NCBI RefSeq assembly: GCF_009725235.1
Contig: NZ_WJFC01000070.1
Location: forward strand, 1-60,138
Reading direction: 5' to 3'
DNA: 60,138 nt
Source: Scytonema sp. UIC 10036
GTDB lineage: Bacteria > Cyanobacteriota > Cyanobacteriia > Cyanobacteriales > Nostocaceae
The position numbers and the translations under genes were made by a program. The notes beneath the pieces are model-generated. The model did no database searches and was not told the DNA's origin. It saw nothing but the letters and a program-made list of their open reading frames with translations. Below are positions 1 to 60,138 of the stretch, piece after piece. How positions within the stretch are numbered: the first letter of the stretch is position 1; every line of letters starts with the position of its first letter.

Positions 1-43
1 TTCAAGTAGGGAAGTTACCATTTTTACAGTATTTTACAAGAAA

Positions 44-214
44 TTACCAGCTTTTTGGCATTCTAGAACCAACAGCAGTATTTTCAGTAGATGCTATTTC
101 GATCGCGCTTTTAGAGACATCAATTCCAATTACACTGGGAAAACACTGGGCGAGAAACTTAGTTTGGGTACCATTACCGCAAGCAAAGTCAACCTGAGTA
201 AAAACACTGAAGAT
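44..214 (-). pseudogene. Relic of a class I SAM-dependent methyltransferase
   Basis: Read on the minus strand, this stretch encodes about 57 residues containing VDFACGNGTQTKFLAQ followed by VIGIDVSKSAIEIA. That is the glycine-rich motif I and the following acidic strand of class I SAM-dependent methyltransferases. In the same frame a stop at 215-217 lies directly upstream and a stop at 44-46 closes it, so both the N-terminal part and most of the C-terminal catalytic domain are missing. The substrate cannot be inferred. It is a decayed gene, possibly trimmed by a rearrangement next to the DUF2237 gene. Confidence 0.6.
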
Positions 215-278
215 TTATAAAAAATTTACCTTTAAGTAAAGACTCTTCATGCAGCGTGTCTGTAAACACGCCCAAATT

Positions 279-650
279 TTACTTTAAATCAATCGCGTGC
301 TGCTTCAGTTCCTCCAAAGAAACGTATTCTAAAGCAGATGCATGAGTTGCTGACAAAACTATAGGTGGTGCAACTCCTGCGTCGAGAGCCTCCTTCCAAC
401 GAGATGCACACAAACACCATCGATCGCCTGGTTTTAAACCGGGAAAATTAAATGCGGGAACGGCAGTGCTCAAATCGTTACCCCTAGACTTAGTGAATGC
501 CAAGAATTCTTCTGTGACTTGAGCACAAACAACGTGTGCGCCAAAATCACCTCCCCCTGTATTGCATTTACCATCCCGGTAATAACCAGTCATGGGAGAG
601 GTACAGCATATTTCCAGTTGTTGTCCAAGAACATTTCTAGCTTCTGTCAT
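279..650 (-). CDS. DUF2237 family protein
   Basis: This 123-residue protein matches the small DUF2237 family along its whole length. Recognisable pieces are NVLGQQLEICCTSPMTGYYRDG near the start, the CNTGGGDFGAHVVCAQVT block, and PGLKPGDRWCLCASRW in the second half. Cysteines are concentrated in these blocks (about five). The family's biochemical function is not established; members are short soluble proteins of about this length, so the gene looks complete. No signal peptide or membrane segment is visible. It stands alone between a methyltransferase relic and the D,D-carboxypeptidase gene, with 141 bp to the latter, so an operon is not obvious. Confidence 0.85.
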   Translation of the reverse strand: MTEARNVLGQQLEICCTSPMTGYYRDGKCNTGGGDFGAHVVCAQVTEEFLAFTKSRGNDLSTAVPAFNFPGLKPGDRWCLCASRWKEALDAGVAPPIVLSATHASALEYVSLEELKQHAIDLK

Positions 651-791
651 GACCTAAGCCTTTAACCTTGTGTTCTGGTTTCATAAACCAATAACTAGGC
701 TAACACAACACCTGTTACTGCTGCATTTCCAGGCCAACCAATACCGTACTTTAAGTGTTCGGTTCATAAAATACGATCGCCGATTCAGGGC

Positions 792-2261
792 TTAACACCT
801 CTGTAACTGAGCTAACATCACCACAATTTCATCCATTGCTTGGCGAATAATTCTTGCAGGTTGTTCTGTTTGATTCACCATGATACTGAAAACCATAGGG
901 CTGTAGTTAGGTGCATTAACATATCCAGCAAGGGAAACAACACCTGTCATCGTACCTGTTTTTGCTTGTACAATTCCTTCAGCAGGTGTTTTGAGAAAGC
1001 GATTTTTGAGAGTCCCGCTTCTACCAGCAACGGGTAAGGATGCTCGGTAAACTGCGGCGACGGGAGATTTTGCCATTGCTTGTAAAGTTTGGACTAAAGT
1101 TTCTGGGCTTATCAAGTTTTTACGAGATAATCCGGAACCATCGACTAGGGAATAACCTGTTGGATCGACTCCTAACTGGGTTAAAGTCACTTTCATTAAT
1201 TCTAATCCTACATCAGCAGTTGCTTGGTTCTGAGAAGGTAGCTTTTTGATAGCTAATGCCCTCAGTAAAGACTCAGCAAAAAGATTATTACTGTTGGTAT
1301 TTGTCTCGACTAGCAATTCTGATAGGGGTGGAGAATCTATACCAGCCAGTTCTTCTCCATATTTCTTACTAAAAGGAGACACAATTGTCTGTGCGACGCT
1401 TATTTCCTCAGTTTTTAAAACATTCCGAAAGCGACGCAAGAAGTATTCCGTGGGAGCGATCGCAGGTAAATTAATTGATTCTGGTTCGGAGTTGACTGGC
1501 AATTGCCCTTTAATTTGTAAGACTGAACCTTTGAAGTCACGGGTGATATTAATAAAGGAGGGTTGATTTTCTGCTATTGTGACCGATCGATTGACTACCC
1601 GCCATTGTTTCTCCTCATCAGTATCAGTCCAGATAACATTTAAAGGTTTGCCAACAGTTTGGGGTTGGAGCTTTAAGCCAAACACGTTTTGATTTAAAAT
1701 GAAGCTACTAATGGGTGCTCCATAGTCAGACTGTATATCTTCCCATTGCCAAGAGGGATGAACAGTATCTCCTTGAATATAATTATCATCAGCAATCAAA
1801 AGTCTAATATCTCGAATATTCTTTTCCTTCAACTGCTTTGCCAGAACGCTCAGCTGAGTATCGGTTAAACTCGGATCTCCCCTACCAACAATATGCAAAA
1901 CGCCATCGCGATCGCTATATATAGATGTCCGAAAGCGAAAATTTTGACCGAGTTGCTGTAGCACGGCGGCTGTTGTGAGAAGCTTAGTTGTAGAAGCAGG
2001 AGTGAAATATTTTTGGGCATCCCGACTGTAAAGAGTTTGGGTAGAAGATAAAGGTTGTACGAGAACACCCCAACGCGATCGACTTAGAAGAGGGCGATCG
2101 AGAACAGCATTGATAGATGGTTGCAGTTGAGCAGGACAAATCGCTCGCGCCGTGTCTGCTGTTGGTACAACTTGTGTTTGTGCTTGAACTGGTTCTAAAG
2201 AAAGACTAACCTGAGTACCAAGAAACAGGAGCAGGAAATTAATAAAACTTTTTTTAGACAT
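792..2261 (-). CDS. dacB: D-alanyl-D-alanine carboxypeptidase/endopeptidase, PBP4 (DacB) type
   Basis: This 489-residue protein is a class C low-molecular-weight penicillin-binding protein of the peptidase S13 family, which trims or cleaves peptidoglycan cross-links in the periplasm. The N-terminus (residues 1-28) is a Sec signal peptide ending near VQA. All three active-site motifs are present: SxxK at S90-K93 (STTK), SNN at 324-326, and KTG at 434-436. The large insertion between the first two motifs is typical of PBP4. The length is normal for cyanobacterial members. The gene is transcribed away from the exopolysaccharide locus and has a 746-bp AT-rich spacer upstream, so it is probably regulated separately. 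The symbol is by family only. Confidence 0.9.
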   Translation of the reverse strand: MSKKSFINFLLLFLGTQVSLSLEPVQAQTQVVPTADTARAICPAQLQPSINAVLDRPLLSRSRWGVLVQPLSSTQTLYSRDAQKYFTPASTTKLLTTAAVLQQLGQNFRFRTSIYSDRDGVLHIVGRGDPSLTDTQLSVLAKQLKEKNIRDIRLLIADDNYIQGDTVHPSWQWEDIQSDYGAPISSFILNQNVFGLKLQPQTVGKPLNVIWTDTDEEKQWRVVNRSVTIAENQPSFINITRDFKGSVLQIKGQLPVNSEPESINLPAIAPTEYFLRRFRNVLKTEEISVAQTIVSPFSKKYGEELAGIDSPPLSELLVETNTNSNNLFAESLLRALAIKKLPSQNQATADVGLELMKVTLTQLGVDPTGYSLVDGSGLSRKNLISPETLVQTLQAMAKSPVAAVYRASLPVAGRSGTLKNRFLKTPAEGIVQAKTGTMTGVVSLAGYVNAPNYSPMVFSIMVNQTEQPARIIRQAMDEIVVMLAQLQRC

Positions 2262-3007
2262 TATCTGAGCTTATAGGGCAGTCGATAAGGGAAATACTCA
2301 ATGAGCAGATTGTATCAATCTAAGAATAGCTTATTACCAATTGACTAGATAAAAAATCCAAAAAATCCTTAAAATTACGATTGACATTAGTATAAGAGAG
2401 CAAAAAGCTCCACAAAAAGTTTATATTGACACTAATTTTTTAAATATTTATGTTGCTTCATAAATATTTATTTTTTTTTCTTGCTTGAAAAAATCAATTT
2501 ATTAAGATTTAGCTAATCAAACAAAAATACGTAGGTACTCACTATATTTCTTTAAAAAAAACCGCTTTTTCTCAGCTATTTTTCACATCTTTTTTGTATT
2601 CATCTCAGTAAGCTTTCTGTACTGAAAATACACGGATGTCATGATTTATTTACAAATCCATTTCTTTGACTTTTTCTTTAAAAAAATAGAAGAAATATGA
2701 ACATTCGACTAATAGTTGCAAAATTCAGTAGACTTTTTACTGAAGTATCCAGTATTAATTAAGAATCCAAATAAGCAATTTCCGGTAAAAAGGAAATCGA
2801 AAAAAATAGATGATTAAATCTGAAGTTTCTCTAGAAGCTGAAAATGCTTAAGCTTCAGGATTTAGTATAATTTTAAGTACTATCAGGGCTTGAAGGAACC
2901 GTTTAACTCCAAACCTTTAAGCTATGATACCGCAGTACTTAAATATTCGTTACATCTATTGAGTTGAAAACTATTTTCAAAAATTAACCAAGAAATGGGG
3001 TGTTATC
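2262..3007. other. AT-rich divergent spacer upstream of the exopolysaccharide locus
   Basis: These 746 bp separate the dacB-like gene (minus) from the first polysaccharide gene (plus). No open frame with recognisable protein features is seen on either strand. The sequence is very AT-rich with long A and T runs. It should contain the promoters for both flanking transcription units, but no convincing -35/-10 pair could be picked by eye. A TATGAT at 2933-2938 lies about 70 bp before the wecG-like start, with no good -35 partner. Confidence 0.5.
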
Positions 3008-3931
3008 ATGTCTTTGAATAGCAACAGTCAAAATCTACCAAATCTAGATGTGTATCTGCTGGAACGTCGCATTACCTGCATGACTGTATCATCTATTATA
3101 GATGCAGTGCATACGGCATGTATGCAAGGTAAAAAAATAACTGTAGCAAATTACAACGTTCACAGTTTTAATTTATCGATGCAATTGCCTTGGTTTTATC
3201 ACTTTCTCCAAAGCTCGGAAATTGTTAACTGTGACAGTGTTGGCATTTTAAAAGCAATTGATTATATGGGGGTAAAGTTACCTCTTGATTATCGAGCTTC
3301 ATATACACTGTTGATGCCAAAATTACTGGAACACTGTAACACACATGGATTAAGTGTATTTTTGCTGGGAGCAAAACCGCAGTACTTAGAGGCGGCTCTA
3401 GATAACCTCAGAAAGCAATATGTCAATACTCAGTTTTTTGGACACCACGGTTATTTCGACAAAGAAAATTCAAAGCAGAATGAAACCGTGATTCAAAAAA
3501 TAAATCAAGAAAAGCCTAACGTTTTAGTAGTCGGTATGGGTATGCCCATTCAAGAAAAATGGGTTTACAAATATCGCAGCCGTTTAAATGTCAACTCCAT
3601 CCTGCTTGGAGGAGCTATTATTGACAGACTTGCAGGTACAGTGCCAGATTGCCCGCAGGCTATTTCTAATGTAGGTTTGGAGTGGCTCTACCGTTTGTGC
3701 CGCGAGCCAAAGCGCTTAGCAGCACGCTATTTACTTGGTAATCCTGCTTTTGCTTGCCATATTGCTTTAGGTAAGTTGTACGCACCTCCATTACGCGTAC
3801 AGCCCATGCAACCCATTGGCAGTTACAATTTAGAACGTAATGCTCAAATGAGTAATTTGTACTTGAGCTTAATAACTCAACAAAATCAAGAGGTAGGCGC
3901 GGCTGTTCTCTCTGGCTCTCCATCAATTTAA
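3008..3931 (+). CDS. WecG/TagA/CpsF family glycosyltransferase (copy A)
   Basis: This 307-residue protein belongs to GT26, whose members transfer the second sugar (such as ManNAc or ManNAcA) onto a polyprenyl-diphosphate-linked sugar in polysaccharide assembly. Diagnostic parts are the NCDSVGIL segment near residue 75, the VFLLGAKPQ strand, the FFGHHGYF segment and VVGMGMPIQEKW near residue 180. It is soluble or peripheral on the cytoplasmic face. It is the first gene of copy A of the duplicated locus. The copy B counterpart at 22095 aligns end to end, down to the shared last residues SGSPSI. The ribosome-binding site is weak (a G-rich stretch just before the ATG). Confidence 0.9.
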   Translation: MSLNSNSQNLPNLDVYLLERRITCMTVSSIIDAVHTACMQGKKITVANYNVHSFNLSMQLPWFYHFLQSSEIVNCDSVGILKAIDYMGVKLPLDYRASYTLLMPKLLEHCNTHGLSVFLLGAKPQYLEAALDNLRKQYVNTQFFGHHGYFDKENSKQNETVIQKINQEKPNVLVVGMGMPIQEKWVYKYRSRLNVNSILLGGAIIDRLAGTVPDCPQAISNVGLEWLYRLCREPKRLAARYLLGNPAFACHIALGKLYAPPLRVQPMQPIGSYNLERNAQMSNLYLSLITQQNQEVGAAVLSGSPSI

Positions 3932-4054
3932 GCTTGATGCAGTCATTTTTTATACGAACAATTTTTCGTATCTGTTGTTCTCTGCAAACAGTGCATCATT
4001 TGTCTATGGCAATTTTTCCATTTTCAATACGCCAAGAATCAGGAGGCAATTACC

Positions 4055-4996
4055 GTGGAACCTTTAGTTAGTGTAGTCATACCCACCTATTCAAGACCGC
4101 AATTAGTTAAACGAGCAGTTATTAGTGCTTTAGCACAAACTCTTCACAATATAGAAGTCATTGTTGTAATTGATGGTCCAGATCCAACAACCCATGCGGC
4201 TTTAGCACAGATAAAAGACTCCCGACTCAAGGTCATAGAATTACCAACAAACCAAGGTTGTCGTGCAGCTCGTAAAGCTGGTATTGATGCTGCTGCTGGC
4301 AAATGGATTGCTTCTTTGGATGACGATGACCAATGGATGCCTCAAAAGTTAGAGTTGCAATTGAAACTTGCACAAAATTCTCAACATCAGTTTCCTATTG
4401 TGACTTGCTACTTAGTCGCTCGTTCACCTCAAAGCGATGCTATCTTGCCGAGACGCCTTCCCAAACCATCTGAAGCATTAAGTGACTACTTGTTTGTTCG
4501 CAATACTTTGTTCCAAGGAGAAGGGCTGATTCAATCTTCAACTATCTTCACGTCTAAAGAGCTTCTACAAAAAGTTCCCGTTTTGGTGAATTCTCAGAGA
4601 CATGACGATTGGGATTGGTTGTTGCGCGCATCGACTGTAGAAGGAGTAGGAGTCGAGTTTGTGCCTGAGATTCTTTCGATTTGGTATGTGGGAGATCCAC
4701 GTCCAAGCTTGAGTAAGAACAATCCTTGGCGGGCTTCTTTAGAATGGATTAGAGCAAAACGAAATTTAGTCACGCCAAGAGCCTATTCATCTTTTATCCT
4801 TGCAGAAGTTAGCGCACGGGCTGCTAAAGCACGTGATTGGAATGCACTTTTACCACTGATGTGGGAAGCAGTTCGGTTAGGTAAGCCCCAGCTTAAGGAT
4901 ATTCTTCTATGTCTGGGTATGTGGTTTATCTCTCCAGAACTCCGTAATTCGTTGCGCCATCTTCTAGCGAAGAAAGTCAAAGCAATGTCTACCTGA
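4055..4996 (+). CDS. Family 2 glycosyltransferase (copy A, first GT2)
   Basis: This 313-residue GT-A fold glycosyltransferase begins MEPLVSVVIPTYSRPQLVKRA, the usual GT2 nucleotide-sugar strand. It carries an acidic metal-binding motif in ASLDDDDQWMPQKL near residue 90, and an HDDWDWLLRAS segment that probably corresponds to the acceptor/catalytic-base region. The start is a GTG with a strong AGGAGG eight bases upstream (4041-4046). The copy B paralog at 23374 likewise starts with a rare codon (TTG) after GGAGG. It probably adds one sugar to the lipid-linked repeat unit; donor and linkage cannot be deduced. It is separated by 123 bp from the WecG-like gene and by 114 bp from the GT14 gene. 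Confidence 0.88.
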   Translation: MEPLVSVVIPTYSRPQLVKRAVISALAQTLHNIEVIVVIDGPDPTTHAALAQIKDSRLKVIELPTNQGCRAARKAGIDAAAGKWIASLDDDDQWMPQKLELQLKLAQNSQHQFPIVTCYLVARSPQSDAILPRRLPKPSEALSDYLFVRNTLFQGEGLIQSSTIFTSKELLQKVPVLVNSQRHDDWDWLLRASTVEGVGVEFVPEILSIWYVGDPRPSLSKNNPWRASLEWIRAKRNLVTPRAYSSFILAEVSARAAKARDWNALLPLMWEAVRLGKPQLKDILLCLGMWFISPELRNSLRHLLAKKVKAMST

Positions 4997-5110
4997 TATG
5001 TAGAGTCTTTTGATAGCTTACACCAACAGGTTTCAGAAACTGACACCAGATCGAAATAACAATCTTTACCAGGTTCAAATATTCAGATACACCTTAAAGA
5101 GGAGAATCAA

Positions 5111-6043
5111 ATGCGCGTTTGTTATCTCATTCAAAGCCATAGAAACCCACAGCAAATTAATCGCTTGATCGATACTATCAAACACACAAGTCCAAATTCT
5201 TTTATTATTGTAAGTCATGATTTTTCTAGTTCTAACTTGAATCTAGAAGTCCTTAATGACTTGTCAAATGTCAAAGTAATTCCTGGATTGGGGGGAAGAG
5301 GCAATTTTTCTATCATTCATGGATATATGAATGCTGTATCATGGCTGTTTAAAAACAATATCGACTTTGATTGGTTAATCAATCTTTCTGGGCAAGATTA
5401 TCCTACTCAGGATCTATCACAAATGCATCATCTTCTTGCTCAAACAAAGTATGATGGATTTTTAGAATATTTTAAAGTTCTTTCTCCAGAAAGTCATTGG
5501 AGTATCAGAGAGGGGTACTCGCGGTATTTTTACAAATACCAACAACTGCCTTCTATAGCTAAGCTGCCTGATTGGGGTAAGGATTTGCTCGCACCAGTAA
5601 AAATTATTAACTACATTCAACCTTTTGTCAGGCTCAATATTGCTTTTGGTATGTTTGGTGTCAAAAATTCTACTCCTTTCAATAAAGATTTTATCTGTTA
5701 TGGTGGATCTTTCTTTTGTACTTTATCTAAAAAATGTGTTGAGTACTTATACAAATTTTACCTCTTGCGTTCGGATATTGTTAATTTCTATGAGGGAGTT
5801 AATGTACCAGAAGAGTCTTTCCTTCAGACGGTATTACTTAACAGTGGTTTATTCAACTTGTGCAATGACAACAAAGTTTACATCGACTTTTCTGGATCTC
5901 GCAATGGTCGTCCACGCTTGCTAACAAAAGATGATTATGGAACTATTGTACAAAGTCAGTCTTATTTTGCTAGAAAATTTGATTTAAATCAAGATAGTAA
6001 GGTTTTGGATCTTTTAGACGGCAAGATTTTCTCAGCAATTTAA
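5111..6043 (+). CDS. Core-2/I-branching enzyme-like glycosyltransferase (GT14)
   Basis: This 310-residue protein resembles bacterial members of GT14 (core-2/I-branching, beta-1,6-N-acetylglucosaminyltransferase-like). The signature is WLINLSGQDYPTQDL around residues 94-108, followed by a conserved CYGGSFFCTLSKKCVEY segment and a PEESFLQTVLLNSG segment near residue 235 that contains the family's conserved acidic residues. It has no membrane anchor, unlike eukaryotic members. A good ribosome-binding site (AGAGGAG) precedes the ATG. Copy B of the locus has no counterpart, so with the giant gene that follows it makes up the copy-A-specific segment. It is followed by a clear terminator at 6107-6155. 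Confidence 0.82.
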   Translation: MRVCYLIQSHRNPQQINRLIDTIKHTSPNSFIIVSHDFSSSNLNLEVLNDLSNVKVIPGLGGRGNFSIIHGYMNAVSWLFKNNIDFDWLINLSGQDYPTQDLSQMHHLLAQTKYDGFLEYFKVLSPESHWSIREGYSRYFYKYQQLPSIAKLPDWGKDLLAPVKIINYIQPFVRLNIAFGMFGVKNSTPFNKDFICYGGSFFCTLSKKCVEYLYKFYLLRSDIVNFYEGVNVPEESFLQTVLLNSGLFNLCNDNKVYIDFSGSRNGRPRLLTKDDYGTIVQSQSYFARKFDLNQDSKVLDLLDGKIFSAI

Positions 6044-6106
6044 GAATGAAAAACCGCTAATGAACGCGGTTGGACGCAGATAATTATTGATTTCCCTTGT
6101 ATACTG

Positions 6107-6155
6107 ATTGAGATTTAAGTTCTTTTAAAGCTTAAATCTCAATTTTTATTTTTTT
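6107..6155 (+). terminator. Rho-independent terminator after the GT14 gene
   Basis: A 12-13 bp perfect stem (left arm TTGAGATTTAAG at 6108-6119, right arm CTTAAATCTCAA at 6131-6142) with an 11-base loop is followed by a run of T residues interrupted by one A up to 6155. It separates the GT14 gene from the giant repeat-protein gene, so the giant gene probably has its own promoter in 6156-6275. Confidence 0.75.
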
Positions 6156-6275
6156 AAAATTCAACATATATTTTCAATATAGAAACAATGAATTTAGAGT
6201 AAATGTATAGAATTTTATTTTTTTTCTTTAGACAATATATATTACATAATTACTTTTTTTGACAGCATAGTTCTT

Positions 6276-9200
6276 ATGGTTAGCAAAGCTCTGTTTACTA
6301 TAGATCCGTCTAGTAGTGGCATTAACACAAGCACTTACACAGCTTCTTCTTTTAAAATTACTAACAACTCAACAACTGGAGAAAAAATCAACCGAGTTTT
6401 GATTGACTTGAGTTCTAGTATTTTGCCAGATTTAGTCTTCGATCCTTACGGAACGGTTGGTGATAGTACAGCTAAAGTTTTCACAGTAGATAGTGAAGGT
6501 GGTACTGGGTATGTTACTTACAACTATCTCAAAGCCCATGACAATGGTTTTGATGCTCTAGAAATCATTTTTAATGAATTCGCTCCTGGTAAAACCTTTA
6601 CTTTTTCTATCGACGTCGATCCCACAAGTATTAAAGGTTCACCTGCACCTGGTCCCAATGAATCGGGTAGTGTTTCTGGGTTAGAACTTTTAGGTACTAC
6701 AGTCACGGTTGATTTTAGTGACAACACTAGCTACACGGGACAGACTTATAGAATTCCTAACAGTGCGGATGGATCGCAAGTTACTATCCAACCAGATATT
6801 CCTCTTAAACCTACAATTGAAGTCTTGGGTTTGCCTTCAACACCATCGACTGTATTAGAAGCAAATCAAACAGTTCGAGTCTATGGTTCTCAAGGGGCTA
6901 CAGTTAACCTGTTACTTATGGAAGCAGGTTTATTTACAAATAATGGTAGCGGTTTTGATTTAGATCCTTTTGAAGCTAACTCGGCAATCTCTGTCAATGA
7001 GAAGGTTGGTACTATTGGAACAGCAGGTTATGTTGATATTCCAATCACTCTCACACGTTCTCATGCTGATGGAGGACTCAACCATATTGTTGCGGTCATT
7101 AAAGCACCAGATGGTACAACAAGCTTACCTTCTACCGTACAAGTTGTACAGCTTGCTCCCAGTCCAAGCGTTATTGTGCAACCAACAGGAGGTAACACAA
7201 GTGTGGCAGAAGGAGGAGCTACTGATACTTACTCCCTAGCTCTGAATACACAACCGACAGCAAATGTCACTGTTAACTTAGCTGTTGGCAATCAACTCTT
7301 TGCTGATAAGACTAGTGTCACTTTCACTCCTAGTAACTGGAATACTCATCAAACCATTACCCTCAGTGCTATTGATGATAGTGTAGTCGAAGGAGCACAA
7401 ACAGCCAATATTACTCACACTGTTAGCAGTGCTGACAGTAATTACAACAATCTGAGCGTTTCAAATGTCTCCGTCACTATCGCAGATAACGATAACCCAG
7501 AAGCAACACCAGGAGCAATTCGCATCAATGCGGGTGGTCAAGATTATATTGATACTACAGGTAATCTTTGGAGTGCAGACCAGTATTTCTCTGGTGGCTC
7601 TACCAAAACTTATGCTTCTGCGATCGCCAACACTGTTGAAGATCCCCTTTATCAAAACGAGCGTACTGGTAAAACCATCAATTACGCGATCCCAGTCGCC
7701 AATGGAGAATACACCGTTAACCTCAAGTTAGCAGAACTTTATTGGGGTAGTGCGCTTAAACGTATTTTTGATGTCAGTGCGGAAAATCAGCTAGTCTTTG
7801 ATAACCTCGATATTTTTGCGGAATCGGGCGCAAAAAACAAAGCTTTGGACAAGTCATTCAAAACTATCGTCACTGACGGTGTTTTGAATTTGAACATGGT
7901 GGCGAGTGTTGATAATGCCACAATTGATGCTATCGAAATCATTCCTGTTGGTACGCCAACGCCAAGCGTTATCCTACAGCTAACTAACGGGAATACCAGT
8001 GTCACGGAAGGAGGCGCTACTGATACTTACTCCCTGGCTCTGAGTACTCAACCGACAGAAAATGTCACCATTAACCTAGCTGTTGGCAATCAACTCAGTG
8101 CCGATAAAACCAGTGTTACCTTCACTCCTAATAACTGGAATATTGCTCAAACTATTACCCTCAGTGCTGTTGATGATACTGTTATTGAAGCAGCGCAAAC
8201 TGTCAGCATCACTCACAATGTTACTAGTACTGATAGTAATTACAACAATATCAGCGTTCCAAATGTAACTGTCTCCGTCACAGATAACGATCGCCCAGAA
8301 CCAACACCAGGAACAATTCGCATTAATACAGGCGGTCAAGAGTATACTGATACTACGGGTAATCTTTGGAGTGCAGACCAGTATTTCTCTGGTGGCTCTA
8401 CCAAAACTTATGGTTCTGCGATCGCCAACACTGTTGAAGATCCCCTTTATCAAAGCGAGCGTACTGGTAAAACCTTAAATTACGCGATCCCAGTCGCCAA
8501 TGGAGAATACACCGTTAACCTCAAGTTAGCAGAACTTTACTGGGGTAGTGCGCTTAAACGTATTTTTGATGTCAGTGCGGAAAATCAGCTAGTCTTTGAT
8601 AACCTCGATATTTTTGCGGAATCGGGCGCAAAAAACAAAGCTTTGGACAAGTCATTCAAAACTATCGTCACTGACGGTGTTTTAAATTTGAGCATGGTGG
8701 CGAGTGTTGATAATGCCAAAATTGATGCTATCGAAATCATTCCTGTTGGTACGCCAACGCCAAGCGTCATCCTACAGCTAACTAACGGGAATACCAGTGT
8801 CACCGAAGGTGGATCTGCTGATACTTACTCCCTGGCTCTGAGTACACAACCGACAGAAAATGTCACCATTAACCTAGCTCTTGGCAATCAACTCAGTGCC
8901 GATCAAACCAGTGTTACCTTCACTCCTAGTAACTGGAATATTGCTCAAACTATTACCCTCAGTGCTGTTGATGATACTGTAGTCGAAGGAGCACAAACAG
9001 CCAACATTACTCACACTGTTAGCAGTGCTGATAGTAATTACAACAATATCAGTATTCCAAACGTTTCGGTCACCATCGCAGATAACGATAACTCACAAGC
9101 AACACCAGGAGCAATTCGCATCAATGCGGGCGGTCAAGAGTATACTGATACTACAGGTAATCTTTGGAGTGCAGACCAGTATTTCTCTGGGGGTTCTACT

Positions 9201-12200
9201 AAAACTTATGCTTCTGCGATCGCCAACACTGTTGAAGATCCCCTTTATCAAAACGAGCGTACTGGTAAAACCATCAATTACGCGATCCCAGTCGCCAATG
9301 GAGAATACACCGTTAACCTCAAGTTAGCAGAACTTTATTGGGGTAGTGCGCTTAAACGTATTTTTGATGTCAGTGCGGAAAATCAGCTAGTCTTTGATAA
9401 CCTCGATATTTTTGCGGAATCGGGCGCAAAAAACAAAGCTTTGGACAAGTCATTCAAAACTATCGTCACTGACGGTGTTTTGAATTTGAACATGGTGGCG
9501 AGTGTTGATAATGCCACAATTGATGCTATCGAAATCATTCCTGTTGGTACGCCAACGCCAAGCGTTATCCTACAGCTAACTAACGGGAATACCAGTGTCA
9601 CGGAAGGAGGCGCTACTGATACTTACTCCCTGGCTCTGAGTACTCAACCGACAGAAAATGTCACCATTAACCTAGCTGTTGGCAATCAACTCAGTGCCGA
9701 TAAAACCAGTGTTACCTTCACTCCTAATAACTGGAATATTGCTCAAACTATTACCCTCACTGCTGTTGATGATACTGTTATTGAAGGAGCGCAAACTGTC
9801 AGCATCACTCACAATGTTACCAGTACTGATAGTAATTACAACAATATCAGCGTTCCAAATGTAACTGTCTCCGTCACAGACAACGATAACCCAGCAGCAA
9901 CACCAGGAACAATTCGGATTGATGTTGGTGCTCAACAAGCTTACACCGATCTTGCTGGTAATGTTTGGAGTCCAGATCGGGATTTCCTGAACGGTACAAT
10001 CTTTACTACAGGTGCAGCGATCGCGAAAACTGACGACGATCCCCTCTATCAAACGCAACGTACTGCCAAAAACTTGGCTTACGAAATCCCTGTGGCAAAT
10101 GGCAACTACCTTGTGAATCTGCACTTTGCTGAATCTTACTGGAATGATTATGGTCAGAGAATCTTCGATATTTCTCTAGAAGGTGAGCAAGTATATGATG
10201 ACCTCGATATTTTTGGACAATCCAAAAATGCATTCTTCCCTGGTAAGAATTCTGCTCTTGCTTTATCTTTCCCAGAAATTACTGTAACTGATGGCAAACT
10301 TAATGTTAATTTTGCCGCCAGCTTTGACAACGCTGCACTTGCTGCTTTAGAAGTTATCCCTCTCACAGGTCCAAGAATGATTTTGCATCAGACTGCACGC
10401 AGTACTGAAGCTATGGAAGGGGGATACAGCGATACTTACTCAATAGTTCTCAATACTAAACCCACAGCAAATGTCACCATAAATTTGACACCAGACAGCC
10501 AAATCAGTACTGACAAAACAAGCGTTACCTTCACACCTGGTAACTGGAATGTTGCTCAGACGATCGCAGTGAACGCCATTGACGATACTTTAGAAGAAGG
10601 GACTCAAACAGTCAACATTGCTCACACGATTACCAGTGCAGATAGTGACTACAGCAGCTTGAGCGTTTCAAATCTTGCTGTTAAGGTCATTGATGATGAA
10701 CTTCCGCCCATCGATTTCACAAAGAAAAAAGTCGCTACAATAGGCGATCCTACTACAGGTGCTTGGGGTCCAGATGGTAGGTTGTACGTAGGTACTTACA
10801 GTGGTGAAATTCGAGCATACACCTTTGATGAGAACTACAATGTGATTGGCACCCAGATCATCACTACTTTGATGAATCTGCCTAATTCTGATATCTTAGG
10901 TATCGCTTTCAATCCTTTTGACTCGACTCCAAAAATTTACGTATCCCACAGTAAACTCTACGGTAATGGTGGAAGTAGCTTCCCCGAAACCGAAATCTCA
11001 GAATACAGCGGTCAAGTTTCAGTTCTCGAAGGACCCAATTTTTCAGTTATCAAACCTTTAATTACGGGGTTACCAGTTTCAAACCATGACCACGGGATTA
11101 ATGGCTTGACGTTTGACAATCAAGGTGATTTGTACATTGCTATTGGTGGCAATACTAATGGTGGTGTTCCCAATAGCAATATAGGTGGTCTTCCAGAATC
11201 TCCGTTTACAGCTGCGATTCTGAAAGCTAACATTACAAAAGCTAACTTCAACGGTCAGATTGAGTATGTTTTACCACCTGATTTTCAACCACCGAGTGGG
11301 TTAACTTTCGATGCTGCAGACAGCCAAGTATTTGGAGGTGTCGCAAAGGTTGCGTCTGGCGTGGATGTATCTGTGTATGCTAGTGGACTCCGGAATCCAT
11401 ATGATGTAGTTTTTACTACAAAGGGAATGCTATACGCCACAGATAACGGACACAATAAAGGCTTTGGTAGCCTCTCTACTTCCGCAACCACTGAAATATC
11501 GGCTTCTGGTGCGCCAGATGAACTGAACTTGGTGGAACAAGGCAGTTATTACGGTCATCCCAATCGCAATCGCGGACTCGAAGACAACCGCCAAAATATT
11601 TTTTATGCACCATCTCAAGCCAGTATCCCAGGAGTATATACTGCTCCATTAACAACGATGAGTGCTTCAACAAATGGAATTGTTGAGTACCGAGCAACCA
11701 CATTCAACAACCAACTGCGAGGAGATTTATTCGCTCAGCAATGGAACAAACAGCTTTATAACTTTAGTCTTTCATCTGATGGCAGACAAGTACAAAAAGT
11801 TGACTCCCTAACGGGTGTGACTGATGGGTTAGATATCGAAGTTGGTCCCGGAGGTGTCATTTTTGGTATGGATTTTGCTGAAGACGCAATTACAGTTGCG
11901 ACTCCTAACGATTCGTCCATAGTTGGAATGAAAGCCTTTGATATCGACAGATGGCGTGCTACTGCTACGGGTGGCGGTCAATTTATCATTGGTGGAGTTA
12001 ATTTCGGTAGTTTAGCGGATACCACAGTCACAATTGGTGGACAAGCTGCAACTCTTACCTCTGTTTCTACCAAGAGAATCATGGGAATTTTACCATCTTT
12101 TTCTAGCCCGTCTAACGATCTTTTAGACATAGAAGTCTACAGTAACGGTCAGCAATCTGTAATACCAGATGCTTTCTTGGCTTTATCTGGAAATACTGGT

Positions 12201-12209
12201 TTGGGTTAA
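6276..12209 (+). CDS. Giant malectin/Calx-beta repeat protein with C-terminal beta-propeller
   Basis: This 1977-residue modular protein is probably exported. After an N-terminal beta-rich region (1-290), Calx-beta-like modules alternate with malectin-like carbohydrate-binding modules. Calx-beta-like modules lie at about 296-408, 562-673, 827-940, 1092-1205 and 1366-1475. Malectin-like modules lie at about 412-560, 679-826, 944-1091 and, diverged, 1210-1366. Residues 1482-1875 resemble the PQQ-dependent sugar dehydrogenase/NHL propeller family (NHDHGINGLTF, GLRNPYDVVF). The last 90 residues resemble an IPT/TIG domain. No N-terminal signal peptide is visible, which would fit type I secretion, but no RTX nonapeptides were seen. 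Malectin modules bind glycans, so a matrix or sheath role in the polysaccharide made by the neighbours is plausible. It has no counterpart in copy B. Confidence 0.85.
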   Translation: MVSKALFTIDPSSSGINTSTYTASSFKITNNSTTGEKINRVLIDLSSSILPDLVFDPYGTVGDSTAKVFTVDSEGGTGYVTYNYLKAHDNGFDALEIIFNEFAPGKTFTFSIDVDPTSIKGSPAPGPNESGSVSGLELLGTTVTVDFSDNTSYTGQTYRIPNSADGSQVTIQPDIPLKPTIEVLGLPSTPSTVLEANQTVRVYGSQGATVNLLLMEAGLFTNNGSGFDLDPFEANSAISVNEKVGTIGTAGYVDIPITLTRSHADGGLNHIVAVIKAPDGTTSLPSTVQVVQLAPSPSVIVQPTGGNTSVAEGGATDTYSLALNTQPTANVTVNLAVGNQLFADKTSVTFTPSNWNTHQTITLSAIDDSVVEGAQTANITHTVSSADSNYNNLSVSNVSVTIADNDNPEATPGAIRINAGGQDYIDTTGNLWSADQYFSGGSTKTYASAIANTVEDPLYQNERTGKTINYAIPVANGEYTVNLKLAELYWGSALKRIFDVSAENQLVFDNLDIFAESGAKNKALDKSFKTIVTDGVLNLNMVASVDNATIDAIEIIPVGTPTPSVILQLTNGNTSVTEGGATDTYSLALSTQPTENVTINLAVGNQLSADKTSVTFTPNNWNIAQTITLSAVDDTVIEAAQTVSITHNVTSTDSNYNNISVPNVTVSVTDNDRPEPTPGTIRINTGGQEYTDTTGNLWSADQYFSGGSTKTYGSAIANTVEDPLYQSERTGKTLNYAIPVANGEYTVNLKLAELYWGSALKRIFDVSAENQLVFDNLDIFAESGAKNKALDKSFKTIVTDGVLNLSMVASVDNAKIDAIEIIPVGTPTPSVILQLTNGNTSVTEGGSADTYSLALSTQPTENVTINLALGNQLSADQTSVTFTPSNWNIAQTITLSAVDDTVVEGAQTANITHTVSSADSNYNNISIPNVSVTIADNDNSQATPGAIRINAGGQEYTDTTGNLWSADQYFSGGSTKTYASAIANTVEDPLYQNERTGKTINYAIPVANGEYTVNLKLAELYWGSALKRIFDVSAENQLVFDNLDIFAESGAKNKALDKSFKTIVTDGVLNLNMVASVDNATIDAIEIIPVGTPTPSVILQLTNGNTSVTEGGATDTYSLALSTQPTENVTINLAVGNQLSADKTSVTFTPNNWNIAQTITLTAVDDTVIEGAQTVSITHNVTSTDSNYNNISVPNVTVSVTDNDNPAATPGTIRIDVGAQQAYTDLAGNVWSPDRDFLNGTIFTTGAAIAKTDDDPLYQTQRTAKNLAYEIPVANGNYLVNLHFAESYWNDYGQRIFDISLEGEQVYDDLDIFGQSKNAFFPGKNSALALSFPEITVTDGKLNVNFAASFDNAALAALEVIPLTGPRMILHQTARSTEAMEGGYSDTYSIVLNTKPTANVTINLTPDSQISTDKTSVTFTPGNWNVAQTIAVNAIDDTLEEGTQTVNIAHTITSADSDYSSLSVSNLAVKVIDDELPPIDFTKKKVATIGDPTTGAWGPDGRLYVGTYSGEIRAYTFDENYNVIGTQIITTLMNLPNSDILGIAFNPFDSTPKIYVSHSKLYGNGGSSFPETEISEYSGQVSVLEGPNFSVIKPLITGLPVSNHDHGINGLTFDNQGDLYIAIGGNTNGGVPNSNIGGLPESPFTAAILKANITKANFNGQIEYVLPPDFQPPSGLTFDAADSQVFGGVAKVASGVDVSVYASGLRNPYDVVFTTKGMLYATDNGHNKGFGSLSTSATTEISASGAPDELNLVEQGSYYGHPNRNRGLEDNRQNIFYAPSQASIPGVYTAPLTTMSASTNGIVEYRATTFNNQLRGDLFAQQWNKQLYNFSLSSDGRQVQKVDSLTGVTDGLDIEVGPGGVIFGMDFAEDAITVATPNDSSIVGMKAFDIDRWRATATGGGQFIIGGVNFGSLADTTVTIGGQAATLTSVSTKRIMGILPSFSSPSNDLLDIEVYSNGQQSVIPDAFLALSGNTGLG
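7509..9902 (+). repeat. Three tandem 798-bp repeats inside the giant gene
   Basis: The DNA coding for each malectin plus Calx-beta pair recurs at exactly 798-bp spacing, starting at 7509, 8307 and 9105; a fourth, diverged unit starts at 9903. Long stretches are identical between units. Units 1 and 3 are closer to each other than to unit 2, in both the malectin part (YASAIANTVEDP against YGSAIANTVEDP) and the Calx-beta part (VIE-type against VVE-type ends). This implies a higher-order period of 1596 bp. The period is a multiple of three, so unit gain or loss keeps the frame. Confidence 0.9.
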
Positions 12210-12576
12210 AAACACGGCCAATATTCCTAACCAAGCAGTATTGCCTGGTAACTCAATTCTTGTGGGGTGGGCATCCTTGCCCACCTTTTATTTTTTAAAG
12301 TAAAAATTAAAGATATTGAATCGTTTTCCAACAATATTCGTATTTATACGTAATTCAAAAAAATCGTTTTAAAATAAAATAAAAAGCTAAAAAGCTTATT
12401 TCAAAAGAATGTGAGGAATCTTTTCACGCCAATTTTATAAAACAAAAAAGGCTTTATCATAAATACAAATATATCTCGTTATTTTTCCCGGATTCTGTGC
12501 AATAAATAGTATTAGTTAAAAAACTAAAGAGTCAGTTTTTCAACGTACATAAGTGCATTTATCTAAGAGTTTTTCA
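12210..12576. other. Spacer after the giant gene
   Basis: This stretch of 367 bp holds a terminator-like hairpin at 12266-12296 and then AT-rich sequence. No open frame with protein features is visible. Its last 60 bp, together with the start of the next gene, recur in degenerate form at 16471-16535. Confidence 0.6.
12266..12296 (+). terminator. Hairpin terminator after the giant gene
   Basis: The arms GGTGGGCA (12266-12273) and TGCCCACC (12278-12285) form a perfect 8-bp stem with a 4-base loop. They are followed by TTTTATTTTTT. This GTGGGCA/TGCCCAC hairpin is a common dispersed form in filamentous cyanobacteria, but here the T tract makes a terminator role likely. Confidence 0.7.
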
Positions 12577-13536
12577 ATGGTTAGTATTCCTCAAGTCAGT
12601 GTTATAGTCCCTGCCTATAACGTGAGTTCTTATATAGAAGATGCATTGCGATCGCTACAGCGCCAATCTTTTCAAGAATTTGAAGTGCTGGTTGTTGATG
12701 ATGGTTCCATCGATCGTACAGCCGATGTGGTGAAGCCTTACGTAGAAAAAGATTCTCGATTTCGATTATTGCAAAAGCAAAATGGTGGGTTATCATCAGC
12801 ACGGAACTATGGCATTCGTTATGCTTATGGAGAATACATAGCCCTGTTAGATGGTGATGATACATATCATCCAGACAAATTAGCTAACCACGTAGCAAGA
12901 CTAAAGCGCGATCCAAATGTGGGTGTAGTTTATAGCGCTTCAAAAGCAATTCGCGACGACGGGCGTCCAACATTTATGCACTTAAGTGGTAAACCAGTCC
13001 ACTCCAATCCACTGCTAGCTTTACTATGCAAGAATTTTGTGGGACATGGTTCTAATGCTGTCTTCCGCCGCTCAATAGTGGATGAAGTGGGTGAATTCGA
13101 TGAAAGTTTACGCAGTTCTGAAGATGTTGATTTTTGGTTGAGAATATCAGCAACACAGAAATGGAAATTTTATCGCGAATCACGAGTTTTGTGTTACTAT
13201 CGCGTCCGTCCCTCCGGGCTTTCATTCAATGTAGCGCAGATGCAGCATTATAACGAACAGGTCATTCGGAATGCTTTTCTTCGTTCCCCCGAGTTGGTTG
13301 AGCCTATGTTACCAACAGCTTACGCTTATATGCACCGTTACTTAGCTCGCTTATCTCTTCAAGGTGGTCATTCTGAAAAAGCACGTTATTTTCTTGACCA
13401 AGCTTTAGCATTTGATAAGTCAATTTTTTATCGCGATTTGCGCTCGCTACTGACTTTATTTGCTGTGTGTCTTGCACCAATTGCTCAGCCAGCTATTCGA
13501 CGCTCTCTTGGTTCAGTCAAATATATGCAGAAATAA
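12577..13536 (+). CDS. Family 2 glycosyltransferase (copy A, second GT2)
   Basis: This GT2 enzyme of about 319 residues starts MVSIPQVSVIVPAYNV. The donor-binding strand is followed by VVDDGSIDRTADV and the metal-binding motif ALLDGDDTYHPDKL near residue 90. FVGHGSNAVFRRS and SSEDVDFWLRIS occur in the second half, the latter probably the catalytic-base region (ED). The frame is open eight codons further upstream to a GTG at 12553, but the ATG at 12577 matches the start of the copy B paralog (24368) and is preferred. The gene ends 23 bp before the Wzx-like gene, so the two are probably co-transcribed. The sugar added is unknown. Confidence 0.88.
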   Translation: MVSIPQVSVIVPAYNVSSYIEDALRSLQRQSFQEFEVLVVDDGSIDRTADVVKPYVEKDSRFRLLQKQNGGLSSARNYGIRYAYGEYIALLDGDDTYHPDKLANHVARLKRDPNVGVVYSASKAIRDDGRPTFMHLSGKPVHSNPLLALLCKNFVGHGSNAVFRRSIVDEVGEFDESLRSSEDVDFWLRISATQKWKFYRESRVLCYYRVRPSGLSFNVAQMQHYNEQVIRNAFLRSPELVEPMLPTAYAYMHRYLARLSLQGGHSEKARYFLDQALAFDKSIFYRDLRSLLTLFAVCLAPIAQPAIRRSLGSVKYMQK

Positions 13537-13559
13537 AGATTCCCTCCAAAATTTACCTC

Positions 13560-15029
13560 ATGAACCTTTCTTCAGTTATCAAAAATGGATTTTGGGCAAC
13601 ATACGGAGCGATCGCAACACGTATGCTATCCTTGTTCAGCAACCTAATGCTAGCAAGACTATTACTCCCCTCTGAATTTGGAGTGATTGGCATTGCCTAT
13701 ATTTTTTGGGCTTTTGTAAATTTGTTTGTTTCTCAAGATTCAGCCGGATCGTTTCTTGTCTATAAAGGTATTGAAGACAAGCGTTATGTTAATACAGCTT
13801 TCACGCTTGGTTTAAGCATTGGGTTAGTTTTGGCTTTCGGGATGGTTACAGCATCTCCCACAATCGCTAGTTTTTTCGGCGAGCCAAACTTGGTTGGGAT
13901 ACTCATTGGGTTTGCGTTTAACTTGATACTGGCTTCTATTCAGTCAATTTACGTAGGTATAATGACTAGAAGAATGCTGTATAGAGAACTCGCGAATGCA
14001 AACTTAATAGCTTCAATGGTTCGAGTCTTCTCCACAGCCTTTTGTGCATCTGTTGGTTTGAGCTACTGGTCATTTGTTATAGGAGACACGGCTTTTTGGT
14101 TAACACTATGCGTTTTAACCCAACGTCATGTCAAGCATAAGTTTCAATTACAGATCGATCCAGAAATCAGGGGAGAAGTCTTGTCTTACTGTCTTGGAGG
14201 TACAGGCTCTAGCTTGGGTTTTTATTTCAATGCTAACTGTGATAACTTCATCATTGGTAAACTTTTAGGGAATACTTATTTGGGCTTTTACAACTTTGCT
14301 TACCAATTGACAATGGCACTCAACTCAATCCTCAATCAAGCATTTAGTCAAGTTGGTATGTCAACCTTTGCTCAATTACCTAGCGATCGCCATCAAGAAA
14401 ACGCTCTACTTAAAGTCGTTGAACAAATAGCTTTCCTCACTGCTCCTATCTATGCCTTATTCTTCTTAGTCATTGACCAGCATACAATTTCTTTGATATT
14501 TGGAACTAAGTGGATTCCTTCCTCTTCTGTCATTCCTTGGTTACTCATTTTTGCATACTTTCGTCTCATTAACGTTGCTCTGTTCTTTATGCTCTCTGCA
14601 AAAGGAAAACCGGGGCTTAATGCTAAAATTAATCTCCAAATAGCACCAATAGCGATTTTAAGTTTTATCATCGGTGCCTGTTATGGAGAAATTGTTGGGG
14701 TCAGTATTGCCGTTGCTCTAGTGTTAGGGCTTTTTTGGACTATCTACAGTTGGTGGATAGGTTGTAGAGCCATGGGCTGGCAACTAAGACAGTTTTTAAT
14801 TCCTTGCTTTTTACCAAGTGCGATCGCATTATTAGCCATTGCGTTTTCTTTTAGCGCTCCTGGATTTTTCAAGCCAGTTGTCTTTCTTGTCAGTTATGGA
14901 ATTTTAGGAAGAATTTTGGCTAAAAAACAATTTTTGACTTATCAAGTTTTTGCTAGTATAGCCTTTCTCCGTCTCATGAAGTATACCCCCCTTTCATCCC
15001 TCCTTGGTAAGGGGGACAGAGGGGGGTAA
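13560..15029 (+). CDS. Wzx-like polysaccharide flippase (copy A)
   Basis: This multi-spanning membrane protein of about 489 residues belongs to the PST/MOP oligosaccharide flippase family, which moves lipid-linked repeat units across the plasma membrane. It begins MNLSSVIKNGFWATYGAIAT and carries FGVIGIAYIFWAF, typical of the first two helices; about 12-14 hydrophobic segments follow. The start at 13560 is chosen because the copy B paralog starts equivalently (MKLSAILKNG). The frame is open upstream, but that part overlaps the GT2 gene without conservation. The last 16 or so residues (YTPLSSLLGKGDRGG) are encoded by a dispersed repeat, so the natural C-terminus appears to have been replaced. 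Confidence 0.88.
   Translation: MNLSSVIKNGFWATYGAIATRMLSLFSNLMLARLLLPSEFGVIGIAYIFWAFVNLFVSQDSAGSFLVYKGIEDKRYVNTAFTLGLSIGLVLAFGMVTASPTIASFFGEPNLVGILIGFAFNLILASIQSIYVGIMTRRMLYRELANANLIASMVRVFSTAFCASVGLSYWSFVIGDTAFWLTLCVLTQRHVKHKFQLQIDPEIRGEVLSYCLGGTGSSLGFYFNANCDNFIIGKLLGNTYLGFYNFAYQLTMALNSILNQAFSQVGMSTFAQLPSDRHQENALLKVVEQIAFLTAPIYALFFLVIDQHTISLIFGTKWIPSSSVIPWLLIFAYFRLINVALFFMLSAKGKPGLNAKINLQIAPIAILSFIIGACYGEIVGVSIAVALVLGLFWTIYSWWIGCRAMGWQLRQFLIPCFLPSAIALLAIAFSFSAPGFFKPVVFLVSYGILGRILAKKQFLTYQVFASIAFLRLMKYTPLSSLLGKGDRGG
14985..15027 (+). repeat. Dispersed C/G-rich repeat forming the 3' end of the wzx-like gene
   Basis: A run of CCCCCC-TTTCATCCC-TCCTTGG-TAAGGGGG-ACAGA-GGGGGG forms an imperfect hairpin. 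It is the same family as the 39-bp repeats at 60045-60138. It supplies the final codons and the stop of the flippase gene. Confidence 0.8.
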
Positions 15030-15212
15030 TTTTCGTACCTCACCAAGTTAAAATTTGCTGTAAGTTTATTCAACGCTTCACTAAAAGACGGAGCAAGGGG
15101 TAAAAAATAAACCAGCTTTTCTGCAGGTAGTAGCGATGCATGCGCTCAAGCGCTAGTACAAACCAGTGTTCGTTTTTCTTTCACTTTTCAAAATATAAAT
15201 CGAGGTGTCATT

Positions 15213-16271
15213 GTGAAAAAGCAACCTTTAGTTAGTCTTTTAATCAATAATTACAACTACGATATGTTTTTATCTGAGGCTATTGAAAGTAGCTTAAACC
15301 AAACATATTCCAATATTGAAGTCATCGTAGTAGATGATGGCTCTACAGATAGCTCGGCAAAAATTATTAACAGCTATCAAGATAAAGTCATTCCTGTTTT
15401 AAAGGCAAATGGTGGTCAAGCCTCAGCTTTTAATGCAGGGTTTGCGATCGCCAAGGGAGAAATCATTATTTTTCTAGATAGTGATGATGTGCTCCTACCT
15501 GATATTGTTGAGAAGACGGTATTAGCTTTTCAAGAAAACAAAGATGCCGTTAAGGTTCAATACAGGTTACAAGTCATTGATGTCAACAGCCAACCTACAG
15601 GAGAAATCGTACCATTAAGTAGTTGTAAGATGCCTAATGGAGATTTAAAGCCTCAAATCTTTAAATTTGGTAGTTATACTTGGCCACCAACAAGTGGAAA
15701 TGCATTTAAAGCAAGTATGCTCCGACAACTGTTACCTATGCCAGAGGATGTGTATCGCATATCTGCTGACCGTTATTTAAATAACTTAAGTGTGATGTTT
15801 GGTGCAGTCGTCTCGTTAGATGAAATAGGTGGCTTTTATAGAGTCCATGGCAAAAATAATTTTCGCACTAGCAAGATTAATGTAAACAAGCTCAGACGCC
15901 AACTTATTGGAGCAGCTAGAGTACATGCAAAAAAACGAGAATTAGCGCGTACTTTATATTCTCTTGATATTTCTTATGTAGAATCAAGAGATTTACTGCA
16001 CGTGATGAATCGAATCATAGTGTTGAAGTTAGATCGCCAGAACTATCCTCTGACAGATAGTTTATTAAATTTGTGTTGGCAAGGATTAATTGTTTCTCTA
16101 GTTTATTGTGATTATCATTGGTCGCGAAAACTAGTCTTAGCTTCGTGGTTTGTACTTATGTTCTTGCTTCCAAACTCAATGGCTGAGAATATTACAAATC
16201 AAATTTTCTATCCAAACACCAGAGGCGGTTTTACAAGAAAACTGCTAGCCACTATGAAAAAATTTGCATAA
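15213..16271 (+). CDS. Family 2 glycosyltransferase (copy A, third GT2)
   Basis: This 352-residue GT2 enzyme begins VKKQPLVSLLINNYNYDMF. It has VIVVDDGSTDSS near residue 40 and the acidic motif IFLDSDDVLLPDI near residue 92. After the GT-A domain, about 90 residues continue with a hydrophobic stretch (KLVLASWFVLMFLLP), perhaps membrane-associated. The start is a GTG with GAGGTG six bases upstream (15202-15207). It occupies the slot between the wzx-like and wzy-like genes. In copy B this slot holds a different GT2 gene (26892), so the two loci probably make repeat units that differ in at least one sugar. Confidence 0.87.
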   Translation: MKKQPLVSLLINNYNYDMFLSEAIESSLNQTYSNIEVIVVDDGSTDSSAKIINSYQDKVIPVLKANGGQASAFNAGFAIAKGEIIIFLDSDDVLLPDIVEKTVLAFQENKDAVKVQYRLQVIDVNSQPTGEIVPLSSCKMPNGDLKPQIFKFGSYTWPPTSGNAFKASMLRQLLPMPEDVYRISADRYLNNLSVMFGAVVSLDEIGGFYRVHGKNNFRTSKINVNKLRRQLIGAARVHAKKRELARTLYSLDISYVESRDLLHVMNRIIVLKLDRQNYPLTDSLLNLCWQGLIVSLVYCDYHWSRKLVLASWFVLMFLLPNSMAENITNQIFYPNTRGGFTRKLLATMKKFA

Positions 16272-16298
16272 TTACAGGGGCTTTTTCATCTTCTAGCA

Positions 16299-16331
16299 GT
16301 AGGTTGGGTTGAGGAACGAAACCCAACCTAC
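16299..16331. repeat. Dispersed palindromic repeat (GTAGGTTGGGTT hairpin)
   Basis: The arms GTAGGTTGGGTT and AACCCAACCTAC flank the loop GAGGAACGA, giving a perfect 12-bp stem. The same family occurs at 26741-26800, 39900-39969 and 42421-42492. It lies 28 bp after a GT2 stop and may end the transcript, but has no T tract. Confidence 0.85.
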
Positions 16332-16470
16332 AATTAAGCTTCATCAAAACTAAAAATACTTAGATGGTTTTCCGCAAGATTTTTTCACAATATGTATGTC
16401 ATAACTGTTGTTAAGTAAATCTACCAAAATCAAAGCTGGAGAAAGGAGTCAAATTGATAAGTTATAGGAA

Positions 16471-16535
16471 TGCATCTATCTCAAGGTTTTTGAATATCTC
16501 TTCTGTCTAAAGTTAGTGTTGTAGTCTTTGCCTAT
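16471..16535 (+). pseudogene. Relic of a GT2 gene start
   Basis: These 65 bp align over most positions with 12553-12617, the upstream region and first codons of the second copy A GT2 gene. TGCATCTATCTCAAGGTTTT matches its leader, and AAAGTTAGTGTTGTAGT then TGCCTAT matches the VSVVVPAY codons of that gene and its paralog at 24368. The ATG is gone and the match stops 20 bp before the wzy-like gene. It appears to be a scar of recombination between duplicated GT2 genes. Confidence 0.55.
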
Positions 16536-16554
16536 TTCACATTGGACACTTTGA

Positions 16555-17895
16555 ATGTTTAACCTTTCTTCTAGCAAACCAAAACCCCTACAGACAAATT
16601 TCAAATTAAATAACCTGTCATTTGCAGAAAGGGTCTTGTATTGGACTATTGTACTCACACCTGTTTGGTGGTTGTTAGGGTTGCAGACTCTTTTATATCC
16701 CACAGTTGCAACTATATTGTTAGCAACTAATTTTGACCTCGATAAGCTCATTAAACGCTCGATTCCTCTGTGTAACTGGGCTTGGTTGGGCATGGTTTTG
16801 GTAGCACTTTGGACGAGTATCCAAGGTCTATCCCAAATAGGCTTTGAGGTGATGAAAACTATTGCTACCTTAGTGACTCTGTTTAAAGGTTATTTCTTGA
16901 TATTTAGTTGTCTGACATTACCTTTTTGGCACCGCATTAGAGTACAAGTAGTGACACGTGCTGTAGCTTGGATGGCAGCTTGTTTCTTAATCACCCTCGG
17001 CATTCAACTGCTCATACTGATTGCTGTTGGTCCACAACTTCCTTTTTTGCCACCGTTAGCGCGTGTCATTCCTGGTGACAAGATGAGCTTAATGGTTGGG
17101 TTTGCTATCATTCAGCCTTTCTTCGGTATCCCATTAGCAAGAACAGGTCTTTATACTCCAGACCCTCCCATTTTAGGGGTTTGTGCTCTTTTGAGTTTTT
17201 TAATTTCTTACAGTGAAACAGACCGTCGCTTGCGTAAATTTGCAATGGCAGGGTCTTTAGCAACGCTCATCATATCCCAGAGTCGTCTGGCATGGATTTG
17301 CTTTCCCCTATCATTTCTGATTATGAACGGCTTCCGAAGTGGATTGGTTCGTCAAAGTTCTTTGTGGGCAACATCATTTATTTCTTTTATCTGCGGTCTT
17401 GTAGGCATGACCTTAACTGAATTACTGACTAAACCGCTAGAAACTTTTAATAGCGCTCGTGCTGATTCATCAAAAGACCGTGAGTATGTAATTGATGCTA
17501 CAATAGAAGCATGGAAAGAGTCTCCTTGGATAGGATGGGGAATTGTTGAAAGGACTGTGACTTGGGGAAATGGAGCCTTTGAACTTCCTCTAGGGACTTT
17601 TTCATCTTACTCGCAAGTCTTGTATTTACACGGAAGTATTGGCTTCATCTTCTTTATCGCTGCTTTAGCATTAACTTTAGGTTGCTTTTGGCAACCCGCT
17701 CTACAAGGTAATAAAATTTGTTCTCTGGCATTTGCTAGTTTAATTGTTCTGTACATATTGTGCCAAGCTACAACATTAACTTGGATGACCATTTACTTCT
17801 GGTACTTCTTTATTTGGTTGGGTGCAATTCTTGCAGAAACACGACATAATTATGTTTCTTCATGGGAGCAATTATCAAAAAAATACAAAATTTAG
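16555..17895 (+). CDS. O-antigen ligase/Wzy-like polysaccharide polymerase (copy A)
   Basis: This 446-residue integral membrane protein has about 10-12 hydrophobic helices. It has the long extracytoplasmic loop and the RADSSKDREYVI...EAWKESPWIGWGIVERT segment typical of the O-antigen ligase/Wzy (Wzy_C) family near residues 300-330. In a Wzx/Wzy pathway it would polymerise repeat units on the periplasmic face; a ligase role cannot be excluded from sequence alone. The copy B paralog (27846) aligns throughout. It lies 104 bp upstream of the Wzc-like gene, with a GACCAAT-type short repeat in the gap. Confidence 0.87.
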   Translation: MFNLSSSKPKPLQTNFKLNNLSFAERVLYWTIVLTPVWWLLGLQTLLYPTVATILLATNFDLDKLIKRSIPLCNWAWLGMVLVALWTSIQGLSQIGFEVMKTIATLVTLFKGYFLIFSCLTLPFWHRIRVQVVTRAVAWMAACFLITLGIQLLILIAVGPQLPFLPPLARVIPGDKMSLMVGFAIIQPFFGIPLARTGLYTPDPPILGVCALLSFLISYSETDRRLRKFAMAGSLATLIISQSRLAWICFPLSFLIMNGFRSGLVRQSSLWATSFISFICGLVGMTLTELLTKPLETFNSARADSSKDREYVIDATIEAWKESPWIGWGIVERTVTWGNGAFELPLGTFSSYSQVLYLHGSIGFIFFIAALALTLGCFWQPALQGNKICSLAFASLIVLYILCQATTLTWMTIYFWYFFIWLGAILAETRHNYVSSWEQLSKKYKI

Positions 17896-17968
17896 TAGTG
17901 CTAGTACACTCTCCTAGACCAGAACGAATAAAAATGAGCATTGAAGCATTGTAAATACAAATATTTTT

Positions 17969-17992
17969 GACCAATGACCAATGACCTATGAC
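17969..17992 (+). repeat. Heptamer tandem repeat (GACCAAT) before wzc-like gene A
   Basis: The 7-bp unit GACCAAT is repeated about three times (the last unit degenerate) directly before the ATG at 17999. This is a typical cyanobacterial short tandemly repeated repetitive sequence. Confidence 0.75.
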
Positions 17993-17998
17993 GCAGTT

Positions 17999-20029
17999 AT
18001 GAACAAATTATTTACCATTTCAACTAAACACTGGAAGTCTTTAATAGCTTTTAATTTTCTTGTAGTATTGGGTACAGCAGCAGCCGTGTCTACTGCTAAA
18101 CCAGTTTGGACATCTAGAACACAATTGATTCTGCCAAAAACAACAAGCAATCTTGATGCCAATTTGGGAACTCTTGGTTCTCTAAGAAATGGAGACCCTG
18201 GTTTTTCTTCTGAAGTGAATCCTCTTAACGTACAATCATCGATCTTAACAAGTGATACGTTGTTAGAGAAAGTTTTAGCTGCTGACCCTGAAAAGAGCAA
18301 ATTTAATACTATTTCTCGATACAAGCAGTTATTTAAGGTGACACCTCAGGAGCAATCGACTATTATGTTGCTGACCGTCAGCGGTTCGAGTCCAAAATTA
18401 GCGAAAGAAAGAGCGATCGCTATAACCGAGGCATATCAAACCAGACTTAACGAACTACGACAAGCTAACAGTCGAACCAGACAAAAATTCAGTCAAGTAG
18501 AACTAGAACAGGCAAAATTAAGGTTAGCTCAAGCGCAAAGTAAACTAACAATTTTTAAGCAATCGACTGGTTTAATTAATAACGAAGACCAAGCTAAAAG
18601 TATTGTGAATACAATTAGTACTCTAACTACCGTTAGAGCGCAAGTTTTAGCTACGGCTGAGGCAAGTGAAAATCGAGCAAAAGCTCTATCAACCCGTTTG
18701 AGTCTAACACCAGATGAAGCGGTGCGCTCTTTAAGTTTAGGTGAAAATAAAGAATATCAATTTGTGCGGCAACAATTGTCTGAAGTAGAAGCTTCTTTAC
18801 GTCAGAAACAAGCTATTTTTACTGACATACATCCAGAAGTAAAAACTTTGCTTGCACAACGGGAATCATTGCAGCGAAGACTTCAAGAACGTATAAGACA
18901 AACAGCCGCAAGTACAAAAGTAGATACTACAGTGGCGACTGATGCACAAGGCCGAGCCGCTTTAATCCAACAACAAATTCTTGCTGAAAGTGAAGCGACT
19001 GCCCAACGGCGACAGGCAGAAAAACTTAACAATCAAATTACCGAACTTCAAACAACCTTAAAATCTTTACCAGTAAATCAGGCTAAGCTAGTAGAACTAC
19101 AACGGCAAGTCGATGTTGCAGAAGGTGTATATAAAGGTTTAATTGCTCAGATACAACAAAGTAACATTGACGCTTTTGATGCTTACCCAAATGTACAGGT
19201 TCTTGATGCACCACAGGTCGATCCCAAACCTGTCAGTCCAAAGTTTTTCTTAATGGCAGTCAATGCTTTGCTAGCATCCGTTATCGGTAGTATAGCCTTG
19301 GTGTTATTCCTGGAAAGCCGCAACCCTCTGTTAAGCCTCAAAGATTTACAAAATCAAAAATTCGCCATCGTGCAGAGTATTCCTCGGGTCAAGCATTCTA
19401 CTCCAAAAATTGAAATTACTTACGAGACAGAAGTTGAATTTCAACGCCTTGCCTCTGCTATTAGCTTACAACCTCTCAATAATCGTAGATTATTAGTTAC
19501 AAGTGCTACTCAGGGAGAAGGCAAAACAACAGTTGCCACAGGGTTGGCTTACGCTTTAGTAGATTTAGGCTTTCGAGTGCTGCTAGTGGATGGGGATTTT
19601 CGCAGAGCAACACTTAGCCGCAATCTGGGTTATACCGAAGATTCAACAACAGAGTCATTGCAAATATCAATACAACCAAACTTGGATTTACTGCCAACTT
19701 TACCCAAACAAGGTAAAGTTGTAGAAACCATCAAACGAGGGCGCTTTGAGCAAGCATTAGCAGCTTGTGAAGCTAAAGGAAATTACGATTACGTTATTGT
19801 TGATAGTGCGCCTGTTAGTTTGACGAGTGAAACAGCAGTGATGGCTACTATTATTTCCAACGTGCTGTTTGTAGTTCGCCCCGATAGTAGCTACAAAAAC
19901 TCTGTGAATGAAAGCTTTGCACAACTCTCTCAGCATAATGTTGAAATTTTAGGTTTGGTTGTGAATGCAGTGGAAAGTAAAAAGAAACCTTACTCTTATC
20001 ACTCTGATTCTTCCTTAGTGAACAATTAA
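17999..20029 (+). CDS. Wzc-like chain-length determinant with BY-kinase domain (copy A)
   Basis: This bacterial tyrosine-kinase-type polysaccharide co-polymerase is about 676 residues long. The Wzz-like periplasmic domain is bounded by one membrane helix near residues 14-34 and another near 415-437, with long coiled coils and the ANSRTRQKFSQ and FDAYPNVQVLD segments between. The cytoplasmic ATPase has Walker A TSATQGEGKTT (about 500-510), Walker A' VLLVDGDFR (about 526) and Walker B YDYVIVDSAP (about 597). The C-terminal tail has only two tyrosines (KKKPYSYHSD), not the usual cluster. The ATG at 17999 is preferred over an in-frame start six codons upstream, because the paralog at 36314 starts MNKITT and because the upstream codons are repeat sequence. 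Confidence 0.9.
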   Translation: MNKLFTISTKHWKSLIAFNFLVVLGTAAAVSTAKPVWTSRTQLILPKTTSNLDANLGTLGSLRNGDPGFSSEVNPLNVQSSILTSDTLLEKVLAADPEKSKFNTISRYKQLFKVTPQEQSTIMLLTVSGSSPKLAKERAIAITEAYQTRLNELRQANSRTRQKFSQVELEQAKLRLAQAQSKLTIFKQSTGLINNEDQAKSIVNTISTLTTVRAQVLATAEASENRAKALSTRLSLTPDEAVRSLSLGENKEYQFVRQQLSEVEASLRQKQAIFTDIHPEVKTLLAQRESLQRRLQERIRQTAASTKVDTTVATDAQGRAALIQQQILAESEATAQRRQAEKLNNQITELQTTLKSLPVNQAKLVELQRQVDVAEGVYKGLIAQIQQSNIDAFDAYPNVQVLDAPQVDPKPVSPKFFLMAVNALLASVIGSIALVLFLESRNPLLSLKDLQNQKFAIVQSIPRVKHSTPKIEITYETEVEFQRLASAISLQPLNNRRLLVTSATQGEGKTTVATGLAYALVDLGFRVLLVDGDFRRATLSRNLGYTEDSTTESLQISIQPNLDLLPTLPKQGKVVETIKRGRFEQALAACEAKGNYDYVIVDSAPVSLTSETAVMATIISNVLFVVRPDSSYKNSVNESFAQLSQHNVEILGLVVNAVESKKKPYSYHSDSSLVNN

Positions 20030-20034
20030 TGCCA

Positions 20035-20064
20035 TTTTGGATTTTGGATTTTGGATTTTGGATT
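20035..20064 (+). repeat. Heptamer tandem repeat (ATTTTGG)
   Basis: Four copies of a 7-bp TTTTGGA-type unit lie immediately after the wzc-like stop. The complementary version (CCAAAAT) occurs at 26856-26888 and 52535-52560. Confidence 0.8.
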
Positions 20065-20224
20065 GTAACAGCCTTACCCAATTTTCCTCTAATATCATGT
20101 CCGGTTGAATAATTATCATATGAACTTCACGTAAAGACGCAGTTTTTTGATACCTCATTCAGCAGACTCGATATCACTTAACAATCTATCGTCTTCTTTA
20201 CTTAATTAAACTCAAGGACAAATC

Positions 20225-20815
20225 ATGAAAAATTTAAATCTTCCTTTTCTGAAAACACTTTCTCAAAACTACTTTGAACTCAAGCGATTGTTTTACCAAT
20301 GGCGGTATCCAAATGTGAAAATTGCCAAAGGAGTTGCCATTAAAGGCTCTTTGCAGGTACTTGGTAACGTTAAAGTGACTATTGGTTCTGGCTGTCGTTT
20401 GGGTAAAAAAGTCTTAATTTACGGTTCAGGTAACGTTGTCATTGGTAAGCAAGTGCTGCTTAATGGTACATATATAGGTTGTGAAACCTCGATTAGCATT
20501 GGCGATGAATGTTTGATTTCTGATTGTTTCTTAGCAGATAGTGATTATCACAACTTAGAACCTGAAATGCGTCATTATCCCGCAGGTCCAAAAGCGTCGG
20601 CACCGATTACTATTGAACGCAATGTTTGGATAGGGGCTAGAGCTACAGTGATGAAAGGCGTACACATCGGTAAAGATAGTGTAGTAGGTTTAGGAAGCGT
20701 TGTTCGTAAATCTGTGCCTCCCAGTGTTGTGATTATCGGTAATCCCCAGCAAATCGTCAAGCATTTCCGTAAAGAAAGAGAACTTGTTGCTTCTGTGATG
20801 TCGGGAGTAAACTGA
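20225..20815 (+). CDS. LpxA-like hexapeptide-repeat acyltransferase
   Basis: This 196-residue left-handed beta-helix protein of the sugar O-acetyltransferase type (similar to maltose/galactoside and capsule acetyltransferases) has hexapeptide repeats running through the centre (IGSGCRLGKKVLIYGSG, VVIGKQVLLNG). The catalytic-type region DSDYHNLEP follows, then NVWIGARATVMKGVHIG, GKDSVVGLGSVV and IIGNPQQIVKHF. Such enzymes typically O-acetylate a sugar of the polysaccharide repeat unit. An AAGGA ribosome-binding site precedes the ATG by about eight bases. It follows the copy A Wzc-like gene by 195 bp and has no counterpart in copy B. Confidence 0.85.
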   Translation: MKNLNLPFLKTLSQNYFELKRLFYQWRYPNVKIAKGVAIKGSLQVLGNVKVTIGSGCRLGKKVLIYGSGNVVIGKQVLLNGTYIGCETSISIGDECLISDCFLADSDYHNLEPEMRHYPAGPKASAPITIERNVWIGARATVMKGVHIGKDSVVGLGSVVRKSVPPSVVIIGNPQQIVKHFRKERELVASVMSGVN

Positions 20816-20900
20816 AAGATAACAAGATGTGTTCATCAAGTGACAAAATTAAAAGGTTAACAACCCTGTATATGTAGAAACATAAATCAGAGGTAGTCAC

Positions 20901-21554
20901 GTGAGTACATTTTTATCTACTGTAGCGGTTTTACTTTCAACCTTGGCTTTGTTGTGTAGTGGATATGCAGCATACCAAGTTTTTACATGGCAACAAACAA
21001 TAGATGTTGTCAATACCAGAAACAATAACGCTACAGCTACTAACCAAACAACTTCAACTCAGGCAACTGGTACAGTTGTTTCGAGTAATACTTCCGCGCC
21101 ATCACCGGAAGCAACTCCATCGCCAACTCCCACTGCAAAAGCAGAATCAAAAACCACTGCATCTGCTATTATTCAACCAGGTCAATACGTACAGCCCAGT
21201 TTTGGGAAGAAAGGACAGGTAGAGTTACTGTCAGTCAAACGGATTAAAGATCCAGAAACTGGAAATCGGGATGTAGTCAACGTCCAAATGCGGATTCGTC
21301 GTCTTGCTACAGATAATGTAGACTCTGCCGAAGTGATTGGGGTTTCCAACACAACAGCTCGAAACCCCGATACAAGCGAAACATACAAGGGAGTTGATTT
21401 TAAGCGATCGACAGGGAGCGTTTCTCTGTTTTCGCTTCGTCCCAAAGCTTCTGCTGATGCTTACGTATGGTTACGGATTCCCGAAGGCGTTACCAGCCTA
21501 GATATTTTTGTACCGGACACTGGGGCATTTAGTAACGTGCCAATCGCCAGTTAG
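20901..21554 (+). CDS. Membrane-anchored protein of unknown function with Thr/Pro-rich linker
   Basis: I do not recognise this 217-residue protein. Residues 5-27 form a single hydrophobic helix (LSTVAVLLSTLALLCSGYAA), likely an uncleaved anchor or signal. Residues 40-95 are rich in Thr, Ser, Pro and Ala and look like a flexible, possibly surface-exposed linker. Residues 96-217 look like a compact beta domain (GQVELLSVKRIKDPETGN, VSLFSLRPKASADAYVWLRI). The start is a GTG with GAGGT about nine bases upstream. It is the last gene of the copy A run and is closed by a strong palindrome at 21579-21598, so it was probably recruited to the polysaccharide locus, perhaps as an export or wall-associated factor. 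Confidence 0.6.
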   Translation: MSTFLSTVAVLLSTLALLCSGYAAYQVFTWQQTIDVVNTRNNNATATNQTTSTQATGTVVSSNTSAPSPEATPSPTPTAKAESKTTASAIIQPGQYVQPSFGKKGQVELLSVKRIKDPETGNRDVVNVQMRIRRLATDNVDSAEVIGVSNTTARNPDTSETYKGVDFKRSTGSVSLFSLRPKASADAYVWLRIPEGVTSLDIFVPDTGAFSNVPIAS

Positions 21555-21576
21555 GCAACGAATTGGGAAACATTGT

Positions 21577-21602
21577 AGAGACGCGCCATGGCGCGTCTTT
21601 TC
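21577..21602 (+). terminator. Palindromic terminator-like repeat closing copy A
   Basis: The perfect 20-bp palindrome AGACGCGCCATGGCGCGTCT (21579-21598) is followed by TTTTC. The GTAGAGACGCGCCATGGCG form is a known dispersed repeat of filamentous cyanobacteria. Its place 24 bp after a stop codon suggests it ends the transcript. Confidence 0.7.
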
Positions 21603-22094
21603 AAATTACTTTTACATTTTTTTAAAAAAACATAGAAAAAATACACAAAGATAGCACTTAGTTGAAACATCGAGCGGAAGCATCAAAAACTTTGAGTGCA
21701 AAATCAACAAACACAAATATCCGTATTTAACATATAAAAATTACGAAAAAACAAACGTTGCATACATTCCACAGTTAATTTCGTGATTTTTTTTAAAAAA
21801 ACTTAAATAAGTACTTCCCGAAGTAAAACGTAGTATTTTATGCTGCTATTCAATAAGTTCCGGTATTCTAATGGCGTTTGCAAACGTTCATAATTATGGA
21901 AATACTTGCTTTTTAAAGTCTTCTTTCACGTAGATTTATAGTCAATTTCCGAGTAACTAATGATGCAATTTTAAGGACAGCTAAGCTAGTATGCATTTTA
22001 GAGCAAACTTCTTAGCCCTCAATACCCTGTCAGGTTACCGATCTCAACGACTTTAATCTCGCAACAACCTAATAAAACTTAAGGTATTACAAGA
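21603..22094. other. AT-rich spacer between copy A and copy B
   Basis: These 492 bp contain long A and T runs and no frame with recognisable protein features. They probably include the promoter of copy B. No clear operator or riboswitch-like structure was recognised. Confidence 0.5.
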
Positions 22095-23030
22095 ATGATA
22101 ATTAAAAAGAAAGTTCAAGAATTGCCAAATCTCAATATTTATTTATTAGAGCGTCTCATTACTTGTATGACTATCCCCTCTCTCGTAGAAGCCATACATA
22201 CGGCGTGTGTTTTTAACAAAAAAATAACTGTAGCAAATTACAATATACACAGTTTCAATCTTTCAATGCAACTTCCTTGGTATTACAACTTTCTCCAAAG
22301 TTCGGAAATAGTCAATTGTGACAGCGTTGGCATTTTAAAGGCAATTAGTTACATGGGATTAAACTTGCCTTTGGAGTATCGAGCTTCATATACACTGATG
22401 ATGCCCAAATTATTGGAGAAATGTAACGAGAAAGGATTGAGCGTATTTCTCTTAGGGACTAAACCTCAGTATTTAGAAACTGCGCTGCAAAATCTGAGAA
22501 AGCAGTATCCCAATGCTAAGTTTGCTGGACATCACGGGTATTTTGACAAACAAGACTCAGAACAGAACCAAGTTGTTGTTCAGAAAATTAATCGAGAAAA
22601 GCCCAATATCCTAATTGTGGGTATGGGAATGCCAGTTCAAGAAAAATGGGTTTACGAGCATCGCCTCCGCTTAGATGTTAATGCCATTTTGCTTGGTGGA
22701 GCAGTGATTGACAGACTTGCAGGCGTTGTACCTGATTGCCCATCAACCCTTTCCGATTTAGGTTTAGAGTGGCTGTATCGTTTGTGTCGCGAACCAAAAC
22801 GTTTGGCAGCACGTTACTTGCTTGGTAATCCAGCCTTTGCACTGCAAATCGCTTTGGGCAAGTTTTATGCTCCACTACGAGTAGAACTTTTATCATCAAT
22901 CGACACTTTGAATCCAGAACTTGCTGTTCCTGTTAGTAACTCGTACTTAAATTTCAACAATCGCGATCGCGAGCAGGAAATCCCTGTATCAGTTGCGCCT
23001 GTGATGTATTCTGGTAGCCCATCAATTTAA
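22095..23030 (+). CDS. WecG/TagA/CpsF family glycosyltransferase (copy B)
   Basis: This 311-residue GT26 enzyme is the counterpart of the protein at 3008. Shared segments include ITVANYN-HSFNLSMQLPW, SSEIVNCDSVGILKAI, RASYTL-MPKLLE, VGMGMP-QEKWVY and GLEWLYRLCREPKRLAARYL, and both end SGSPSI. Most aligned residues are identical, with changes spread evenly, which fits an old duplication rather than a recent copy. It is expected to transfer the second sugar onto the lipid carrier. The ATG is preceded by a weak AAGG. It opens copy B and is followed by 343 bp without a gene. Confidence 0.9.
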   Translation: MIIKKKVQELPNLNIYLLERLITCMTIPSLVEAIHTACVFNKKITVANYNIHSFNLSMQLPWYYNFLQSSEIVNCDSVGILKAISYMGLNLPLEYRASYTLMMPKLLEKCNEKGLSVFLLGTKPQYLETALQNLRKQYPNAKFAGHHGYFDKQDSEQNQVVVQKINREKPNILIVGMGMPVQEKWVYEHRLRLDVNAILLGGAVIDRLAGVVPDCPSTLSDLGLEWLYRLCREPKRLAARYLLGNPAFALQIALGKFYAPLRVELLSSIDTLNPELAVPVSNSYLNFNNRDREQEIPVSVAPVMYSGSPSI

Positions 23031-23373
23031 CATGGAGTTTTTAGCAGGCTTGAGCAATAGTTAAGCTATAACCGTAATTTTTCGGTTGACAAAGTTCTTA
23101 AGTTAGAGTAATTGTTGCTTTTCAAGCAAAATTGCAAAAACAATTCTAAATTTACGAAATATCAGGGATGCCACCAGAGAAAAAAAGTGCCATAACTGTT
23201 GTTAGCTTGTTCGCTAAAAAAATCAGGTTTTTAAACTCTTATAAAAGTATTTATCCGAGCTAATTACCATCCATTACAATTGTTAGCGTCTCAGAACAAT
23301 GCTTCTTTTAAAAAGAAAACAGACGTTACGTTAGTACTGCTATGTTTAAGAGAAGAATCAGGAGGGATTTGAC
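23031..23373. other. Spacer between WecG-like and GT2 genes of copy B
   Basis: This stretch of 343 bp carries no frame with recognisable protein features. Its AACTGTTGTTA segment (around 23194) also occurs near 16401 upstream of the wzy-like gene A, a further sign of shared ancestry between leaders in this locus. A strong AGGAGGG precedes the TTG start at 23374. Confidence 0.5.
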
Positions 23374-24360
23374 TTGGAACCTTTAGTCAGCGTAGTTATA
23401 CCTACTTATTGCAGACCCCTGTTAGTAAAACGAGCGGTTATGAGTGCTTTAGCACAAACCCTCAAAGAAATCGAAGTCATCGTTGTGATTGACGGTCCGC
23501 AACTAGAAACTCGGACTGCGTTATCAGAAATTGATGATTTCAGACTGAGAGTTATAGAATTGCCGACAAATCAAGGTTGCCGTGTAGCGCGGAACACTGG
23601 AGTTGCGGCAGCTTCCGCTAAATGGGTTGCTTCTTTAGATGACGATGACGAATGGATGCCCCAAAAATTGGAAATGCAACTTGAAACGGCTAAACTTTCC
23701 CAGTATAAGTTTCCTATAGTCTCCTGTTATTTGATAGCTCAAACACCCCAAGGAGATTCTATTTGGCCTAGAAGATTTCCTCAACCATCAGAGGCATTGA
23801 GTGAATATTTGTTTGTTCGCAAGACCTTATTTCAAGGAGAAGGACTCATCCAATCTTCAACTATATTTACAGCAAAAGAATTATTACAAAAAGTTCCTTT
23901 TTCAACTACGATTCAAAGGCACGATGATTGGGACTGGATATTACGAGCCATGACTGTAGAGGGCGTAGGGGTCGAGTTTGCGCCAGAAGTTCTCTCTATC
24001 TGGCACATAGGAGATGGACGTCCTACTTTAAGTAGCAGCAACAATTGGCAATTTTCATTAGACTGGATTAGAGAAAAACGCCACTTAGTCACTCCTCGCG
24101 CTTATTCCTCTTTTCTTTTAGCAGAAGTGAGTGCGCGAGCAGCTCGGACTCGTGATTGGAAAGCGTTTTTCTTGCTTTTATGGGAAGCAATTCGTTTTGG
24201 CAGACCGAAGCCAATGGACATTTTTTTATGTTTGGGTATGTGGCTGATTCCTACAGAAAAACGGACTTGGTTGCGTCTTCTTTTCACAAAGAAACCCAAA
24301 TCTGTGTTATGCGAGCAGACTCCTCCAAAGGAGTCAGGCTATGAGAGCGTAGGGGTGTAA
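23374..24360 (+). CDS. Family 2 glycosyltransferase (copy B, first GT2)
   Basis: This 328-residue GT2 enzyme is paralogous to 4055. It begins with EPLVSVVIPTYCRP and contains ASLDDDDEWMPQKL and QRHDDWDWILRAMTVEG. The start codon is TTG, supported by a strong AGGAGGG about ten bases upstream (23359-23365) and by alignment to the GTG start of the paralog. Compared with copy A, the C-terminus carries about 15 extra residues. It ends 7 bp before the next GT2 gene, so they are co-transcribed. Unlike copy A, no GT14 or giant repeat gene lies between these two GT2 genes. Confidence 0.88.
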   Translation: MEPLVSVVIPTYCRPLLVKRAVMSALAQTLKEIEVIVVIDGPQLETRTALSEIDDFRLRVIELPTNQGCRVARNTGVAAASAKWVASLDDDDEWMPQKLEMQLETAKLSQYKFPIVSCYLIAQTPQGDSIWPRRFPQPSEALSEYLFVRKTLFQGEGLIQSSTIFTAKELLQKVPFSTTIQRHDDWDWILRAMTVEGVGVEFAPEVLSIWHIGDGRPTLSSSNNWQFSLDWIREKRHLVTPRAYSSFLLAEVSARAARTRDWKAFFLLLWEAIRFGRPKPMDIFLCLGMWLIPTEKRTWLRLLFTKKPKSVLCEQTPPKESGYESVGV

Positions 24361-24367
24361 TGTAGTT

Positions 24368-25333
24368 ATGGTTTTTATCCCTAAAGTTAGTGTTGTAGTT
24401 CCAGCCTATAACGTAAGTCATTATATTGAAGACGCATTGCGATCGCTACAACGCCAATCGTTTAAAGAATTTGAAGTTCTGATTGTTGATGATGGTTCTA
24501 CTGATAACACGGCGGAAATTGTCAAGCCTTACGTGAAAAGTGATTCACGCTTTCAGTTATGGCAAAAACAAAATGGAGGTTTATCATCAGCACGCAATCA
24601 CGGTATCCGTCATGCACGGGGAGAATATATCGCCTTACTTGATGGAGATGATATTTATCACTCAGATAAACTAGCCCGTCATGTAGCAACTCTAAATCAT
24701 CATCCAGAGGTTGGGGTTGTTTATAGTGCATCTCGGGCAATTCGTGACGATGGAAAACCAACACCCATTTACCTAAGTGGTAAGCCCGTTCATTCCGATC
24801 CACTGCTTGCTTTACTCTGTAAAAATTTTGTTGGTCATGGTTCTAACGCTGTATTCCACCGTTCATTAATCGGTGAAGTGGGAGAATTTGATGAAAGCTT
24901 ACGCAGTTCGGAAGACATTGATTTTTGGTTGAGAGTCGCAACAACCCGAAAATGGCAATTCTACCGAGACAAGAGTACTTTGTGTTACTATCGCGTTCGT
25001 CCATCGGGTCTTTCTTTCAACGTAGCACAAATGCAGCGATGCAACGAACAAGTTATTCAAAGCGCTTATCAGCGATCGCCACAGTTGGTCAAACCGATGT
25101 TACCAACTGCTTATGCTTATATGTATCGGTACTTAGCAAGATTATCTCTCCAAGGTGGCAATCTCGACCAAGCCAGTCATTTTATTGACCGGGCTCTAGC
25201 TTGTAATTGGTCAATTTTTTACCGCGATCCGCGATCGCTGGTGACTTTACTAGCAGTACGTTTGGCACCACTAGCCAAGCTAGGAATCCGACAAACGCTT
25301 GGTTCGGTGAGGTATACCCAAAAGCAGCCATGA
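24368..25333 (+). CDS. Family 2 glycosyltransferase (copy B, second GT2)
   Basis: This 321-residue GT2 enzyme is paralogous to 12577 and starts MVFIPKVSVVVPAYNVSHYI. It has IVDDGSTDNTAEIV, ALLDGDDIYHSDKL, FVGHGSNAVFHRS and SSEDIDFWLRVA, all shared with copy A. The stop overlaps the start of the Wzx-like gene by 4 bp (ATGA at 25330-25333), which indicates translational coupling. The sugar transferred is unknown, but conservation with copy A suggests that the two loci share this step. Confidence 0.88.
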   Translation: MVFIPKVSVVVPAYNVSHYIEDALRSLQRQSFKEFEVLIVDDGSTDNTAEIVKPYVKSDSRFQLWQKQNGGLSSARNHGIRHARGEYIALLDGDDIYHSDKLARHVATLNHHPEVGVVYSASRAIRDDGKPTPIYLSGKPVHSDPLLALLCKNFVGHGSNAVFHRSLIGEVGEFDESLRSSEDIDFWLRVATTRKWQFYRDKSTLCYYRVRPSGLSFNVAQMQRCNEQVIQSAYQRSPQLVKPMLPTAYAYMYRYLARLSLQGGNLDQASHFIDRALACNWSIFYRDPRSLVTLLAVRLAPLAKLGIRQTLGSVRYTQKQP

Positions 25334-26754
25334 AACTGTCCGCTATACTTAAAAATGGATTTTGGGCAACCTATGGAGCGATCGCAACACGCTTCTTATC
25401 CTTAGTGAGTAACTTGCTGCTAGCAAGACTACTGCTCCCATCTGAATTTGGTGTTATCAGCACTGCCTACATTTTTTGGGCTTTTGGAAATCTATTTAAC
25501 CAAGGTACATCTGGATCTTTTATCGTTTATAAAGGCGTTGAAGATAAGCGTTATTTAGATACAACCTACACTATCAGTCTGACTATCGGGTGCTTTTTAG
25601 CCCTAGTGCTTGGATTAATATCACCCATAGCAGCACGCTACTACAGCATACCAGACCTAATATGGATACTACTGATATTTGGCTTTAACCTCATACTCTC
25701 CTCATTCCAGTCCGTACATGAAGGAGTTCTGAGGAGGCGGATGCAGTATCGAGAGCTAGCAAACTCTAACCTAATTGCCTCATTTATCAGAGTATTTTCC
25801 ACAATTGGGAGTGCTTTACTGGGTTTAAGTTACTGGTCATTTGTTATAGGAGATACAGCAGGTTGGGTAACAGGGTGCATTCTCATGCATCGCTATGCCA
25901 AGCAAAAATTCAATTTGCGTATTTATTCAGAGGTCAGATGGGAAGTTTTGTCTTATTGTTTAGGCAATACTGGTTTCAGCTTGGGGTATTTCGTTATTTA
26001 TAACTGTGACAACTTTGTGGTTAGTGTAGTTCTAGGAACAACTAGTCTTGCTTTTTACAATCTTGCCTACCAGTTAACAATGGCGATAACAACTATTCTT
26101 TCTCAGGCAATGAGCCAAGTTGGGATGTCGGTGTTTGCTCAATTAGAAGATGACCAACAGCGAGAAAACGCTTTAGTTAAAGTCATTGAACAAACCTCTT
26201 TCCTAGCTGCTCCCTTATACGCCTTATTCTTTTTAGTTGTTAATCAACAAACCATCTCTTTTCTCTTTGGAACCCACTGGATTCCTGTTTGTACAGTTAT
26301 TCCAGGATTGCTGATTTTCGCTTACTCTCGCCTGATAAACAGCCAACTTTTTTCCATGCTGTCTGCAAAAGGGAAACCCGGAGTTAATGCTAAACTCAGC
26401 CTAAGCATTGCTCCTGTGGCTGTCTTAAGTTTTGCGATCGGTGCCAAGATAAAAGGAATTATTGGTGTCAGTATTGCGGTTGCTGTAGTTTTAGGAATTA
26501 TTTGGACGATTTACTGTTGGTGGGAGGCTTGCCGTCAATTAGGCTGGTCTTCTAAAAAGTTCTTAAGTTTTGTGTTTAAAGCACCTTTAATAACGCTTTT
26601 ACCAATTTTCGTTTCTCTAAAGTTTCCTATCATTATACAACCCTTATCATTTCTAGTAATATATTTATTCCTTGTTCGTTTATTAGCTGCTAAACAATTT
26701 CTCCAATATCAATATTTATTAGGAAATATTAGACAACGCCGTAGGTTGGGTTGA
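25330..26754 (+). CDS. Wzx-like polysaccharide flippase (copy B)
   Basis: This multi-pass PST/MOP flippase of about 474 residues is paralogous to 13560. It begins MKLSAILKNGFWATYGAIAT and shares FGVISTAYIFWAFGN, LGLSYWSFVIGDTA and FSMLSAKGKPG-NAK. The ATG at 25330 overlaps the preceding GT2 stop (ATGA). The same frame is open upstream, but that part lies inside the GT2 gene and is not conserved. The final codons (RRRLG, stop) are supplied by a GTAGGTTGGGTTGA hairpin repeat, so the C-terminus is repeat-derived, as in copy A but through a different repeat family. Confidence 0.88.
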   Translation: MKLSAILKNGFWATYGAIATRFLSLVSNLLLARLLLPSEFGVISTAYIFWAFGNLFNQGTSGSFIVYKGVEDKRYLDTTYTISLTIGCFLALVLGLISPIAARYYSIPDLIWILLIFGFNLILSSFQSVHEGVLRRRMQYRELANSNLIASFIRVFSTIGSALLGLSYWSFVIGDTAGWVTGCILMHRYAKQKFNLRIYSEVRWEVLSYCLGNTGFSLGYFVIYNCDNFVVSVVLGTTSLAFYNLAYQLTMAITTILSQAMSQVGMSVFAQLEDDQQRENALVKVIEQTSFLAAPLYALFFLVVNQQTISFLFGTHWIPVCTVIPGLLIFAYSRLINSQLFSMLSAKGKPGVNAKLSLSIAPVAVLSFAIGAKIKGIIGVSIAVAVVLGIIWTIYCWWEACRQLGWSSKKFLSFVFKAPLITLLPIFVSLKFPIIIQPLSFLVIYLFLVRLLAAKQFLQYQYLLGNIRQRRRLG

Positions 26755-26800
26755 GGAACGAAACCCAACAATTTCATTAAATATTGGGTTTCGTTCCTCC
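26741..26800. repeat. Dispersed hairpin repeat ending the wzx-like gene B
   Basis: GTAGGTTGGGTTGAGGAACG, then AAACCCAAC, then after 16 bases the inverted part ATTGGGTTTCGTTCCTCC. The first half provides the last five codons and TGA stop of the flippase gene. It belongs to the same family as 16299-16331. Confidence 0.85.
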
Positions 26801-26855
26801 ATTTGACCATTTAAGATTTACTTGATAAATAACCTCTAAATGGAACAGAAGCATC

Positions 26856-26888
26856 CCAATCCAAAATCCAAAATCCAAAATCTAAAAT
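26856..26888 (+). repeat. Heptamer tandem repeat (CCAAAAT)
   Basis: About four copies of the 7-bp unit CCAAAAT, the last with a T for C, lie just before the ATG at 26892. This is the complement of the unit at 20035-20064. Confidence 0.8.
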
Positions 26889-26891
26889 AGT

Positions 26892-27821
26892 ATGCGAGTA
26901 GCCATCTGCATAAATACTTGTCAGCGTCCCGGTGGATTGAAGCGGCTGTTAGATGGTCTTAATCAATTAACTTTCCATCACTGTGAAACCCCTGACATAG
27001 AAATTATTGTTGTTGATAATGACTCAAGCGGTCATGCTTGTGAATTTTGTGCAGAAATCAGTTCCGAATTTAAATGGGTTTTAAAGTGTTACACCGAACC
27101 ACGCCGAGGTATTCCCTTTGCACGAAACAAAGCTATTACTTGTGCTATTGCAGAAAATGTAGACTTTGTGGCTTTTATTGATGATGACGAAGTTCCCGAA
27201 CCCAATTGGCTTGATGAACTTTTGTATGTGCAAAGTTCATACAATGCGGATGTTGTTTGGGGACAAATTCTACCTTACTTTCCTCACTCTATTCCTGATT
27301 GGCTAGCTAAAGGACAATTTTTCCATCGCCCCCGCTATCCTACAGGTTATGAACTGAAAAGTGCGGCTAACAACAATACACTTATTCGTGCAGAAGTTTT
27401 TAAACAACAAGAGAAGTTGCTAGATGAGAGATTGGCATTATCTGGTGGTTCTGACTGGCACTTTTTTATGCGATTGCAACGTGTAGGCTATAAAATAGTG
27501 TGGGCAGATAATGCTCTGGTACATGAGTGGATACCTCAAAGTCGCACAAATTTAAAATGGTTGTTGCAAAGAAGTTACCGAATTGGTATTACAGAGAGTT
27601 TTTGTGAAATAGACTTAAAACCCTCAATCGCAGTGAAAAATCAGTGTATTTACAAGGGAATTAGGCGAGCGATCAAAGGTGTATTATTCATTCCTCTGTC
27701 CTTTATTATGGGACAACACCAAGGCATTAAAACTTTATTATACATTTATCACAGTTTAGGAATGTTAGCAGGTGTTGCGGGAAAACAATATGAGGAGTAT
27801 AAAGAAATTCATACTCTTTAA
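26892..27821 (+). CDS. Family 2 glycosyltransferase (copy B, third GT2)
   Basis: This 309-residue GT2 enzyme starts MRVAICINTCQRPGGLKRLL, with EIIVVDNDSSG near residue 40 and the metal-binding motif VAFIDDDEVPEPNWLDEL near residue 95. SGGSDWHFFMRLQ and the LVHEWIPQSR segment follow in the acceptor half. It occupies the same slot (between wzx and wzy) as the GT2 at 15213 but is not obviously its paralog. This is the main difference between the two loci and may define a distinct sugar in the repeat unit. It ends 24 bp before the wzy-like gene. Confidence 0.86.
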   Translation: MRVAICINTCQRPGGLKRLLDGLNQLTFHHCETPDIEIIVVDNDSSGHACEFCAEISSEFKWVLKCYTEPRRGIPFARNKAITCAIAENVDFVAFIDDDEVPEPNWLDELLYVQSSYNADVVWGQILPYFPHSIPDWLAKGQFFHRPRYPTGYELKSAANNNTLIRAEVFKQQEKLLDERLALSGGSDWHFFMRLQRVGYKIVWADNALVHEWIPQSRTNLKWLLQRSYRIGITESFCEIDLKPSIAVKNQCIYKGIRRAIKGVLFIPLSFIMGQHQGIKTLLYIYHSLGMLAGVAGKQYEEYKEIHTL

Positions 27822-27845
27822 AAGAGGAAAAATCCAAAAATTTAA

Positions 27846-29195
27846 ATGTTTAATATATTCCCTAAGAAATTAATACTCTTAGAGGCAAAAAACAAATTAG
27901 AAAATCTCTCGCACGCAGAACGAGTGGTTTATTGGACGATTGTGCTAACGCCACTGTGGTGGGTGTTGGGGGTACAGACTCTGCTTTATCCCGGCGTTGC
28001 TCTCTATTTGCTAGCGTATGATTTTCATTTAGACAAACTCGTTAAGCGATCGCTACCACTTTGTAACTGGACGTGGTTATTACTGAGCTTAGCAGTACTG
28101 TGGACTAACATTCAGGGGCTATCGTCAATCAGCTTTAACGCCATGAAAAGTGCAGCCACAGTAGTCACACTCTTAAAAGGTTACTTTTTAGTTTTTTCTT
28201 GTCTCACAATACCCTTTTGGCATCGTGTCAGATTAACTGTAGTAACGCGAGCTGTTTCTTGGATGACAGGTGGTTACTTGGTGTCTCTTGGCATTCAACT
28301 GCTAATTCTGTTTGGCACCGGTCCGCAGAAAGCTATTATGCCACCTCTGGCTAAAGCGATACCAGGAGATAAACTCAGTTTAATGGTTAAGTTTGCAGTG
28401 TTCCAACCCTTTTTTGGACTTCCTCTAGCCCGGACAGAACTTTACACTGCAGATCCACCCATTCTGGGCGTTTGTGCGCTTTTGTGCTTTTTTATGTGCT
28501 TTGGTGAAACAGATAAATATTTACGTAAGTACGCTTTAGCAGGTTGCACCGCAACATTAATCATTGCTCAAAGTCGCCTAGCATGGATATGTTTCCCAAT
28601 AGCACTTCTAGCAGTCATTTGCTTTCGCAAAGCCTCAGCGCGTCAAGGGTTCCTTTGGTTCTCAACACTTATTTGTTTTATTTGCGCCCTTATAGGAATG
28701 GAGGTAACCGAGTTACTAGACAAACCTATGGAAACTTTTAATGGAGCTCGAGCTGATTCATCAAAAGACCGTGCTTTGGTTGTTGCTGCAACTCTTAAGG
28801 CTTGGAAAGAATCCCCATGGATTGGGTGGGGAATTGTCGAACGAACAGTCACCTGGGGTAACGGAGCTTTTGAACTTCCTCTGGGGACTTTTTCAACTTA
28901 CGCACAAATTCTGTATTTACACGGAATATTTGGTTTCACATTCTTTGCCATTGCTGTATCAACAACTTTATGGTTCTTTTGGCAACCGGCATTGAGAGGT
29001 AAAAGAACTGCTCAACGGGCATTTGCTAGCTTTATTGCTATGTTAATACTGTGTCAAGCCACTAACTTAAGCTGGATGATTGTTTATTTCTGGTTCTACT
29101 TTTTGTGGTTGGGCACAATTCTTGCAGAAGCTTACCCTCAATACGTCTCTTCATGGCAAGAATTATCAAGAAATCATGACATAAAAAGTCAATAG
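27846..29195 (+). CDS. O-antigen ligase/Wzy-like polysaccharide polymerase (copy B)
   Basis: This 449-residue multi-helix membrane protein aligns throughout with the protein at 16555. Shared blocks are LSHAERVVYWTIVLTP-WW, LARTELYTADPPILGVCALL, SQSRLAWICFP-like and RADSSKDR. EAWKESPWIGWG becomes KAWKESPWIGWGIVERTVTWG near residue 320. It is expected to polymerise or ligate repeat units at the periplasmic side. It is directly followed by a 7.1-kb island that separates it from its Wzc-like partner at 36314, whereas in copy A the two genes are adjacent. Confidence 0.87.
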   Translation: MFNIFPKKLILLEAKNKLENLSHAERVVYWTIVLTPLWWVLGVQTLLYPGVALYLLAYDFHLDKLVKRSLPLCNWTWLLLSLAVLWTNIQGLSSISFNAMKSAATVVTLLKGYFLVFSCLTIPFWHRVRLTVVTRAVSWMTGGYLVSLGIQLLILFGTGPQKAIMPPLAKAIPGDKLSLMVKFAVFQPFFGLPLARTELYTADPPILGVCALLCFFMCFGETDKYLRKYALAGCTATLIIAQSRLAWICFPIALLAVICFRKASARQGFLWFSTLICFICALIGMEVTELLDKPMETFNGARADSSKDRALVVAATLKAWKESPWIGWGIVERTVTWGNGAFELPLGTFSTYAQILYLHGIFGFTFFAIAVSTTLWFFWQPALRGKRTAQRAFASFIAMLILCQATNLSWMIVYFWFYFLWLGTILAEAYPQYVSSWQELSRNHDIKSQ

Positions 29196-29221
29196 ATAAA
29201 CAAACAAACCATGAGCTTATC

Positions 29222-30048
29222 ACTCCCGGTTCGCTCATTTTTTTGGGAGTTAGAAGAAAGCCTACTCGGGGGTAAAAGATTGACCATCAAGTTGAGTGTA
29301 AATACTGATAGGAAAGCCAAGTAAAGCAAGAATACGCTTCTGCAAGGGTGAAAGAGCCGTCAAGTGAGCGTAAACTTCGTTTTTCACTTCCATCAATAGT
29401 AGTGTAATTTCTTTAAATGCAGCCAGAAGTATTTCAGCAGTAGGTCGTGCAGTCTCTCGCTTTGGATTACCAACATAAAGACCAGCCAGTTTTTCTTTCT
29501 CTTTTTCTAAATTATGACGAACCTGAAATTCTAAAAGGTTTAAAACTCGCAAACCAATTGAAAGTAGCCTAATCAAACCAGTAATATGGTAGCAGGCTAC
29601 CACCCAGTTCCGACTCAAATGAGAACCAGTTGGTATCAATAGAAAGGTAACACAATACTGCTTGCAGACGGTCAGGAGCCAAATCGAGTGCGCGTAAAGA
29701 TTCGTCCGTAAAGCTTTTTAACGTTTCTAATCGCTTACTTACCCAAGCTTGAACGTGGTTCAAACGGTGGTCTGCTTGCGATCATATGTGTGTTAACCAA
29801 ATTACCACCACACTACCTAGATTTAGTCCTTGCCAATTTCCATGACATGGAAAATGTTTATCGATTAGTTGCTCTATTCCCATATGCTCTAGTTGTGTTA
29901 GCAGTATGGGTATATCATCAACTCGTTTATTTGTAATTATGAGTTCTTTTGCCATAAACCCGAACCTATACCTACCCAGTTCCTTTGGCAATATGTCTAG
30001 CGATATACTTTTTTCCCTAACTTAGAAAAAAATGGGCGAACCGGGAGT
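29222..30048. mobile_element. Internally deleted IS1634-type insertion sequence
   Basis: The left end carries ACTCCCGGTTCGCTCATTTT (from 29222) and the right end its complement, AAAATGGGCGAACCGGGAGT (ending 30048): terminal inverted repeats of about 20 bp or more with one mismatch. Between them lies a broken DUF4277-type transposase gene without its catalytic centre. No clean target duplication could be picked. The element is about 0.83 kb and cannot move by itself, though the intact ends might be mobilised in trans. Confidence 0.75.
29262..29991 (-). pseudogene. Broken IS1634-family (DUF4277) transposase
   Basis: The N-terminal part (from 29991) contains ELIITNKRVDDIPILLTQLE and HFPCHGNWQGLNLGSVVVIW, the typical DUF4277 start of IS1634-family transposases. 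An in-frame TGA at 29782-29784 then interrupts a reading that continues SQADHRLNHVQAWVSKRLET. After about residue 130 the frame shifts and jumps straight to the C-terminal region (LLEFQVRHNLEKEKEKL, ARPTAEILLAAFKEI, LQKRILALLGFP). The DDE catalytic middle is missing. It therefore has one nonsense mutation, one frameshift and a large internal deletion. Confidence 0.8.
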
Positions 30049-30049
30049 T

Positions 30050-30530
30050 ATTAGTCTACAGGAGACCATTGAGCAGTTTTACTATTGAGATGGTTAATGT
30101 TGGCATTGCTAGTTGTGCTTCATAATTTGTGATTTTGGGAAAATTCTTGCTAATTGTTCCTAACTAATTCAACTGGCAGAAAAATAATATTCAAATCCAT
30201 TTGCCCCTCTCAATTTTTTATACACATTTGTCTTTTTTTGTCAACTCCTTCTACTGAACCGGCTCTCTAGCCCAAAACGTTTATACCACTTAGACTTGAG
30301 ATAAAATACTCCGTTCACATACTATTGTGATTCGTGAGGTGTTTAAAACGCTCAAAATATAAGCTGGATAAAGGTTTGGCTAATAGCGAGCGCACCGCTT
30401 GTGAGAAATGCGGGATAAGTTGTTTTTGCTTGCACCTAAGAACGCAAATAAGTCTGACTCACACGATCAAGTTTTTGTCAATAGGAGTGTCCAAGCGATG
30501 ACAGCAAATTCTATAGTAGTTGATAGCATC
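30050..30530. other. Spacer between IS remnant and CHAT-type remnant
   Basis: About 480 bp in which no complete gene is seen. The frame leading into 30531 is open from 30408 but its upstream residues resemble nothing known. The region probably contains decayed sequence. Confidence 0.45.
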
Positions 30531-30668
30531 ATGAAGAAAATCCTGATTGTATCAGCTAACCCACAGAATACCTCTCAGTTACGTCTCTCTGAAGAAGTCA
30601 GAGAAATTCAGGCGGGGTTAAAACGTGCAAAAAGGCGCTCGCAATTTGAAATCATAACTAGTGCATAA
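30531..30668 (+). pseudogene. N-terminal remnant of a cyanobacterial CHAT-type protein
   Basis: Starting at the ATG at 30531, 45 residues read KKILIVSANPQNTSQLRLSE, then EVREIQAGLKRAKRRSQFEI. This is the standard opening of many cyanobacterial CHAT- or TIR-like proteins, in which the frame normally runs on through a DDLRRALLDHQPQ-like stretch to a HFSGHG motif. Here it ends after IITSA with a stop at 30666-30668, and the rest is missing. The frame is open to 30408 upstream, but those residues do not resemble the family. It sits 161 bp before a GTPase gene, so a CHAT, GTPase and WD40 gene set may once have been intact here. Confidence 0.55.
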
Positions 30669-30829
30669 GTCAACTCTGGTTTCACCTATAAGAATATGTA
30701 GAAGAGTTTTTCGATCTCTAATAGTACACACTTTGGTCTTTTTGTCAAATTGTAAGTACTAACTAGTAAATTTTTCACGTATCAGTAAAAACCGTGAAAA
30801 ATTCTAATTTTATTAAGGAGTCTACAGGT

Positions 30830-32032
30830 ATGGCAAGTTATAAGATAATTATTTTAGGGCCAAGAAGATCTGGAAAGACTGTATTTTTAGCAAGTATGTA
30901 TAGGAGGCTTTCAATTCCAGGACAATTTAAAATATTTTTGGAGTGTGATAGTAGTCCCATAGTCATTAATCCTACTGATGGGAGAGAAATGAGCCCTAGC
31001 CAGTTACTTGCTGAAAGATATGCTAATCTTGCAAATCCCAACAAGGATTGGGAGCCAGGAACCGTAGACGTTGAAAAATGGCACTTCACGTGTAAAGTTC
31101 AAAGACCAGATTTAGATTTTAAGGATTTTACAGCTTGTAACTTTACTTACTTAGATTATGCCGGTGGGGACTTAGTTCTACAGCAAAATCCAGAGCTTGA
31201 TCGTGAGCTACAGGAAGCTGATAGTCTTTTAGGGCTTCTCGATGGCGAAAAAATTTTATCTCTTCTTCGCAACGAGGGAGATGGCTATACTCAGATCACT
31301 CAAGATTTGGGTAATATGCTCCCAATTTTGATGAGAAAGAAAAATCCAGTTCATTTTGTCATTAGCAAATGGGATCTTCTCCACAGGGATTTTTCATTGG
31401 AACAGGTTAGAGATCGTTTACTTGAAGAAGAATTTTTCCGAGATTTTGTTCAAAATCGGATTGATGGTAATTCGTCAGTTCGACTGATTCCTATGAGTGC
31501 AGTGGGGATGGAATTTGTCAAGCTAGAAGATGGAATCATGAAAAAGATTCCCGGTAAATCTCTCAAGCCCTTTCAGGTAGAAATGCCTCTAGCTTGTGTT
31601 TTACCTGATAAAGTAAAATTTGAGTTAGAGCAGGTAGCGAAGAAGAAGCAAGAGCTTCTCAACCAGCAAATTAATTATTCAAGTCAAGTGGGATTTTGGG
31701 ATTCTTTATTAGAATTTGCTGGCACTGCAATAGACTGGTTCAGACAATCTATCGTTGCAGATTTACCATTAGAACTTCGATTCACTGATGAAATTTTAAA
31801 AAAGTTTAGCGCAGCAGCAAGAGCAGGAGCTCAGCAAACACGAGAACAACAAGAAAATAGAATCAGAGAGCTTGAATATCAAAGGAATAAATCTCTCAAA
31901 TCGGTTACAGACGAAGAGAGTGCTCTAAAGTACACAATTGATGTCTTTTTAGAAATGCAAGCTAAACTTGATTACAGTTTTCCAGATTCTCTTATAAAAT
32001 TACCCAAAAATAGTAGTCGATTATATAATTAG
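30830..32032 (+). CDS. P-loop GTPase of the TRAFAC-like type found in bacterial conflict modules
   Basis: This 400-residue protein has a complete set of GTPase motifs. G1 is GPRRSGKT (residues 10-17), G3 is DYAGG (109-113), G4 is SKWD (179-182), which confers guanine specificity, and G5 is MSAVG (about 222-226). Residues 265-385 contain charged helices, probably coiled coil, after a hydrophobic patch (FWDSLLEFAGTAIDWF). The ATG at 30830 is chosen because AAGGAG lies nine bases upstream; an in-frame GTG 12 codons earlier has no such site. It may belong to the DO-GTPase-like families described in NTP-dependent conflict systems, but I cannot confirm the subfamily. It is followed by a WD40 protein gene after 157 bp. 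Confidence 0.7.
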   Translation: MASYKIIILGPRRSGKTVFLASMYRRLSIPGQFKIFLECDSSPIVINPTDGREMSPSQLLAERYANLANPNKDWEPGTVDVEKWHFTCKVQRPDLDFKDFTACNFTYLDYAGGDLVLQQNPELDRELQEADSLLGLLDGEKILSLLRNEGDGYTQITQDLGNMLPILMRKKNPVHFVISKWDLLHRDFSLEQVRDRLLEEEFFRDFVQNRIDGNSSVRLIPMSAVGMEFVKLEDGIMKKIPGKSLKPFQVEMPLACVLPDKVKFELEQVAKKKQELLNQQINYSSQVGFWDSLLEFAGTAIDWFRQSIVADLPLELRFTDEILKKFSAAARAGAQQTREQQENRIRELEYQRNKSLKSVTDEESALKYTIDVFLEMQAKLDYSFPDSLIKLPKNSSRLYN

Positions 32033-32189
32033 GTAGTTATGGAAATTCAATTACATTCCTGTAACGTTGGTATTACATTGTAAAATTTTCGTGTCTGTTC
32101 TGGAAGTCAATATCAATACCCGCCTTACTTGAGATAATTGTCTTAATTCAAGAAAGGGAGAGCGTAAAATTAATTTAGTCCAGATACTT

Positions 32190-33665
32190 ATGAATGACAA
32201 CATAGAAAAAATTCAAGCTGCACCGTTTCTAATAAGTAGTAGCCAACAACGGGATTTTACAACAATTGTAGCTCCTGGCTATATTTGTGACGCTAACATT
32301 TCTGACTTGCTCAGAAAAGTTGTGTCACGGTACAATCAACCGACACAGCTAGGAAAAGCAATATATGTAGAAATTTCTGGTTCTGAAGTTGGCGACATTT
32401 TTGTGATATTCCGTACTACCTGGGCATTGGAAAAGTATATTGGTGGTCAAGGGGATGAAATTCTCAGAGATCCGGCGAGACCAATTCCTTTTATAGAAGG
32501 TCTTGTTTTACAAGAACCAATAACCGATGATGTGATAGCATCTACAAATTTTGAGATAGCTCATCAACAAGTTGTCAAGCATTACCAAGCTTTTTGGCAA
32601 TCGCCTCAGCCTGTACAGAAGTCAGAGTCTTTTAATTTACAAACAGAAAGCGATTCAAGTAAAAATCTTATACTTATCAAAACGCAACTCTCGCCTTCAC
32701 GTGGAATTTCCCTAGGTAAATTGTGGCGCTGTATTGGTACGCTCAGTTCTGATTCTTCGTCCTACTCAGAGGTATGCTCAGTAGCTTTCAGTCCTGATGG
32801 AAAACTAATTGCAGTTCGGTACAATGACCAAACAGTTAAGCTCTGGGATTGGAGTAAACAAAAAACTGAATTTGTCTGGGATTTCTGGAAACGCAATAGT
32901 GTGAGTTTAATCGCTTTTAGTCCCAATGGCGAGACTATTGCTACTGCGGTATTTGATAATTCAGGACAAAGTGTGATCAAGCTATGGAATTGGCGAACAG
33001 GTGAACAAAATGATCTTCCTCAAAGAAGTAGAGAAGCTATTTACTCCATCGCCACCAGCTACGATCTTAATCAAGAATGGCTTGTTAGTGGTAGCGAAGA
33101 CAGACATATTGAGCTTTGGAATCTATCTGAAAAAAGAAGTATATGGAGCTTTAAAGAAACTGAAGGTTGGTTGGGGGGAGAATATTCTCCACACTTGCAT
33201 CCTATAAAATCAGTTGCCATTAGTCCAAATGGTAAGATTCTAGCTAGTGGAGATAAGGAAGGAGTTGTAAAAATTTGGGGAATGGAACGGGGCGAAAGGA
33301 GAGGTAAAATTAGAGTTTCATTGGAGTCTGTAAATTCTCTTGCCTTCAGTACTGATGGTCAAACAATAGCTAGTGGTAGTAATGATGGGAAAATAAAATT
33401 TTTTCGACTAAACAATCTTGAAGTAATTTTGAACATAGTAGTAAATCATCCTGTAAACTCAGTAGCTTTTAGCCCTTCTGGTCAAATCCTTGCTAGTGGT
33501 AGTGATGACAATCAGATCAGAATTTGGGACTTTAACAAAGGTGAACTCATTACCACTTTAAGTGAACATACAGGAGGAATAACATCAGTTACTTTTAGTT
33601 CAGATGGCTTACTCGCAAGTGGAAGTAAAGATGGTAGAATTAAAGTCTGGCGTAAAGGGCAATAG
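32190..33665 (+). CDS. WD40-repeat protein with an unrecognised N-terminal domain
   Basis: This 491-residue protein has two parts. Residues 1-140 form a domain I recognise only as recurring in cyanobacterial proteins, with QQRDFTTIVAPGYI, LGKAIYVEISGSEVGDIFVI and RPIPFIEGLVL. Residues 185-490 contain about six or seven WD40 repeats with the usual VAFSPDGKLIA, ASGSDDNQIRIWD and GH/ASGSKDGRIKVW signatures, forming a beta-propeller scaffold. No catalytic motif was seen. Neighbouring a GTPase and a CHAT-type remnant, it may act as a sensor or scaffold in a GTP-dependent switch or conflict module. That is inference from context. Confidence 0.75.
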   Translation: MNDNIEKIQAAPFLISSSQQRDFTTIVAPGYICDANISDLLRKVVSRYNQPTQLGKAIYVEISGSEVGDIFVIFRTTWALEKYIGGQGDEILRDPARPIPFIEGLVLQEPITDDVIASTNFEIAHQQVVKHYQAFWQSPQPVQKSESFNLQTESDSSKNLILIKTQLSPSRGISLGKLWRCIGTLSSDSSSYSEVCSVAFSPDGKLIAVRYNDQTVKLWDWSKQKTEFVWDFWKRNSVSLIAFSPNGETIATAVFDNSGQSVIKLWNWRTGEQNDLPQRSREAIYSIATSYDLNQEWLVSGSEDRHIELWNLSEKRSIWSFKETEGWLGGEYSPHLHPIKSVAISPNGKILASGDKEGVVKIWGMERGERRGKIRVSLESVNSLAFSTDGQTIASGSNDGKIKFFRLNNLEVILNIVVNHPVNSVAFSPSGQILASGSDDNQIRIWDFNKGELITTLSEHTGGITSVTFSSDGLLASGSKDGRIKVWRKGQ

Positions 33666-33813
33666 CAGCTTAGAAACAAATTAAACTTAGAGGCTCACAT
33701 ATTGCACAAGAGAAATTGATGTAATTAGATAACTCAGTATTCAAGAGAATGGATGATTTTCTGTATCTCATCCCAAATAGAACGTTGGCCAGAGTTAGCA
33801 AAGCTACTAACCC

Positions 33814-34068
33814 TCACCTTCCTAACCCAAAAGCATAGCTTTTTTGAATTCGCACGCGACCGAGACCTGCGATCATGGGGTCACCGTGCCAATCCGGGTT
33901 TTTGTACGCTAAGAAGTTTTTCAGCGTCTGGAACGACGATTTTTCGTTCAAACTAAATAAAACTAGCACCATAACCATAGTTCTCTCATCAATTTTTCTA
34001 AAAAAAGCACTTGCTGAAAAACTTACCTCATCTAGGCATTGAGCCGAGATATGTGTTTTTTCCTGCAA
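33814..34068 (-). pseudogene. Possible transposase fragment
   Basis: This 84-residue frame contains SAFFRKIDERTMVMVLVLFS, which is reminiscent of the 'F-KKPERIAALxMVMxLCL' stretch in IS1634-family transposases, followed by unlike sequence. It lies between the WD40 gene and a group II intron in a gene-poor stretch (33666-34182) that otherwise shows nothing recognisable. The assignment is tentative. Confidence 0.3.
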
Positions 34069-34225
34069 GATGACTCCAAAAGGCTTGATTTCTCGTTACC
34101 GAATACGGCTTTTTTAAACCTACTGTATTAAATTATCAAAACCATACAGGATAAGGGTTTTCAGATCCGGAATGCAGGTTTGGTAGGGTCGATGAGGAGC
34201 ATTACTGCACCTCACCTCCCATTCG

Positions 34226-34260
34226 GAACCGTGCTTGCCAGTTTTCCAGCACACGGCTAC
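34226..34260 (-). ncRNA. Group II intron domain V
   Basis: The hairpin has 5' arm AGCCGTGTGCTGG, loop GAAAAC-like and 3' arm GCAAGCACGGTTC on the minus strand, with the AGC catalytic triad and GAAA-type tetraloop expected of domain V. It looks intact although the encoded maturase is not. Confidence 0.75.
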
Positions 34261-34272
34261 TCAATGTGTTTC

Positions 34273-34641
34273 CTATTTGTCACTACAGGACTTCTGACTA
34301 CCATCGCTGGCAGTTTTTTCATCGTGGCAATGGCGGTGTAGTAATTGGAGATTTTCCCATTCGTTTTTGCCTCCGCATGAAATGGGGGTGGTGTGGTCAA
34401 TTTCCAATACATCACTTTCTCTGAAATGCAAGCCACACCAAGTACACTTTCCATGCATGTTGCTTCAATAACGCTGATTTGCAATACCTAATGGACGACG
34501 CTTACCGTTGGCTTTCGGAATATAAACGCGGCGTACTGGTTTTGGTCGAAATTGTTTAGATTTCAATTCAAAGTGCAACTTGCTGACAAATTCGGATTTT
34601 GCCGTTTCTGACGCGAGTTCCTTCTTGTCCTTGAGATTAAG
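34273..34641 (-). pseudogene. Remnant of group II intron reverse transcriptase/maturase with HNH end
   Basis: The N-terminal remnant reads [20 protein letters not shown], then [19 protein letters not shown], the RT-0/RT-1 region of group II intron reverse transcriptases. After a stop (NQRY, then TGA) the reading continues directly with an HNH nuclease: CTWCGLHFRESDVLEIDHTT, then PISCGGKNEWENLQLLHRHC and HDEK. The whole polymerase palm with YADD, the thumb and domain X are missing. The HNH zinc-binding cysteines and the DHTTP core are still readable. It cannot supply maturase activity itself. Confidence 0.8.
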
Positions 34642-35338
34642 TTTCTTTTGTTTGGTTTCTTTCGTATAAGACCCAAGAGAAGTCTGCTGTTCCTTTCGGT
34701 TAGGGGCAAATTTTGAACCCCTATCTTACCGATTACAGGTAAGCGTTCGCTTTTTCTCTCATCCTCTACCCTCCAGAGATTTCGGTCTTCGTTACCTCAG
34801 ACTTACTAGGAATTTTCGACCGTTCCTAGACTCTGTAGGGCTTACCCTGTTGTGTCATTTAGTTATCTGTTCTCTTTTAGGTGTTATCTATTCTGCGATG
34901 GGGTTAGTGTTCATACGGTTGATAGATGGAAAAACTATCAACCCACCCATTTACCTTTTGGTTAGTGCCTATCAGCCTAATTTGGCACTTCTTCGTATAA
35001 CGCAGTTTAAGCGATAATTTACTTACGTTCACCGTTAGAGAGTTCCCCTTTGCTCCTCTAACCAACCTGGGCTGTCAGTTTCGGCTACAATCGTTGTCTG
35101 CACTCCATCCCTTTCATTACTTACAACGGATGTGACCGGACTATTACTAGTCTTTTACGTAGGGGTAGAGGGTATGAATCCTCTAGGGAAGTAGGCTTCC
35201 CGCACTAAACGACCATTTCAGGTCGCGCTCTCCAGAACGAATCGCACTTACAAACATCTCGGCTCAATGCCCTCTCGACGGCCACCCCATCCGGGAACTT
35301 ATAAGCAAACTTGCAAATATTTCCATTCTCAACTATTG

Positions 35339-35791
35339 TTATGGCAAACTGACCTTCATCTCGATACGCGCCTGGTCGGGAAAGCGTGTTTGTGTGATAG
35401 TCTCAGTGCCTTTTGCACCTGTGTAGATGCCGTTACCGTCAGTAATTTTAAGCTTCTCAAACTTGGGTCGTTCAAACCTACCTTGGTCAATTTTGCCCTC
35501 AGTGAAGATTGTTCCGCTGCCGAATATATTGATGGTTTCCTGGCACGAGAGTACAAATTTACCGTCTGGTCGTTGATCGATGGTCTCGCATTCAGCGTTC
35601 TTAATACCTTTCTGGTTACTGGTTCCTGGTTCGAACAGAATGGCATCGAAAAACACTAAATCCCCGACGCTTTCTCCAGGCATACCTCTGTCTTCGATTC
35701 TAAATGAAATTGTCTGCTCATCAAATATCAGTTCTAATTGCTCTGCTGCATAAATTACTATTGGGGGACGAGACGACTCCCCACTGAACTC
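35339..35791 (-). pseudogene. 5'-truncated allene oxide cyclase-like/dirigent-like barrel protein
   Basis: The frame reads IYAAEQLELIFDEQTISFRI, then EDRGMPGESVGDLVFFDAIL and FEPGT, and later LKITDGNGIYTGAKGTETI near the end. This resembles the AOC-barrel-like fold (allene oxide cyclase/dirigent type) found in some bacterial secreted proteins. Coherent sequence continues 36 codons upstream of the first ATG (35683), to a TAG at 35792-35794, with no usable start and no signal peptide. The 5' end has therefore been lost, or a non-standard start is used. It lies 91 bp beyond the group II intron 5' end. Whether the shortened protein starting at 35683 is made is unknown. Confidence 0.5.
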
Positions 35792-35794
35792 CTA

Positions 35795-36313
35795 TCCATT
35801 AGTCACATCTTTCTTTACAATCTTAAAACTCTTGCATAGCTTGCATTGTAAACAATGAGAATGTCAGCAGACTTGACAAAATTACGCTTATTTTTCTGGC
35901 AAATTCTCCGTTGTTATTGAGAATTAACGACGAACGTAGCAGAGTTAGAAAAAACGAGAGCGATCGCTCTCGTAAATGTTGAGAAAGATCCGGGTAATGG
36001 ATAGGCTGCAACTTCAGAGGCTTAATTGTTCATGGGATGGGCGATAGGTATTGAGTTAACCAATTTCCAATCCTAATTTTTCAGTATATTCACCAATGTC
36101 AACTTTATCTTTAATAGACGAACATTTTATTTATTTTATTTTCATTGACCAGTCAGGTGTACGGTACATCTCCTAAATTTATTTATGGAAATAAAATTAA
36201 TTCATTATTCAAATCCTCTACTTTTCAGTATGAGGATTAACTGGTCACTGATTATCGGTCACTGGTCACTGATTATCGGTCACTGGTCACTGGTCACTAT
36301 TAAAGAATAATTT
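35795..36313. other. Spacer before wzc-like gene B
   Basis: About 520 bp without a recognisable gene. A 62-codon frame on the minus strand (35823-36011) has no protein-like features that I trust. The 3' part carries a GGTCACT-type tandem repeat at 36241-36298. Confidence 0.5.
36241..36298 (+). repeat. Short tandem repeat (CTGGTCA / CTGATTATCGGTCA)
   Basis: Units of GGTCACT and a 14-bp variant containing GATTATC alternate over 58 bp and end 15 bp before the ATG of the second wzc-like gene. A different heptamer occupies the same position in copy A (17969-17992). Confidence 0.8.
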
Positions 36314-38344
36314 ATGAACAAAATAACAACTATTGTAACGAGACAGTGGAAATTTTTACTCGCTTTTAATCTGTTTGTCATTTTGGCTACAGGATGGGCG
36401 CTAGCTACTGCTAAACCAGTTTGGATGGCAAGCGCACAATTAATTTTGCCAAAAACCAACAGTAAGCTGGATGCCAATTTAGGAACTCTTGGTTCTCTAA
36501 AAAATGGTGAAGTGGGTTTTTCCACAGAAGTCAATCCTCTCAACGTGCAGGCATCTATTATTACAAGTGATGCTTTGTTAGAGAGAGTCTTAGCTCTCGA
36601 TCCAGAAAAAAATAAGTTTAAAAGTGTGTCTGGGTACAAAAAAATATTTACGGTAAAACCAGCCGAACAATCTACAATTATGTCGCTAACTGTGACTGGT
36701 TCTAGCCCAGAATTAGCACTACAGCGAGCAATAGTTTTAACAGAAACTTATCAAAAACGTTTAAATGAACTGCGACAAGCCAACAGTCGAGCACGACAAC
36801 AATACAACAAGCAAGAGCTAGAACAGGCTAGATTAAAATTAACTTTTGCACAAAATAATTTAACAAATTTTAAAAAAGATAATGGTATCGTTAATGACGA
36901 AGAGCAAACGAAAGGTATTGTTAGCACAATCAATAGTTTGATAAGTTTAAAAGCCCAAACTTTAGCGTCAGCCAAGGCAAATGAAAATCGTGTTAAAGTT
37001 CTCTCAAAACGCTTAAGTATGGCACCAAGCTCAGCAGTGCAGTCTTTAAGTTTGGGCGAAAACCTCAACTATCAAGTTGTGCGCCAGCGTTTACTGGATG
37101 TAGAAACTTCTTTGCGCCAAAAACAATCCCTTTTTACAAACGAGCATCCAGAGATCAAAACCCTTCTTCTACAACGCGCCCAACTACAGCGTACACTTCA
37201 GCAATACGTTACACAAGTCGCATCTGGTACAAAAGTTGATACAACAGTAGCTCCTAATGTTCAAGGTCGCACTCCTTTAATCCAACAACTGATTTTGGCA
37301 GAAAGCGAAGCCAATGCTTTACGGGAACAAGCACAACAACTTGACTACCAAATAAGTCAACTGAAAACCACATTACAATCTGTTCCTGAAAATCAGGCAA
37401 AATTGTCAGAATTCAAACGACAAGTCGATGTTGCAGCTGGGGTCTATAATGGTTTACTCGCTCAGATACAGCAAAATAATATAGATGCTTTTGATGCATA
37501 TCCAAATGTACAAGTTTTAGATCCGCCTCAGGTTGAACCAAAACCAATAAGCCCCAAGCGGATGTTAATGATGATTAATGCTGTTCTGGCGTCTGTTGTA
37601 GGTAGCATTGCCTTAGTGTTGTTTTTAGAAAGCCGCAATCCTCTGTTAAGCCCCAAAGATTTACAAGCTCGAAAATTTGCTCTTGTACAAACCATTCCTC
37701 GAATCAAACATTCTGCTACAAAATTTGAACTTGTTGATGAAACAGAAGTTGAGTTTCAACGCCTTGCTTCTGCAATTAGCTTACAGCCTTTGCACAATCA
37801 CCGATTGTTGATAACAAGTGCCATTGTAGGAGAAGGTAAAACGACTGTGAGCATAGGGCTAGCTTATGCATTAGTAGATTTGGGTTTTCGAGTTCTACTA
37901 GTGGATGGAGATTTCAGGAAAGCAGAACTCAGTCAGAGATTGGGTTACATTCAAGGAGCGACAACGGGGCAATTACAAATCTCAATACAATCAAATTTAG
38001 ATTTGTTACCAGGTTTACCCAAAAAAGGCAAAATTATGGAAATGCTGAAACGGGGGGCTTTTGAACAAGCATTAGCAACGTGTGAGCATACTGGGAATTA
38101 TGATTATGTTATTGTTGACAGTGCTCCTGTCAGTTTAACCAGTGAAACCGCCCTCATGGCTACCATAATTTCCAATGTGCTGTTTGTCATCCGCCCAAAT
38201 AATAGCTATAGAAACTCTGTCAGTGACAGCTTTGCACAACTGAATCAACACAACGTGCAAATTTTTGGTCTAGTTCTTAACGGTGTGGAAAGTAAAACTA
38301 AACCCTACCCCAAATCTTCGCACGCTTCTGTGACTAACTCATAA
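36314..38344 (+). CDS. Wzc-like chain-length determinant with BY-kinase domain (copy B)
   Basis: This 676-residue paralog of 17999 has the same layout. An N-terminal membrane helix (LLAFNLFVILATGWALATA) comes first, then a periplasmic coiled-coil region with RQANSRARQQYNKQELEQ, FDAYPNVQVLDPPQVEPKPI before the second helix, then the cytoplasmic kinase. Walker A is TSAIVGEGKTT (about 500-510), Walker A' is VLLVDGDFRK and Walker B is YDYVIVDSAP. Its C-terminal tail has only one tyrosine (KTKPYPKSSH), so the usual autophosphorylation cluster is absent. It is separated from its wzy-like partner by the 7-kb island and followed after 5 bp by a glycosidase gene, with which it is surely co-transcribed. 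Confidence 0.9.
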   Translation: MNKITTIVTRQWKFLLAFNLFVILATGWALATAKPVWMASAQLILPKTNSKLDANLGTLGSLKNGEVGFSTEVNPLNVQASIITSDALLERVLALDPEKNKFKSVSGYKKIFTVKPAEQSTIMSLTVTGSSPELALQRAIVLTETYQKRLNELRQANSRARQQYNKQELEQARLKLTFAQNNLTNFKKDNGIVNDEEQTKGIVSTINSLISLKAQTLASAKANENRVKVLSKRLSMAPSSAVQSLSLGENLNYQVVRQRLLDVETSLRQKQSLFTNEHPEIKTLLLQRAQLQRTLQQYVTQVASGTKVDTTVAPNVQGRTPLIQQLILAESEANALREQAQQLDYQISQLKTTLQSVPENQAKLSEFKRQVDVAAGVYNGLLAQIQQNNIDAFDAYPNVQVLDPPQVEPKPISPKRMLMMINAVLASVVGSIALVLFLESRNPLLSPKDLQARKFALVQTIPRIKHSATKFELVDETEVEFQRLASAISLQPLHNHRLLITSAIVGEGKTTVSIGLAYALVDLGFRVLLVDGDFRKAELSQRLGYIQGATTGQLQISIQSNLDLLPGLPKKGKIMEMLKRGAFEQALATCEHTGNYDYVIVDSAPVSLTSETALMATIISNVLFVIRPNNSYRNSVSDSFAQLNQHNVQIFGLVLNGVESKTKPYPKSSHASVTNS

Positions 38345-38349
38345 ACTTT

Positions 38350-39699
38350 ATGCAACGTAGGAAGATCGTTAAGATAACAGCAGCTAGCGCAGTCACTTTT
38401 GGAGTGTTAAATACTGTCTGGGAATCTTACTCTGCTGCTTCTAAAAACAAGGCTCAAATCAGCATTGATTGGACGAATCAAATAGCCAAGTCTACTCCTT
38501 TTACCTTTGGTTCTAATGACTATGAGATTTTGTCTCCCGAACGTGCTGCCGATCGCACCTTCCAAAACCACATTCAGCAACTGGGTATTCAGTTAATTCG
38601 CATTCACCATGCCGAATTGTGCGATCGCTGGACAAATGCTGCAACCAAAACTTGGAATATTCCCAAAATCAAAGCGGGGTACGATTCTTCCTATCCTCAC
38701 AAACCCACGATTATCCAAAATCTTCCTGGATGGCCGAAATGGATGGCGCAGAGCAAAGACGGTTTCTTGGATACGTCCGAGTACGATCGCTATGCTACCT
38801 TATGTGCTCAACTCGTAGACATTCTCAACCGTCGCCTCCAAAAAAAAGTGATTTACTGGGAACCGTTAAACGAAAAAGAAGTTCTTTACGATAAGGCTTG
38901 GAAGTTAGATGAACTGTGGATAATTTACAATAAAGTAGCAAAAGCAATGAAAGCTGTTGACCCTCAAATCAAAATAGGGGGACCAGCGCTGACGTGGGAC
39001 AATTCAAAAAGATTGGAAGCTTTTCTAACTGCCTGCAAGCCGAATGTAGATTTTATCTCCTGGCATCGTTATGGTAGCAAAGATGCAAAACAACCCACCG
39101 ATGGCATTATGTCTTACACGCCCAATTATGCACGTCAAGTTAAAGACTTTCGAGCGATCGCAAAGAAATACATACCAGAACGATCGGTACCTCTACTGCT
39201 AGGGGAATACAACATCAACTATTTGTGGACATCCGGTGAAACAAGACAGCACAACCATATTGGCGCGGTGTGGTTTGCTTCAGTCATGAAACATCTTGCT
39301 GATACAGGCGTTGATATGGCAACTTCCTGGCATCTCAAAGATGGAATTTACGGTATGATTGACCCAAAAAATCAACTTCGACCTCCCGCAACTATATTTG
39401 CTTGGGCAAATAAATACTTAATAGGTATGGTGATGAAAACAACCAGCGACCATCCTTTTGTAGAAGCATTGGCAGTACAAAAACAAGATGGCAAACGCAG
39501 TTTATTACTAATTAACAAATCTTCTCAATCTATTAAATTGAGTTTGCAATCCAAGCAATGGGCAACTCCGTCTAAAAATTTACAAATCTTATCCTTAAAT
39601 GCTAATGGAGTCACAACAAAATCTATGAAATTATCAGTTTTACAAAAACCACTGATGTTGGATTCGCACTCAGTTACATTGCTTCTAAGTAATACTTAA
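38350..39699 (+). CDS. GH39-like (PslG-type) glycoside hydrolase
   Basis: This 449-residue protein looks like a clan GH-A (beta/alpha)8 glycosidase close to GH39. The acid/base is probably E175 in YWEPLNEKEV and the nucleophile E286 in LLLGEYNI, which have the usual spacing on strands 4 and 7. A beta-rich tail follows from about 370. The N-terminus (RRKIVKITAASAVTFGVL) resembles a twin-arginine-like or Sec signal, so it is probably periplasmic. In other bacteria such hydrolases in exopolysaccharide operons (for example PslG) trim or release the polymer. It starts 5 bp after the wzc-like B stop. Copy A has no equivalent. Confidence 0.75.
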   Translation: MQRRKIVKITAASAVTFGVLNTVWESYSAASKNKAQISIDWTNQIAKSTPFTFGSNDYEILSPERAADRTFQNHIQQLGIQLIRIHHAELCDRWTNAATKTWNIPKIKAGYDSSYPHKPTIIQNLPGWPKWMAQSKDGFLDTSEYDRYATLCAQLVDILNRRLQKKVIYWEPLNEKEVLYDKAWKLDELWIIYNKVAKAMKAVDPQIKIGGPALTWDNSKRLEAFLTACKPNVDFISWHRYGSKDAKQPTDGIMSYTPNYARQVKDFRAIAKKYIPERSVPLLLGEYNINYLWTSGETRQHNHIGAVWFASVMKHLADTGVDMATSWHLKDGIYGMIDPKNQLRPPATIFAWANKYLIGMVMKTTSDHPFVEALAVQKQDGKRSLLLINKSSQSIKLSLQSKQWATPSKNLQILSLNANGVTTKSMKLSVLQKPLMLDSHSVTLLLSNT

Positions 39700-40021
39700 T
39701 AAAAAAAATAAAGGTAGATGCTGCCCAGATAAGACCACTTCAGACTAACTTTGAGGTAGCGTGGTTTTATGTGCTTGACCCATTAGACCACATTCCAATT
39801 TATAACTGAGGTTTGAGAAAAAATCCTCTAACTCAAGAGTGATAAATTAGGGCAGAGAGGTCATTTATAAAGTAAATCTTAAATCGCCACATATATTGTG
39901 TAGGTTGGGTTTCGTTCCTTAACCCAAAATTCGATTCCATGTTGGGTTTCGTTCCTCAACCCAACCTACTTTATAAATCATCTCTTCGGGATTGGACAAA
40001 AGAGAAAAAATATTACAAACC
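39700..40021. other. Convergent spacer holding a composite hairpin repeat
   Basis: This stretch of 322 bp lies between the plus-strand glycosidase and the minus-strand response-regulator operon. It contains the composite repeat at 39890-39985 and no gene. No strong T-tailed terminator was recognised for either side. Confidence 0.55.
39890..39985. repeat. Composite hairpin repeat, left copy
   Basis: ATATTGTGTAGGTTGGGTTT, inverted internal arms and ACCCAACCTACTTTATAAAT then CATCTCT form a MITE-like unit of about 95 bp. A second copy lies at 42411-42510, in the same orientation as far as the flanks show. The pair brackets the three-gene operon 40022-42226. Confidence 0.75.
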
Positions 40022-40672
40022 CTACAGCATAATCAATCCCAGACGCACGCCAACAGCCACCGCTTCTGTACGGCTAGAGACACCTAACTTTTGGAAAATA
40101 GAAGAGACGTGAAATTTCACTGTATGTTCGGAGATTTGCAATCCTTTGGCGATCGCTTTATTACCCACCCCTGCAGCCAACATTTCTAAAACCTCAATTT
40201 CTCTTGGCGTTAATGTTTGTACGGGAGTGGCAACGACTTTTTCTCGCCCACTCGCATTCTTAAGAGCAAGTACAGACTCCATAGCATCCAAGTGCAGCAC
40301 CACAAGCCCAAAAGCAACTGCCTCAACAGCAGCAATAATTTCTGATTCCGTGCTGGTTTGAGGTAATATCCCCCTCACACCCCTACGTAGCCCAGCCTCA
40401 AGCTCGATACTATCAAGTTCGTCGGCAAGAACGAGAAATGCAAATGGCTCTTGCTGTTGTTGTAAAGAAAGCAATTTTTCCCAACTCGATAGTTGAAAAT
40501 TGCTGCTCAAATCCATCAATACAACATCGGGTTGTAGTTGCTCGATTTCTCCCCTTAAATTATCCAAGTCTGATGCAGTACCCACAACTATCAGTTTGGA
40601 ATTAGTTGTGAGCACGGCTGATAATCCCGCTCGTACTACCGGGGAAGCAGCAACTACCAGTACCCGAATCAT
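40022..40672 (-). CDS. LuxR/NarL-type response regulator with atypical receiver
   Basis: This 216-residue protein is a receiver domain plus a LuxR-type helix-turn-helix (LTPREIEVLEMLAAGVGNKA, then SEHTVKFHVSSIFQKLG near residues 150-195). It is probably a DNA-binding transcription factor. The receiver keeps a phospho-acceptor-like Asp at position 54 (VVLMDLSS). The acidic pair that normally binds Mg2+ after strand 1 is replaced by Ala8-Ala9 (VLVVAASP), so classical phosphorylation is doubtful. Its start overlaps the stop of the upstream protease gene by 4 bp, indicating coupled translation. It is the last gene of an operon with one active-looking and one inactive-looking serine protease. Confidence 0.85.
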   Translation of the reverse strand: MIRVLVVAASPVVRAGLSAVLTTNSKLIVVGTASDLDNLRGEIEQLQPDVVLMDLSSNFQLSSWEKLLSLQQQQEPFAFLVLADELDSIELEAGLRRGVRGILPQTSTESEIIAAVEAVAFGLVVLHLDAMESVLALKNASGREKVVATPVQTLTPREIEVLEMLAAGVGNKAIAKGLQISEHTVKFHVSSIFQKLGVSSRTEAVAVGVRLGLIML

Positions 40673-41241
40673 ATTGCCCCCACAACGGGATGGAGATCGC
40701 GCAAAAAATTCTCTACTGTAAGGCTGGGAATTGCGATCGCCAAACCATAAGCAATCATGGTGTTAATTCCAATCACTCGTCCGCGACAATCAGCAAGCGG
40801 TCCCCCAGAGTTACCAGGAAAGAGCTGGATATCAGCTATAACTGCATGCTGTTTGCTGGCGTGGATAATACCACTCGTGACAGCACCACGATCGCCAAAA
40901 GGATTACCGACAGCCAACACCACCTCCCCAACTCGTAAAGCATTGGAGTTGCCAATAGTTGCCACAGGTAAATCGGTTCTGGCAATTTTTAGAGCAGCTA
41001 AATCCTTCGTGGGATCGATACTGATGCGTACAGCTTCATACACCCGCCCATCCCACAGTTCGACTCTTGCTCTATTATGAGTCGCAACATGAGCGTTAGT
41101 TATAATTACACCATCAGATCGCCAAATCACACCGGAACCACTTCCAAAAGAACTACTCCAAACTTTTACAGTACTTTGGCGCAGTCGTTGTGCGATCGTT
41201 GCAAACTCTGCTGTTATATCTTGAAACATTTTTTTGGTCAA
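40669..41241 (-). CDS. Trypsin-like (S1C) serine protease without PDZ
   Basis: This short 190-residue chymotrypsin-fold protease consists essentially of the catalytic domain. The full triad is visible: His51 in ITNAHVAT, Asp80 in PTKDLAALKI and Ser145 in PGNSGGPL. No signal peptide or membrane segment is seen, so it is probably cytoplasmic unless exported otherwise. There is no PDZ domain, unlike HtrA/Deg proteases. It overlaps the response regulator downstream by 4 bp and is separated from the pseudoprotease gene upstream by a 55-bp spacer made of short tandem repeats. A role in a signalling cascade with its two neighbours is plausible but inferred. Confidence 0.85.
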   Translation of the reverse strand: MTKKMFQDITAEFATIAQRLRQSTVKVWSSSFGSGSGVIWRSDGVIITNAHVATHNRARVELWDGRVYEAVRISIDPTKDLAALKIARTDLPVATIGNSNALRVGEVVLAVGNPFGDRGAVTSGIIHASKQHAVIADIQLFPGNSGGPLADCRGRVIGINTMIAYGLAIAIPSLTVENFLRDLHPVVGAI

Positions 41242-41308
41242 GTGTCAAGTGTCAAGTGTCATTAGCCATTAGCAATTAGCCATTAGCAATTAGCCATTAG
41301 TCATTGGT
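41236..41308. repeat. Two adjoining short tandem repeats
   Basis: GTCAAGT is repeated about three times, followed by a 14-bp ATTAGCCATTAGCA-like unit repeated about 2.5 times. The array fills the whole gap between the two protease genes and also encodes the last residues (SVTND) of the upstream one. Confidence 0.8.
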
Positions 41309-42226
41309 TACTGATTTTTCCCCAACGACTATTTCTAACTCAACTAATGCCCCACCCCTGATAATTTGTAGCTTGATAGTTTTCCCAATGCGATCGCCAC
41401 TATTCAAAAGCGCTAGTACATCACCCGTGTCGTTGACAACAGAATTATCGAAAGTAATTATGACATCACCAATCAGTACACCTGCATTGTCAGCAGGGCC
41501 ATTTGGCTCCACGTTAACAACAATCGCGCCACTTGCTGAAGTTAAATTCAGTGATGCTTTCAAATTATTTGGCAATCGCACAGCTTGCATACCCAAACCA
41601 AGATAGCCGCGTGTCATTCGTCCCTTCGCCAACAGTTGGTTGACGACTCGATTAATTGTAGAAGCAGGAATAGTCAAAGCTGTACCCCGTCTTCCTGAGG
41701 TATTCATTCCGACTACATAACCAGCAGCATCTACGAGGGGTCCACCAGCAAAACCACGATATAGAGTAATATCTGGACGGATAAATTGGTCAATATTTCC
41801 ACCGCTCATACTCCGCCAAGCACCACTGACAACGCTCACAGCACCCAATGCTGCACGGATATCACCTTCGTAACTTCTTGCTAATCCCAGTACGAGATGA
41901 CCAACTTTGAGAGTTGTAGCGTCATCAATTTTTGCTACGGGAATTTCTGTTTGTTGAAGCTTAAAAACAGCTACATCGGTGCTGGGATCGTGTCCTACGA
42001 GATTGACTGGTACGGTTTGTCCGTTTGATAAAGTTGCTGTAATTTCTTCATAGCGCTGAAGTGCTTCATCTGAGGTAATAATAATACCGTTATGCCAGTG
42101 AATTCCGCTTGAGGAAATACGGGAACCAGAATTAATGGCAACAACGGCTCCTCCAACTTGCTCGACTGTTTCTGCTATGTTGTTGGAAAGGGCTAGTAGG
42201 GTATTGGATGTATCTGGTGAAGGCAT
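41297..42226 (-). CDS. HtrA/Deg-like pseudoprotease with PDZ domain
   Basis: This 309-residue protein has the S1C layout: a chymotrypsin-fold domain (about 20-200) and a PDZ domain (about 205-300, with GYLGLGMQAV and PADNAGVLIGDVIITF). Two of three catalytic residues are lost. The position of His is Glu54 in IITSDEAL where ITNAHV is expected, and the position of Ser is Ala160 in RGFAGGPL where GNSGGPL is expected. Asp84 (STDVAVFKL) remains. The reading frame and fold motifs are otherwise intact, so this looks like a maintained non-catalytic protein, perhaps a peptide-binding or regulatory subunit, rather than a decaying gene. No signal peptide is visible. It is the first gene of the operon with a catalytic protease and a LuxR-type regulator. 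Confidence 0.8.
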   Translation of the reverse strand: MPSPDTSNTLLALSNNIAETVEQVGGAVVAINSGSRISSSGIHWHNGIIITSDEALQRYEEITATLSNGQTVPVNLVGHDPSTDVAVFKLQQTEIPVAKIDDATTLKVGHLVLGLARSYEGDIRAALGAVSVVSGAWRSMSGGNIDQFIRPDITLYRGFAGGPLVDAAGYVVGMNTSGRRGTALTIPASTINRVVNQLLAKGRMTRGYLGLGMQAVRLPNNLKASLNLTSASGAIVVNVEPNGPADNAGVLIGDVIITFDNSVVNDTGDVLALLNSGDRIGKTIKLQIIRGGALVELEIVVGEKSVTND

Positions 42227-42410
42227 TTTGTTTCTCCAGGCGAAGTATTAATTGGGAATGCGTGAACCGCAGATGCACGCGGACGATCTTTTCTTTTATC
42301 TGCGTGTATCCGGTACAGGCTGCGGTTGCAATAAATTGATAATGCCGTTTTGTTGCTACAGTTGACATCAGAAAAATGAGGAGATGAGTACCTAGAAAAA
42401 TGGCTAGCCA

Positions 42411-42510
42411 AATGTATTGTGTAGGTTGGGTTGAGGAACGAAACCCAACATTGAACCCTTATTGTTGGGTTTCGTTCCTCAACCCAACCTACTTTATAAA
42501 TCATCTCTCA
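42411..42510. repeat. Composite hairpin repeat, right copy
   Basis: TGTATTGTGTAGGTTGGGTT leads into AACCCAACCTACTTTATAAA then TCATCTCT, with a perfect long stem between 42421 and 42492 (gap about 10 bases). It is a second copy of the unit at 39890-39985. Confidence 0.75.
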
Positions 42511-42539
42511 GGCAATGATCCAAGCTAAACAAAAACATT

Positions 42540-42750
42540 TCAATTACAATTCGATGTCGTTGCGTTGTTCAACTTGGGATTGTTGGCTCCTTGAGAGCCA
42601 GTATTGTTTATCTTGTACGGTGGATTATTTTCGATAACGACAGCTTGTTGGGGAATGGTGCTGTTGTCATATATGCGAACCCGATCTGCTATTTCAACGG
42701 CGGTGCATCTGTAGTGATTTCATCTGCTGATACAAGAAATTCATTTTTAA
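42540..42750 (-). pseudogene. Remnant of a zeta-toxin-like ATPase C-terminus
   Basis: On the minus strand, AVEIADRVRIYDNS, then QQAVVIENNPPYKIN, resembles the C-terminal part of predicted ABC-type/zeta-toxin-like ATPases (a typical '-EA--L-D--Y-YDNS' block). Just upstream, a different frame reads YQQMKSLQM, which would join by a one-frame shift. Only about 60 residues remain, without the P-loop. It stops at 42540. The plus-strand frame across the same bases is made of repeat sequence and is not considered a gene. Confidence 0.4.
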
Positions 42751-42792
42751 AGAATAGGGGGTCTGACCCCTCAGTTGATACTTTCTCGTCCT

Positions 42793-42875
42793 CTCGTTCC
42801 CAGCCTTTAGCACAGAATGCATTACTAGAGGCTCTGCCTCCCATAAGGCATTCCCAGCCTGAGGCTGGGAACGAG
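42793..42875. repeat. Inverted repeat (CTCGTTCCCAGCCT family)
   Basis: CTCGTTCCCAGCCT (42793-42806) and AGGCTGGGAACGAG (42862-42875) are perfect 14-bp inverted arms around GAGGCTCTGCCTC. Related sequence occurs at 46130-46220, including the nearby GGGTCTGACCCC/GGGGTCAGACC motif. Confidence 0.8.
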
Positions 42876-42951
42876 ATGATACAAAGTTTGTACAGCTCCT
42901 CAAAATTAATGCGACAAACTACCAGAATTTATTTCAAGCAAGATACTGAAT

Positions 42952-43644
42952 TTATCTTAGGTTAGAACTTTGCCGCCCGCCTAGTCGTTCCGATTCAGCA
43001 GGAGGTAACACGTCAACAGAAATCGTTGCATATGGTCCCAACTTCTGACCAATAATTAAGAACCGAATAAAATCTCCCAATCCCTCAATTAACCGTGAAT
43101 TCCGTAGCTCTCCACAGTCTACTGGCGTGAAGCCAATGTCAAGAGCAAGTTGCATCACTGTTTTTCGAGAATTTTCGTTATTTGATGCAACAAAAACAGA
43201 GACTTTATAATCCTTCAAAGGCGTTGGTGCTAGCTCAAAAACCTCTTGAGCAAAAGTGTTAAATGCTTTGACTACATGAGCTTTGGGTACTTCTGCCGCC
43301 AACTTTTCTGCTAGGGATTGCTCAATAGGCGGGTAGGTAAATCCTTCTGGAATCTCAAAATTGTTGCAATCAATTAGGATTTTGCCATTGAAAATCTCAA
43401 TTGAGGAGATGACTTCTATTGGATTTACTCCTCTAATAGTATAAAGTAACACATCTCCAAAGGCAGCAGCTTCGTCGTTTGTTCCACCTTGCGTGCCGTG
43501 CCCCGCTAACTCAGCAACAGCTTTACCCTGTTCTGTAGTTCGAGCACCAAAGAAGACTTGATGCCCTTGCTCTGCCCAAAGGATACCAAGAGAGCGCCCC
43601 ATATTGCCACTACCGAGAATACCAATTTTCATTTGTTTGCTCAA
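42952..43644 (-). CDS. F420-type NADP oxidoreductase (NADPH-dependent F420 reductase family)
   Basis: This 230-residue Rossmann-fold protein has the dinucleotide motif GILGSGNMGRSLG near residue 9 and a FGARTTEQGKA segment, where basic residues after strand 2 favour NADP. IRGVNPIEVI, ILIDCNNFE and HVVKAFNTFA follow, as in the F420-dependent NADP reductase superfamily, which in bacteria mostly contains NADP-dependent oxidoreductases of unknown substrate. The first ATG (43644) is used here; MKIGILG four codons in would also fit. It lies 72 bp downstream of the AraC-type gene on the same strand and may be co-transcribed with it. Confidence 0.82.
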   Translation of the reverse strand: MSKQMKIGILGSGNMGRSLGILWAEQGHQVFFGARTTEQGKAVAELAGHGTQGGTNDEAAAFGDVLLYTIRGVNPIEVISSIEIFNGKILIDCNNFEIPEGFTYPPIEQSLAEKLAAEVPKAHVVKAFNTFAQEVFELAPTPLKDYKVSVFVASNNENSRKTVMQLALDIGFTPVDCGELRNSRLIEGLGDFIRFLIIGQKLGPYATISVDVLPPAESERLGGRQSSNLR

Positions 43645-43716
43645 GCTGGGTTTGGGTATGCACTCAAACCTATCACAGATGCTTAAGGGCTGTCTTTGCC
43701 ATTCTTTATAAAAATG

Positions 43717-44781
43717 TTACAATCTTGCAATAACTTTGCTTTCTACACCAATCGAGTGTCGGTACTTGTTAGGAGTCAATCCTGTCCAACGTCGGAAAGC
43801 ATGATTAAACGCGCTTAACTCTGAGTACCCTAATAGCAAAGCTACCTCAGTCAATGAGAATTCAGGCTCTTTGAGATACATCAGCGATAGTTGATATCGG
43901 GTTTTGTCTACCAATTGCTTATAGGTGGTATTGCGATCGCTTAAATACCTTTGTAATGTACGACTGCTTAACCCCAAACTAAAGGCTATATCTCCTACTG
44001 TCAGACATCCTTGCGGCAATGAACGAGCAATTGCCCGATTCACCAAGGTTACTAGTTCATCATCTACTTCTTTCTCCACGAAGAACTGATGCAAACGACT
44101 TTCTAAAATAGGTAAAAGACTCAAATCAGCAAACGGAACTTTTTGTTTGAGAAGTTCGCGTTCCATTGCAATAGCATTAATAGATTGGTTAAAAAGTACG
44201 GGAGCATTTAGCACCTGCTCGTATTCTAAAGCCTTTTTAGAAGAGTTATGCTCTAGCCACACTGTCTTAGGATACCAATGTTGACGGGTGAGAGTACGAA
44301 TACTGTTGATGGCAAATGCGATCGCTGTTTCGGCATCTTGTTTGCGAACTGAAATCCTTGCATCTGTCACTTGATAAGATAACCATGCTGTATTTCCATC
44401 AAGTGTCAGAGCAATTTCAGTACCTTGTTGCCATACACCAAAATATTGAACCAAGCTATTTAGGGCAGAACCAACGGTGGCAGAGTTTAGTAGAACATAA
44501 CCTAGTATGCCAAAGTTAGACACATGATGCGTAAAGCCATAATGCAATCCAAAAAAATCGTCTTGATTGAGAACAGCGAGCTTCTCTAATAATTGAATGT
44601 GCTGGTGTAATGAAAAATATTTAGTTTGATTGGCAATATCCTCAATTGTTAGCCCAGCTATTTTAAGAATGACTTGTTGTTCAATACCCAGTTGAACAGC
44701 CCTCTGAATGGCATTTACAACAAATTCCATTGCTATCATGGGAGGCATTGTCATAGAAGCCTTTACTCCAAACTTCTCCAA
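43717..44781 (-). CDS. AraC-family transcriptional regulator with arabinose-binding-like N-domain
   Basis: This 354-residue regulator has an N-terminal effector/dimerisation part (about 20-200) resembling the Arabinose_bd-type domain of OruR-like AraC proteins. The C-terminal AraC HTH_18 domain (about 245-345) carries LTVGDIAFSLGLSSRTLQRY and FSLTEVALLLGYSELSAFNH, then AFRRWTGLTPNKYR, so both helix-turn-helix units are intact. The gene is divergent from the MAPEG gene with 161 bp between starts, so it probably regulates that gene and itself from this spacer. The inducer is unknown. Confidence 0.88.
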   Translation of the reverse strand: MEKFGVKASMTMPPMIAMEFVVNAIQRAVQLGIEQQVILKIAGLTIEDIANQTKYFSLHQHIQLLEKLAVLNQDDFFGLHYGFTHHVSNFGILGYVLLNSATVGSALNSLVQYFGVWQQGTEIALTLDGNTAWLSYQVTDARISVRKQDAETAIAFAINSIRTLTRQHWYPKTVWLEHNSSKKALEYEQVLNAPVLFNQSINAIAMERELLKQKVPFADLSLLPILESRLHQFFVEKEVDDELVTLVNRAIARSLPQGCLTVGDIAFSLGLSSRTLQRYLSDRNTTYKQLVDKTRYQLSLMYLKEPEFSLTEVALLLGYSELSAFNHAFRRWTGLTPNKYRHSIGVESKVIARL

Positions 44782-44942
44782 ACGGATAAGACGTCACATC
44801 GCTTTTTGAGAATTGCATTTTTAGTCATATTGGCATCTTATATCAAATTCTGTGTCCTGTAATATCAAGACAAATAAGAAACTAACGTTTTACTGTAGAT
44901 GTTGCTGAAGCCGACAAGAGTTAATATCGGTTTTGTAATAAT

Positions 44943-45452
44943 ATGAATACCAGCATGATTCCCATCTCAACTTTTTTTATTGGGCTTAACGGTTTCATAG
45001 CCTTTGCTCTGTCCTATATTGTAGTGATGGAACGCACAAGAACTAGGATTTGGCACGGTGAGTCAAAAGAGGATGTTTTGATGCAACCCGATCCGCTAGC
45101 GTATCCAACAGCATGGGTTGCGACAGTCGAAAAAATCAGTCAAGGGTTGTCTGTTGACAAAACTATTGATGAATCTATGTTACAGCGTAAAGTTCGCGCC
45201 CACGGCAATTTCACAGAATATGTACCTATCGGCTTGCTGTTTATGATTGCATTGGAATTAATGCACTCTGTGGTTTGGCTGGTATGGCTTCTTGGCGGAA
45301 CGCTCACATTAGCTCGAATTTTCTATGCTTGCGGTGTTATTACCAAATACGGTCCTTCTATTGGACGTGCGATCGGTTTTTTCTCAACTGGGTTTGTCTA
45401 CATAGTTGGTAGCTTAGCTTGCCTTTACTATGGTTTAAAAGAAATTTTGTAA
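44943..45452 (+). CDS. MAPEG family membrane protein
   Basis: This 169-residue protein has about four hydrophobic helices. The MAPEG signature RKVRAHGNFTEYVPIGLLFM near residue 85 is preceded by the VDKTIDESMLQ stretch. Family members include microsomal glutathione S-transferase and leukotriene synthase; bacterial members are often linked to detoxification. A 50-residue insert (RIWHGESKEDVLMQPDPLAY and onward) follows the first helix. The gene is divergently arranged with an AraC-type regulator, the likely controller. A hairpin at 45484-45511 follows. Confidence 0.85.
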   Translation: MNTSMIPISTFFIGLNGFIAFALSYIVVMERTRTRIWHGESKEDVLMQPDPLAYPTAWVATVEKISQGLSVDKTIDESMLQRKVRAHGNFTEYVPIGLLFMIALELMHSVVWLVWLLGGTLTLARIFYACGVITKYGPSIGRAIGFFSTGFVYIVGSLACLYYGLKEIL

Positions 45453-45483
45453 GATTTTTTAAATTAATAATCAAAAGGAGAAA

Positions 45484-45511
45484 AGCCTAGTTGATATCTT
45501 TCAACTAGGCT
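45484..45511 (+). terminator. Perfect hairpin after the MAPEG gene
   Basis: Arms AGCCTAGTTGA (45484-45494) and TCAACTAGGCT (45501-45511) form an 11-bp stem with a 6-base loop. There is no T tract, so it is only a possible terminator or mRNA-stabilising structure. Confidence 0.5.
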
Positions 45512-45568
45512 GTAGATCTACAATGTTAGTGAGAGATTCTTGGCGGCAACGCTTACAAGGAGGTTAAA

Positions 45569-46087
45569 ATGGACAACCAAAAAGAACATCTCTATTCAGT
45601 CTCCAGCCCTCTGGACTTATTACTTGACTCTAACTATATGCAGCAGGCAATTACAGACGAAGCAGAAGTTGGAGAAAATATCGGTGCTGGATTAGACTGG
45701 GAATCGCATATGGGTACATTATTATCCAATTTACCTCTACTTGGGCGTTTGACTACTTTACGTGTATCGCTCAATCGTGAAGCACGACTAACTATTGAAG
45801 CTCTGAATTTGGGAGATGAAACCAAACAAATAACGCGAACGGCGAGAGCGTGTATAAAAAATAGATTGTTGTCCCCTACAGAAGCAATTATTCCTCATAT
45901 AAAAGCTGTCTTGTCACAAGATGATTTGTATACTCAAGAGTATATATCTAACAGGCAAGTTTTAAAATCTTTACTTAAAGAACTTCTTACAGATTCAGAC
46001 AGAGAAGAAATCGCTGCAGCAGGGGCTAGCTTGATACGCACAAAAATTGTCTCTCAACTGAGCTTCTCAGAGGAAGTATTATTATAA
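45569..46087 (+). CDS. Hypothetical protein
   Basis: I do not recognise this 172-residue protein. It starts with a strong AAGGAGGT ribosome-binding site about five bases before the ATG, so it is very probably translated. The sequence is soluble and mostly helical: an acidic N-terminal third (residues 1-50), then LNREARLTIEALNLGDETKQ, then RACIKNRLLSPTEAIIPHIK and LKSLLKELLTDSDREE. No catalytic motif or membrane segment is visible. It stands beside the peptide export module (HlyD, precursor, C39 transporter), but on the opposite strand from the HlyD gene. A link to that module is only positional. Confidence 0.6.
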   Translation: MDNQKEHLYSVSSPLDLLLDSNYMQQAITDEAEVGENIGAGLDWESHMGTLLSNLPLLGRLTTLRVSLNREARLTIEALNLGDETKQITRTARACIKNRLLSPTEAIIPHIKAVLSQDDLYTQEYISNRQVLKSLLKELLTDSDREEIAAAGASLIRTKIVSQLSFSEEVLL

Positions 46088-46129
46088 TTCGTTCCGGTGG
46101 TTCTACTACAGAATGCAGATCGCGAGGCT

Positions 46130-46220
46130 CTGCAGAGCAAGCGCTACTTGCACACAGGAGGCGGAGCCTCCAAAGACGGCATTCCCAGCCTGAGGCTGGG
46201 AACGAGGTGGGGGGTCAGAC
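46130..46220. repeat. Dispersed repeat related to 42793-42875
   Basis: GGAGGCGGAGCCTCC, then GGCATTCCCAGCCTGAGGCT, then GGGAACGAGG and GGGGTCAGACC. The parts match the repeat at 42760-42875, rearranged. It fills the gap between the hypothetical gene and the HlyD-type gene. Confidence 0.7.
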
Positions 46221-46276
46221 CTATCAAGAGCCAACCGCATCCGTAAAAGTTGTCGGGAATCTGGGCAACTGAATGT

Positions 46277-47815
46277 TCACAAATCTGTTAATAGTCTGGC
46301 TTTTCTAAGCAGAAACTGTAGTACTGTTTCTGAAGAAGAAATAATATCTGCTCTGGCTTCCATACCTGATTGAATGGTACATTTGCGATCGCCGAGCTTG
46401 AGTTCTAAGCTTTCTGGTTGGATAAATACCTCATACACAGCACTTGTTTGAGTTATGGTGTTGTTAGACGTGACAGAATCTGGAGAAATAGAACTCACTC
46501 GAGCTTTGAGAGTTCCATAATCGGTATAAGGACAAGCAGAAACTCGTACTTGCACCATTTGACCCTTTTTCACTTTGCGGAGATGAGAAGAAGATACCAG
46601 TGCTTTGATGACTAAAGGAGAATCATTAGGTGCAATTTCAGCAACGACATCACCAAGATGTACAACTTGTAAGGGATTACGCAGTTTAAGCTGTTGAATC
46701 ACACCAGATGCAGTCGCCCGAAGAACTGTAGCTTTAATATCATCTTCCACTTGTTGAAGTTCTTCTTGCTCGCGGTTTAATGTTTTTTGAATTTCTACTC
46801 TTTGTTGGATCAGTTGTTCTCGCTCTTGATTTAATTTAGCTAGCGTCACTTTCACAGCAGCAGTTTCTTCCGCAATTTTTGCTTTAGAAATGGTGAGATT
46901 TGGAGCGTCAGAACCGAGAGATGCAAATGCTGCTTGCAGTCTGGCTTCTGCTGCTTTTACTACCTGTTGTTGCTGCTTAATGGCTTCTTGATGCTCTTCA
47001 AAACTGGCTGTTTGTAATATAAAGAGTTGTTCTTGCTGTTGTACGGCAAGTTGTGCTTCTTGAAATCGATCTACAGAAATTGAGCCGGTTTTTGCTAAAG
47101 GTTGATATCTATCTCGCCGTGCTTTGGCTGCTTTTAATGAAACCTCACTGGATTTTAACTGCGCTTGGGCTGATTTTAAAGCTAGCTGAGTTTTGCGTAA
47201 TTCTACTTGGGTTCGGTTTAAATTGGCTTGGGCTTCTCGTAATTGCGCGGATGCGATCGCTTTCTTTTGTTGGGCATCGTATTGGCTGCGGTTGAGTTCG
47301 GCTTCAGTTATGGCAATGGCACGGTGAGTCCGTTTGCCTTCTGCTGCTATCTGCCCATCTAATGCTTTGATTTGAGCATTTAGTTGAGCGAGTTGCAGTG
47401 TAGCTTGCTCGATATTGGTGAGCAGTTGTTTTTTTTTAGTTTCCAAACGGTCATCGCTCATTGTGGCAATGATATCACCTTTTTTGATCGCCTGATTTGC
47501 TTGTACTGCAATACTTTTAATCGTGCCTTCTGTTGCGGCTTGTACTAAACGCAGTTCCCCATTAGGACGAATCACAGCCGATGTTTTAATTGTAACTTTA
47601 TATTTTAGGAAACTCGCCAGTGTCAGCGTAACACCAAAGATAGTCAGGAGAACAATGCCACCAATAGAGCACCAGTTGCTAATAGGAGGCAAAAATTCTT
47701 CTAACGTAGCAGCGTGGAGAAAGTCTGGATTCGGCAACCCTTGGTTCTTGGTATCTAAGGGAGAATCTGCATCAAACATTAAGAGTTCATTATGTGAAGA
47801 ATTCGGCTCTGCCAT
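46277..47815 (-). CDS. HlyD-family membrane fusion protein for peptide export
   Basis: This 512-residue periplasmic adaptor of the type used with C39-peptidase ABC transporters has a cytoplasmic N-terminus (1-47), then one membrane helix (WCSIGGIVLLTIFGVTLTLA). A lipoyl-like half (IKSIAVQANQAIKKGDIIAT), long coiled-coil hairpins rich in Gln, Ala and Lys (about 125-345), and the second lipoyl and beta-barrel halves (LQVVHLGDVVAEIAPNDSPL) follow. It would bridge the inner-membrane transporter to an outer-membrane TolC channel, which is not in this window. It is divergent from the precursor-peptide and transporter genes, with 201 bp between starts. Confidence 0.88.
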   Translation of the reverse strand: MAEPNSSHNELLMFDADSPLDTKNQGLPNPDFLHAATLEEFLPPISNWCSIGGIVLLTIFGVTLTLASFLKYKVTIKTSAVIRPNGELRLVQAATEGTIKSIAVQANQAIKKGDIIATMSDDRLETKKKQLLTNIEQATLQLAQLNAQIKALDGQIAAEGKRTHRAIAITEAELNRSQYDAQQKKAIASAQLREAQANLNRTQVELRKTQLALKSAQAQLKSSEVSLKAAKARRDRYQPLAKTGSISVDRFQEAQLAVQQQEQLFILQTASFEEHQEAIKQQQQVVKAAEARLQAAFASLGSDAPNLTISKAKIAEETAAVKVTLAKLNQEREQLIQQRVEIQKTLNREQEELQQVEDDIKATVLRATASGVIQQLKLRNPLQVVHLGDVVAEIAPNDSPLVIKALVSSSHLRKVKKGQMVQVRVSACPYTDYGTLKARVSSISPDSVTSNNTITQTSAVYEVFIQPESLELKLGDRKCTIQSGMEARADIISSSETVLQFLLRKARLLTDL

Positions 47816-48016
47816 TTTAGTTTATTTTTCGTAAAAATGTGTTCTAAATTAAACTTTTGATTAAGGTATTTTTTGGAGCTTGTTGAACAGATATTCTTGA
47901 ATTAGAATTTATACAAACGATGAAATAAGTAAATATACTTCGTTGAGAGAATGAAGTTCTAAAACTTGTAAATTCGTATTTTTTGGTTTTGTTTATCCCC
48001 CTACAAGGACAAAAAT
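47816..48016. promoter_or_regulatory. Divergent promoter region of the peptide export module
   Basis: These 201 bp separate the HlyD-type start (minus) from the precursor peptide start (plus) and must carry promoters for both. An AAGGA at 48006-48010 is the ribosome-binding site for the peptide. No operator was recognised by eye. Confidence 0.5.
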
Positions 48017-48220
48017 ATGTTCCCTAAGAAACAGATGCATAGGCAGGAAGAACTATGCATGCAAAAAAACAAGTGGCTGAACGTTCTGGCAACTCAAGAG
48101 CAAGAACTAGAACTCACTGAAGATATAACCGATGCTCAGGGTTCGAGTATAGTTGGTGGAAATACTACTTCCAAACGCGGAAGGTCTAGTACACCTACAA
48201 CCAGTACTTATGCTTATTAG
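48017..48220 (+). CDS. Double-glycine leader precursor peptide
   Basis: This 67-residue peptide lies directly upstream of a C39-peptidase transporter. The leader is acidic near its end (LELTEDITDAQGSS) and closes with IVGG (Gly47-Gly48), the classical cleavage signature for C39 proteases. Cleavage would release a 19-residue core, NTTSKRGRSSTPTTSTYAY, which is rich in Ser, Thr and Arg and contains no Cys or acidic residue. Lack of Cys argues against a lanthipeptide or disulfide-bridged bacteriocin; no modification enzyme is nearby. Alternative in-frame ATGs exist at codons 7 and 15, but AAGGA at 48006-48010 fits the first. Function (bacteriocin, pheromone or matrix peptide) is unknown. Confidence 0.72.
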   Translation: MFPKKQMHRQEELCMQKNKWLNVLATQEQELELTEDITDAQGSSIVGGNTTSKRGRSSTPTTSTYAY

Positions 48221-48356
48221 CGGATGCATCATTTGCGGTTATAGTCGCGGCATCAAAAATTTTGATTAGATAAGCGCTGCGTTGAGTAACAAACGCTCAT
48301 AGTGGGAATACTAATCAAGTTGACAACACTATGCGTTGACTAACCGCAATCGCTAG

Positions 48357-50501
48357 ATGAAATACCAGATAGTTTTGCAACACGGTGAAGAAGATTGTGG
48401 TGCTGCTTGCATCGCCACGATTGCCAAACATTACGGGCGCACCTTTGCAATGAGTCGAATTCGGGAAGTTGTTGGTACCGGGCAACTGGGTACGACGCTT
48501 GTGGGTTTAAGACGTGGCGCAGAAAGCCTTGGTTTTAATGCCCGACAAGTCAGAGCAGCTCCTCAACTGATTGATAGACTCAGTGAAGTCCCTCTACCTG
48601 CCATCATCCACTGGAAAGGATATCACTGGGTTGTTTTGTATGGGCAAAAGAAAAAAAAATATATTATTGCTGACCCAGGTGTAGGGATTCGCTACATTAG
48701 TCATGATGAATTAACAACAGCTTGGGCAAATCGCATCATGCTGTTACTCATACCGGATGAAATCCGGTTTTATCAACAACAGTCAGATAAGATTGATGGC
48801 TTCAAGAGATTATTAAAGCGGATTTTGCCCTATCGCAATATTTTGACTGAGGCAATAGTCATTAACTTAGTGATGGGGCTTCTTGCTCTTGCAAATCCTT
48901 TTTTAATTCAAATCTTGACTGATGACGTATTGGTACAAAATGATACATCTCTTTTAGCGAGTGTGGCTATTAGTGCTGCACTTATGAATATCTTTAGTAA
49001 TACCTTAAAGCTGGTACAAACTAACTTAATTGCCCAATTTGCCCAACGCTTGGAATTAGGTCTCATTCTAGATTTTGGCAGACAAATTTTGCGTCTTCCT
49101 TTAACGTACTATGAAACCCGTCGCAGTGGTGAAATTGTCAGCAGACTTAGAGATATTGAAGAAATTAATCAGTTAGCTTCCCAAGTTATCCTCCATCTTC
49201 CCAGTCAACTATTTGTTGCATTGGTTTCTTTAGGATTTATGTATTTTTATAGTTATAAGTTATTTTTTTTAGCTATATTATCTGCTTTGTTAATGACTTT
49301 GACTACATTAATTTCTCTACCTAGATTACGACGCCAAATTCGTGATGTTATTGTTGCAAAGTCAGAAAATCAAGGGGTATTAATAGAAAGTTTTAAAGGT
49401 ATACTGACTCTGAAAACTGCCAATGCAGCACCCCAGACGTGGGAAGAAATTCAATATCGTTTTGGTAGTCTTGCCAATCTTAACTTTCGGACAATTCAAA
49501 TTGCAATTAATAATAATGTGTTTTCTAATTTAGTTTCTGGAGCGGGCAATATCGCCATACTTTGGGTTGGTAGCAATTTAGCGATCGCACAAGAATTAAG
49601 CATTGGTCAACTCTTGGCATTTAACACCATGAGTATTAACGTGACTGTATTCATCAATACTTTGATTGATATTCTAGAAGAATTCACTCGCGTACAAACA
49701 GCCGCTCAACGCATTACAGAAGTGATAGACACGACTCCAGAAGACCAAAACGAACAACGCAAACCTTGGGCAAATATTCCTAGCAATGCAGAAATTATCT
49801 GTACGAAACTACATTTTCATCATATTGGAAGAGTAGAATTATTAGAAAATTTTTCCTTAACAATTCCAGGAGGTAAAGTCACTGCCTTAATTGGAAAATC
49901 GGGTTGTGGCAAAAGCACCTTAGCTAAAATCATTGCCGGGTTATATCCTCTCAAATGTGGTAATATTTGTTATGGGATTTATAATCAAAAAGATTTATCT
50001 TTAGAATGCAGGCGACAGCAAGTGATATTAGTTCCCCAAGAAACTCATTTTTGGAGCCGTTCTATCCTAGATAATTTCCGATTGAGTTACCCCAATGCAT
50101 CTTTTGAGCAAATTGTTAAAGCTTGCCAAATTGCTGGAGCCGATGAATTTATTAAAGAATTGCCAGATAACTACCAAACTATCTTAGGAGAATTTGGTGT
50201 TAATCTTTCAGGAGGGCAAAAGCAGAGATTAGCCATAGCCAGAACACTTGTTGCCAATCCATCCATACTTATTTTAGATGAATCAACGAGTGCATTAGAC
50301 CCTATATTAGAAGCAGAAGTTTTAGATAAAATTTTATATAACCGACAGGGTAAGACAACAATTCTTATCAGTCACCGCCCTAGAGTTATTGGGCGAGCAG
50401 ACTTTATCGTATTCTTGGAAAAAGGACAAGTCAAAATACAAGGTAGTTCCGAAGAATTGCGTTCCCATTCAGGAGAACATTTAGAATTTTTAACACCTTA
50501 A
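48357..50501 (+). CDS. C39-peptidase-containing ABC transporter (PCAT)
   Basis: This 714-residue protein combines protease, membrane and ATPase domains. The N-terminal C39 peptidase has Gln8, Cys14 (EEDCGAAC), His90 (WKGYHWVV) and Asp106 (IADPGVG), a complete set. The membrane domain spans about 155-430. The nucleotide-binding domain has Walker A GKSGCGKST, signature NLSGGQKQRLAIAR and Walker B LILDEST, and ends with an H-loop (LISHRPR). It would cleave the double-glycine leader and export the core peptide using the HlyD-type adaptor encoded divergently. The gene starts 136 bp after the precursor peptide, most likely in one transcript. Confidence 0.92.
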   Translation: MKYQIVLQHGEEDCGAACIATIAKHYGRTFAMSRIREVVGTGQLGTTLVGLRRGAESLGFNARQVRAAPQLIDRLSEVPLPAIIHWKGYHWVVLYGQKKKKYIIADPGVGIRYISHDELTTAWANRIMLLLIPDEIRFYQQQSDKIDGFKRLLKRILPYRNILTEAIVINLVMGLLALANPFLIQILTDDVLVQNDTSLLASVAISAALMNIFSNTLKLVQTNLIAQFAQRLELGLILDFGRQILRLPLTYYETRRSGEIVSRLRDIEEINQLASQVILHLPSQLFVALVSLGFMYFYSYKLFFLAILSALLMTLTTLISLPRLRRQIRDVIVAKSENQGVLIESFKGILTLKTANAAPQTWEEIQYRFGSLANLNFRTIQIAINNNVFSNLVSGAGNIAILWVGSNLAIAQELSIGQLLAFNTMSINVTVFINTLIDILEEFTRVQTAAQRITEVIDTTPEDQNEQRKPWANIPSNAEIICTKLHFHHIGRVELLENFSLTIPGGKVTALIGKSGCGKSTLAKIIAGLYPLKCGNICYGIYNQKDLSLECRRQQVILVPQETHFWSRSILDNFRLSYPNASFEQIVKACQIAGADEFIKELPDNYQTILGEFGVNLSGGQKQRLAIARTLVANPSILILDESTSALDPILEAEVLDKILYNRQGKTTILISHRPRVIGRADFIVFLEKGQVKIQGSSEELRSHSGEHLEFLTP

Positions 50502-50848
50502 GTTGGGGATTTCTCGGACGACACATCTACAAAAGTTTATGCATCGTCAGAAATTTATCTGTAAATCTTATAATTTCACTCTTATTATTTATGTTTTATG
50601 TCTAATTTGCCATATTTACTAGAAATTAGTACTGTTTTCAGGAAAATTACGGCGATCGCGGCTGTGAATGATTAGAGAAGGTTAGTCACCGAAAGCTAAT
50701 TAGATCGATACTTTTGGACGAGTTGGCACTAAATAGCAGCTTCCCTAGCATTAAGCGCTCTTGACACATGATGTAAAACATGAACAAGTTAGATTAGTAC
50801 GTATGCTAGAGTAGGGGCAAAATAATTAATTTTTATCAAAGTGAAGCA
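50502..50848. other. Spacer upstream of the ycf46-like gene
   Basis: This stretch of 347 bp shows no frame with recognisable protein features. It probably carries the promoter of the ycf46-like gene. TAGATTAGTACGTATGCTAG (around 50790-50810) is the only region resembling a promoter, without a clear consensus. Confidence 0.45.
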
Positions 50849-52459
50849 ATGGGTGCTGTCAATCATAGTCAAAGCTGTCCATACTTTGCCCTTGTCGAAG
50901 AAATGGACTTGATGATTCGTGCCCGCTTTCCCCTACTTTATTTGGTAGGGGTAGAAGAAGAACCTGTCGAAGAAGTTTTACTACAAGTAGCATCGCGTTC
51001 TCAACCGCAGCGTCAAGTCTTATTCTGGGATCTTGTTAGGGGTTGGAATGACAATGGTGCCGATAAAGGTTCAGTGATGGCAGCACTAGGACGTATTGCT
51101 AAAACTGATACTCAGCAATATGTACTGTTTGTCCTGCGTGACTTACACCCATTTTTGAAATATCCCAACAGTGACAAAAATGTCCCAATCATCCGCGAGT
51201 TACGCAACTTAACACAGGAGTTGAAGCGATTGCGTAAAACCCTTGTCCTTACCAGCCACACCTTAGAACTGCCTGCAGAGATACAAGAAGAAGTCACCGT
51301 CATTGATTTTCCCTTACCTAACGTTAGGGAAATTGATTACTTAATTCAGCAGTTGGTAGTTCCTGACAAGCTAAATATCAGCGGTATAGCACGAGAACAG
51401 CTAGTTAAAGCTTGCCAAGGATTAAGTCGCACCCGCATTTCTAGAGTGTTAGCAAAAGCTCTAGCTGCCAAACAGCAGGTAAATGAATCGGATATTGACG
51501 GCGTATTAGCAGAGAAAAAGCAAGCCATCCGTCAAACCGGAATTTTAGAATTTTTCACACCCCAAGAATCCCTCAAACGAGTCGGGGGACTCGATCAACT
51601 CAAGCAGTGGGTAGTCATGCGGCGTGAAGCATTTACTGATGAAGCTAGACGCTACGGTATACCCAACCCCAAAGGGGTGTTACTCGTGGGGATTCAGGGA
51701 ACGGGGAAATCCCTTTCCGCCAAAACTATCGCTCATGAATGGCGCTTACCCTTACTCCGTCTAGATTCTGGACGTTTGTTCGGCGGAATAGTCGGTGAAA
51801 GCGAAAGCCGGGTACGGCAGATGATTCAAATAACCGAAGCCCTTGCCCCCTGTGTGCTGTGGATTGATGAAATTGATAAAGCGTTCGGCAATATTTCCAG
51901 TGGCATTGATGGCGACTCCGGTACATCACGGAGAGTCTTTGGTAGTTTAATTACCTGGATGCAAGAAAAAACTAGCCCGGTATTTATTGTGGCAACGGCA
52001 AACAACGTGCAGATTTTACCAGCCGAGTTGTTGCGTAAAGGGCGATTCGATGAAATCTTCTTTTTGAATCTGCCCACGGAAAACGAACGCCAGGAAATTT
52101 TCAAAGTGCATTTGCAACGTTTACGCCCTAACCGTTTGCGCGAGTTTAATTTAGATTTATTGGCAAAGCAGACGCCAAATTTTAGTGGTGCAGAAATTGA
52201 GCAGGTAATAGTTGATGCCATGCATCAAGCATTTTCAACTACCATAAACGGACAGCGCCGAGACTTTGCAACAGACGATATTTTGCAGGCTGTAACCCAA
52301 ACGGTACCTTTAGCTTCGATTGCTTACGATCAAATAGAAGCATTGAAGCAATGGGCAGCTCTAGTTGGTGCGAGAACTGCATCAACTGACGTGCAACTGA
52401 TGAAGGAGTTGAAGCAATATTCAGCACAACGCGGGATTGGGCCTTTGGAGGTGGATTAA
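50849..52459 (+). CDS. ycf46: AAA+ ATPase, Ycf46-like
   Basis: This 536-residue protein matches the Ycf46 family, conserved in cyanobacteria and red-lineage plastids. Residues 1-230 form the family-specific N-terminal part (YFALVEEMDLMIRARFPLLY, then VLRDLHPFL). The AAA+ module follows with Walker A GIQGTGKS (about 280), Walker B VLWIDEIDKAF (about 330) and an arginine-finger region LLRKGRFDEIF (about 395). In Synechocystis the homolog has been implicated in regulation of inorganic-carbon use; the molecular target is not settled. It is followed on the same strand, after 104 bp and a short tandem repeat, by a Ycf35 homolog. Confidence 0.9.
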   Translation: MGAVNHSQSCPYFALVEEMDLMIRARFPLLYLVGVEEEPVEEVLLQVASRSQPQRQVLFWDLVRGWNDNGADKGSVMAALGRIAKTDTQQYVLFVLRDLHPFLKYPNSDKNVPIIRELRNLTQELKRLRKTLVLTSHTLELPAEIQEEVTVIDFPLPNVREIDYLIQQLVVPDKLNISGIAREQLVKACQGLSRTRISRVLAKALAAKQQVNESDIDGVLAEKKQAIRQTGILEFFTPQESLKRVGGLDQLKQWVVMRREAFTDEARRYGIPNPKGVLLVGIQGTGKSLSAKTIAHEWRLPLLRLDSGRLFGGIVGESESRVRQMIQITEALAPCVLWIDEIDKAFGNISSGIDGDSGTSRRVFGSLITWMQEKTSPVFIVATANNVQILPAELLRKGRFDEIFFLNLPTENERQEIFKVHLQRLRPNRLREFNLDLLAKQTPNFSGAEIEQVIVDAMHQAFSTTINGQRRDFATDDILQAVTQTVPLASIAYDQIEALKQWAALVGARTASTDVQLMKELKQYSAQRGIGPLEVD

Positions 52460-52534
52460 GCTGGCAACAGATGATATTACAAATGAAACGGATAGTTTCT
52501 CTGTAAATTCCAATGACAAAGTGATTCGTTTTTT

Positions 52535-52560
52535 CAATCCAAAATCTAAAATCCAAAATT
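52535..52560 (+). repeat. Heptamer tandem repeat (CCAAAAT)
   Basis: Three copies of CCAAAAT, the middle one with T for C, lie 4 bp before the start codon of the ycf35-like gene. It is the same unit as at 26856-26888. Confidence 0.75.
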
Positions 52561-52563
52561 GAT

Positions 52564-52971
52564 ATGTCACACTTTACTTGCATCAAAACACAAATTAAGA
52601 ATGTAAACGCATTGGTGAAGGCTTTAGAAGATATGAACATTAAAAATGTTGAAGTCCATGAAACTGCTCAACATTTATATGGTTACCAAGGCGATGTGCG
52701 ATCGCAAACTGCAGAGGTCATTATTCGCCGTGAATATATCAGTTCATATAGCAATGATATCGGCTTCAAGCAACAAGAGGATGGGCAGTTTCAAGCGATT
52801 ATTTCTGAATACGATCGCCACAGTTATGGACAACACTGGTTGAATCGCCTAATGCAGAGGTATGGTTATCATGTTTTGATAGAAACGTCACAGGAGCAGG
52901 GTTTTACTGTAGAAGAGGATGAAGTTTTAGAAGATGGAACAGTGCGAGTAGTTGTGGGACGGTGGACATAA
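52564..52971 (+). CDS. ycf35: DUF1257 (Ycf35-like) protein
   Basis: This 135-residue protein belongs to DUF1257, the Ycf35 family found in cyanobacteria and algal plastids. It begins MSHFTCIKTQIKNVNALVKA, has LYGYQGDVRSQTAEVIIRRE and SYSNDIGFKQQEDG in the middle, then LMQRYGYHVLIETSQEQGF near the end. The length is normal for the family. It contains no catalytic motif that I recognise, and the role is unknown. Its neighbour upstream is another plastid-conserved gene (ycf46-like). A strong bidirectional terminator at 53066-53093 follows. Confidence 0.88.
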   Translation: MSHFTCIKTQIKNVNALVKALEDMNIKNVEVHETAQHLYGYQGDVRSQTAEVIIRREYISSYSNDIGFKQQEDGQFQAIISEYDRHSYGQHWLNRLMQRYGYHVLIETSQEQGFTVEEDEVLEDGTVRVVVGRWT

Positions 52972-53065
52972 AAATAACCTCTATCATGAAATTACATTCC
53001 GAAGAGGAAAAATATCTGGTGATTTTTAATTTCTACCATACAAACACAACTATCTGTTAACATCT

Positions 53066-53093
53066 TAATAAGTCCGCCTGCGCGGACTTATTA
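53066..53093. terminator. Bidirectional terminator between converging genes
   Basis: A perfect 12-bp stem (TAATAAGTCCGC at 53066-53077, GCGGACTTATTA at 53082-53093) has a 4-base loop. It lies between the converging ycf35-like (plus) and WD40/HEAT (minus) genes. T/A-rich sequence on both sides fits termination in both directions. Confidence 0.75.
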
Positions 53094-53104
53094 TATTTGT
53101 AGTT

Positions 53105-53815
53105 TCAAGCTTTAATGTTTGTGCCATTACTTTTTCTATTTTTAACTGTTTTATCTAAACTTCCGCTAGCAATCAAGCGACAATAAGAATTTAGAGAAAC
53201 AGATTCAATGCTGCTAGAATGTCCTACAAAAGTATGGATTAGTTCTTTGGTATCTAAATTCCATAACTTTACTAAACAATCATTGCCACCACTTACAAGA
53301 AATTGAGCATCAGAGTCAATACTAATTGACTTAACTGATGAATTATTAACCAACGTATAAATCAGTTCTTTGGTATCTAAATTCCAAAATTTTATTTGAG
53401 AATCCTCACTACTAGTTATCAACATATTCCTAGCGTTGCTAATAGTTAATGATGCGAACTTCTGAGAATGACCATCATTTAAAGTATATTTGTGATGAAC
53501 TTGGCGATAAGGATAAGATGTTTTTAATTCTTGTAAAGCAATTTTTATTTGAGATTCATTTTGATTTTTTAGGAGTAAGTAAGCTTGTCGCTGCACTTGC
53601 CACGATTTATTTCTCAAAGACTCAATTACTAAATCTAAACCTGCGTTCCCGTACTTAAGCGCTTCTGAAATTGCACTAACTCTATCCTTCAAATTAGCAC
53701 TTGCCAACCGCATCTGTACACCTTCAAGACCTCCCAAAACGGCAATATTTGCTGGTACTGAATTTTGACCTCCAAGTACAGCATCAGATTTTTGAGGCTG
53801 ATTATTTTTTGGCAC
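53105..53815 (-). CDS. HEAT-like/WD40 protein with DAVLGGQ motif
   Basis: This 236-residue protein has three parts. Residues 11-17 are DAVLGGQ, followed by a degenerate second AVLGGLEG at about 25-32. Residues 33-100 read like a HEAT-repeat pair (LKDRVSAISEALKYGNAGLD, then LRNKSWQVQRQAYLLLKN). Residues 105-225 carry three WD40 repeats (SSEDSQIKFWNLDTKELIYT, SGGNDCLVKLWNLDTKELIH, ASGSLDKTVK). Three WD40 repeats are too few for a closed propeller, so it may be C-terminally truncated or may complete a propeller with a partner. It begins 42 bp after the MetAP-ClpP gene, whose linker carries the same DAVLGGQ motif; they are probably one operon. Confidence 0.75.
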   Translation of the reverse strand: MPKNNQPQKSDAVLGGQNSVPANIAVLGGLEGVQMRLASANLKDRVSAISEALKYGNAGLDLVIESLRNKSWQVQRQAYLLLKNQNESQIKIALQELKTSYPYRQVHHKYTLNDGHSQKFASLTISNARNMLITSSEDSQIKFWNLDTKELIYTLVNNSSVKSISIDSDAQFLVSGGNDCLVKLWNLDTKELIHTFVGHSSSIESVSLNSYCRLIASGSLDKTVKNRKSNGTNIKA

Positions 53816-53857
53816 TTTATTTTTTCCTTGCTCCTTTATAGCGTTTTTGATGGTAAA

Positions 53858-55300
53858 TTAGGTTGTTAACTGTGTGCGGTTAATTACCATATCAATGATT
53901 CCGTATTCTTTAGCCTCCAGTGGAGACATAAAGTAATCGAACTCGGTATCCTGATAAATTCTTTCTAATGACTGGCTTGTGTGCATGGCTAAAGTTTCTG
54001 CTAGTTTGCACCGCCAATATGCAACTTCCCTTGCTTGAGTTTCTGTGTCTGTTACTTGATCTCCACCAACAGGTTTATTAATCATGATACGACTGTCAAA
54101 TAATGCCATGCGCTTACCTTTAGCACCTGCGCTTAGGATGATGGCAGCCATGCTTGCTGCTAAACCAAAGCAAATTGTTACCACGTCGGGTTTGATTTGT
54201 TGCATGGTTTCGTAAATTGCCATGCCAGCAGTAACAGAACCACCAGGAGAATTGATATAAAGCTGTATATCTTTTTCTGGATCTTTTTCCACTAAAAATA
54301 GCAGTTGGGCAACGATACCGTTAGCTACATCGTCATCAATCGGTGTTCCCAGAAAAATAATCCGTTCTACAAACAGCCGCGAGTAAATATCAAAAGCACG
54401 AGCACGTTCATTTGGGGGCAGCCACGAGTAAATACCAAAAGCACGCTCGCCTGATTGTCCTCCGAGTACAGCATCATCGGGTTTTGGTTGGTTTGCTGAA
54501 TTCTGTCCCCCTAAAACAGCATCAGTCAATAGTGGATGTTTAGAGAGCGTAAGAATTTCAACACCATCAGACGTTACAGCAACCATATGTTCAAAGTGAG
54601 CAGAAAGTCTATTGTCTCTGGTGACAACAGTCCATTGATCGGCCAATATCCGAACTTGCCAACTACCTTCATTAATCATTGGTTCGATAGTGAATACCAT
54701 ACCTGGTCTGAGCTTTGTACCGTGACCGCGTGTGCCATAATGAGGAATGGCAGGAGCAGAATGGAGCACTCGACCAATACCATGCCCAGTAAAGTCGCGT
54801 ACTACAGAAAAGCCTGCGGATTCTGCATATTCTTGAATTGCCGCACCAATATCACCAATTCTTGCCCCTGGCTTTACCTCTGCAATTCCCCGCCTAAGAC
54901 ATTCTTCAGCCACCATAACTAGTTTTCTAGCAGTCGGGGAGGGTTCACCTACAAAGAAAGTCCGGGTGGTTTGCCCGTGGAATCCATCGACAAAGAGACT
55001 AACTGTAATGCCAATGATATCTCCGTCTCTAAGAATTTGTTTGGCATTAGGGATACCGTGGCAAACGACGTTGTTTAGACCAATACAAATTGATGCTGGA
55101 TATCCGCGATAGCCCAGTGTTGATCTTTTGGCACCCCTTGCTTGGGTCCAAGCTTCTGCTGCGTCATTCAGTTCTTGGGTGCTGACTTCTGGTTTGACCA
55201 TTGGTTCAAGATATGATAACAATTCTGCAGCCATACGTCCAACCTGACGTATCTTTTCAAGTTCTCGATTTGATAAGAGAACAATCGCTTTGTTGTTCAT
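53858..55300 (-). CDS. Fusion of methionine aminopeptidase-like and ClpP-like domains, both degenerate
   Basis: This 480-residue protein joins two proteolytic families. Residues 1-255 are a type I methionine aminopeptidase fold: His81 (CHGIP), His173 (TGHGIG), Glu206 (FTIEPM) and Glu237 (AHFEHM) are kept, but the two metal-binding Asp are Thr99 (GDIIGITVS) and Gln110 (GFHGQTT). Residues 260-282 form a linker with two DAVLGGQ motifs. Residues 285-480 are ClpP-like: Ser383 (GLAASMA) and Asp455 (TEFDYFMS) are kept, but the catalytic His is Asn408 (RIMINKP). [19 protein letters not shown] duplication lies at 286-308. The frame is intact over the full length, so this looks selected and non-catalytic or altered, perhaps a binding or regulatory protein. 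It is upstream of the DAVLGGQ HEAT/WD40 gene. Confidence 0.88.
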
Positions 55301-55407
55301 ACACTTTAATGTGTAATATTTTCCTACTAATAAAATTAACTACTGTTACACTCTTATCTCAACCGTTAGCGTAGTGTGTGCAGTAGCACATAGAAACGAA
55401 GAGAAAA

Positions 55408-55915
55408 TTACTGAAGTTTTGCGATCACCTCCTTGGACACCAACGTTTTACCTGTCAGCAAATCCTTCACTGTCACCACCAGCATCCGCTGCTCATTCAC
55501 CTCAAATAGTGCTTCTATCCTATCTACACCCGTTTGTCCTGGTGGTTCTAAATGCGCCACGCACACCTGTTGATGATGAGTTTCTAAGGAACGATAGGCA
55601 GACTGCTGTACTAACTGCGTACTCATCATTCTCACCGTAGTATCATAAGTCACTTCTGCTTGAGAAAGATTTGCAACTTCTCCAATATCCAGGCGAATTT
55701 CCCGTTGTCCATCGGTTGCTACTTGCAACGTTAAAGGTTGCGATTTGGCACCTGGATAGCGCATCCCTTTTTCAATTAAAGTGAAGTATGAATAACTTTT
55801 ACTGTGGGGTTCCCACAGGCGGATGGCATAGCTGTGACGAAGTTAATCATCGATACCTATCATTAACACAAACAACAGTGTTACTCGTACCAAAATCAAT
55901 CACTACTGTAGTCAT
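55408..55915 (-). pseudogene. Hsp70-family gene with its ATPase core deleted
   Basis: The minus strand starts with MTTVVIDFGTSNTVVCVND, the phosphate-1 motif that opens Hsp70-family proteins, and stops after RYR (TGA near 55850). Directly beyond the stop a +1 frame reads HSYAIRLWEPHSKSYSYFTL, then IEKGMRYPGAKSQPLTLQVA. This is the C-terminal, substrate-binding-like half of cyanobacterial Hsp70-family proteins, and it continues to VVTVKDLLTGKTLV near the end. About 330 residues of the actin-like ATPase are therefore missing, with a frameshift at the join. The C-terminal frame (55408-55764) could still be expressed from an internal ATG, but it would have no ATPase. It sits between the GrpE-like and the MetAP-ClpP genes. 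Confidence 0.78.
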
Positions 55916-55973
55916 ATTTATAACGGGTGAAGGTGAAGGGTGAAATAAATCTTTACTCTTTCCCTCTTCGCCT

Positions 55974-56810
55974 TTACCCTTTTCCCCTTTCTCCCTCTCT
56001 TGGTAACATACGGCTGACTTTCGCCGGACAAAGAATGCGTTCTTGGTATTGATATCCGACAAAACGAATGTAAACTAAATCACCTTCAGTAATATCCGCC
56101 GCATCTGACTGATGTATTTGGGGATTGTAAGGTACTTGTTCCCAAGGCTTACCAATGCGTTTGTACCCCCACATATGTATTAAATTATCAAGGGGTGTTA
56201 GGAGTGATAAGATATTTTTGACAAGAAGTTCTGGTTTCACCTGTACCATTGGATAGATACTGGGATAGTTGGTGAACAATGTTTGCAATTGCTCAAATGT
56301 GGCAGAGCGAAATTCATCAATTAGTTCGTTACGTTGCTGTTGTAGTTCTTCCTGTAGACGCAAACCTTCTTGACGCAATGCGCTATTTTCCTCACTCAAT
56401 TGTTGTAACTGCTGTTGTAGTTTTGAGGATTCAGTTTTACTTGCATCTAATTCTTGTTTGAGTAATTCAAATGATGCATAAAAGCTTGTTTTTGTAGTTG
56501 TAGAGCTAAGTTTCTGAATCAGAAAAGGTAAAGCTAAAAATCCGATAGCAATTACCAACAGACTGGTAAGCGGAAATGTTGTGAAATCAAAATGTTGACT
56601 CACATTCATTGGACCACACCACAAAAAACCTTCCCTTGCTAACATCCTTGTAAGTTCTGTAACTCCTGCTACATCTCGCCACAGTAGTGTCAATACTGCC
56701 GCTATCATAAAAGGTAAATTCAGAATTCTATCCCTTAATCCTAGTTGGCGGTAGTAGTTTTCTTGTGCCGTGATAGCTGGGGTTACTAATGCTTCTTTGT
56801 TGCTGTACAA
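55974..56810 (-). CDS. GrpE-like coiled-coil protein fused to the start of an IS4-type transposase
   Basis: This 278-residue frame is chimeric. Residues 15-66 (YYRQLGLRDRILNLPFMIAA, then LLWRDVAGVTELTRMLAREG) resemble the N-terminal part of a cyanobacterial IS4-type transposase. From about residue 67 it is a different protein: a membrane helix (PLTSLLVIAIGFLALPFLIQ), a coiled coil (SKLQQQLQQLSEENSALRQE), then a domain with LTPLDNLIHMWGYKRIGKPW and DLVYIRFVGYQYQERILCPA. That domain is typical of the GrpE-like proteins paired with Hsp70-family genes in cyanobacteria. The native start may be Met67 (MNVSQHFDF). It lies 58 bp upstream of the Hsp70 relic, on the same strand. Confidence 0.6.
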   Translation of the reverse strand: MYSNKEALVTPAITAQENYYRQLGLRDRILNLPFMIAAVLTLLWRDVAGVTELTRMLAREGFLWCGPMNVSQHFDFTTFPLTSLLVIAIGFLALPFLIQKLSSTTTKTSFYASFELLKQELDASKTESSKLQQQLQQLSEENSALRQEGLRLQEELQQQRNELIDEFRSATFEQLQTLFTNYPSIYPMVQVKPELLVKNILSLLTPLDNLIHMWGYKRIGKPWEQVPYNPQIHQSDAADITEGDLVYIRFVGYQYQERILCPAKVSRMLPREGERGKG

Positions 56811-57045
56811 TTACCTCATCCTCCACCATTGGTCTTTGAGTTTTTTTTAGCATGGTCCCGGTTAGTTTTTCGACTGGTGCTCACTGTTCGTTACGATCGC
56901 TCAATTACTTGCCTCAATCGAGTCTCACATGATTTTCTATCACTGCAAATATTACACCATGATCTCTTTAAAATTAGTCTTTTATTTCTATCTTTAGAAG
57001 TATTGACAAACTTTACTCAATTTTAACTTGTGACCAACGATCGGG

Positions 57046-57065
57046 GGTCAGGGGTCAGGAGTGAG
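57046..57065 (+). repeat. Short tandem repeat (GGGGTCAG)
   Basis: GGGGTCA is repeated twice and followed by GGAGTGAGG. It is a minor repeat of the kind seen between cyanobacterial genes. Confidence 0.6.
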
Positions 57066-57119
57066 GGAAAAACCCAATGCCCATTTTTATCCATTCCGGT
57101 GTATGTAGTTCATGACGAC

Positions 57120-57390
57120 TTGGGACAACAAGTAAAAGATGGCAAAGCTGACAACTAGAAGTTGGCAAAAATTTAGGCTGTAATGCCTATTCTTTCGTTG
57201 ATATTCTGAGGTAGATGCGCTCGACTGACAACCAGAATTTGTCTATAAATACCAATGACAACCATAAGTTGTACACAAGACCTGCTAAAAATTACTGTAG
57301 TACACAACAGACACATAACGATCGTATGTTGACAATCAACACTGACAACGATAAAGTGACAATTTTGCCAATTTATCGTTGTTGTCCCAC
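57120..57390. repeat. Cluster of about five to six related TGACAAC...TTG sites in both orientations
   Basis: TGACAACTAGAAGTTGGC (57149-57166), TGACAACCAGAATTTGTC (57226-57243), TGACAACCATAAGTTGTA (57256-57273) and TGACAACGATAAAGTGAC (57343-57360) share the pattern TGACAAC-N-A-N-AA-N-TTG. An inverted copy (TTTATCGTTGTTGTCCC) follows at 57372-57388, and a weaker GGGACAACAAGTAAAAG lies at 57122. Individual sites are imperfect palindromes. Spacing is irregular (77, 30 and 87 bp). The pattern recalls arrays of transposase or recombinase binding sites rather than coding sequence. Confidence 0.6.
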
Positions 57391-57396
57391 AACTAG

Positions 57397-60135
57397 TTAC
57401 AACCAATTCCCAATCAAAACATAAGGAGCCCAGTAAATAGGATGTTCGTAATAAGGATTTTTTAAAATAGCCAATTGAGATTGACGTAAAGCTTCTGCTT
57501 TAGTTTGTTGGGTATTAGTTAAATTTTGGTAAAATTTCCCCATAAAGTTAGCAGTAGCCTCATCGTTAATAGACCATAATGTTGCCAAAGTACTGCGAGC
57601 ACCTGCCCTAACAGCAATTCCTGCTAACCCCAAGGCAGCACGCTTATCTCCTGTTGCTGTTTCACAAGCACTCAAAACCAAAAGTTCAATAGCTTGTTGC
57701 CGATTTTGTTGATTGTTTTTGAGTAAACTATCGAATTCGTTAATTTGAATCCGACTATCCCAAGTTAAAATAAAAGTCTCTGAGGCTTTAGAGCTAAAGT
57801 TTCCGTGAGTAGCAATGTGAACTATTGGGAAAGAAGCAGATTGAATTTCTTTTTGCAGATTCTTACTGGTAAACTGTTTGTTCAATAAAACTACACTTGG
57901 GACTTCAGATTTAATTTCCTTCAATTCTGTTTCTACGTATTCAAGGGGAGAAAAGCCTTGCCTTGCTTCAGTTAGCCCAGCACTTAAGACTTTCAAGTTC
58001 TCCTGTTGCAAGTGTTTGGGAGGTAATAACTGCAAACTGGGTGTGAGTGCAACGCTGTACTTTTCTATTAAAAATTGCTTGCCATCATGTAATGCTGCCA
58101 TAGGAAGATTTCGCAAGACACCATCTAGCACAAACACTAATGTCTTAACTTCACTTTTGCTTAGGTCAGTTTCGCTCTGACGGAGCAACCAATCATAAAG
58201 TTGTTGCGACAATGCCATATAGTCGTCCCTAGAACGAATGACTATAGTTTGACGGAGCTTATCTGCAAGAGTTTCTAATTGATTTTGCTCGATAGGAGTT
58301 GCATAATGAAGCAGGGGTTGTTGTGGTAAACTGAGAATAACTTCTAAGCGATCTGGTAAAATGATGGGATAAATAACAGCAGCATTTGCATCAAAGCGAT
58401 CGATAAGGTTGGGTTTTGCATCTAAGCAGGCTTCTTGGAAAAAGTTATCTAATTCCGCTAATTGCAAAGACTCAATAACTTGACGGGCTTGATGTAGGGA
58501 TTCTTGGTTTGGTTCGGTTTTCCCTGGTTGTAAAAGCAGGCTGACCAATTCTCGATAAACTGGTTCTACTCTTTCCCGAAAAGAAAATTGCACATCTGGT
58601 TCAACAGCAACGAGTTCGTTACGTAACACTTGAAGAGTTTTCACAGCTTGAGTATAAGCTGCGATCGCTCCAGATACATCGCCCTGTTTTTTTAAAAGTC
58701 TTCCAAGCTGCCATTGCCAAAGATAAGCAATATCTGGTGTATTGTAACTCTGAGCAAGCATTAAAGCTTTTTGGGTTAAATTTTGAGCAATAGACCATTG
58801 CTGAGTTGTCTCGTACAAGCTACCGAGTCTCCCCAGTGCAAAAATTTCTGCTTGCTTGTCACCTATGCTTTTTGCTTTTTCCACAGTTGTTGCAACCAGT
58901 TGGGCAATAGTTGCTATGGTTGGTGCGTCTTGAATTTTTGCCTCGGATATGCGAGTTAAACTCCGGGCAAAGTTAAGCCGCATATAAATAACCCCACGAC
59001 TTGCAGGCAGATTGACAAGTTGAGGTTCAATTTTCCGGCTTAATTCCCGCGCTAAATCCCATTGTTTTATATCAATTAAGGTATTAAGTTGATTGAGATT
59101 TGCTCGAAGTTTGAGGATTAGTGAGGGGGAAATATCTACAACTTTTTGATAAAAACCTAAAGCCGCTTCCATATCTCGATTTGCACGGGCTATGTTCCCT
59201 AGATCGATGAAGGCAGCACTTATATCTAATGGTGATTGCAATTTTTGCGCGATCGCCAAACTTTGTTGCAACACTTGCTTGGCTTGTTCTAATTTGCCCA
59301 CCAAACGCAAATTAGTCCCTAAGTTACGCAATGCGACGGCTTTAATTGAAGAGTCAGGTTGTTTTTCTAGAATTTGGCTGACTTGTGTTAGAGTCGATAA
59401 GGCTCGACGATTTAACCCTAAAGCTCTAAAAGCCTGAGATTGATTGATAAGACTGCGAATAACTCCTGTTTGATTTTCTACTCTTGTATAAGTTGCAGTT
59501 GCTTTTTGCCAGGTTGCAAGCGCCGCCTCAGGTTGCCCGGTGGCTAACTCTAAATTTCCTCGCGTATTGAGTACTTGAGCTAAAACTTTTAATTGTTCTT
59601 TAGATTGATGGCTTGGTGTTTTCCCCAACCCCTCTAGGAATTCCAAACTTTGATTGAGTGCTGTTGTTGCTTGAGACCATTGCCCCAGTTTTTGGTAAGC
59701 TAATGAAAGATTGCTTAAAACTCTAGCTTGATTGAGTTTATCTCCTTGCAATTGATAAGCTTGAAAAACGTTTTGCCAGCTCGTGACAGCTTCCAAAAAT
59801 TGCTCTCCTTCGTACAACTCCTTACCGCGATTCTCCTGTTGTAATGTGTCCTTCGCCCTGCTTTCCTCTTGTAGGGAAGGAAAGGGATAGATTAACTGAG
59901 AATCAGTATTAGACGCAACAACTTGCCTCACATTTGTGCCAGTCATAAATAAAGCGATAACTAGCCCTAACAACATCCTTTGGATGAATGTGAGTAGCCG
60001 ACGATAAGATAGTGTATACAGCGCTTTGCATCTGAATGAGGTACACCCCCCTTTCATCCCCCCTTGGTAAGGGGGGACAGAACACCCCCCTTTCATCCCC
60101 CCTTGGTAAGGGGGGACAGAATACCCCCCTTTCAT
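57397..60135 (-). CDS. TPR-CHAT protease-like protein
   Basis: This protein of up to 912 residues has a hydrophobic N-terminal segment (LLGLVIALFMTG), about eight TPR-like helical repeats through residues 100-500, and a C-terminal CHAT (caspase-like) domain from about 640. The catalytic His (IVHIATHGNFSS) and Cys (LLVLSACETATG) are both present, so activity is plausible. Residues 1-31 are encoded by a 39-bp dispersed repeat (MKGGYSVPPYQGG, 13 residues per unit). The native start is uncertain; the ATG at 59974-59976, just before LLGLVI, is an alternative. The frame reaches the window edge, so it could start further out. It probably heads the minus-strand cluster with the GrpE-like, Hsp70 and MetAP-ClpP genes. 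Confidence 0.85.
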   Translation of the reverse strand: MKGGYSVPPYQGGMKGGCSVPPYQGGMKGGCTSFRCKALYTLSYRRLLTFIQRMLLGLVIALFMTGTNVRQVVASNTDSQLIYPFPSLQEESRAKDTLQQENRGKELYEGEQFLEAVTSWQNVFQAYQLQGDKLNQARVLSNLSLAYQKLGQWSQATTALNQSLEFLEGLGKTPSHQSKEQLKVLAQVLNTRGNLELATGQPEAALATWQKATATYTRVENQTGVIRSLINQSQAFRALGLNRRALSTLTQVSQILEKQPDSSIKAVALRNLGTNLRLVGKLEQAKQVLQQSLAIAQKLQSPLDISAAFIDLGNIARANRDMEAALGFYQKVVDISPSLILKLRANLNQLNTLIDIKQWDLARELSRKIEPQLVNLPASRGVIYMRLNFARSLTRISEAKIQDAPTIATIAQLVATTVEKAKSIGDKQAEIFALGRLGSLYETTQQWSIAQNLTQKALMLAQSYNTPDIAYLWQWQLGRLLKKQGDVSGAIAAYTQAVKTLQVLRNELVAVEPDVQFSFRERVEPVYRELVSLLLQPGKTEPNQESLHQARQVIESLQLAELDNFFQEACLDAKPNLIDRFDANAAVIYPIILPDRLEVILSLPQQPLLHYATPIEQNQLETLADKLRQTIVIRSRDDYMALSQQLYDWLLRQSETDLSKSEVKTLVFVLDGVLRNLPMAALHDGKQFLIEKYSVALTPSLQLLPPKHLQQENLKVLSAGLTEARQGFSPLEYVETELKEIKSEVPSVVLLNKQFTSKNLQKEIQSASFPIVHIATHGNFSSKASETFILTWDSRIQINEFDSLLKNNQQNRQQAIELLVLSACETATGDKRAALGLAGIAVRAGARSTLATLWSINDEATANFMGKFYQNLTNTQQTKAEALRQSQLAILKNPYYEHPIYWAPYVLIGNWL

Positions 60136-60138
60136 CCC
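60045..60138. repeat. 39-bp tandem repeats at the 5' end of the TPR-CHAT gene
   Basis: At least two and a half units of ACACCCCCCTTTCATCCCCC, then CTTGGTAAGGGGGGACAGA, follow each other at 39-bp spacing and run off the window edge. Each unit is a hairpin and a multiple of three, so the frame stays open through it (13 codons per unit). It is the same family as 14985-15027. Confidence 0.88.

Follow-up and report, generated by a model that had tools for sequence, protein, structure and literature searches.

A predicted pseudo-MetAP/pseudo-ClpP fusion protein encoded by Scytonema sp. UIC 10036

Introduction

Pseudoenzymes with the fold of methionine aminopeptidase (MetAP) have been found in eukaryotes, and cyanobacteria and plastids contain dead Clp subunits. 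EBP1 (PA2G4) has the MetAP fold and is nearer to type II MetAP than to type I. Two of the five metal ligands are kept in this protein, which uses the fold in interactions and is set against MAP2 in a table of the article describing it (PMC11266112). Cyanobacterial Clp cores are described as mixing subunits within a ring, i.e. ClpP1 with ClpP2 and ClpP3 with ClpR, the latter being a catalytically impaired Clp subunit (PMC4673316; PMC7966870), and the two-ring ClpP barrel is stabilised by an oligomerization-sensor arginine, Arg184 in precursor numbering (PMC9035409). Furthermore, Kaur et al. (2020) describe conflict systems of multicellular prokaryotes in which inactive enzyme copies act as effectors. 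The cyanobacterial domains of these systems include GUN4 and FGS, and one class, found mainly in actinobacteria and firmicutes, is neighboured by HSP70, GrpE and DnaJ (PMC7159879).

In the present study, a gene joining a type I MetAP to a ClpP was analysed in the cyanobacterium Scytonema sp. UIC 10036 (assembly GCF_009725235.1, contig NZ_WJFC01000070.1, positions 1 to 60,138); this whole stretch of 60,138 nucleotides is referred to here as the window. The encoded protein resembles cyanobacterial Map, a type I MetAP, in fold and sequence, but differs in that two of the five metal ligands are replaced and Pro61 is changed. With EBP1 it shares the MetAP fold and an incomplete metal site; it differs in being of type I, of separate origin and attached to ClpP, and its scores against the type II MetAP-like profiles TIGR00501 (81 bits) and TIGR00495 (37 bits) fell short of the cut-offs of 223 and 430, respectively. 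The ClpP half groups with sequences that include a named ClpP2 and would, by its sequence, be catalytically impaired as ClpR is; one of the three triad residues is lost, Ser and Asp being kept. Unlike ClpP2 and ClpR, it is devoid of the sensor Arg and of the N-terminal axial motif, and carries a MetAP domain in front. Should the assignment made below be correct, a single polypeptide would either connect N-terminal processing with Clp proteolysis or serve as a decoy, and the small group of its MetAP relatives would represent natural variants for comparison.

An earlier note on this DNA, made from the sequence alone, was aware of no described system of this form, and no such MetAP-ClpP fusion was found among the papers listed from the literature searched, which mostly covered journals other than subscription titles. 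A full-text search for DAVLGG, a motif of the linker, returned only unrelated papers as judged by title and start of the abstract, and nothing relevant was present among the titles listed for MetAP Asp mutants. The fusion appears to be rare in the data searched, its parts being of known kinds and their combination apparently new.

Results and discussion

Organisation of the fusion gene

The fusion gene is located at positions 53858–55300 on the minus strand, where a single intact frame of 480 codons runs from an ATG at 55300 to a stop at 53858. The open reading frame and Pfam analyses bear out the intact 480-residue MetAP-ClpP frame of the earlier note and additionally specify its strand; read on the plus strand (one frame), the same interval is interrupted by stops, and the longest plus-strand ORF listed within it encodes 128 amino acids. 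The predicted protein consists, in this order, of a type I MetAP (M24) domain (residues 15–243; 54572–55258, minus strand; Pfam Peptidase_M24, E 1.1e-52), a disordered linker in which the motif DAVLGGQ is repeated twice, and a ClpP domain (residues 299–475; 53876–54406, minus strand; Pfam CLP_protease, E 6.8e-70). The codon-usage score of the frame is 0.163, and 13 other genes of the window score between 0.057 and 0.241.

An AlphaFold2 model, based on a 70-row alignment with 69 different rows (P0061 being entered twice), exhibited a mean pLDDT of 87.8, with 363 of the 480 residues at 90 or above and both domains mostly above 90. The pTM of 0.59 means that the placement of the MetAP half relative to the ClpP half is not fixed by the model.

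The MetAP half

In a Foldseek comparison, the MetAP half matched E. coli MetAP (2p99) with a TM-score of 0.94 by target length over 251 columns, and the fusion scored 326 bits against the MetAP-I model TIGR00500, above its cut-off of 171. At the five metal-ligand positions the protein carries Thr99, Gln110, His173, Glu206 and Glu237, i.e. three of the five ligands are kept. Thr99 and Gln110 align with Asp residues of E. coli MetAP; these two replacements and Asn408 in the ClpP half had been reported in the earlier note, and all three were confirmed.

For comparison, 220 MetAPs, including that of the window, were aligned from the best 120 matches of each of two protein searches, omitting P0094, which is not a MetAP. 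Both Asp99 and Asp110 are kept in 212 of these, and the remaining eight, namely the window and seven relatives, all carry Thr at position 99 (codon 55004–55006, minus strand). Position 110 (codon 54971–54973, minus strand) is Lys in the other seven members of this Thr99 group, with Gln found in the window alone. Across sites 81, 99, 110, 173, 180, 206 and 237, HDDHHEE was observed in 211 of the 220 sequences and NDDHHEE in P0334, compared with NTKHHQE in five members of the Thr99 group, NTKHHQA in P0006, NTKHHEE in P0002 and HTQHHEE in the window. Asn81 thus accompanies Lys110 in seven of the eight and Gln206 occurs in six, His81 being kept by the window alone.

Further positions were also compared. 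Pro61, which is present in all 212 other MetAPs, is replaced in all eight members of the group. The Met side-chain pocket was presumed to comprise positions 64, 67, 72, 179 and 223, by correspondence with E. coli MetAP; on this assignment, Cys72, Trp223 and Tyr or Phe67 occur in 8/8 members and Tyr64 in 6/8, with residue 179 being Leu in five and Phe in three.

Changes in the window MetAP were less frequent at conserved columns, affecting 17 of the 110 columns with 99 % or more agreement among the 212 active sequences versus 22 of 55 variable columns (p 0.0008), and the same bias was observed in the other seven Thr99 MetAPs (p 0.00053 or less). Constraint on the MetAP fold is therefore visible in these sequences, although part of the deficit of changes may predate the loss of activity. 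Judged by sequence, the MetAP half represents a pseudoenzyme.

Relatives of the MetAP half

The Thr99 group formed one clade with support of 100/97 in a 61-row tree that used 53 of the 212 active sequences. This clade persisted (99/93) when columns 81, 99, 110 and 206 were left out of a 53-row tree comprising 43 of the 212, one cyanobacterial-plasmid MetAP and an outgroup MetAP from L031, a record titled Proteobacteria. In the latter tree, the clade was nested inside other MetAPs with low to middling backbone support, and the window was placed near its base (87/38). The nearest relative of the MetAP half, P0003, is 78 % identical over 239 columns, and normal MetAPs among the listed matches are 66–74 % identical to the window. 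Sources of the seven relatives are labelled lgn (five) and jgi (two), which we take to be metagenome assemblies, and none is labelled ncbi or nr. No copy of the window protein was found among the listed matches; since these represent the best 120 per search, the Thr99 group may be larger. Two of the seven relatives, P0002 and P0006, are also ClpP fusions, so that, with the window, a ClpP-derived half is attached to the MetAP in at least three members of the group.

Local decay of the MetAP site was rejected as an explanation, as P0003 shares Thr99 and carries it together with Lys110, Asn81 and Gln206. Close homologues with an intact Asp pair, which the earlier note had named as a sign of such decay, are not represented among the nearest MetAP relatives, all of which carry Thr99. 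Conservation of the three replaced residues was partial: Thr99 is common to 8/8, while Gln110 (Lys in 7/7 relatives) and Asn408 occur in the window alone. Most simply, the metal site would have been lost in a single event, before this small set of cyanobacterial-type MetAP paralogues diverged.

The ClpP half

Of the Ser-His-Asp triad of ClpP, Ser383 and Asp455 are kept in the window and the catalytic His is replaced by Asn408 (codon 54077–54079, minus strand). Furthermore, the position of the oligomerization-sensor Arg is occupied by Phe454 (codon 53939–53941, minus strand). Both His and Arg are present in 33/33 reference ClpPs, i.e. those shorter than 345 amino acids among the last 45 listed matches (P0197–P0241). 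Two residues are also missing at the start of the handle, close to the catalytic His in sequence.

Related dead ClpP sequences differ from the window at these sites. The position of Asn408 is Cys in P0002 and Ser in P0194, and is absent from P0006, whose ClpP match ends at profile position 86 of 182. P0002 exhibits Gly, Cys and Gly at the Ser, His and Arg positions, and P0194 Gly, Ser and Ser, respectively, the sensor Arg thus being replaced by Phe, Gly or Ser in the three proteins. Among 207 ClpP stretches (from 120 listed proteins and the three fusions), 147 were complete at five scored sites, and the Arg was lost only in the window, P0002 and P0194. Ala385 was rejected as a diagnostic change, since Ala is common at this position in the same set. 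Three long two-domain ClpP proteins (P0126, P0193 and P0203; source ena) were observed to contain a stretch in which either Ser or His is missing.

Handle, head and ATPase-docking positions were assigned from E. coli ClpP numbering, presumed to apply here, and a ruler sequence. The offsets of His and Arg on this numbering match those given in PMC9035409. Conserved columns of the window are changed in the handle (11/25) more often than in the head (9/83; p 0.0006), compared with mean changes of 7.8 % and 4.1 % (maxima 32 % and 23 %), respectively, in the 33 normal ClpPs. A borderline excess was noted for P0194 (9/25 versus 14/83; p 0.053), and none for P0002 (7/25 versus 19/83; p 0.60). The assertion of the earlier note that the rest of each fold is well kept thus holds for the core of the MetAP and the head of the ClpP domain, but not for the handle of the latter. 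Overall, 8 of 45 conserved and 28 of 68 variable ClpP columns are changed in the window (p 0.013). At each of the eight positions of the ATPase-docking pocket, the window carries the most or second most frequent residue of the 33 ClpPs, and P0002 has Ser at one docking-site Leu. A loose pattern for the axial N-terminal motif was found in 32 of 34 sequences (the 33 and E. coli ClpP) and in 0/4 dead ClpPs, including the window. The fusion scored below the cut-off of the ClpP equivalog TIGR00493 (256 bits versus 308.6) and above that of the ClpP subfamily model NF001368 (253.9 versus 249).

In a ClpP tree, which omits P0006, P0224, P0238 and P0235 and contains no row known as ClpR, the window half was sister to P0194 (100/99) and fell with rows including P0206, named ClpP2 by its source (91/77). 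P0194 (source jgi) also lacks two residues at approximately this position and has WD40 repeats instead of MetAP, representing a second architecture of dead ClpP. P0002 was placed apart from the window on a long branch; as the two ClpP halves were not grouped in the best tree, the fusion may have arisen more than once.

The residues that are kept (His81, His173, His180, Glu206, Glu237, Ser383 and Asp455) could be taken to indicate that the MetAP or ClpP site works by other chemistry or with partner subunits. We consider this very improbable, given that both Asp ligands are gone, with Lys at one of them in seven relatives, and that Asn replaces the catalytic His next to a handle that is two residues short. 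The ClpP half is, from the residues present, regarded as non-catalytic.

Junction and flanking genes

The linker comprises residues 257–296 (54413–54532, minus strand) and is predicted to be disordered, with pLDDT below 50 at residues 258–291. Its DAVLGGQ repeats correspond to residues 260–266 (54503–54523) and 276–282 (54455–54475), both on the minus strand. At the junction, a direct duplication of 27 nt (54374–54445, minus strand; copies 54374–54400 and 54419–54445) is 93 % alike and encodes ERAFGIYS and ARAFDIYS, and the DAVLGGQ tail of the MetAP continues through it into ClpP. Standalone relatives P0003, P0033, P0061 and P0087 end in a tail of the DAVLGGQ or DVVLG type, which P0074 does not possess. 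The linkers of P0002 and P0006 differ from that of the window, and in P0002 the ClpP stretch is followed by a region that matches DnaJ very weakly (E 0.15). A misassembly of separate map and clpP genes is unlikely, because P0002 and P0006 are fused on other contigs and the standalone P0003 ends in a similar DAVLGGQ tail.

Genes on both sides of the fusion exhibit signs of damage. Downstream, at a distance of 42 nt, an ORF at 53105–53815 (minus strand) encodes an N-terminal DAVLGGQ motif, a stretch that we read as HEAT-like, and WD40 repeats, and looks cut short at its end. Upstream, 55408–55919 (minus strand) contains Hsp70-like pieces, i.e. a piece (MTTVVIDFGTSNTVVC) that we read as the N-terminal start and a C-terminal part (best DnaK match, E 0.024), apparently the reduced remains of an Hsp70-like gene. 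Further upstream, in the ORF at 55974–56810 (minus strand), approximately 80 residues matching IS4 transposases are continued in frame by a weakly GrpE-like part (E 1.1e-4, below cut-off). The IS4-matching part was found in 24 plasmid records, with IS4 transposase annotated in 10 of the 20 listed, suggesting that an insertion-sequence piece was joined to a host gene. The fusion consequently represents an intact frame among damaged ones.

These surroundings raise the question of whether loss of a stop codon merely joined two already relaxed paralogues into a product without a role. Such decay would accord with the damaged neighbours (the IS4/GrpE-like ORF, the Hsp70-like pieces and the short WD40 ORF), the truncated ClpP match of P0006, the restriction of Gln110 and Asn408 to the window, and the duplication copies that are still 93 % alike. 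However, the frame has remained free of stops over 480 codons, although no relative was found above 78 % identity over the MetAP half or 73 % over the ClpP half; moreover, codon usage lies inside the neighbours' range, conserved columns are changed less than variable ones, and Thr99 is common to the whole group. We therefore consider decay unlikely.

Possible role of the fusion

As much of the loss is shared by relatives, the protein is probably retained for binding and not for cutting. The reading that we tentatively favour, at somewhat less than even confidence, is that of a doubly non-catalytic pseudoenzyme fusion kept for binding, which would probably cap or join Clp rings. The earlier proposal of a dead-dead binding platform fits the group-wide loss in MetAP, the kept fold and the kept ATPase-docking surface, but sits less well with Gln110 and Asn408, which are private to the window. 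The altered handle and sensor Arg combined with a normal head and docking pocket are indicative of a subunit that would bind Clp subunits and the Clp ATPase. Seven copies of the fusion might assemble into one dead ring, or the fusion might join ClpP1 and ClpP2 subunits; a mixed ring is plausible given that the cyanobacterial ClpP1/P2 and ClpP3/R rings are themselves mixed. In such a ring, the MetAP domains would be tethered at the axial mouth in place of the normal N-terminal loops, where they could prevent or gate ATPase docking, or offer the ATPase the N-terminus of a protein that they hold. Possible partners are the DAVLGGQ linker and the adjacent DAVLGGQ-WD40 protein.

A more specific role, which we regard as improbable, would be that of an N-terminus reader in the Clp core, holding proteins with an unremoved, perhaps formylated, Met at the ring mouth. 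A dead MetAP that keeps most of the Met pocket and cannot cut would hold Met N-termini, and the proteins so held would be either shielded or delivered for degradation. In the seven relatives, the Lys at the former metal site would be a possible pairing partner for a formyl or carboxyl group.

Distribution and relation to conflict systems

A degenerate DNA pattern for GDII-[NSG]-[IV]-T, which recovers the window itself, matched 21 stretches (22 matches) among 84,980 species and six stretches in viral contigs, none of which was read as MetAP; as the pattern is exact and includes just part of the Ser codons, some members may have escaped it. The whole fusion matched 942 plasmid records and 165 phage records, none of which covered 80 % of the query at a single location, the 10 listed phage rows being 43–49 % identical. 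Seven viral loci were picked up by the A1 search.

The N-terminal DAVLGG module of the downstream ORF matched six plasmid records (Calothrix, Nostoc and Allocoleopsis), annotated as GUN4 in three cases and as hypothetical in three. In the regions examined, five out of the six (L033, L034, L035, L036 and L037), a module of DAVLGG...AVLGG followed by a HEAT-like part was observed in plasmid proteins of differing architecture, and a SUMF1/FGE-annotated protein, with what we read as a similar HEAT-like start, lies beside one match.

The three GUN4 annotations and the SUMF1/FGE-annotated protein, as well as the weak GrpE-like and Hsp70-like remnants adjoining the fusion and the rarity of the Thr99 group in the data searched, would suit a decoy effector of a cyanobacterial conflict system, in which dead copies of MetAP and Clp soak up or report phage proteins. 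Nevertheless, neither aminopeptidase nor ClpP or Clp protease is mentioned in the main text of Kaur et al. (PMC7159879), the fusion received no match from PADLOC, and no VMAP/iSTAND/GAP1 core (MoxR, vWA, GAP1) or EAD was seen among the subset of window ORFs scanned or read. The AAA+ ORF that does match IetA is located on the opposite strand, beside a DUF1257 gene. A decoy function is given a low probability.

Other features of the window

Several further genes were noted. The AAA+ ORF at 50849–52459 (plus strand; PADLOC IetA match, best E 8e-28) and the adjoining DUF1257 gene form a pair that we take to be Ycf46/Ycf35-like. At 48357–50501 (plus strand), an ABC transporter has an N-terminus that in our reading resembles a C39 (double-glycine) peptidase and lies a few kb from the proteins with GG motifs. 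Upstream of the fusion and on the same strand, 57397–60135 (minus strand) encodes a TPR-CHAT protein of 912 amino acids (CHAT E 7e-61). Finally, two alike runs of glycosyltransferase, flippase, polymerase and chain-length genes at 3008–20029 and 22095–38344 (plus strand) apparently represent, by our reading, a duplicated exopolysaccharide cluster.
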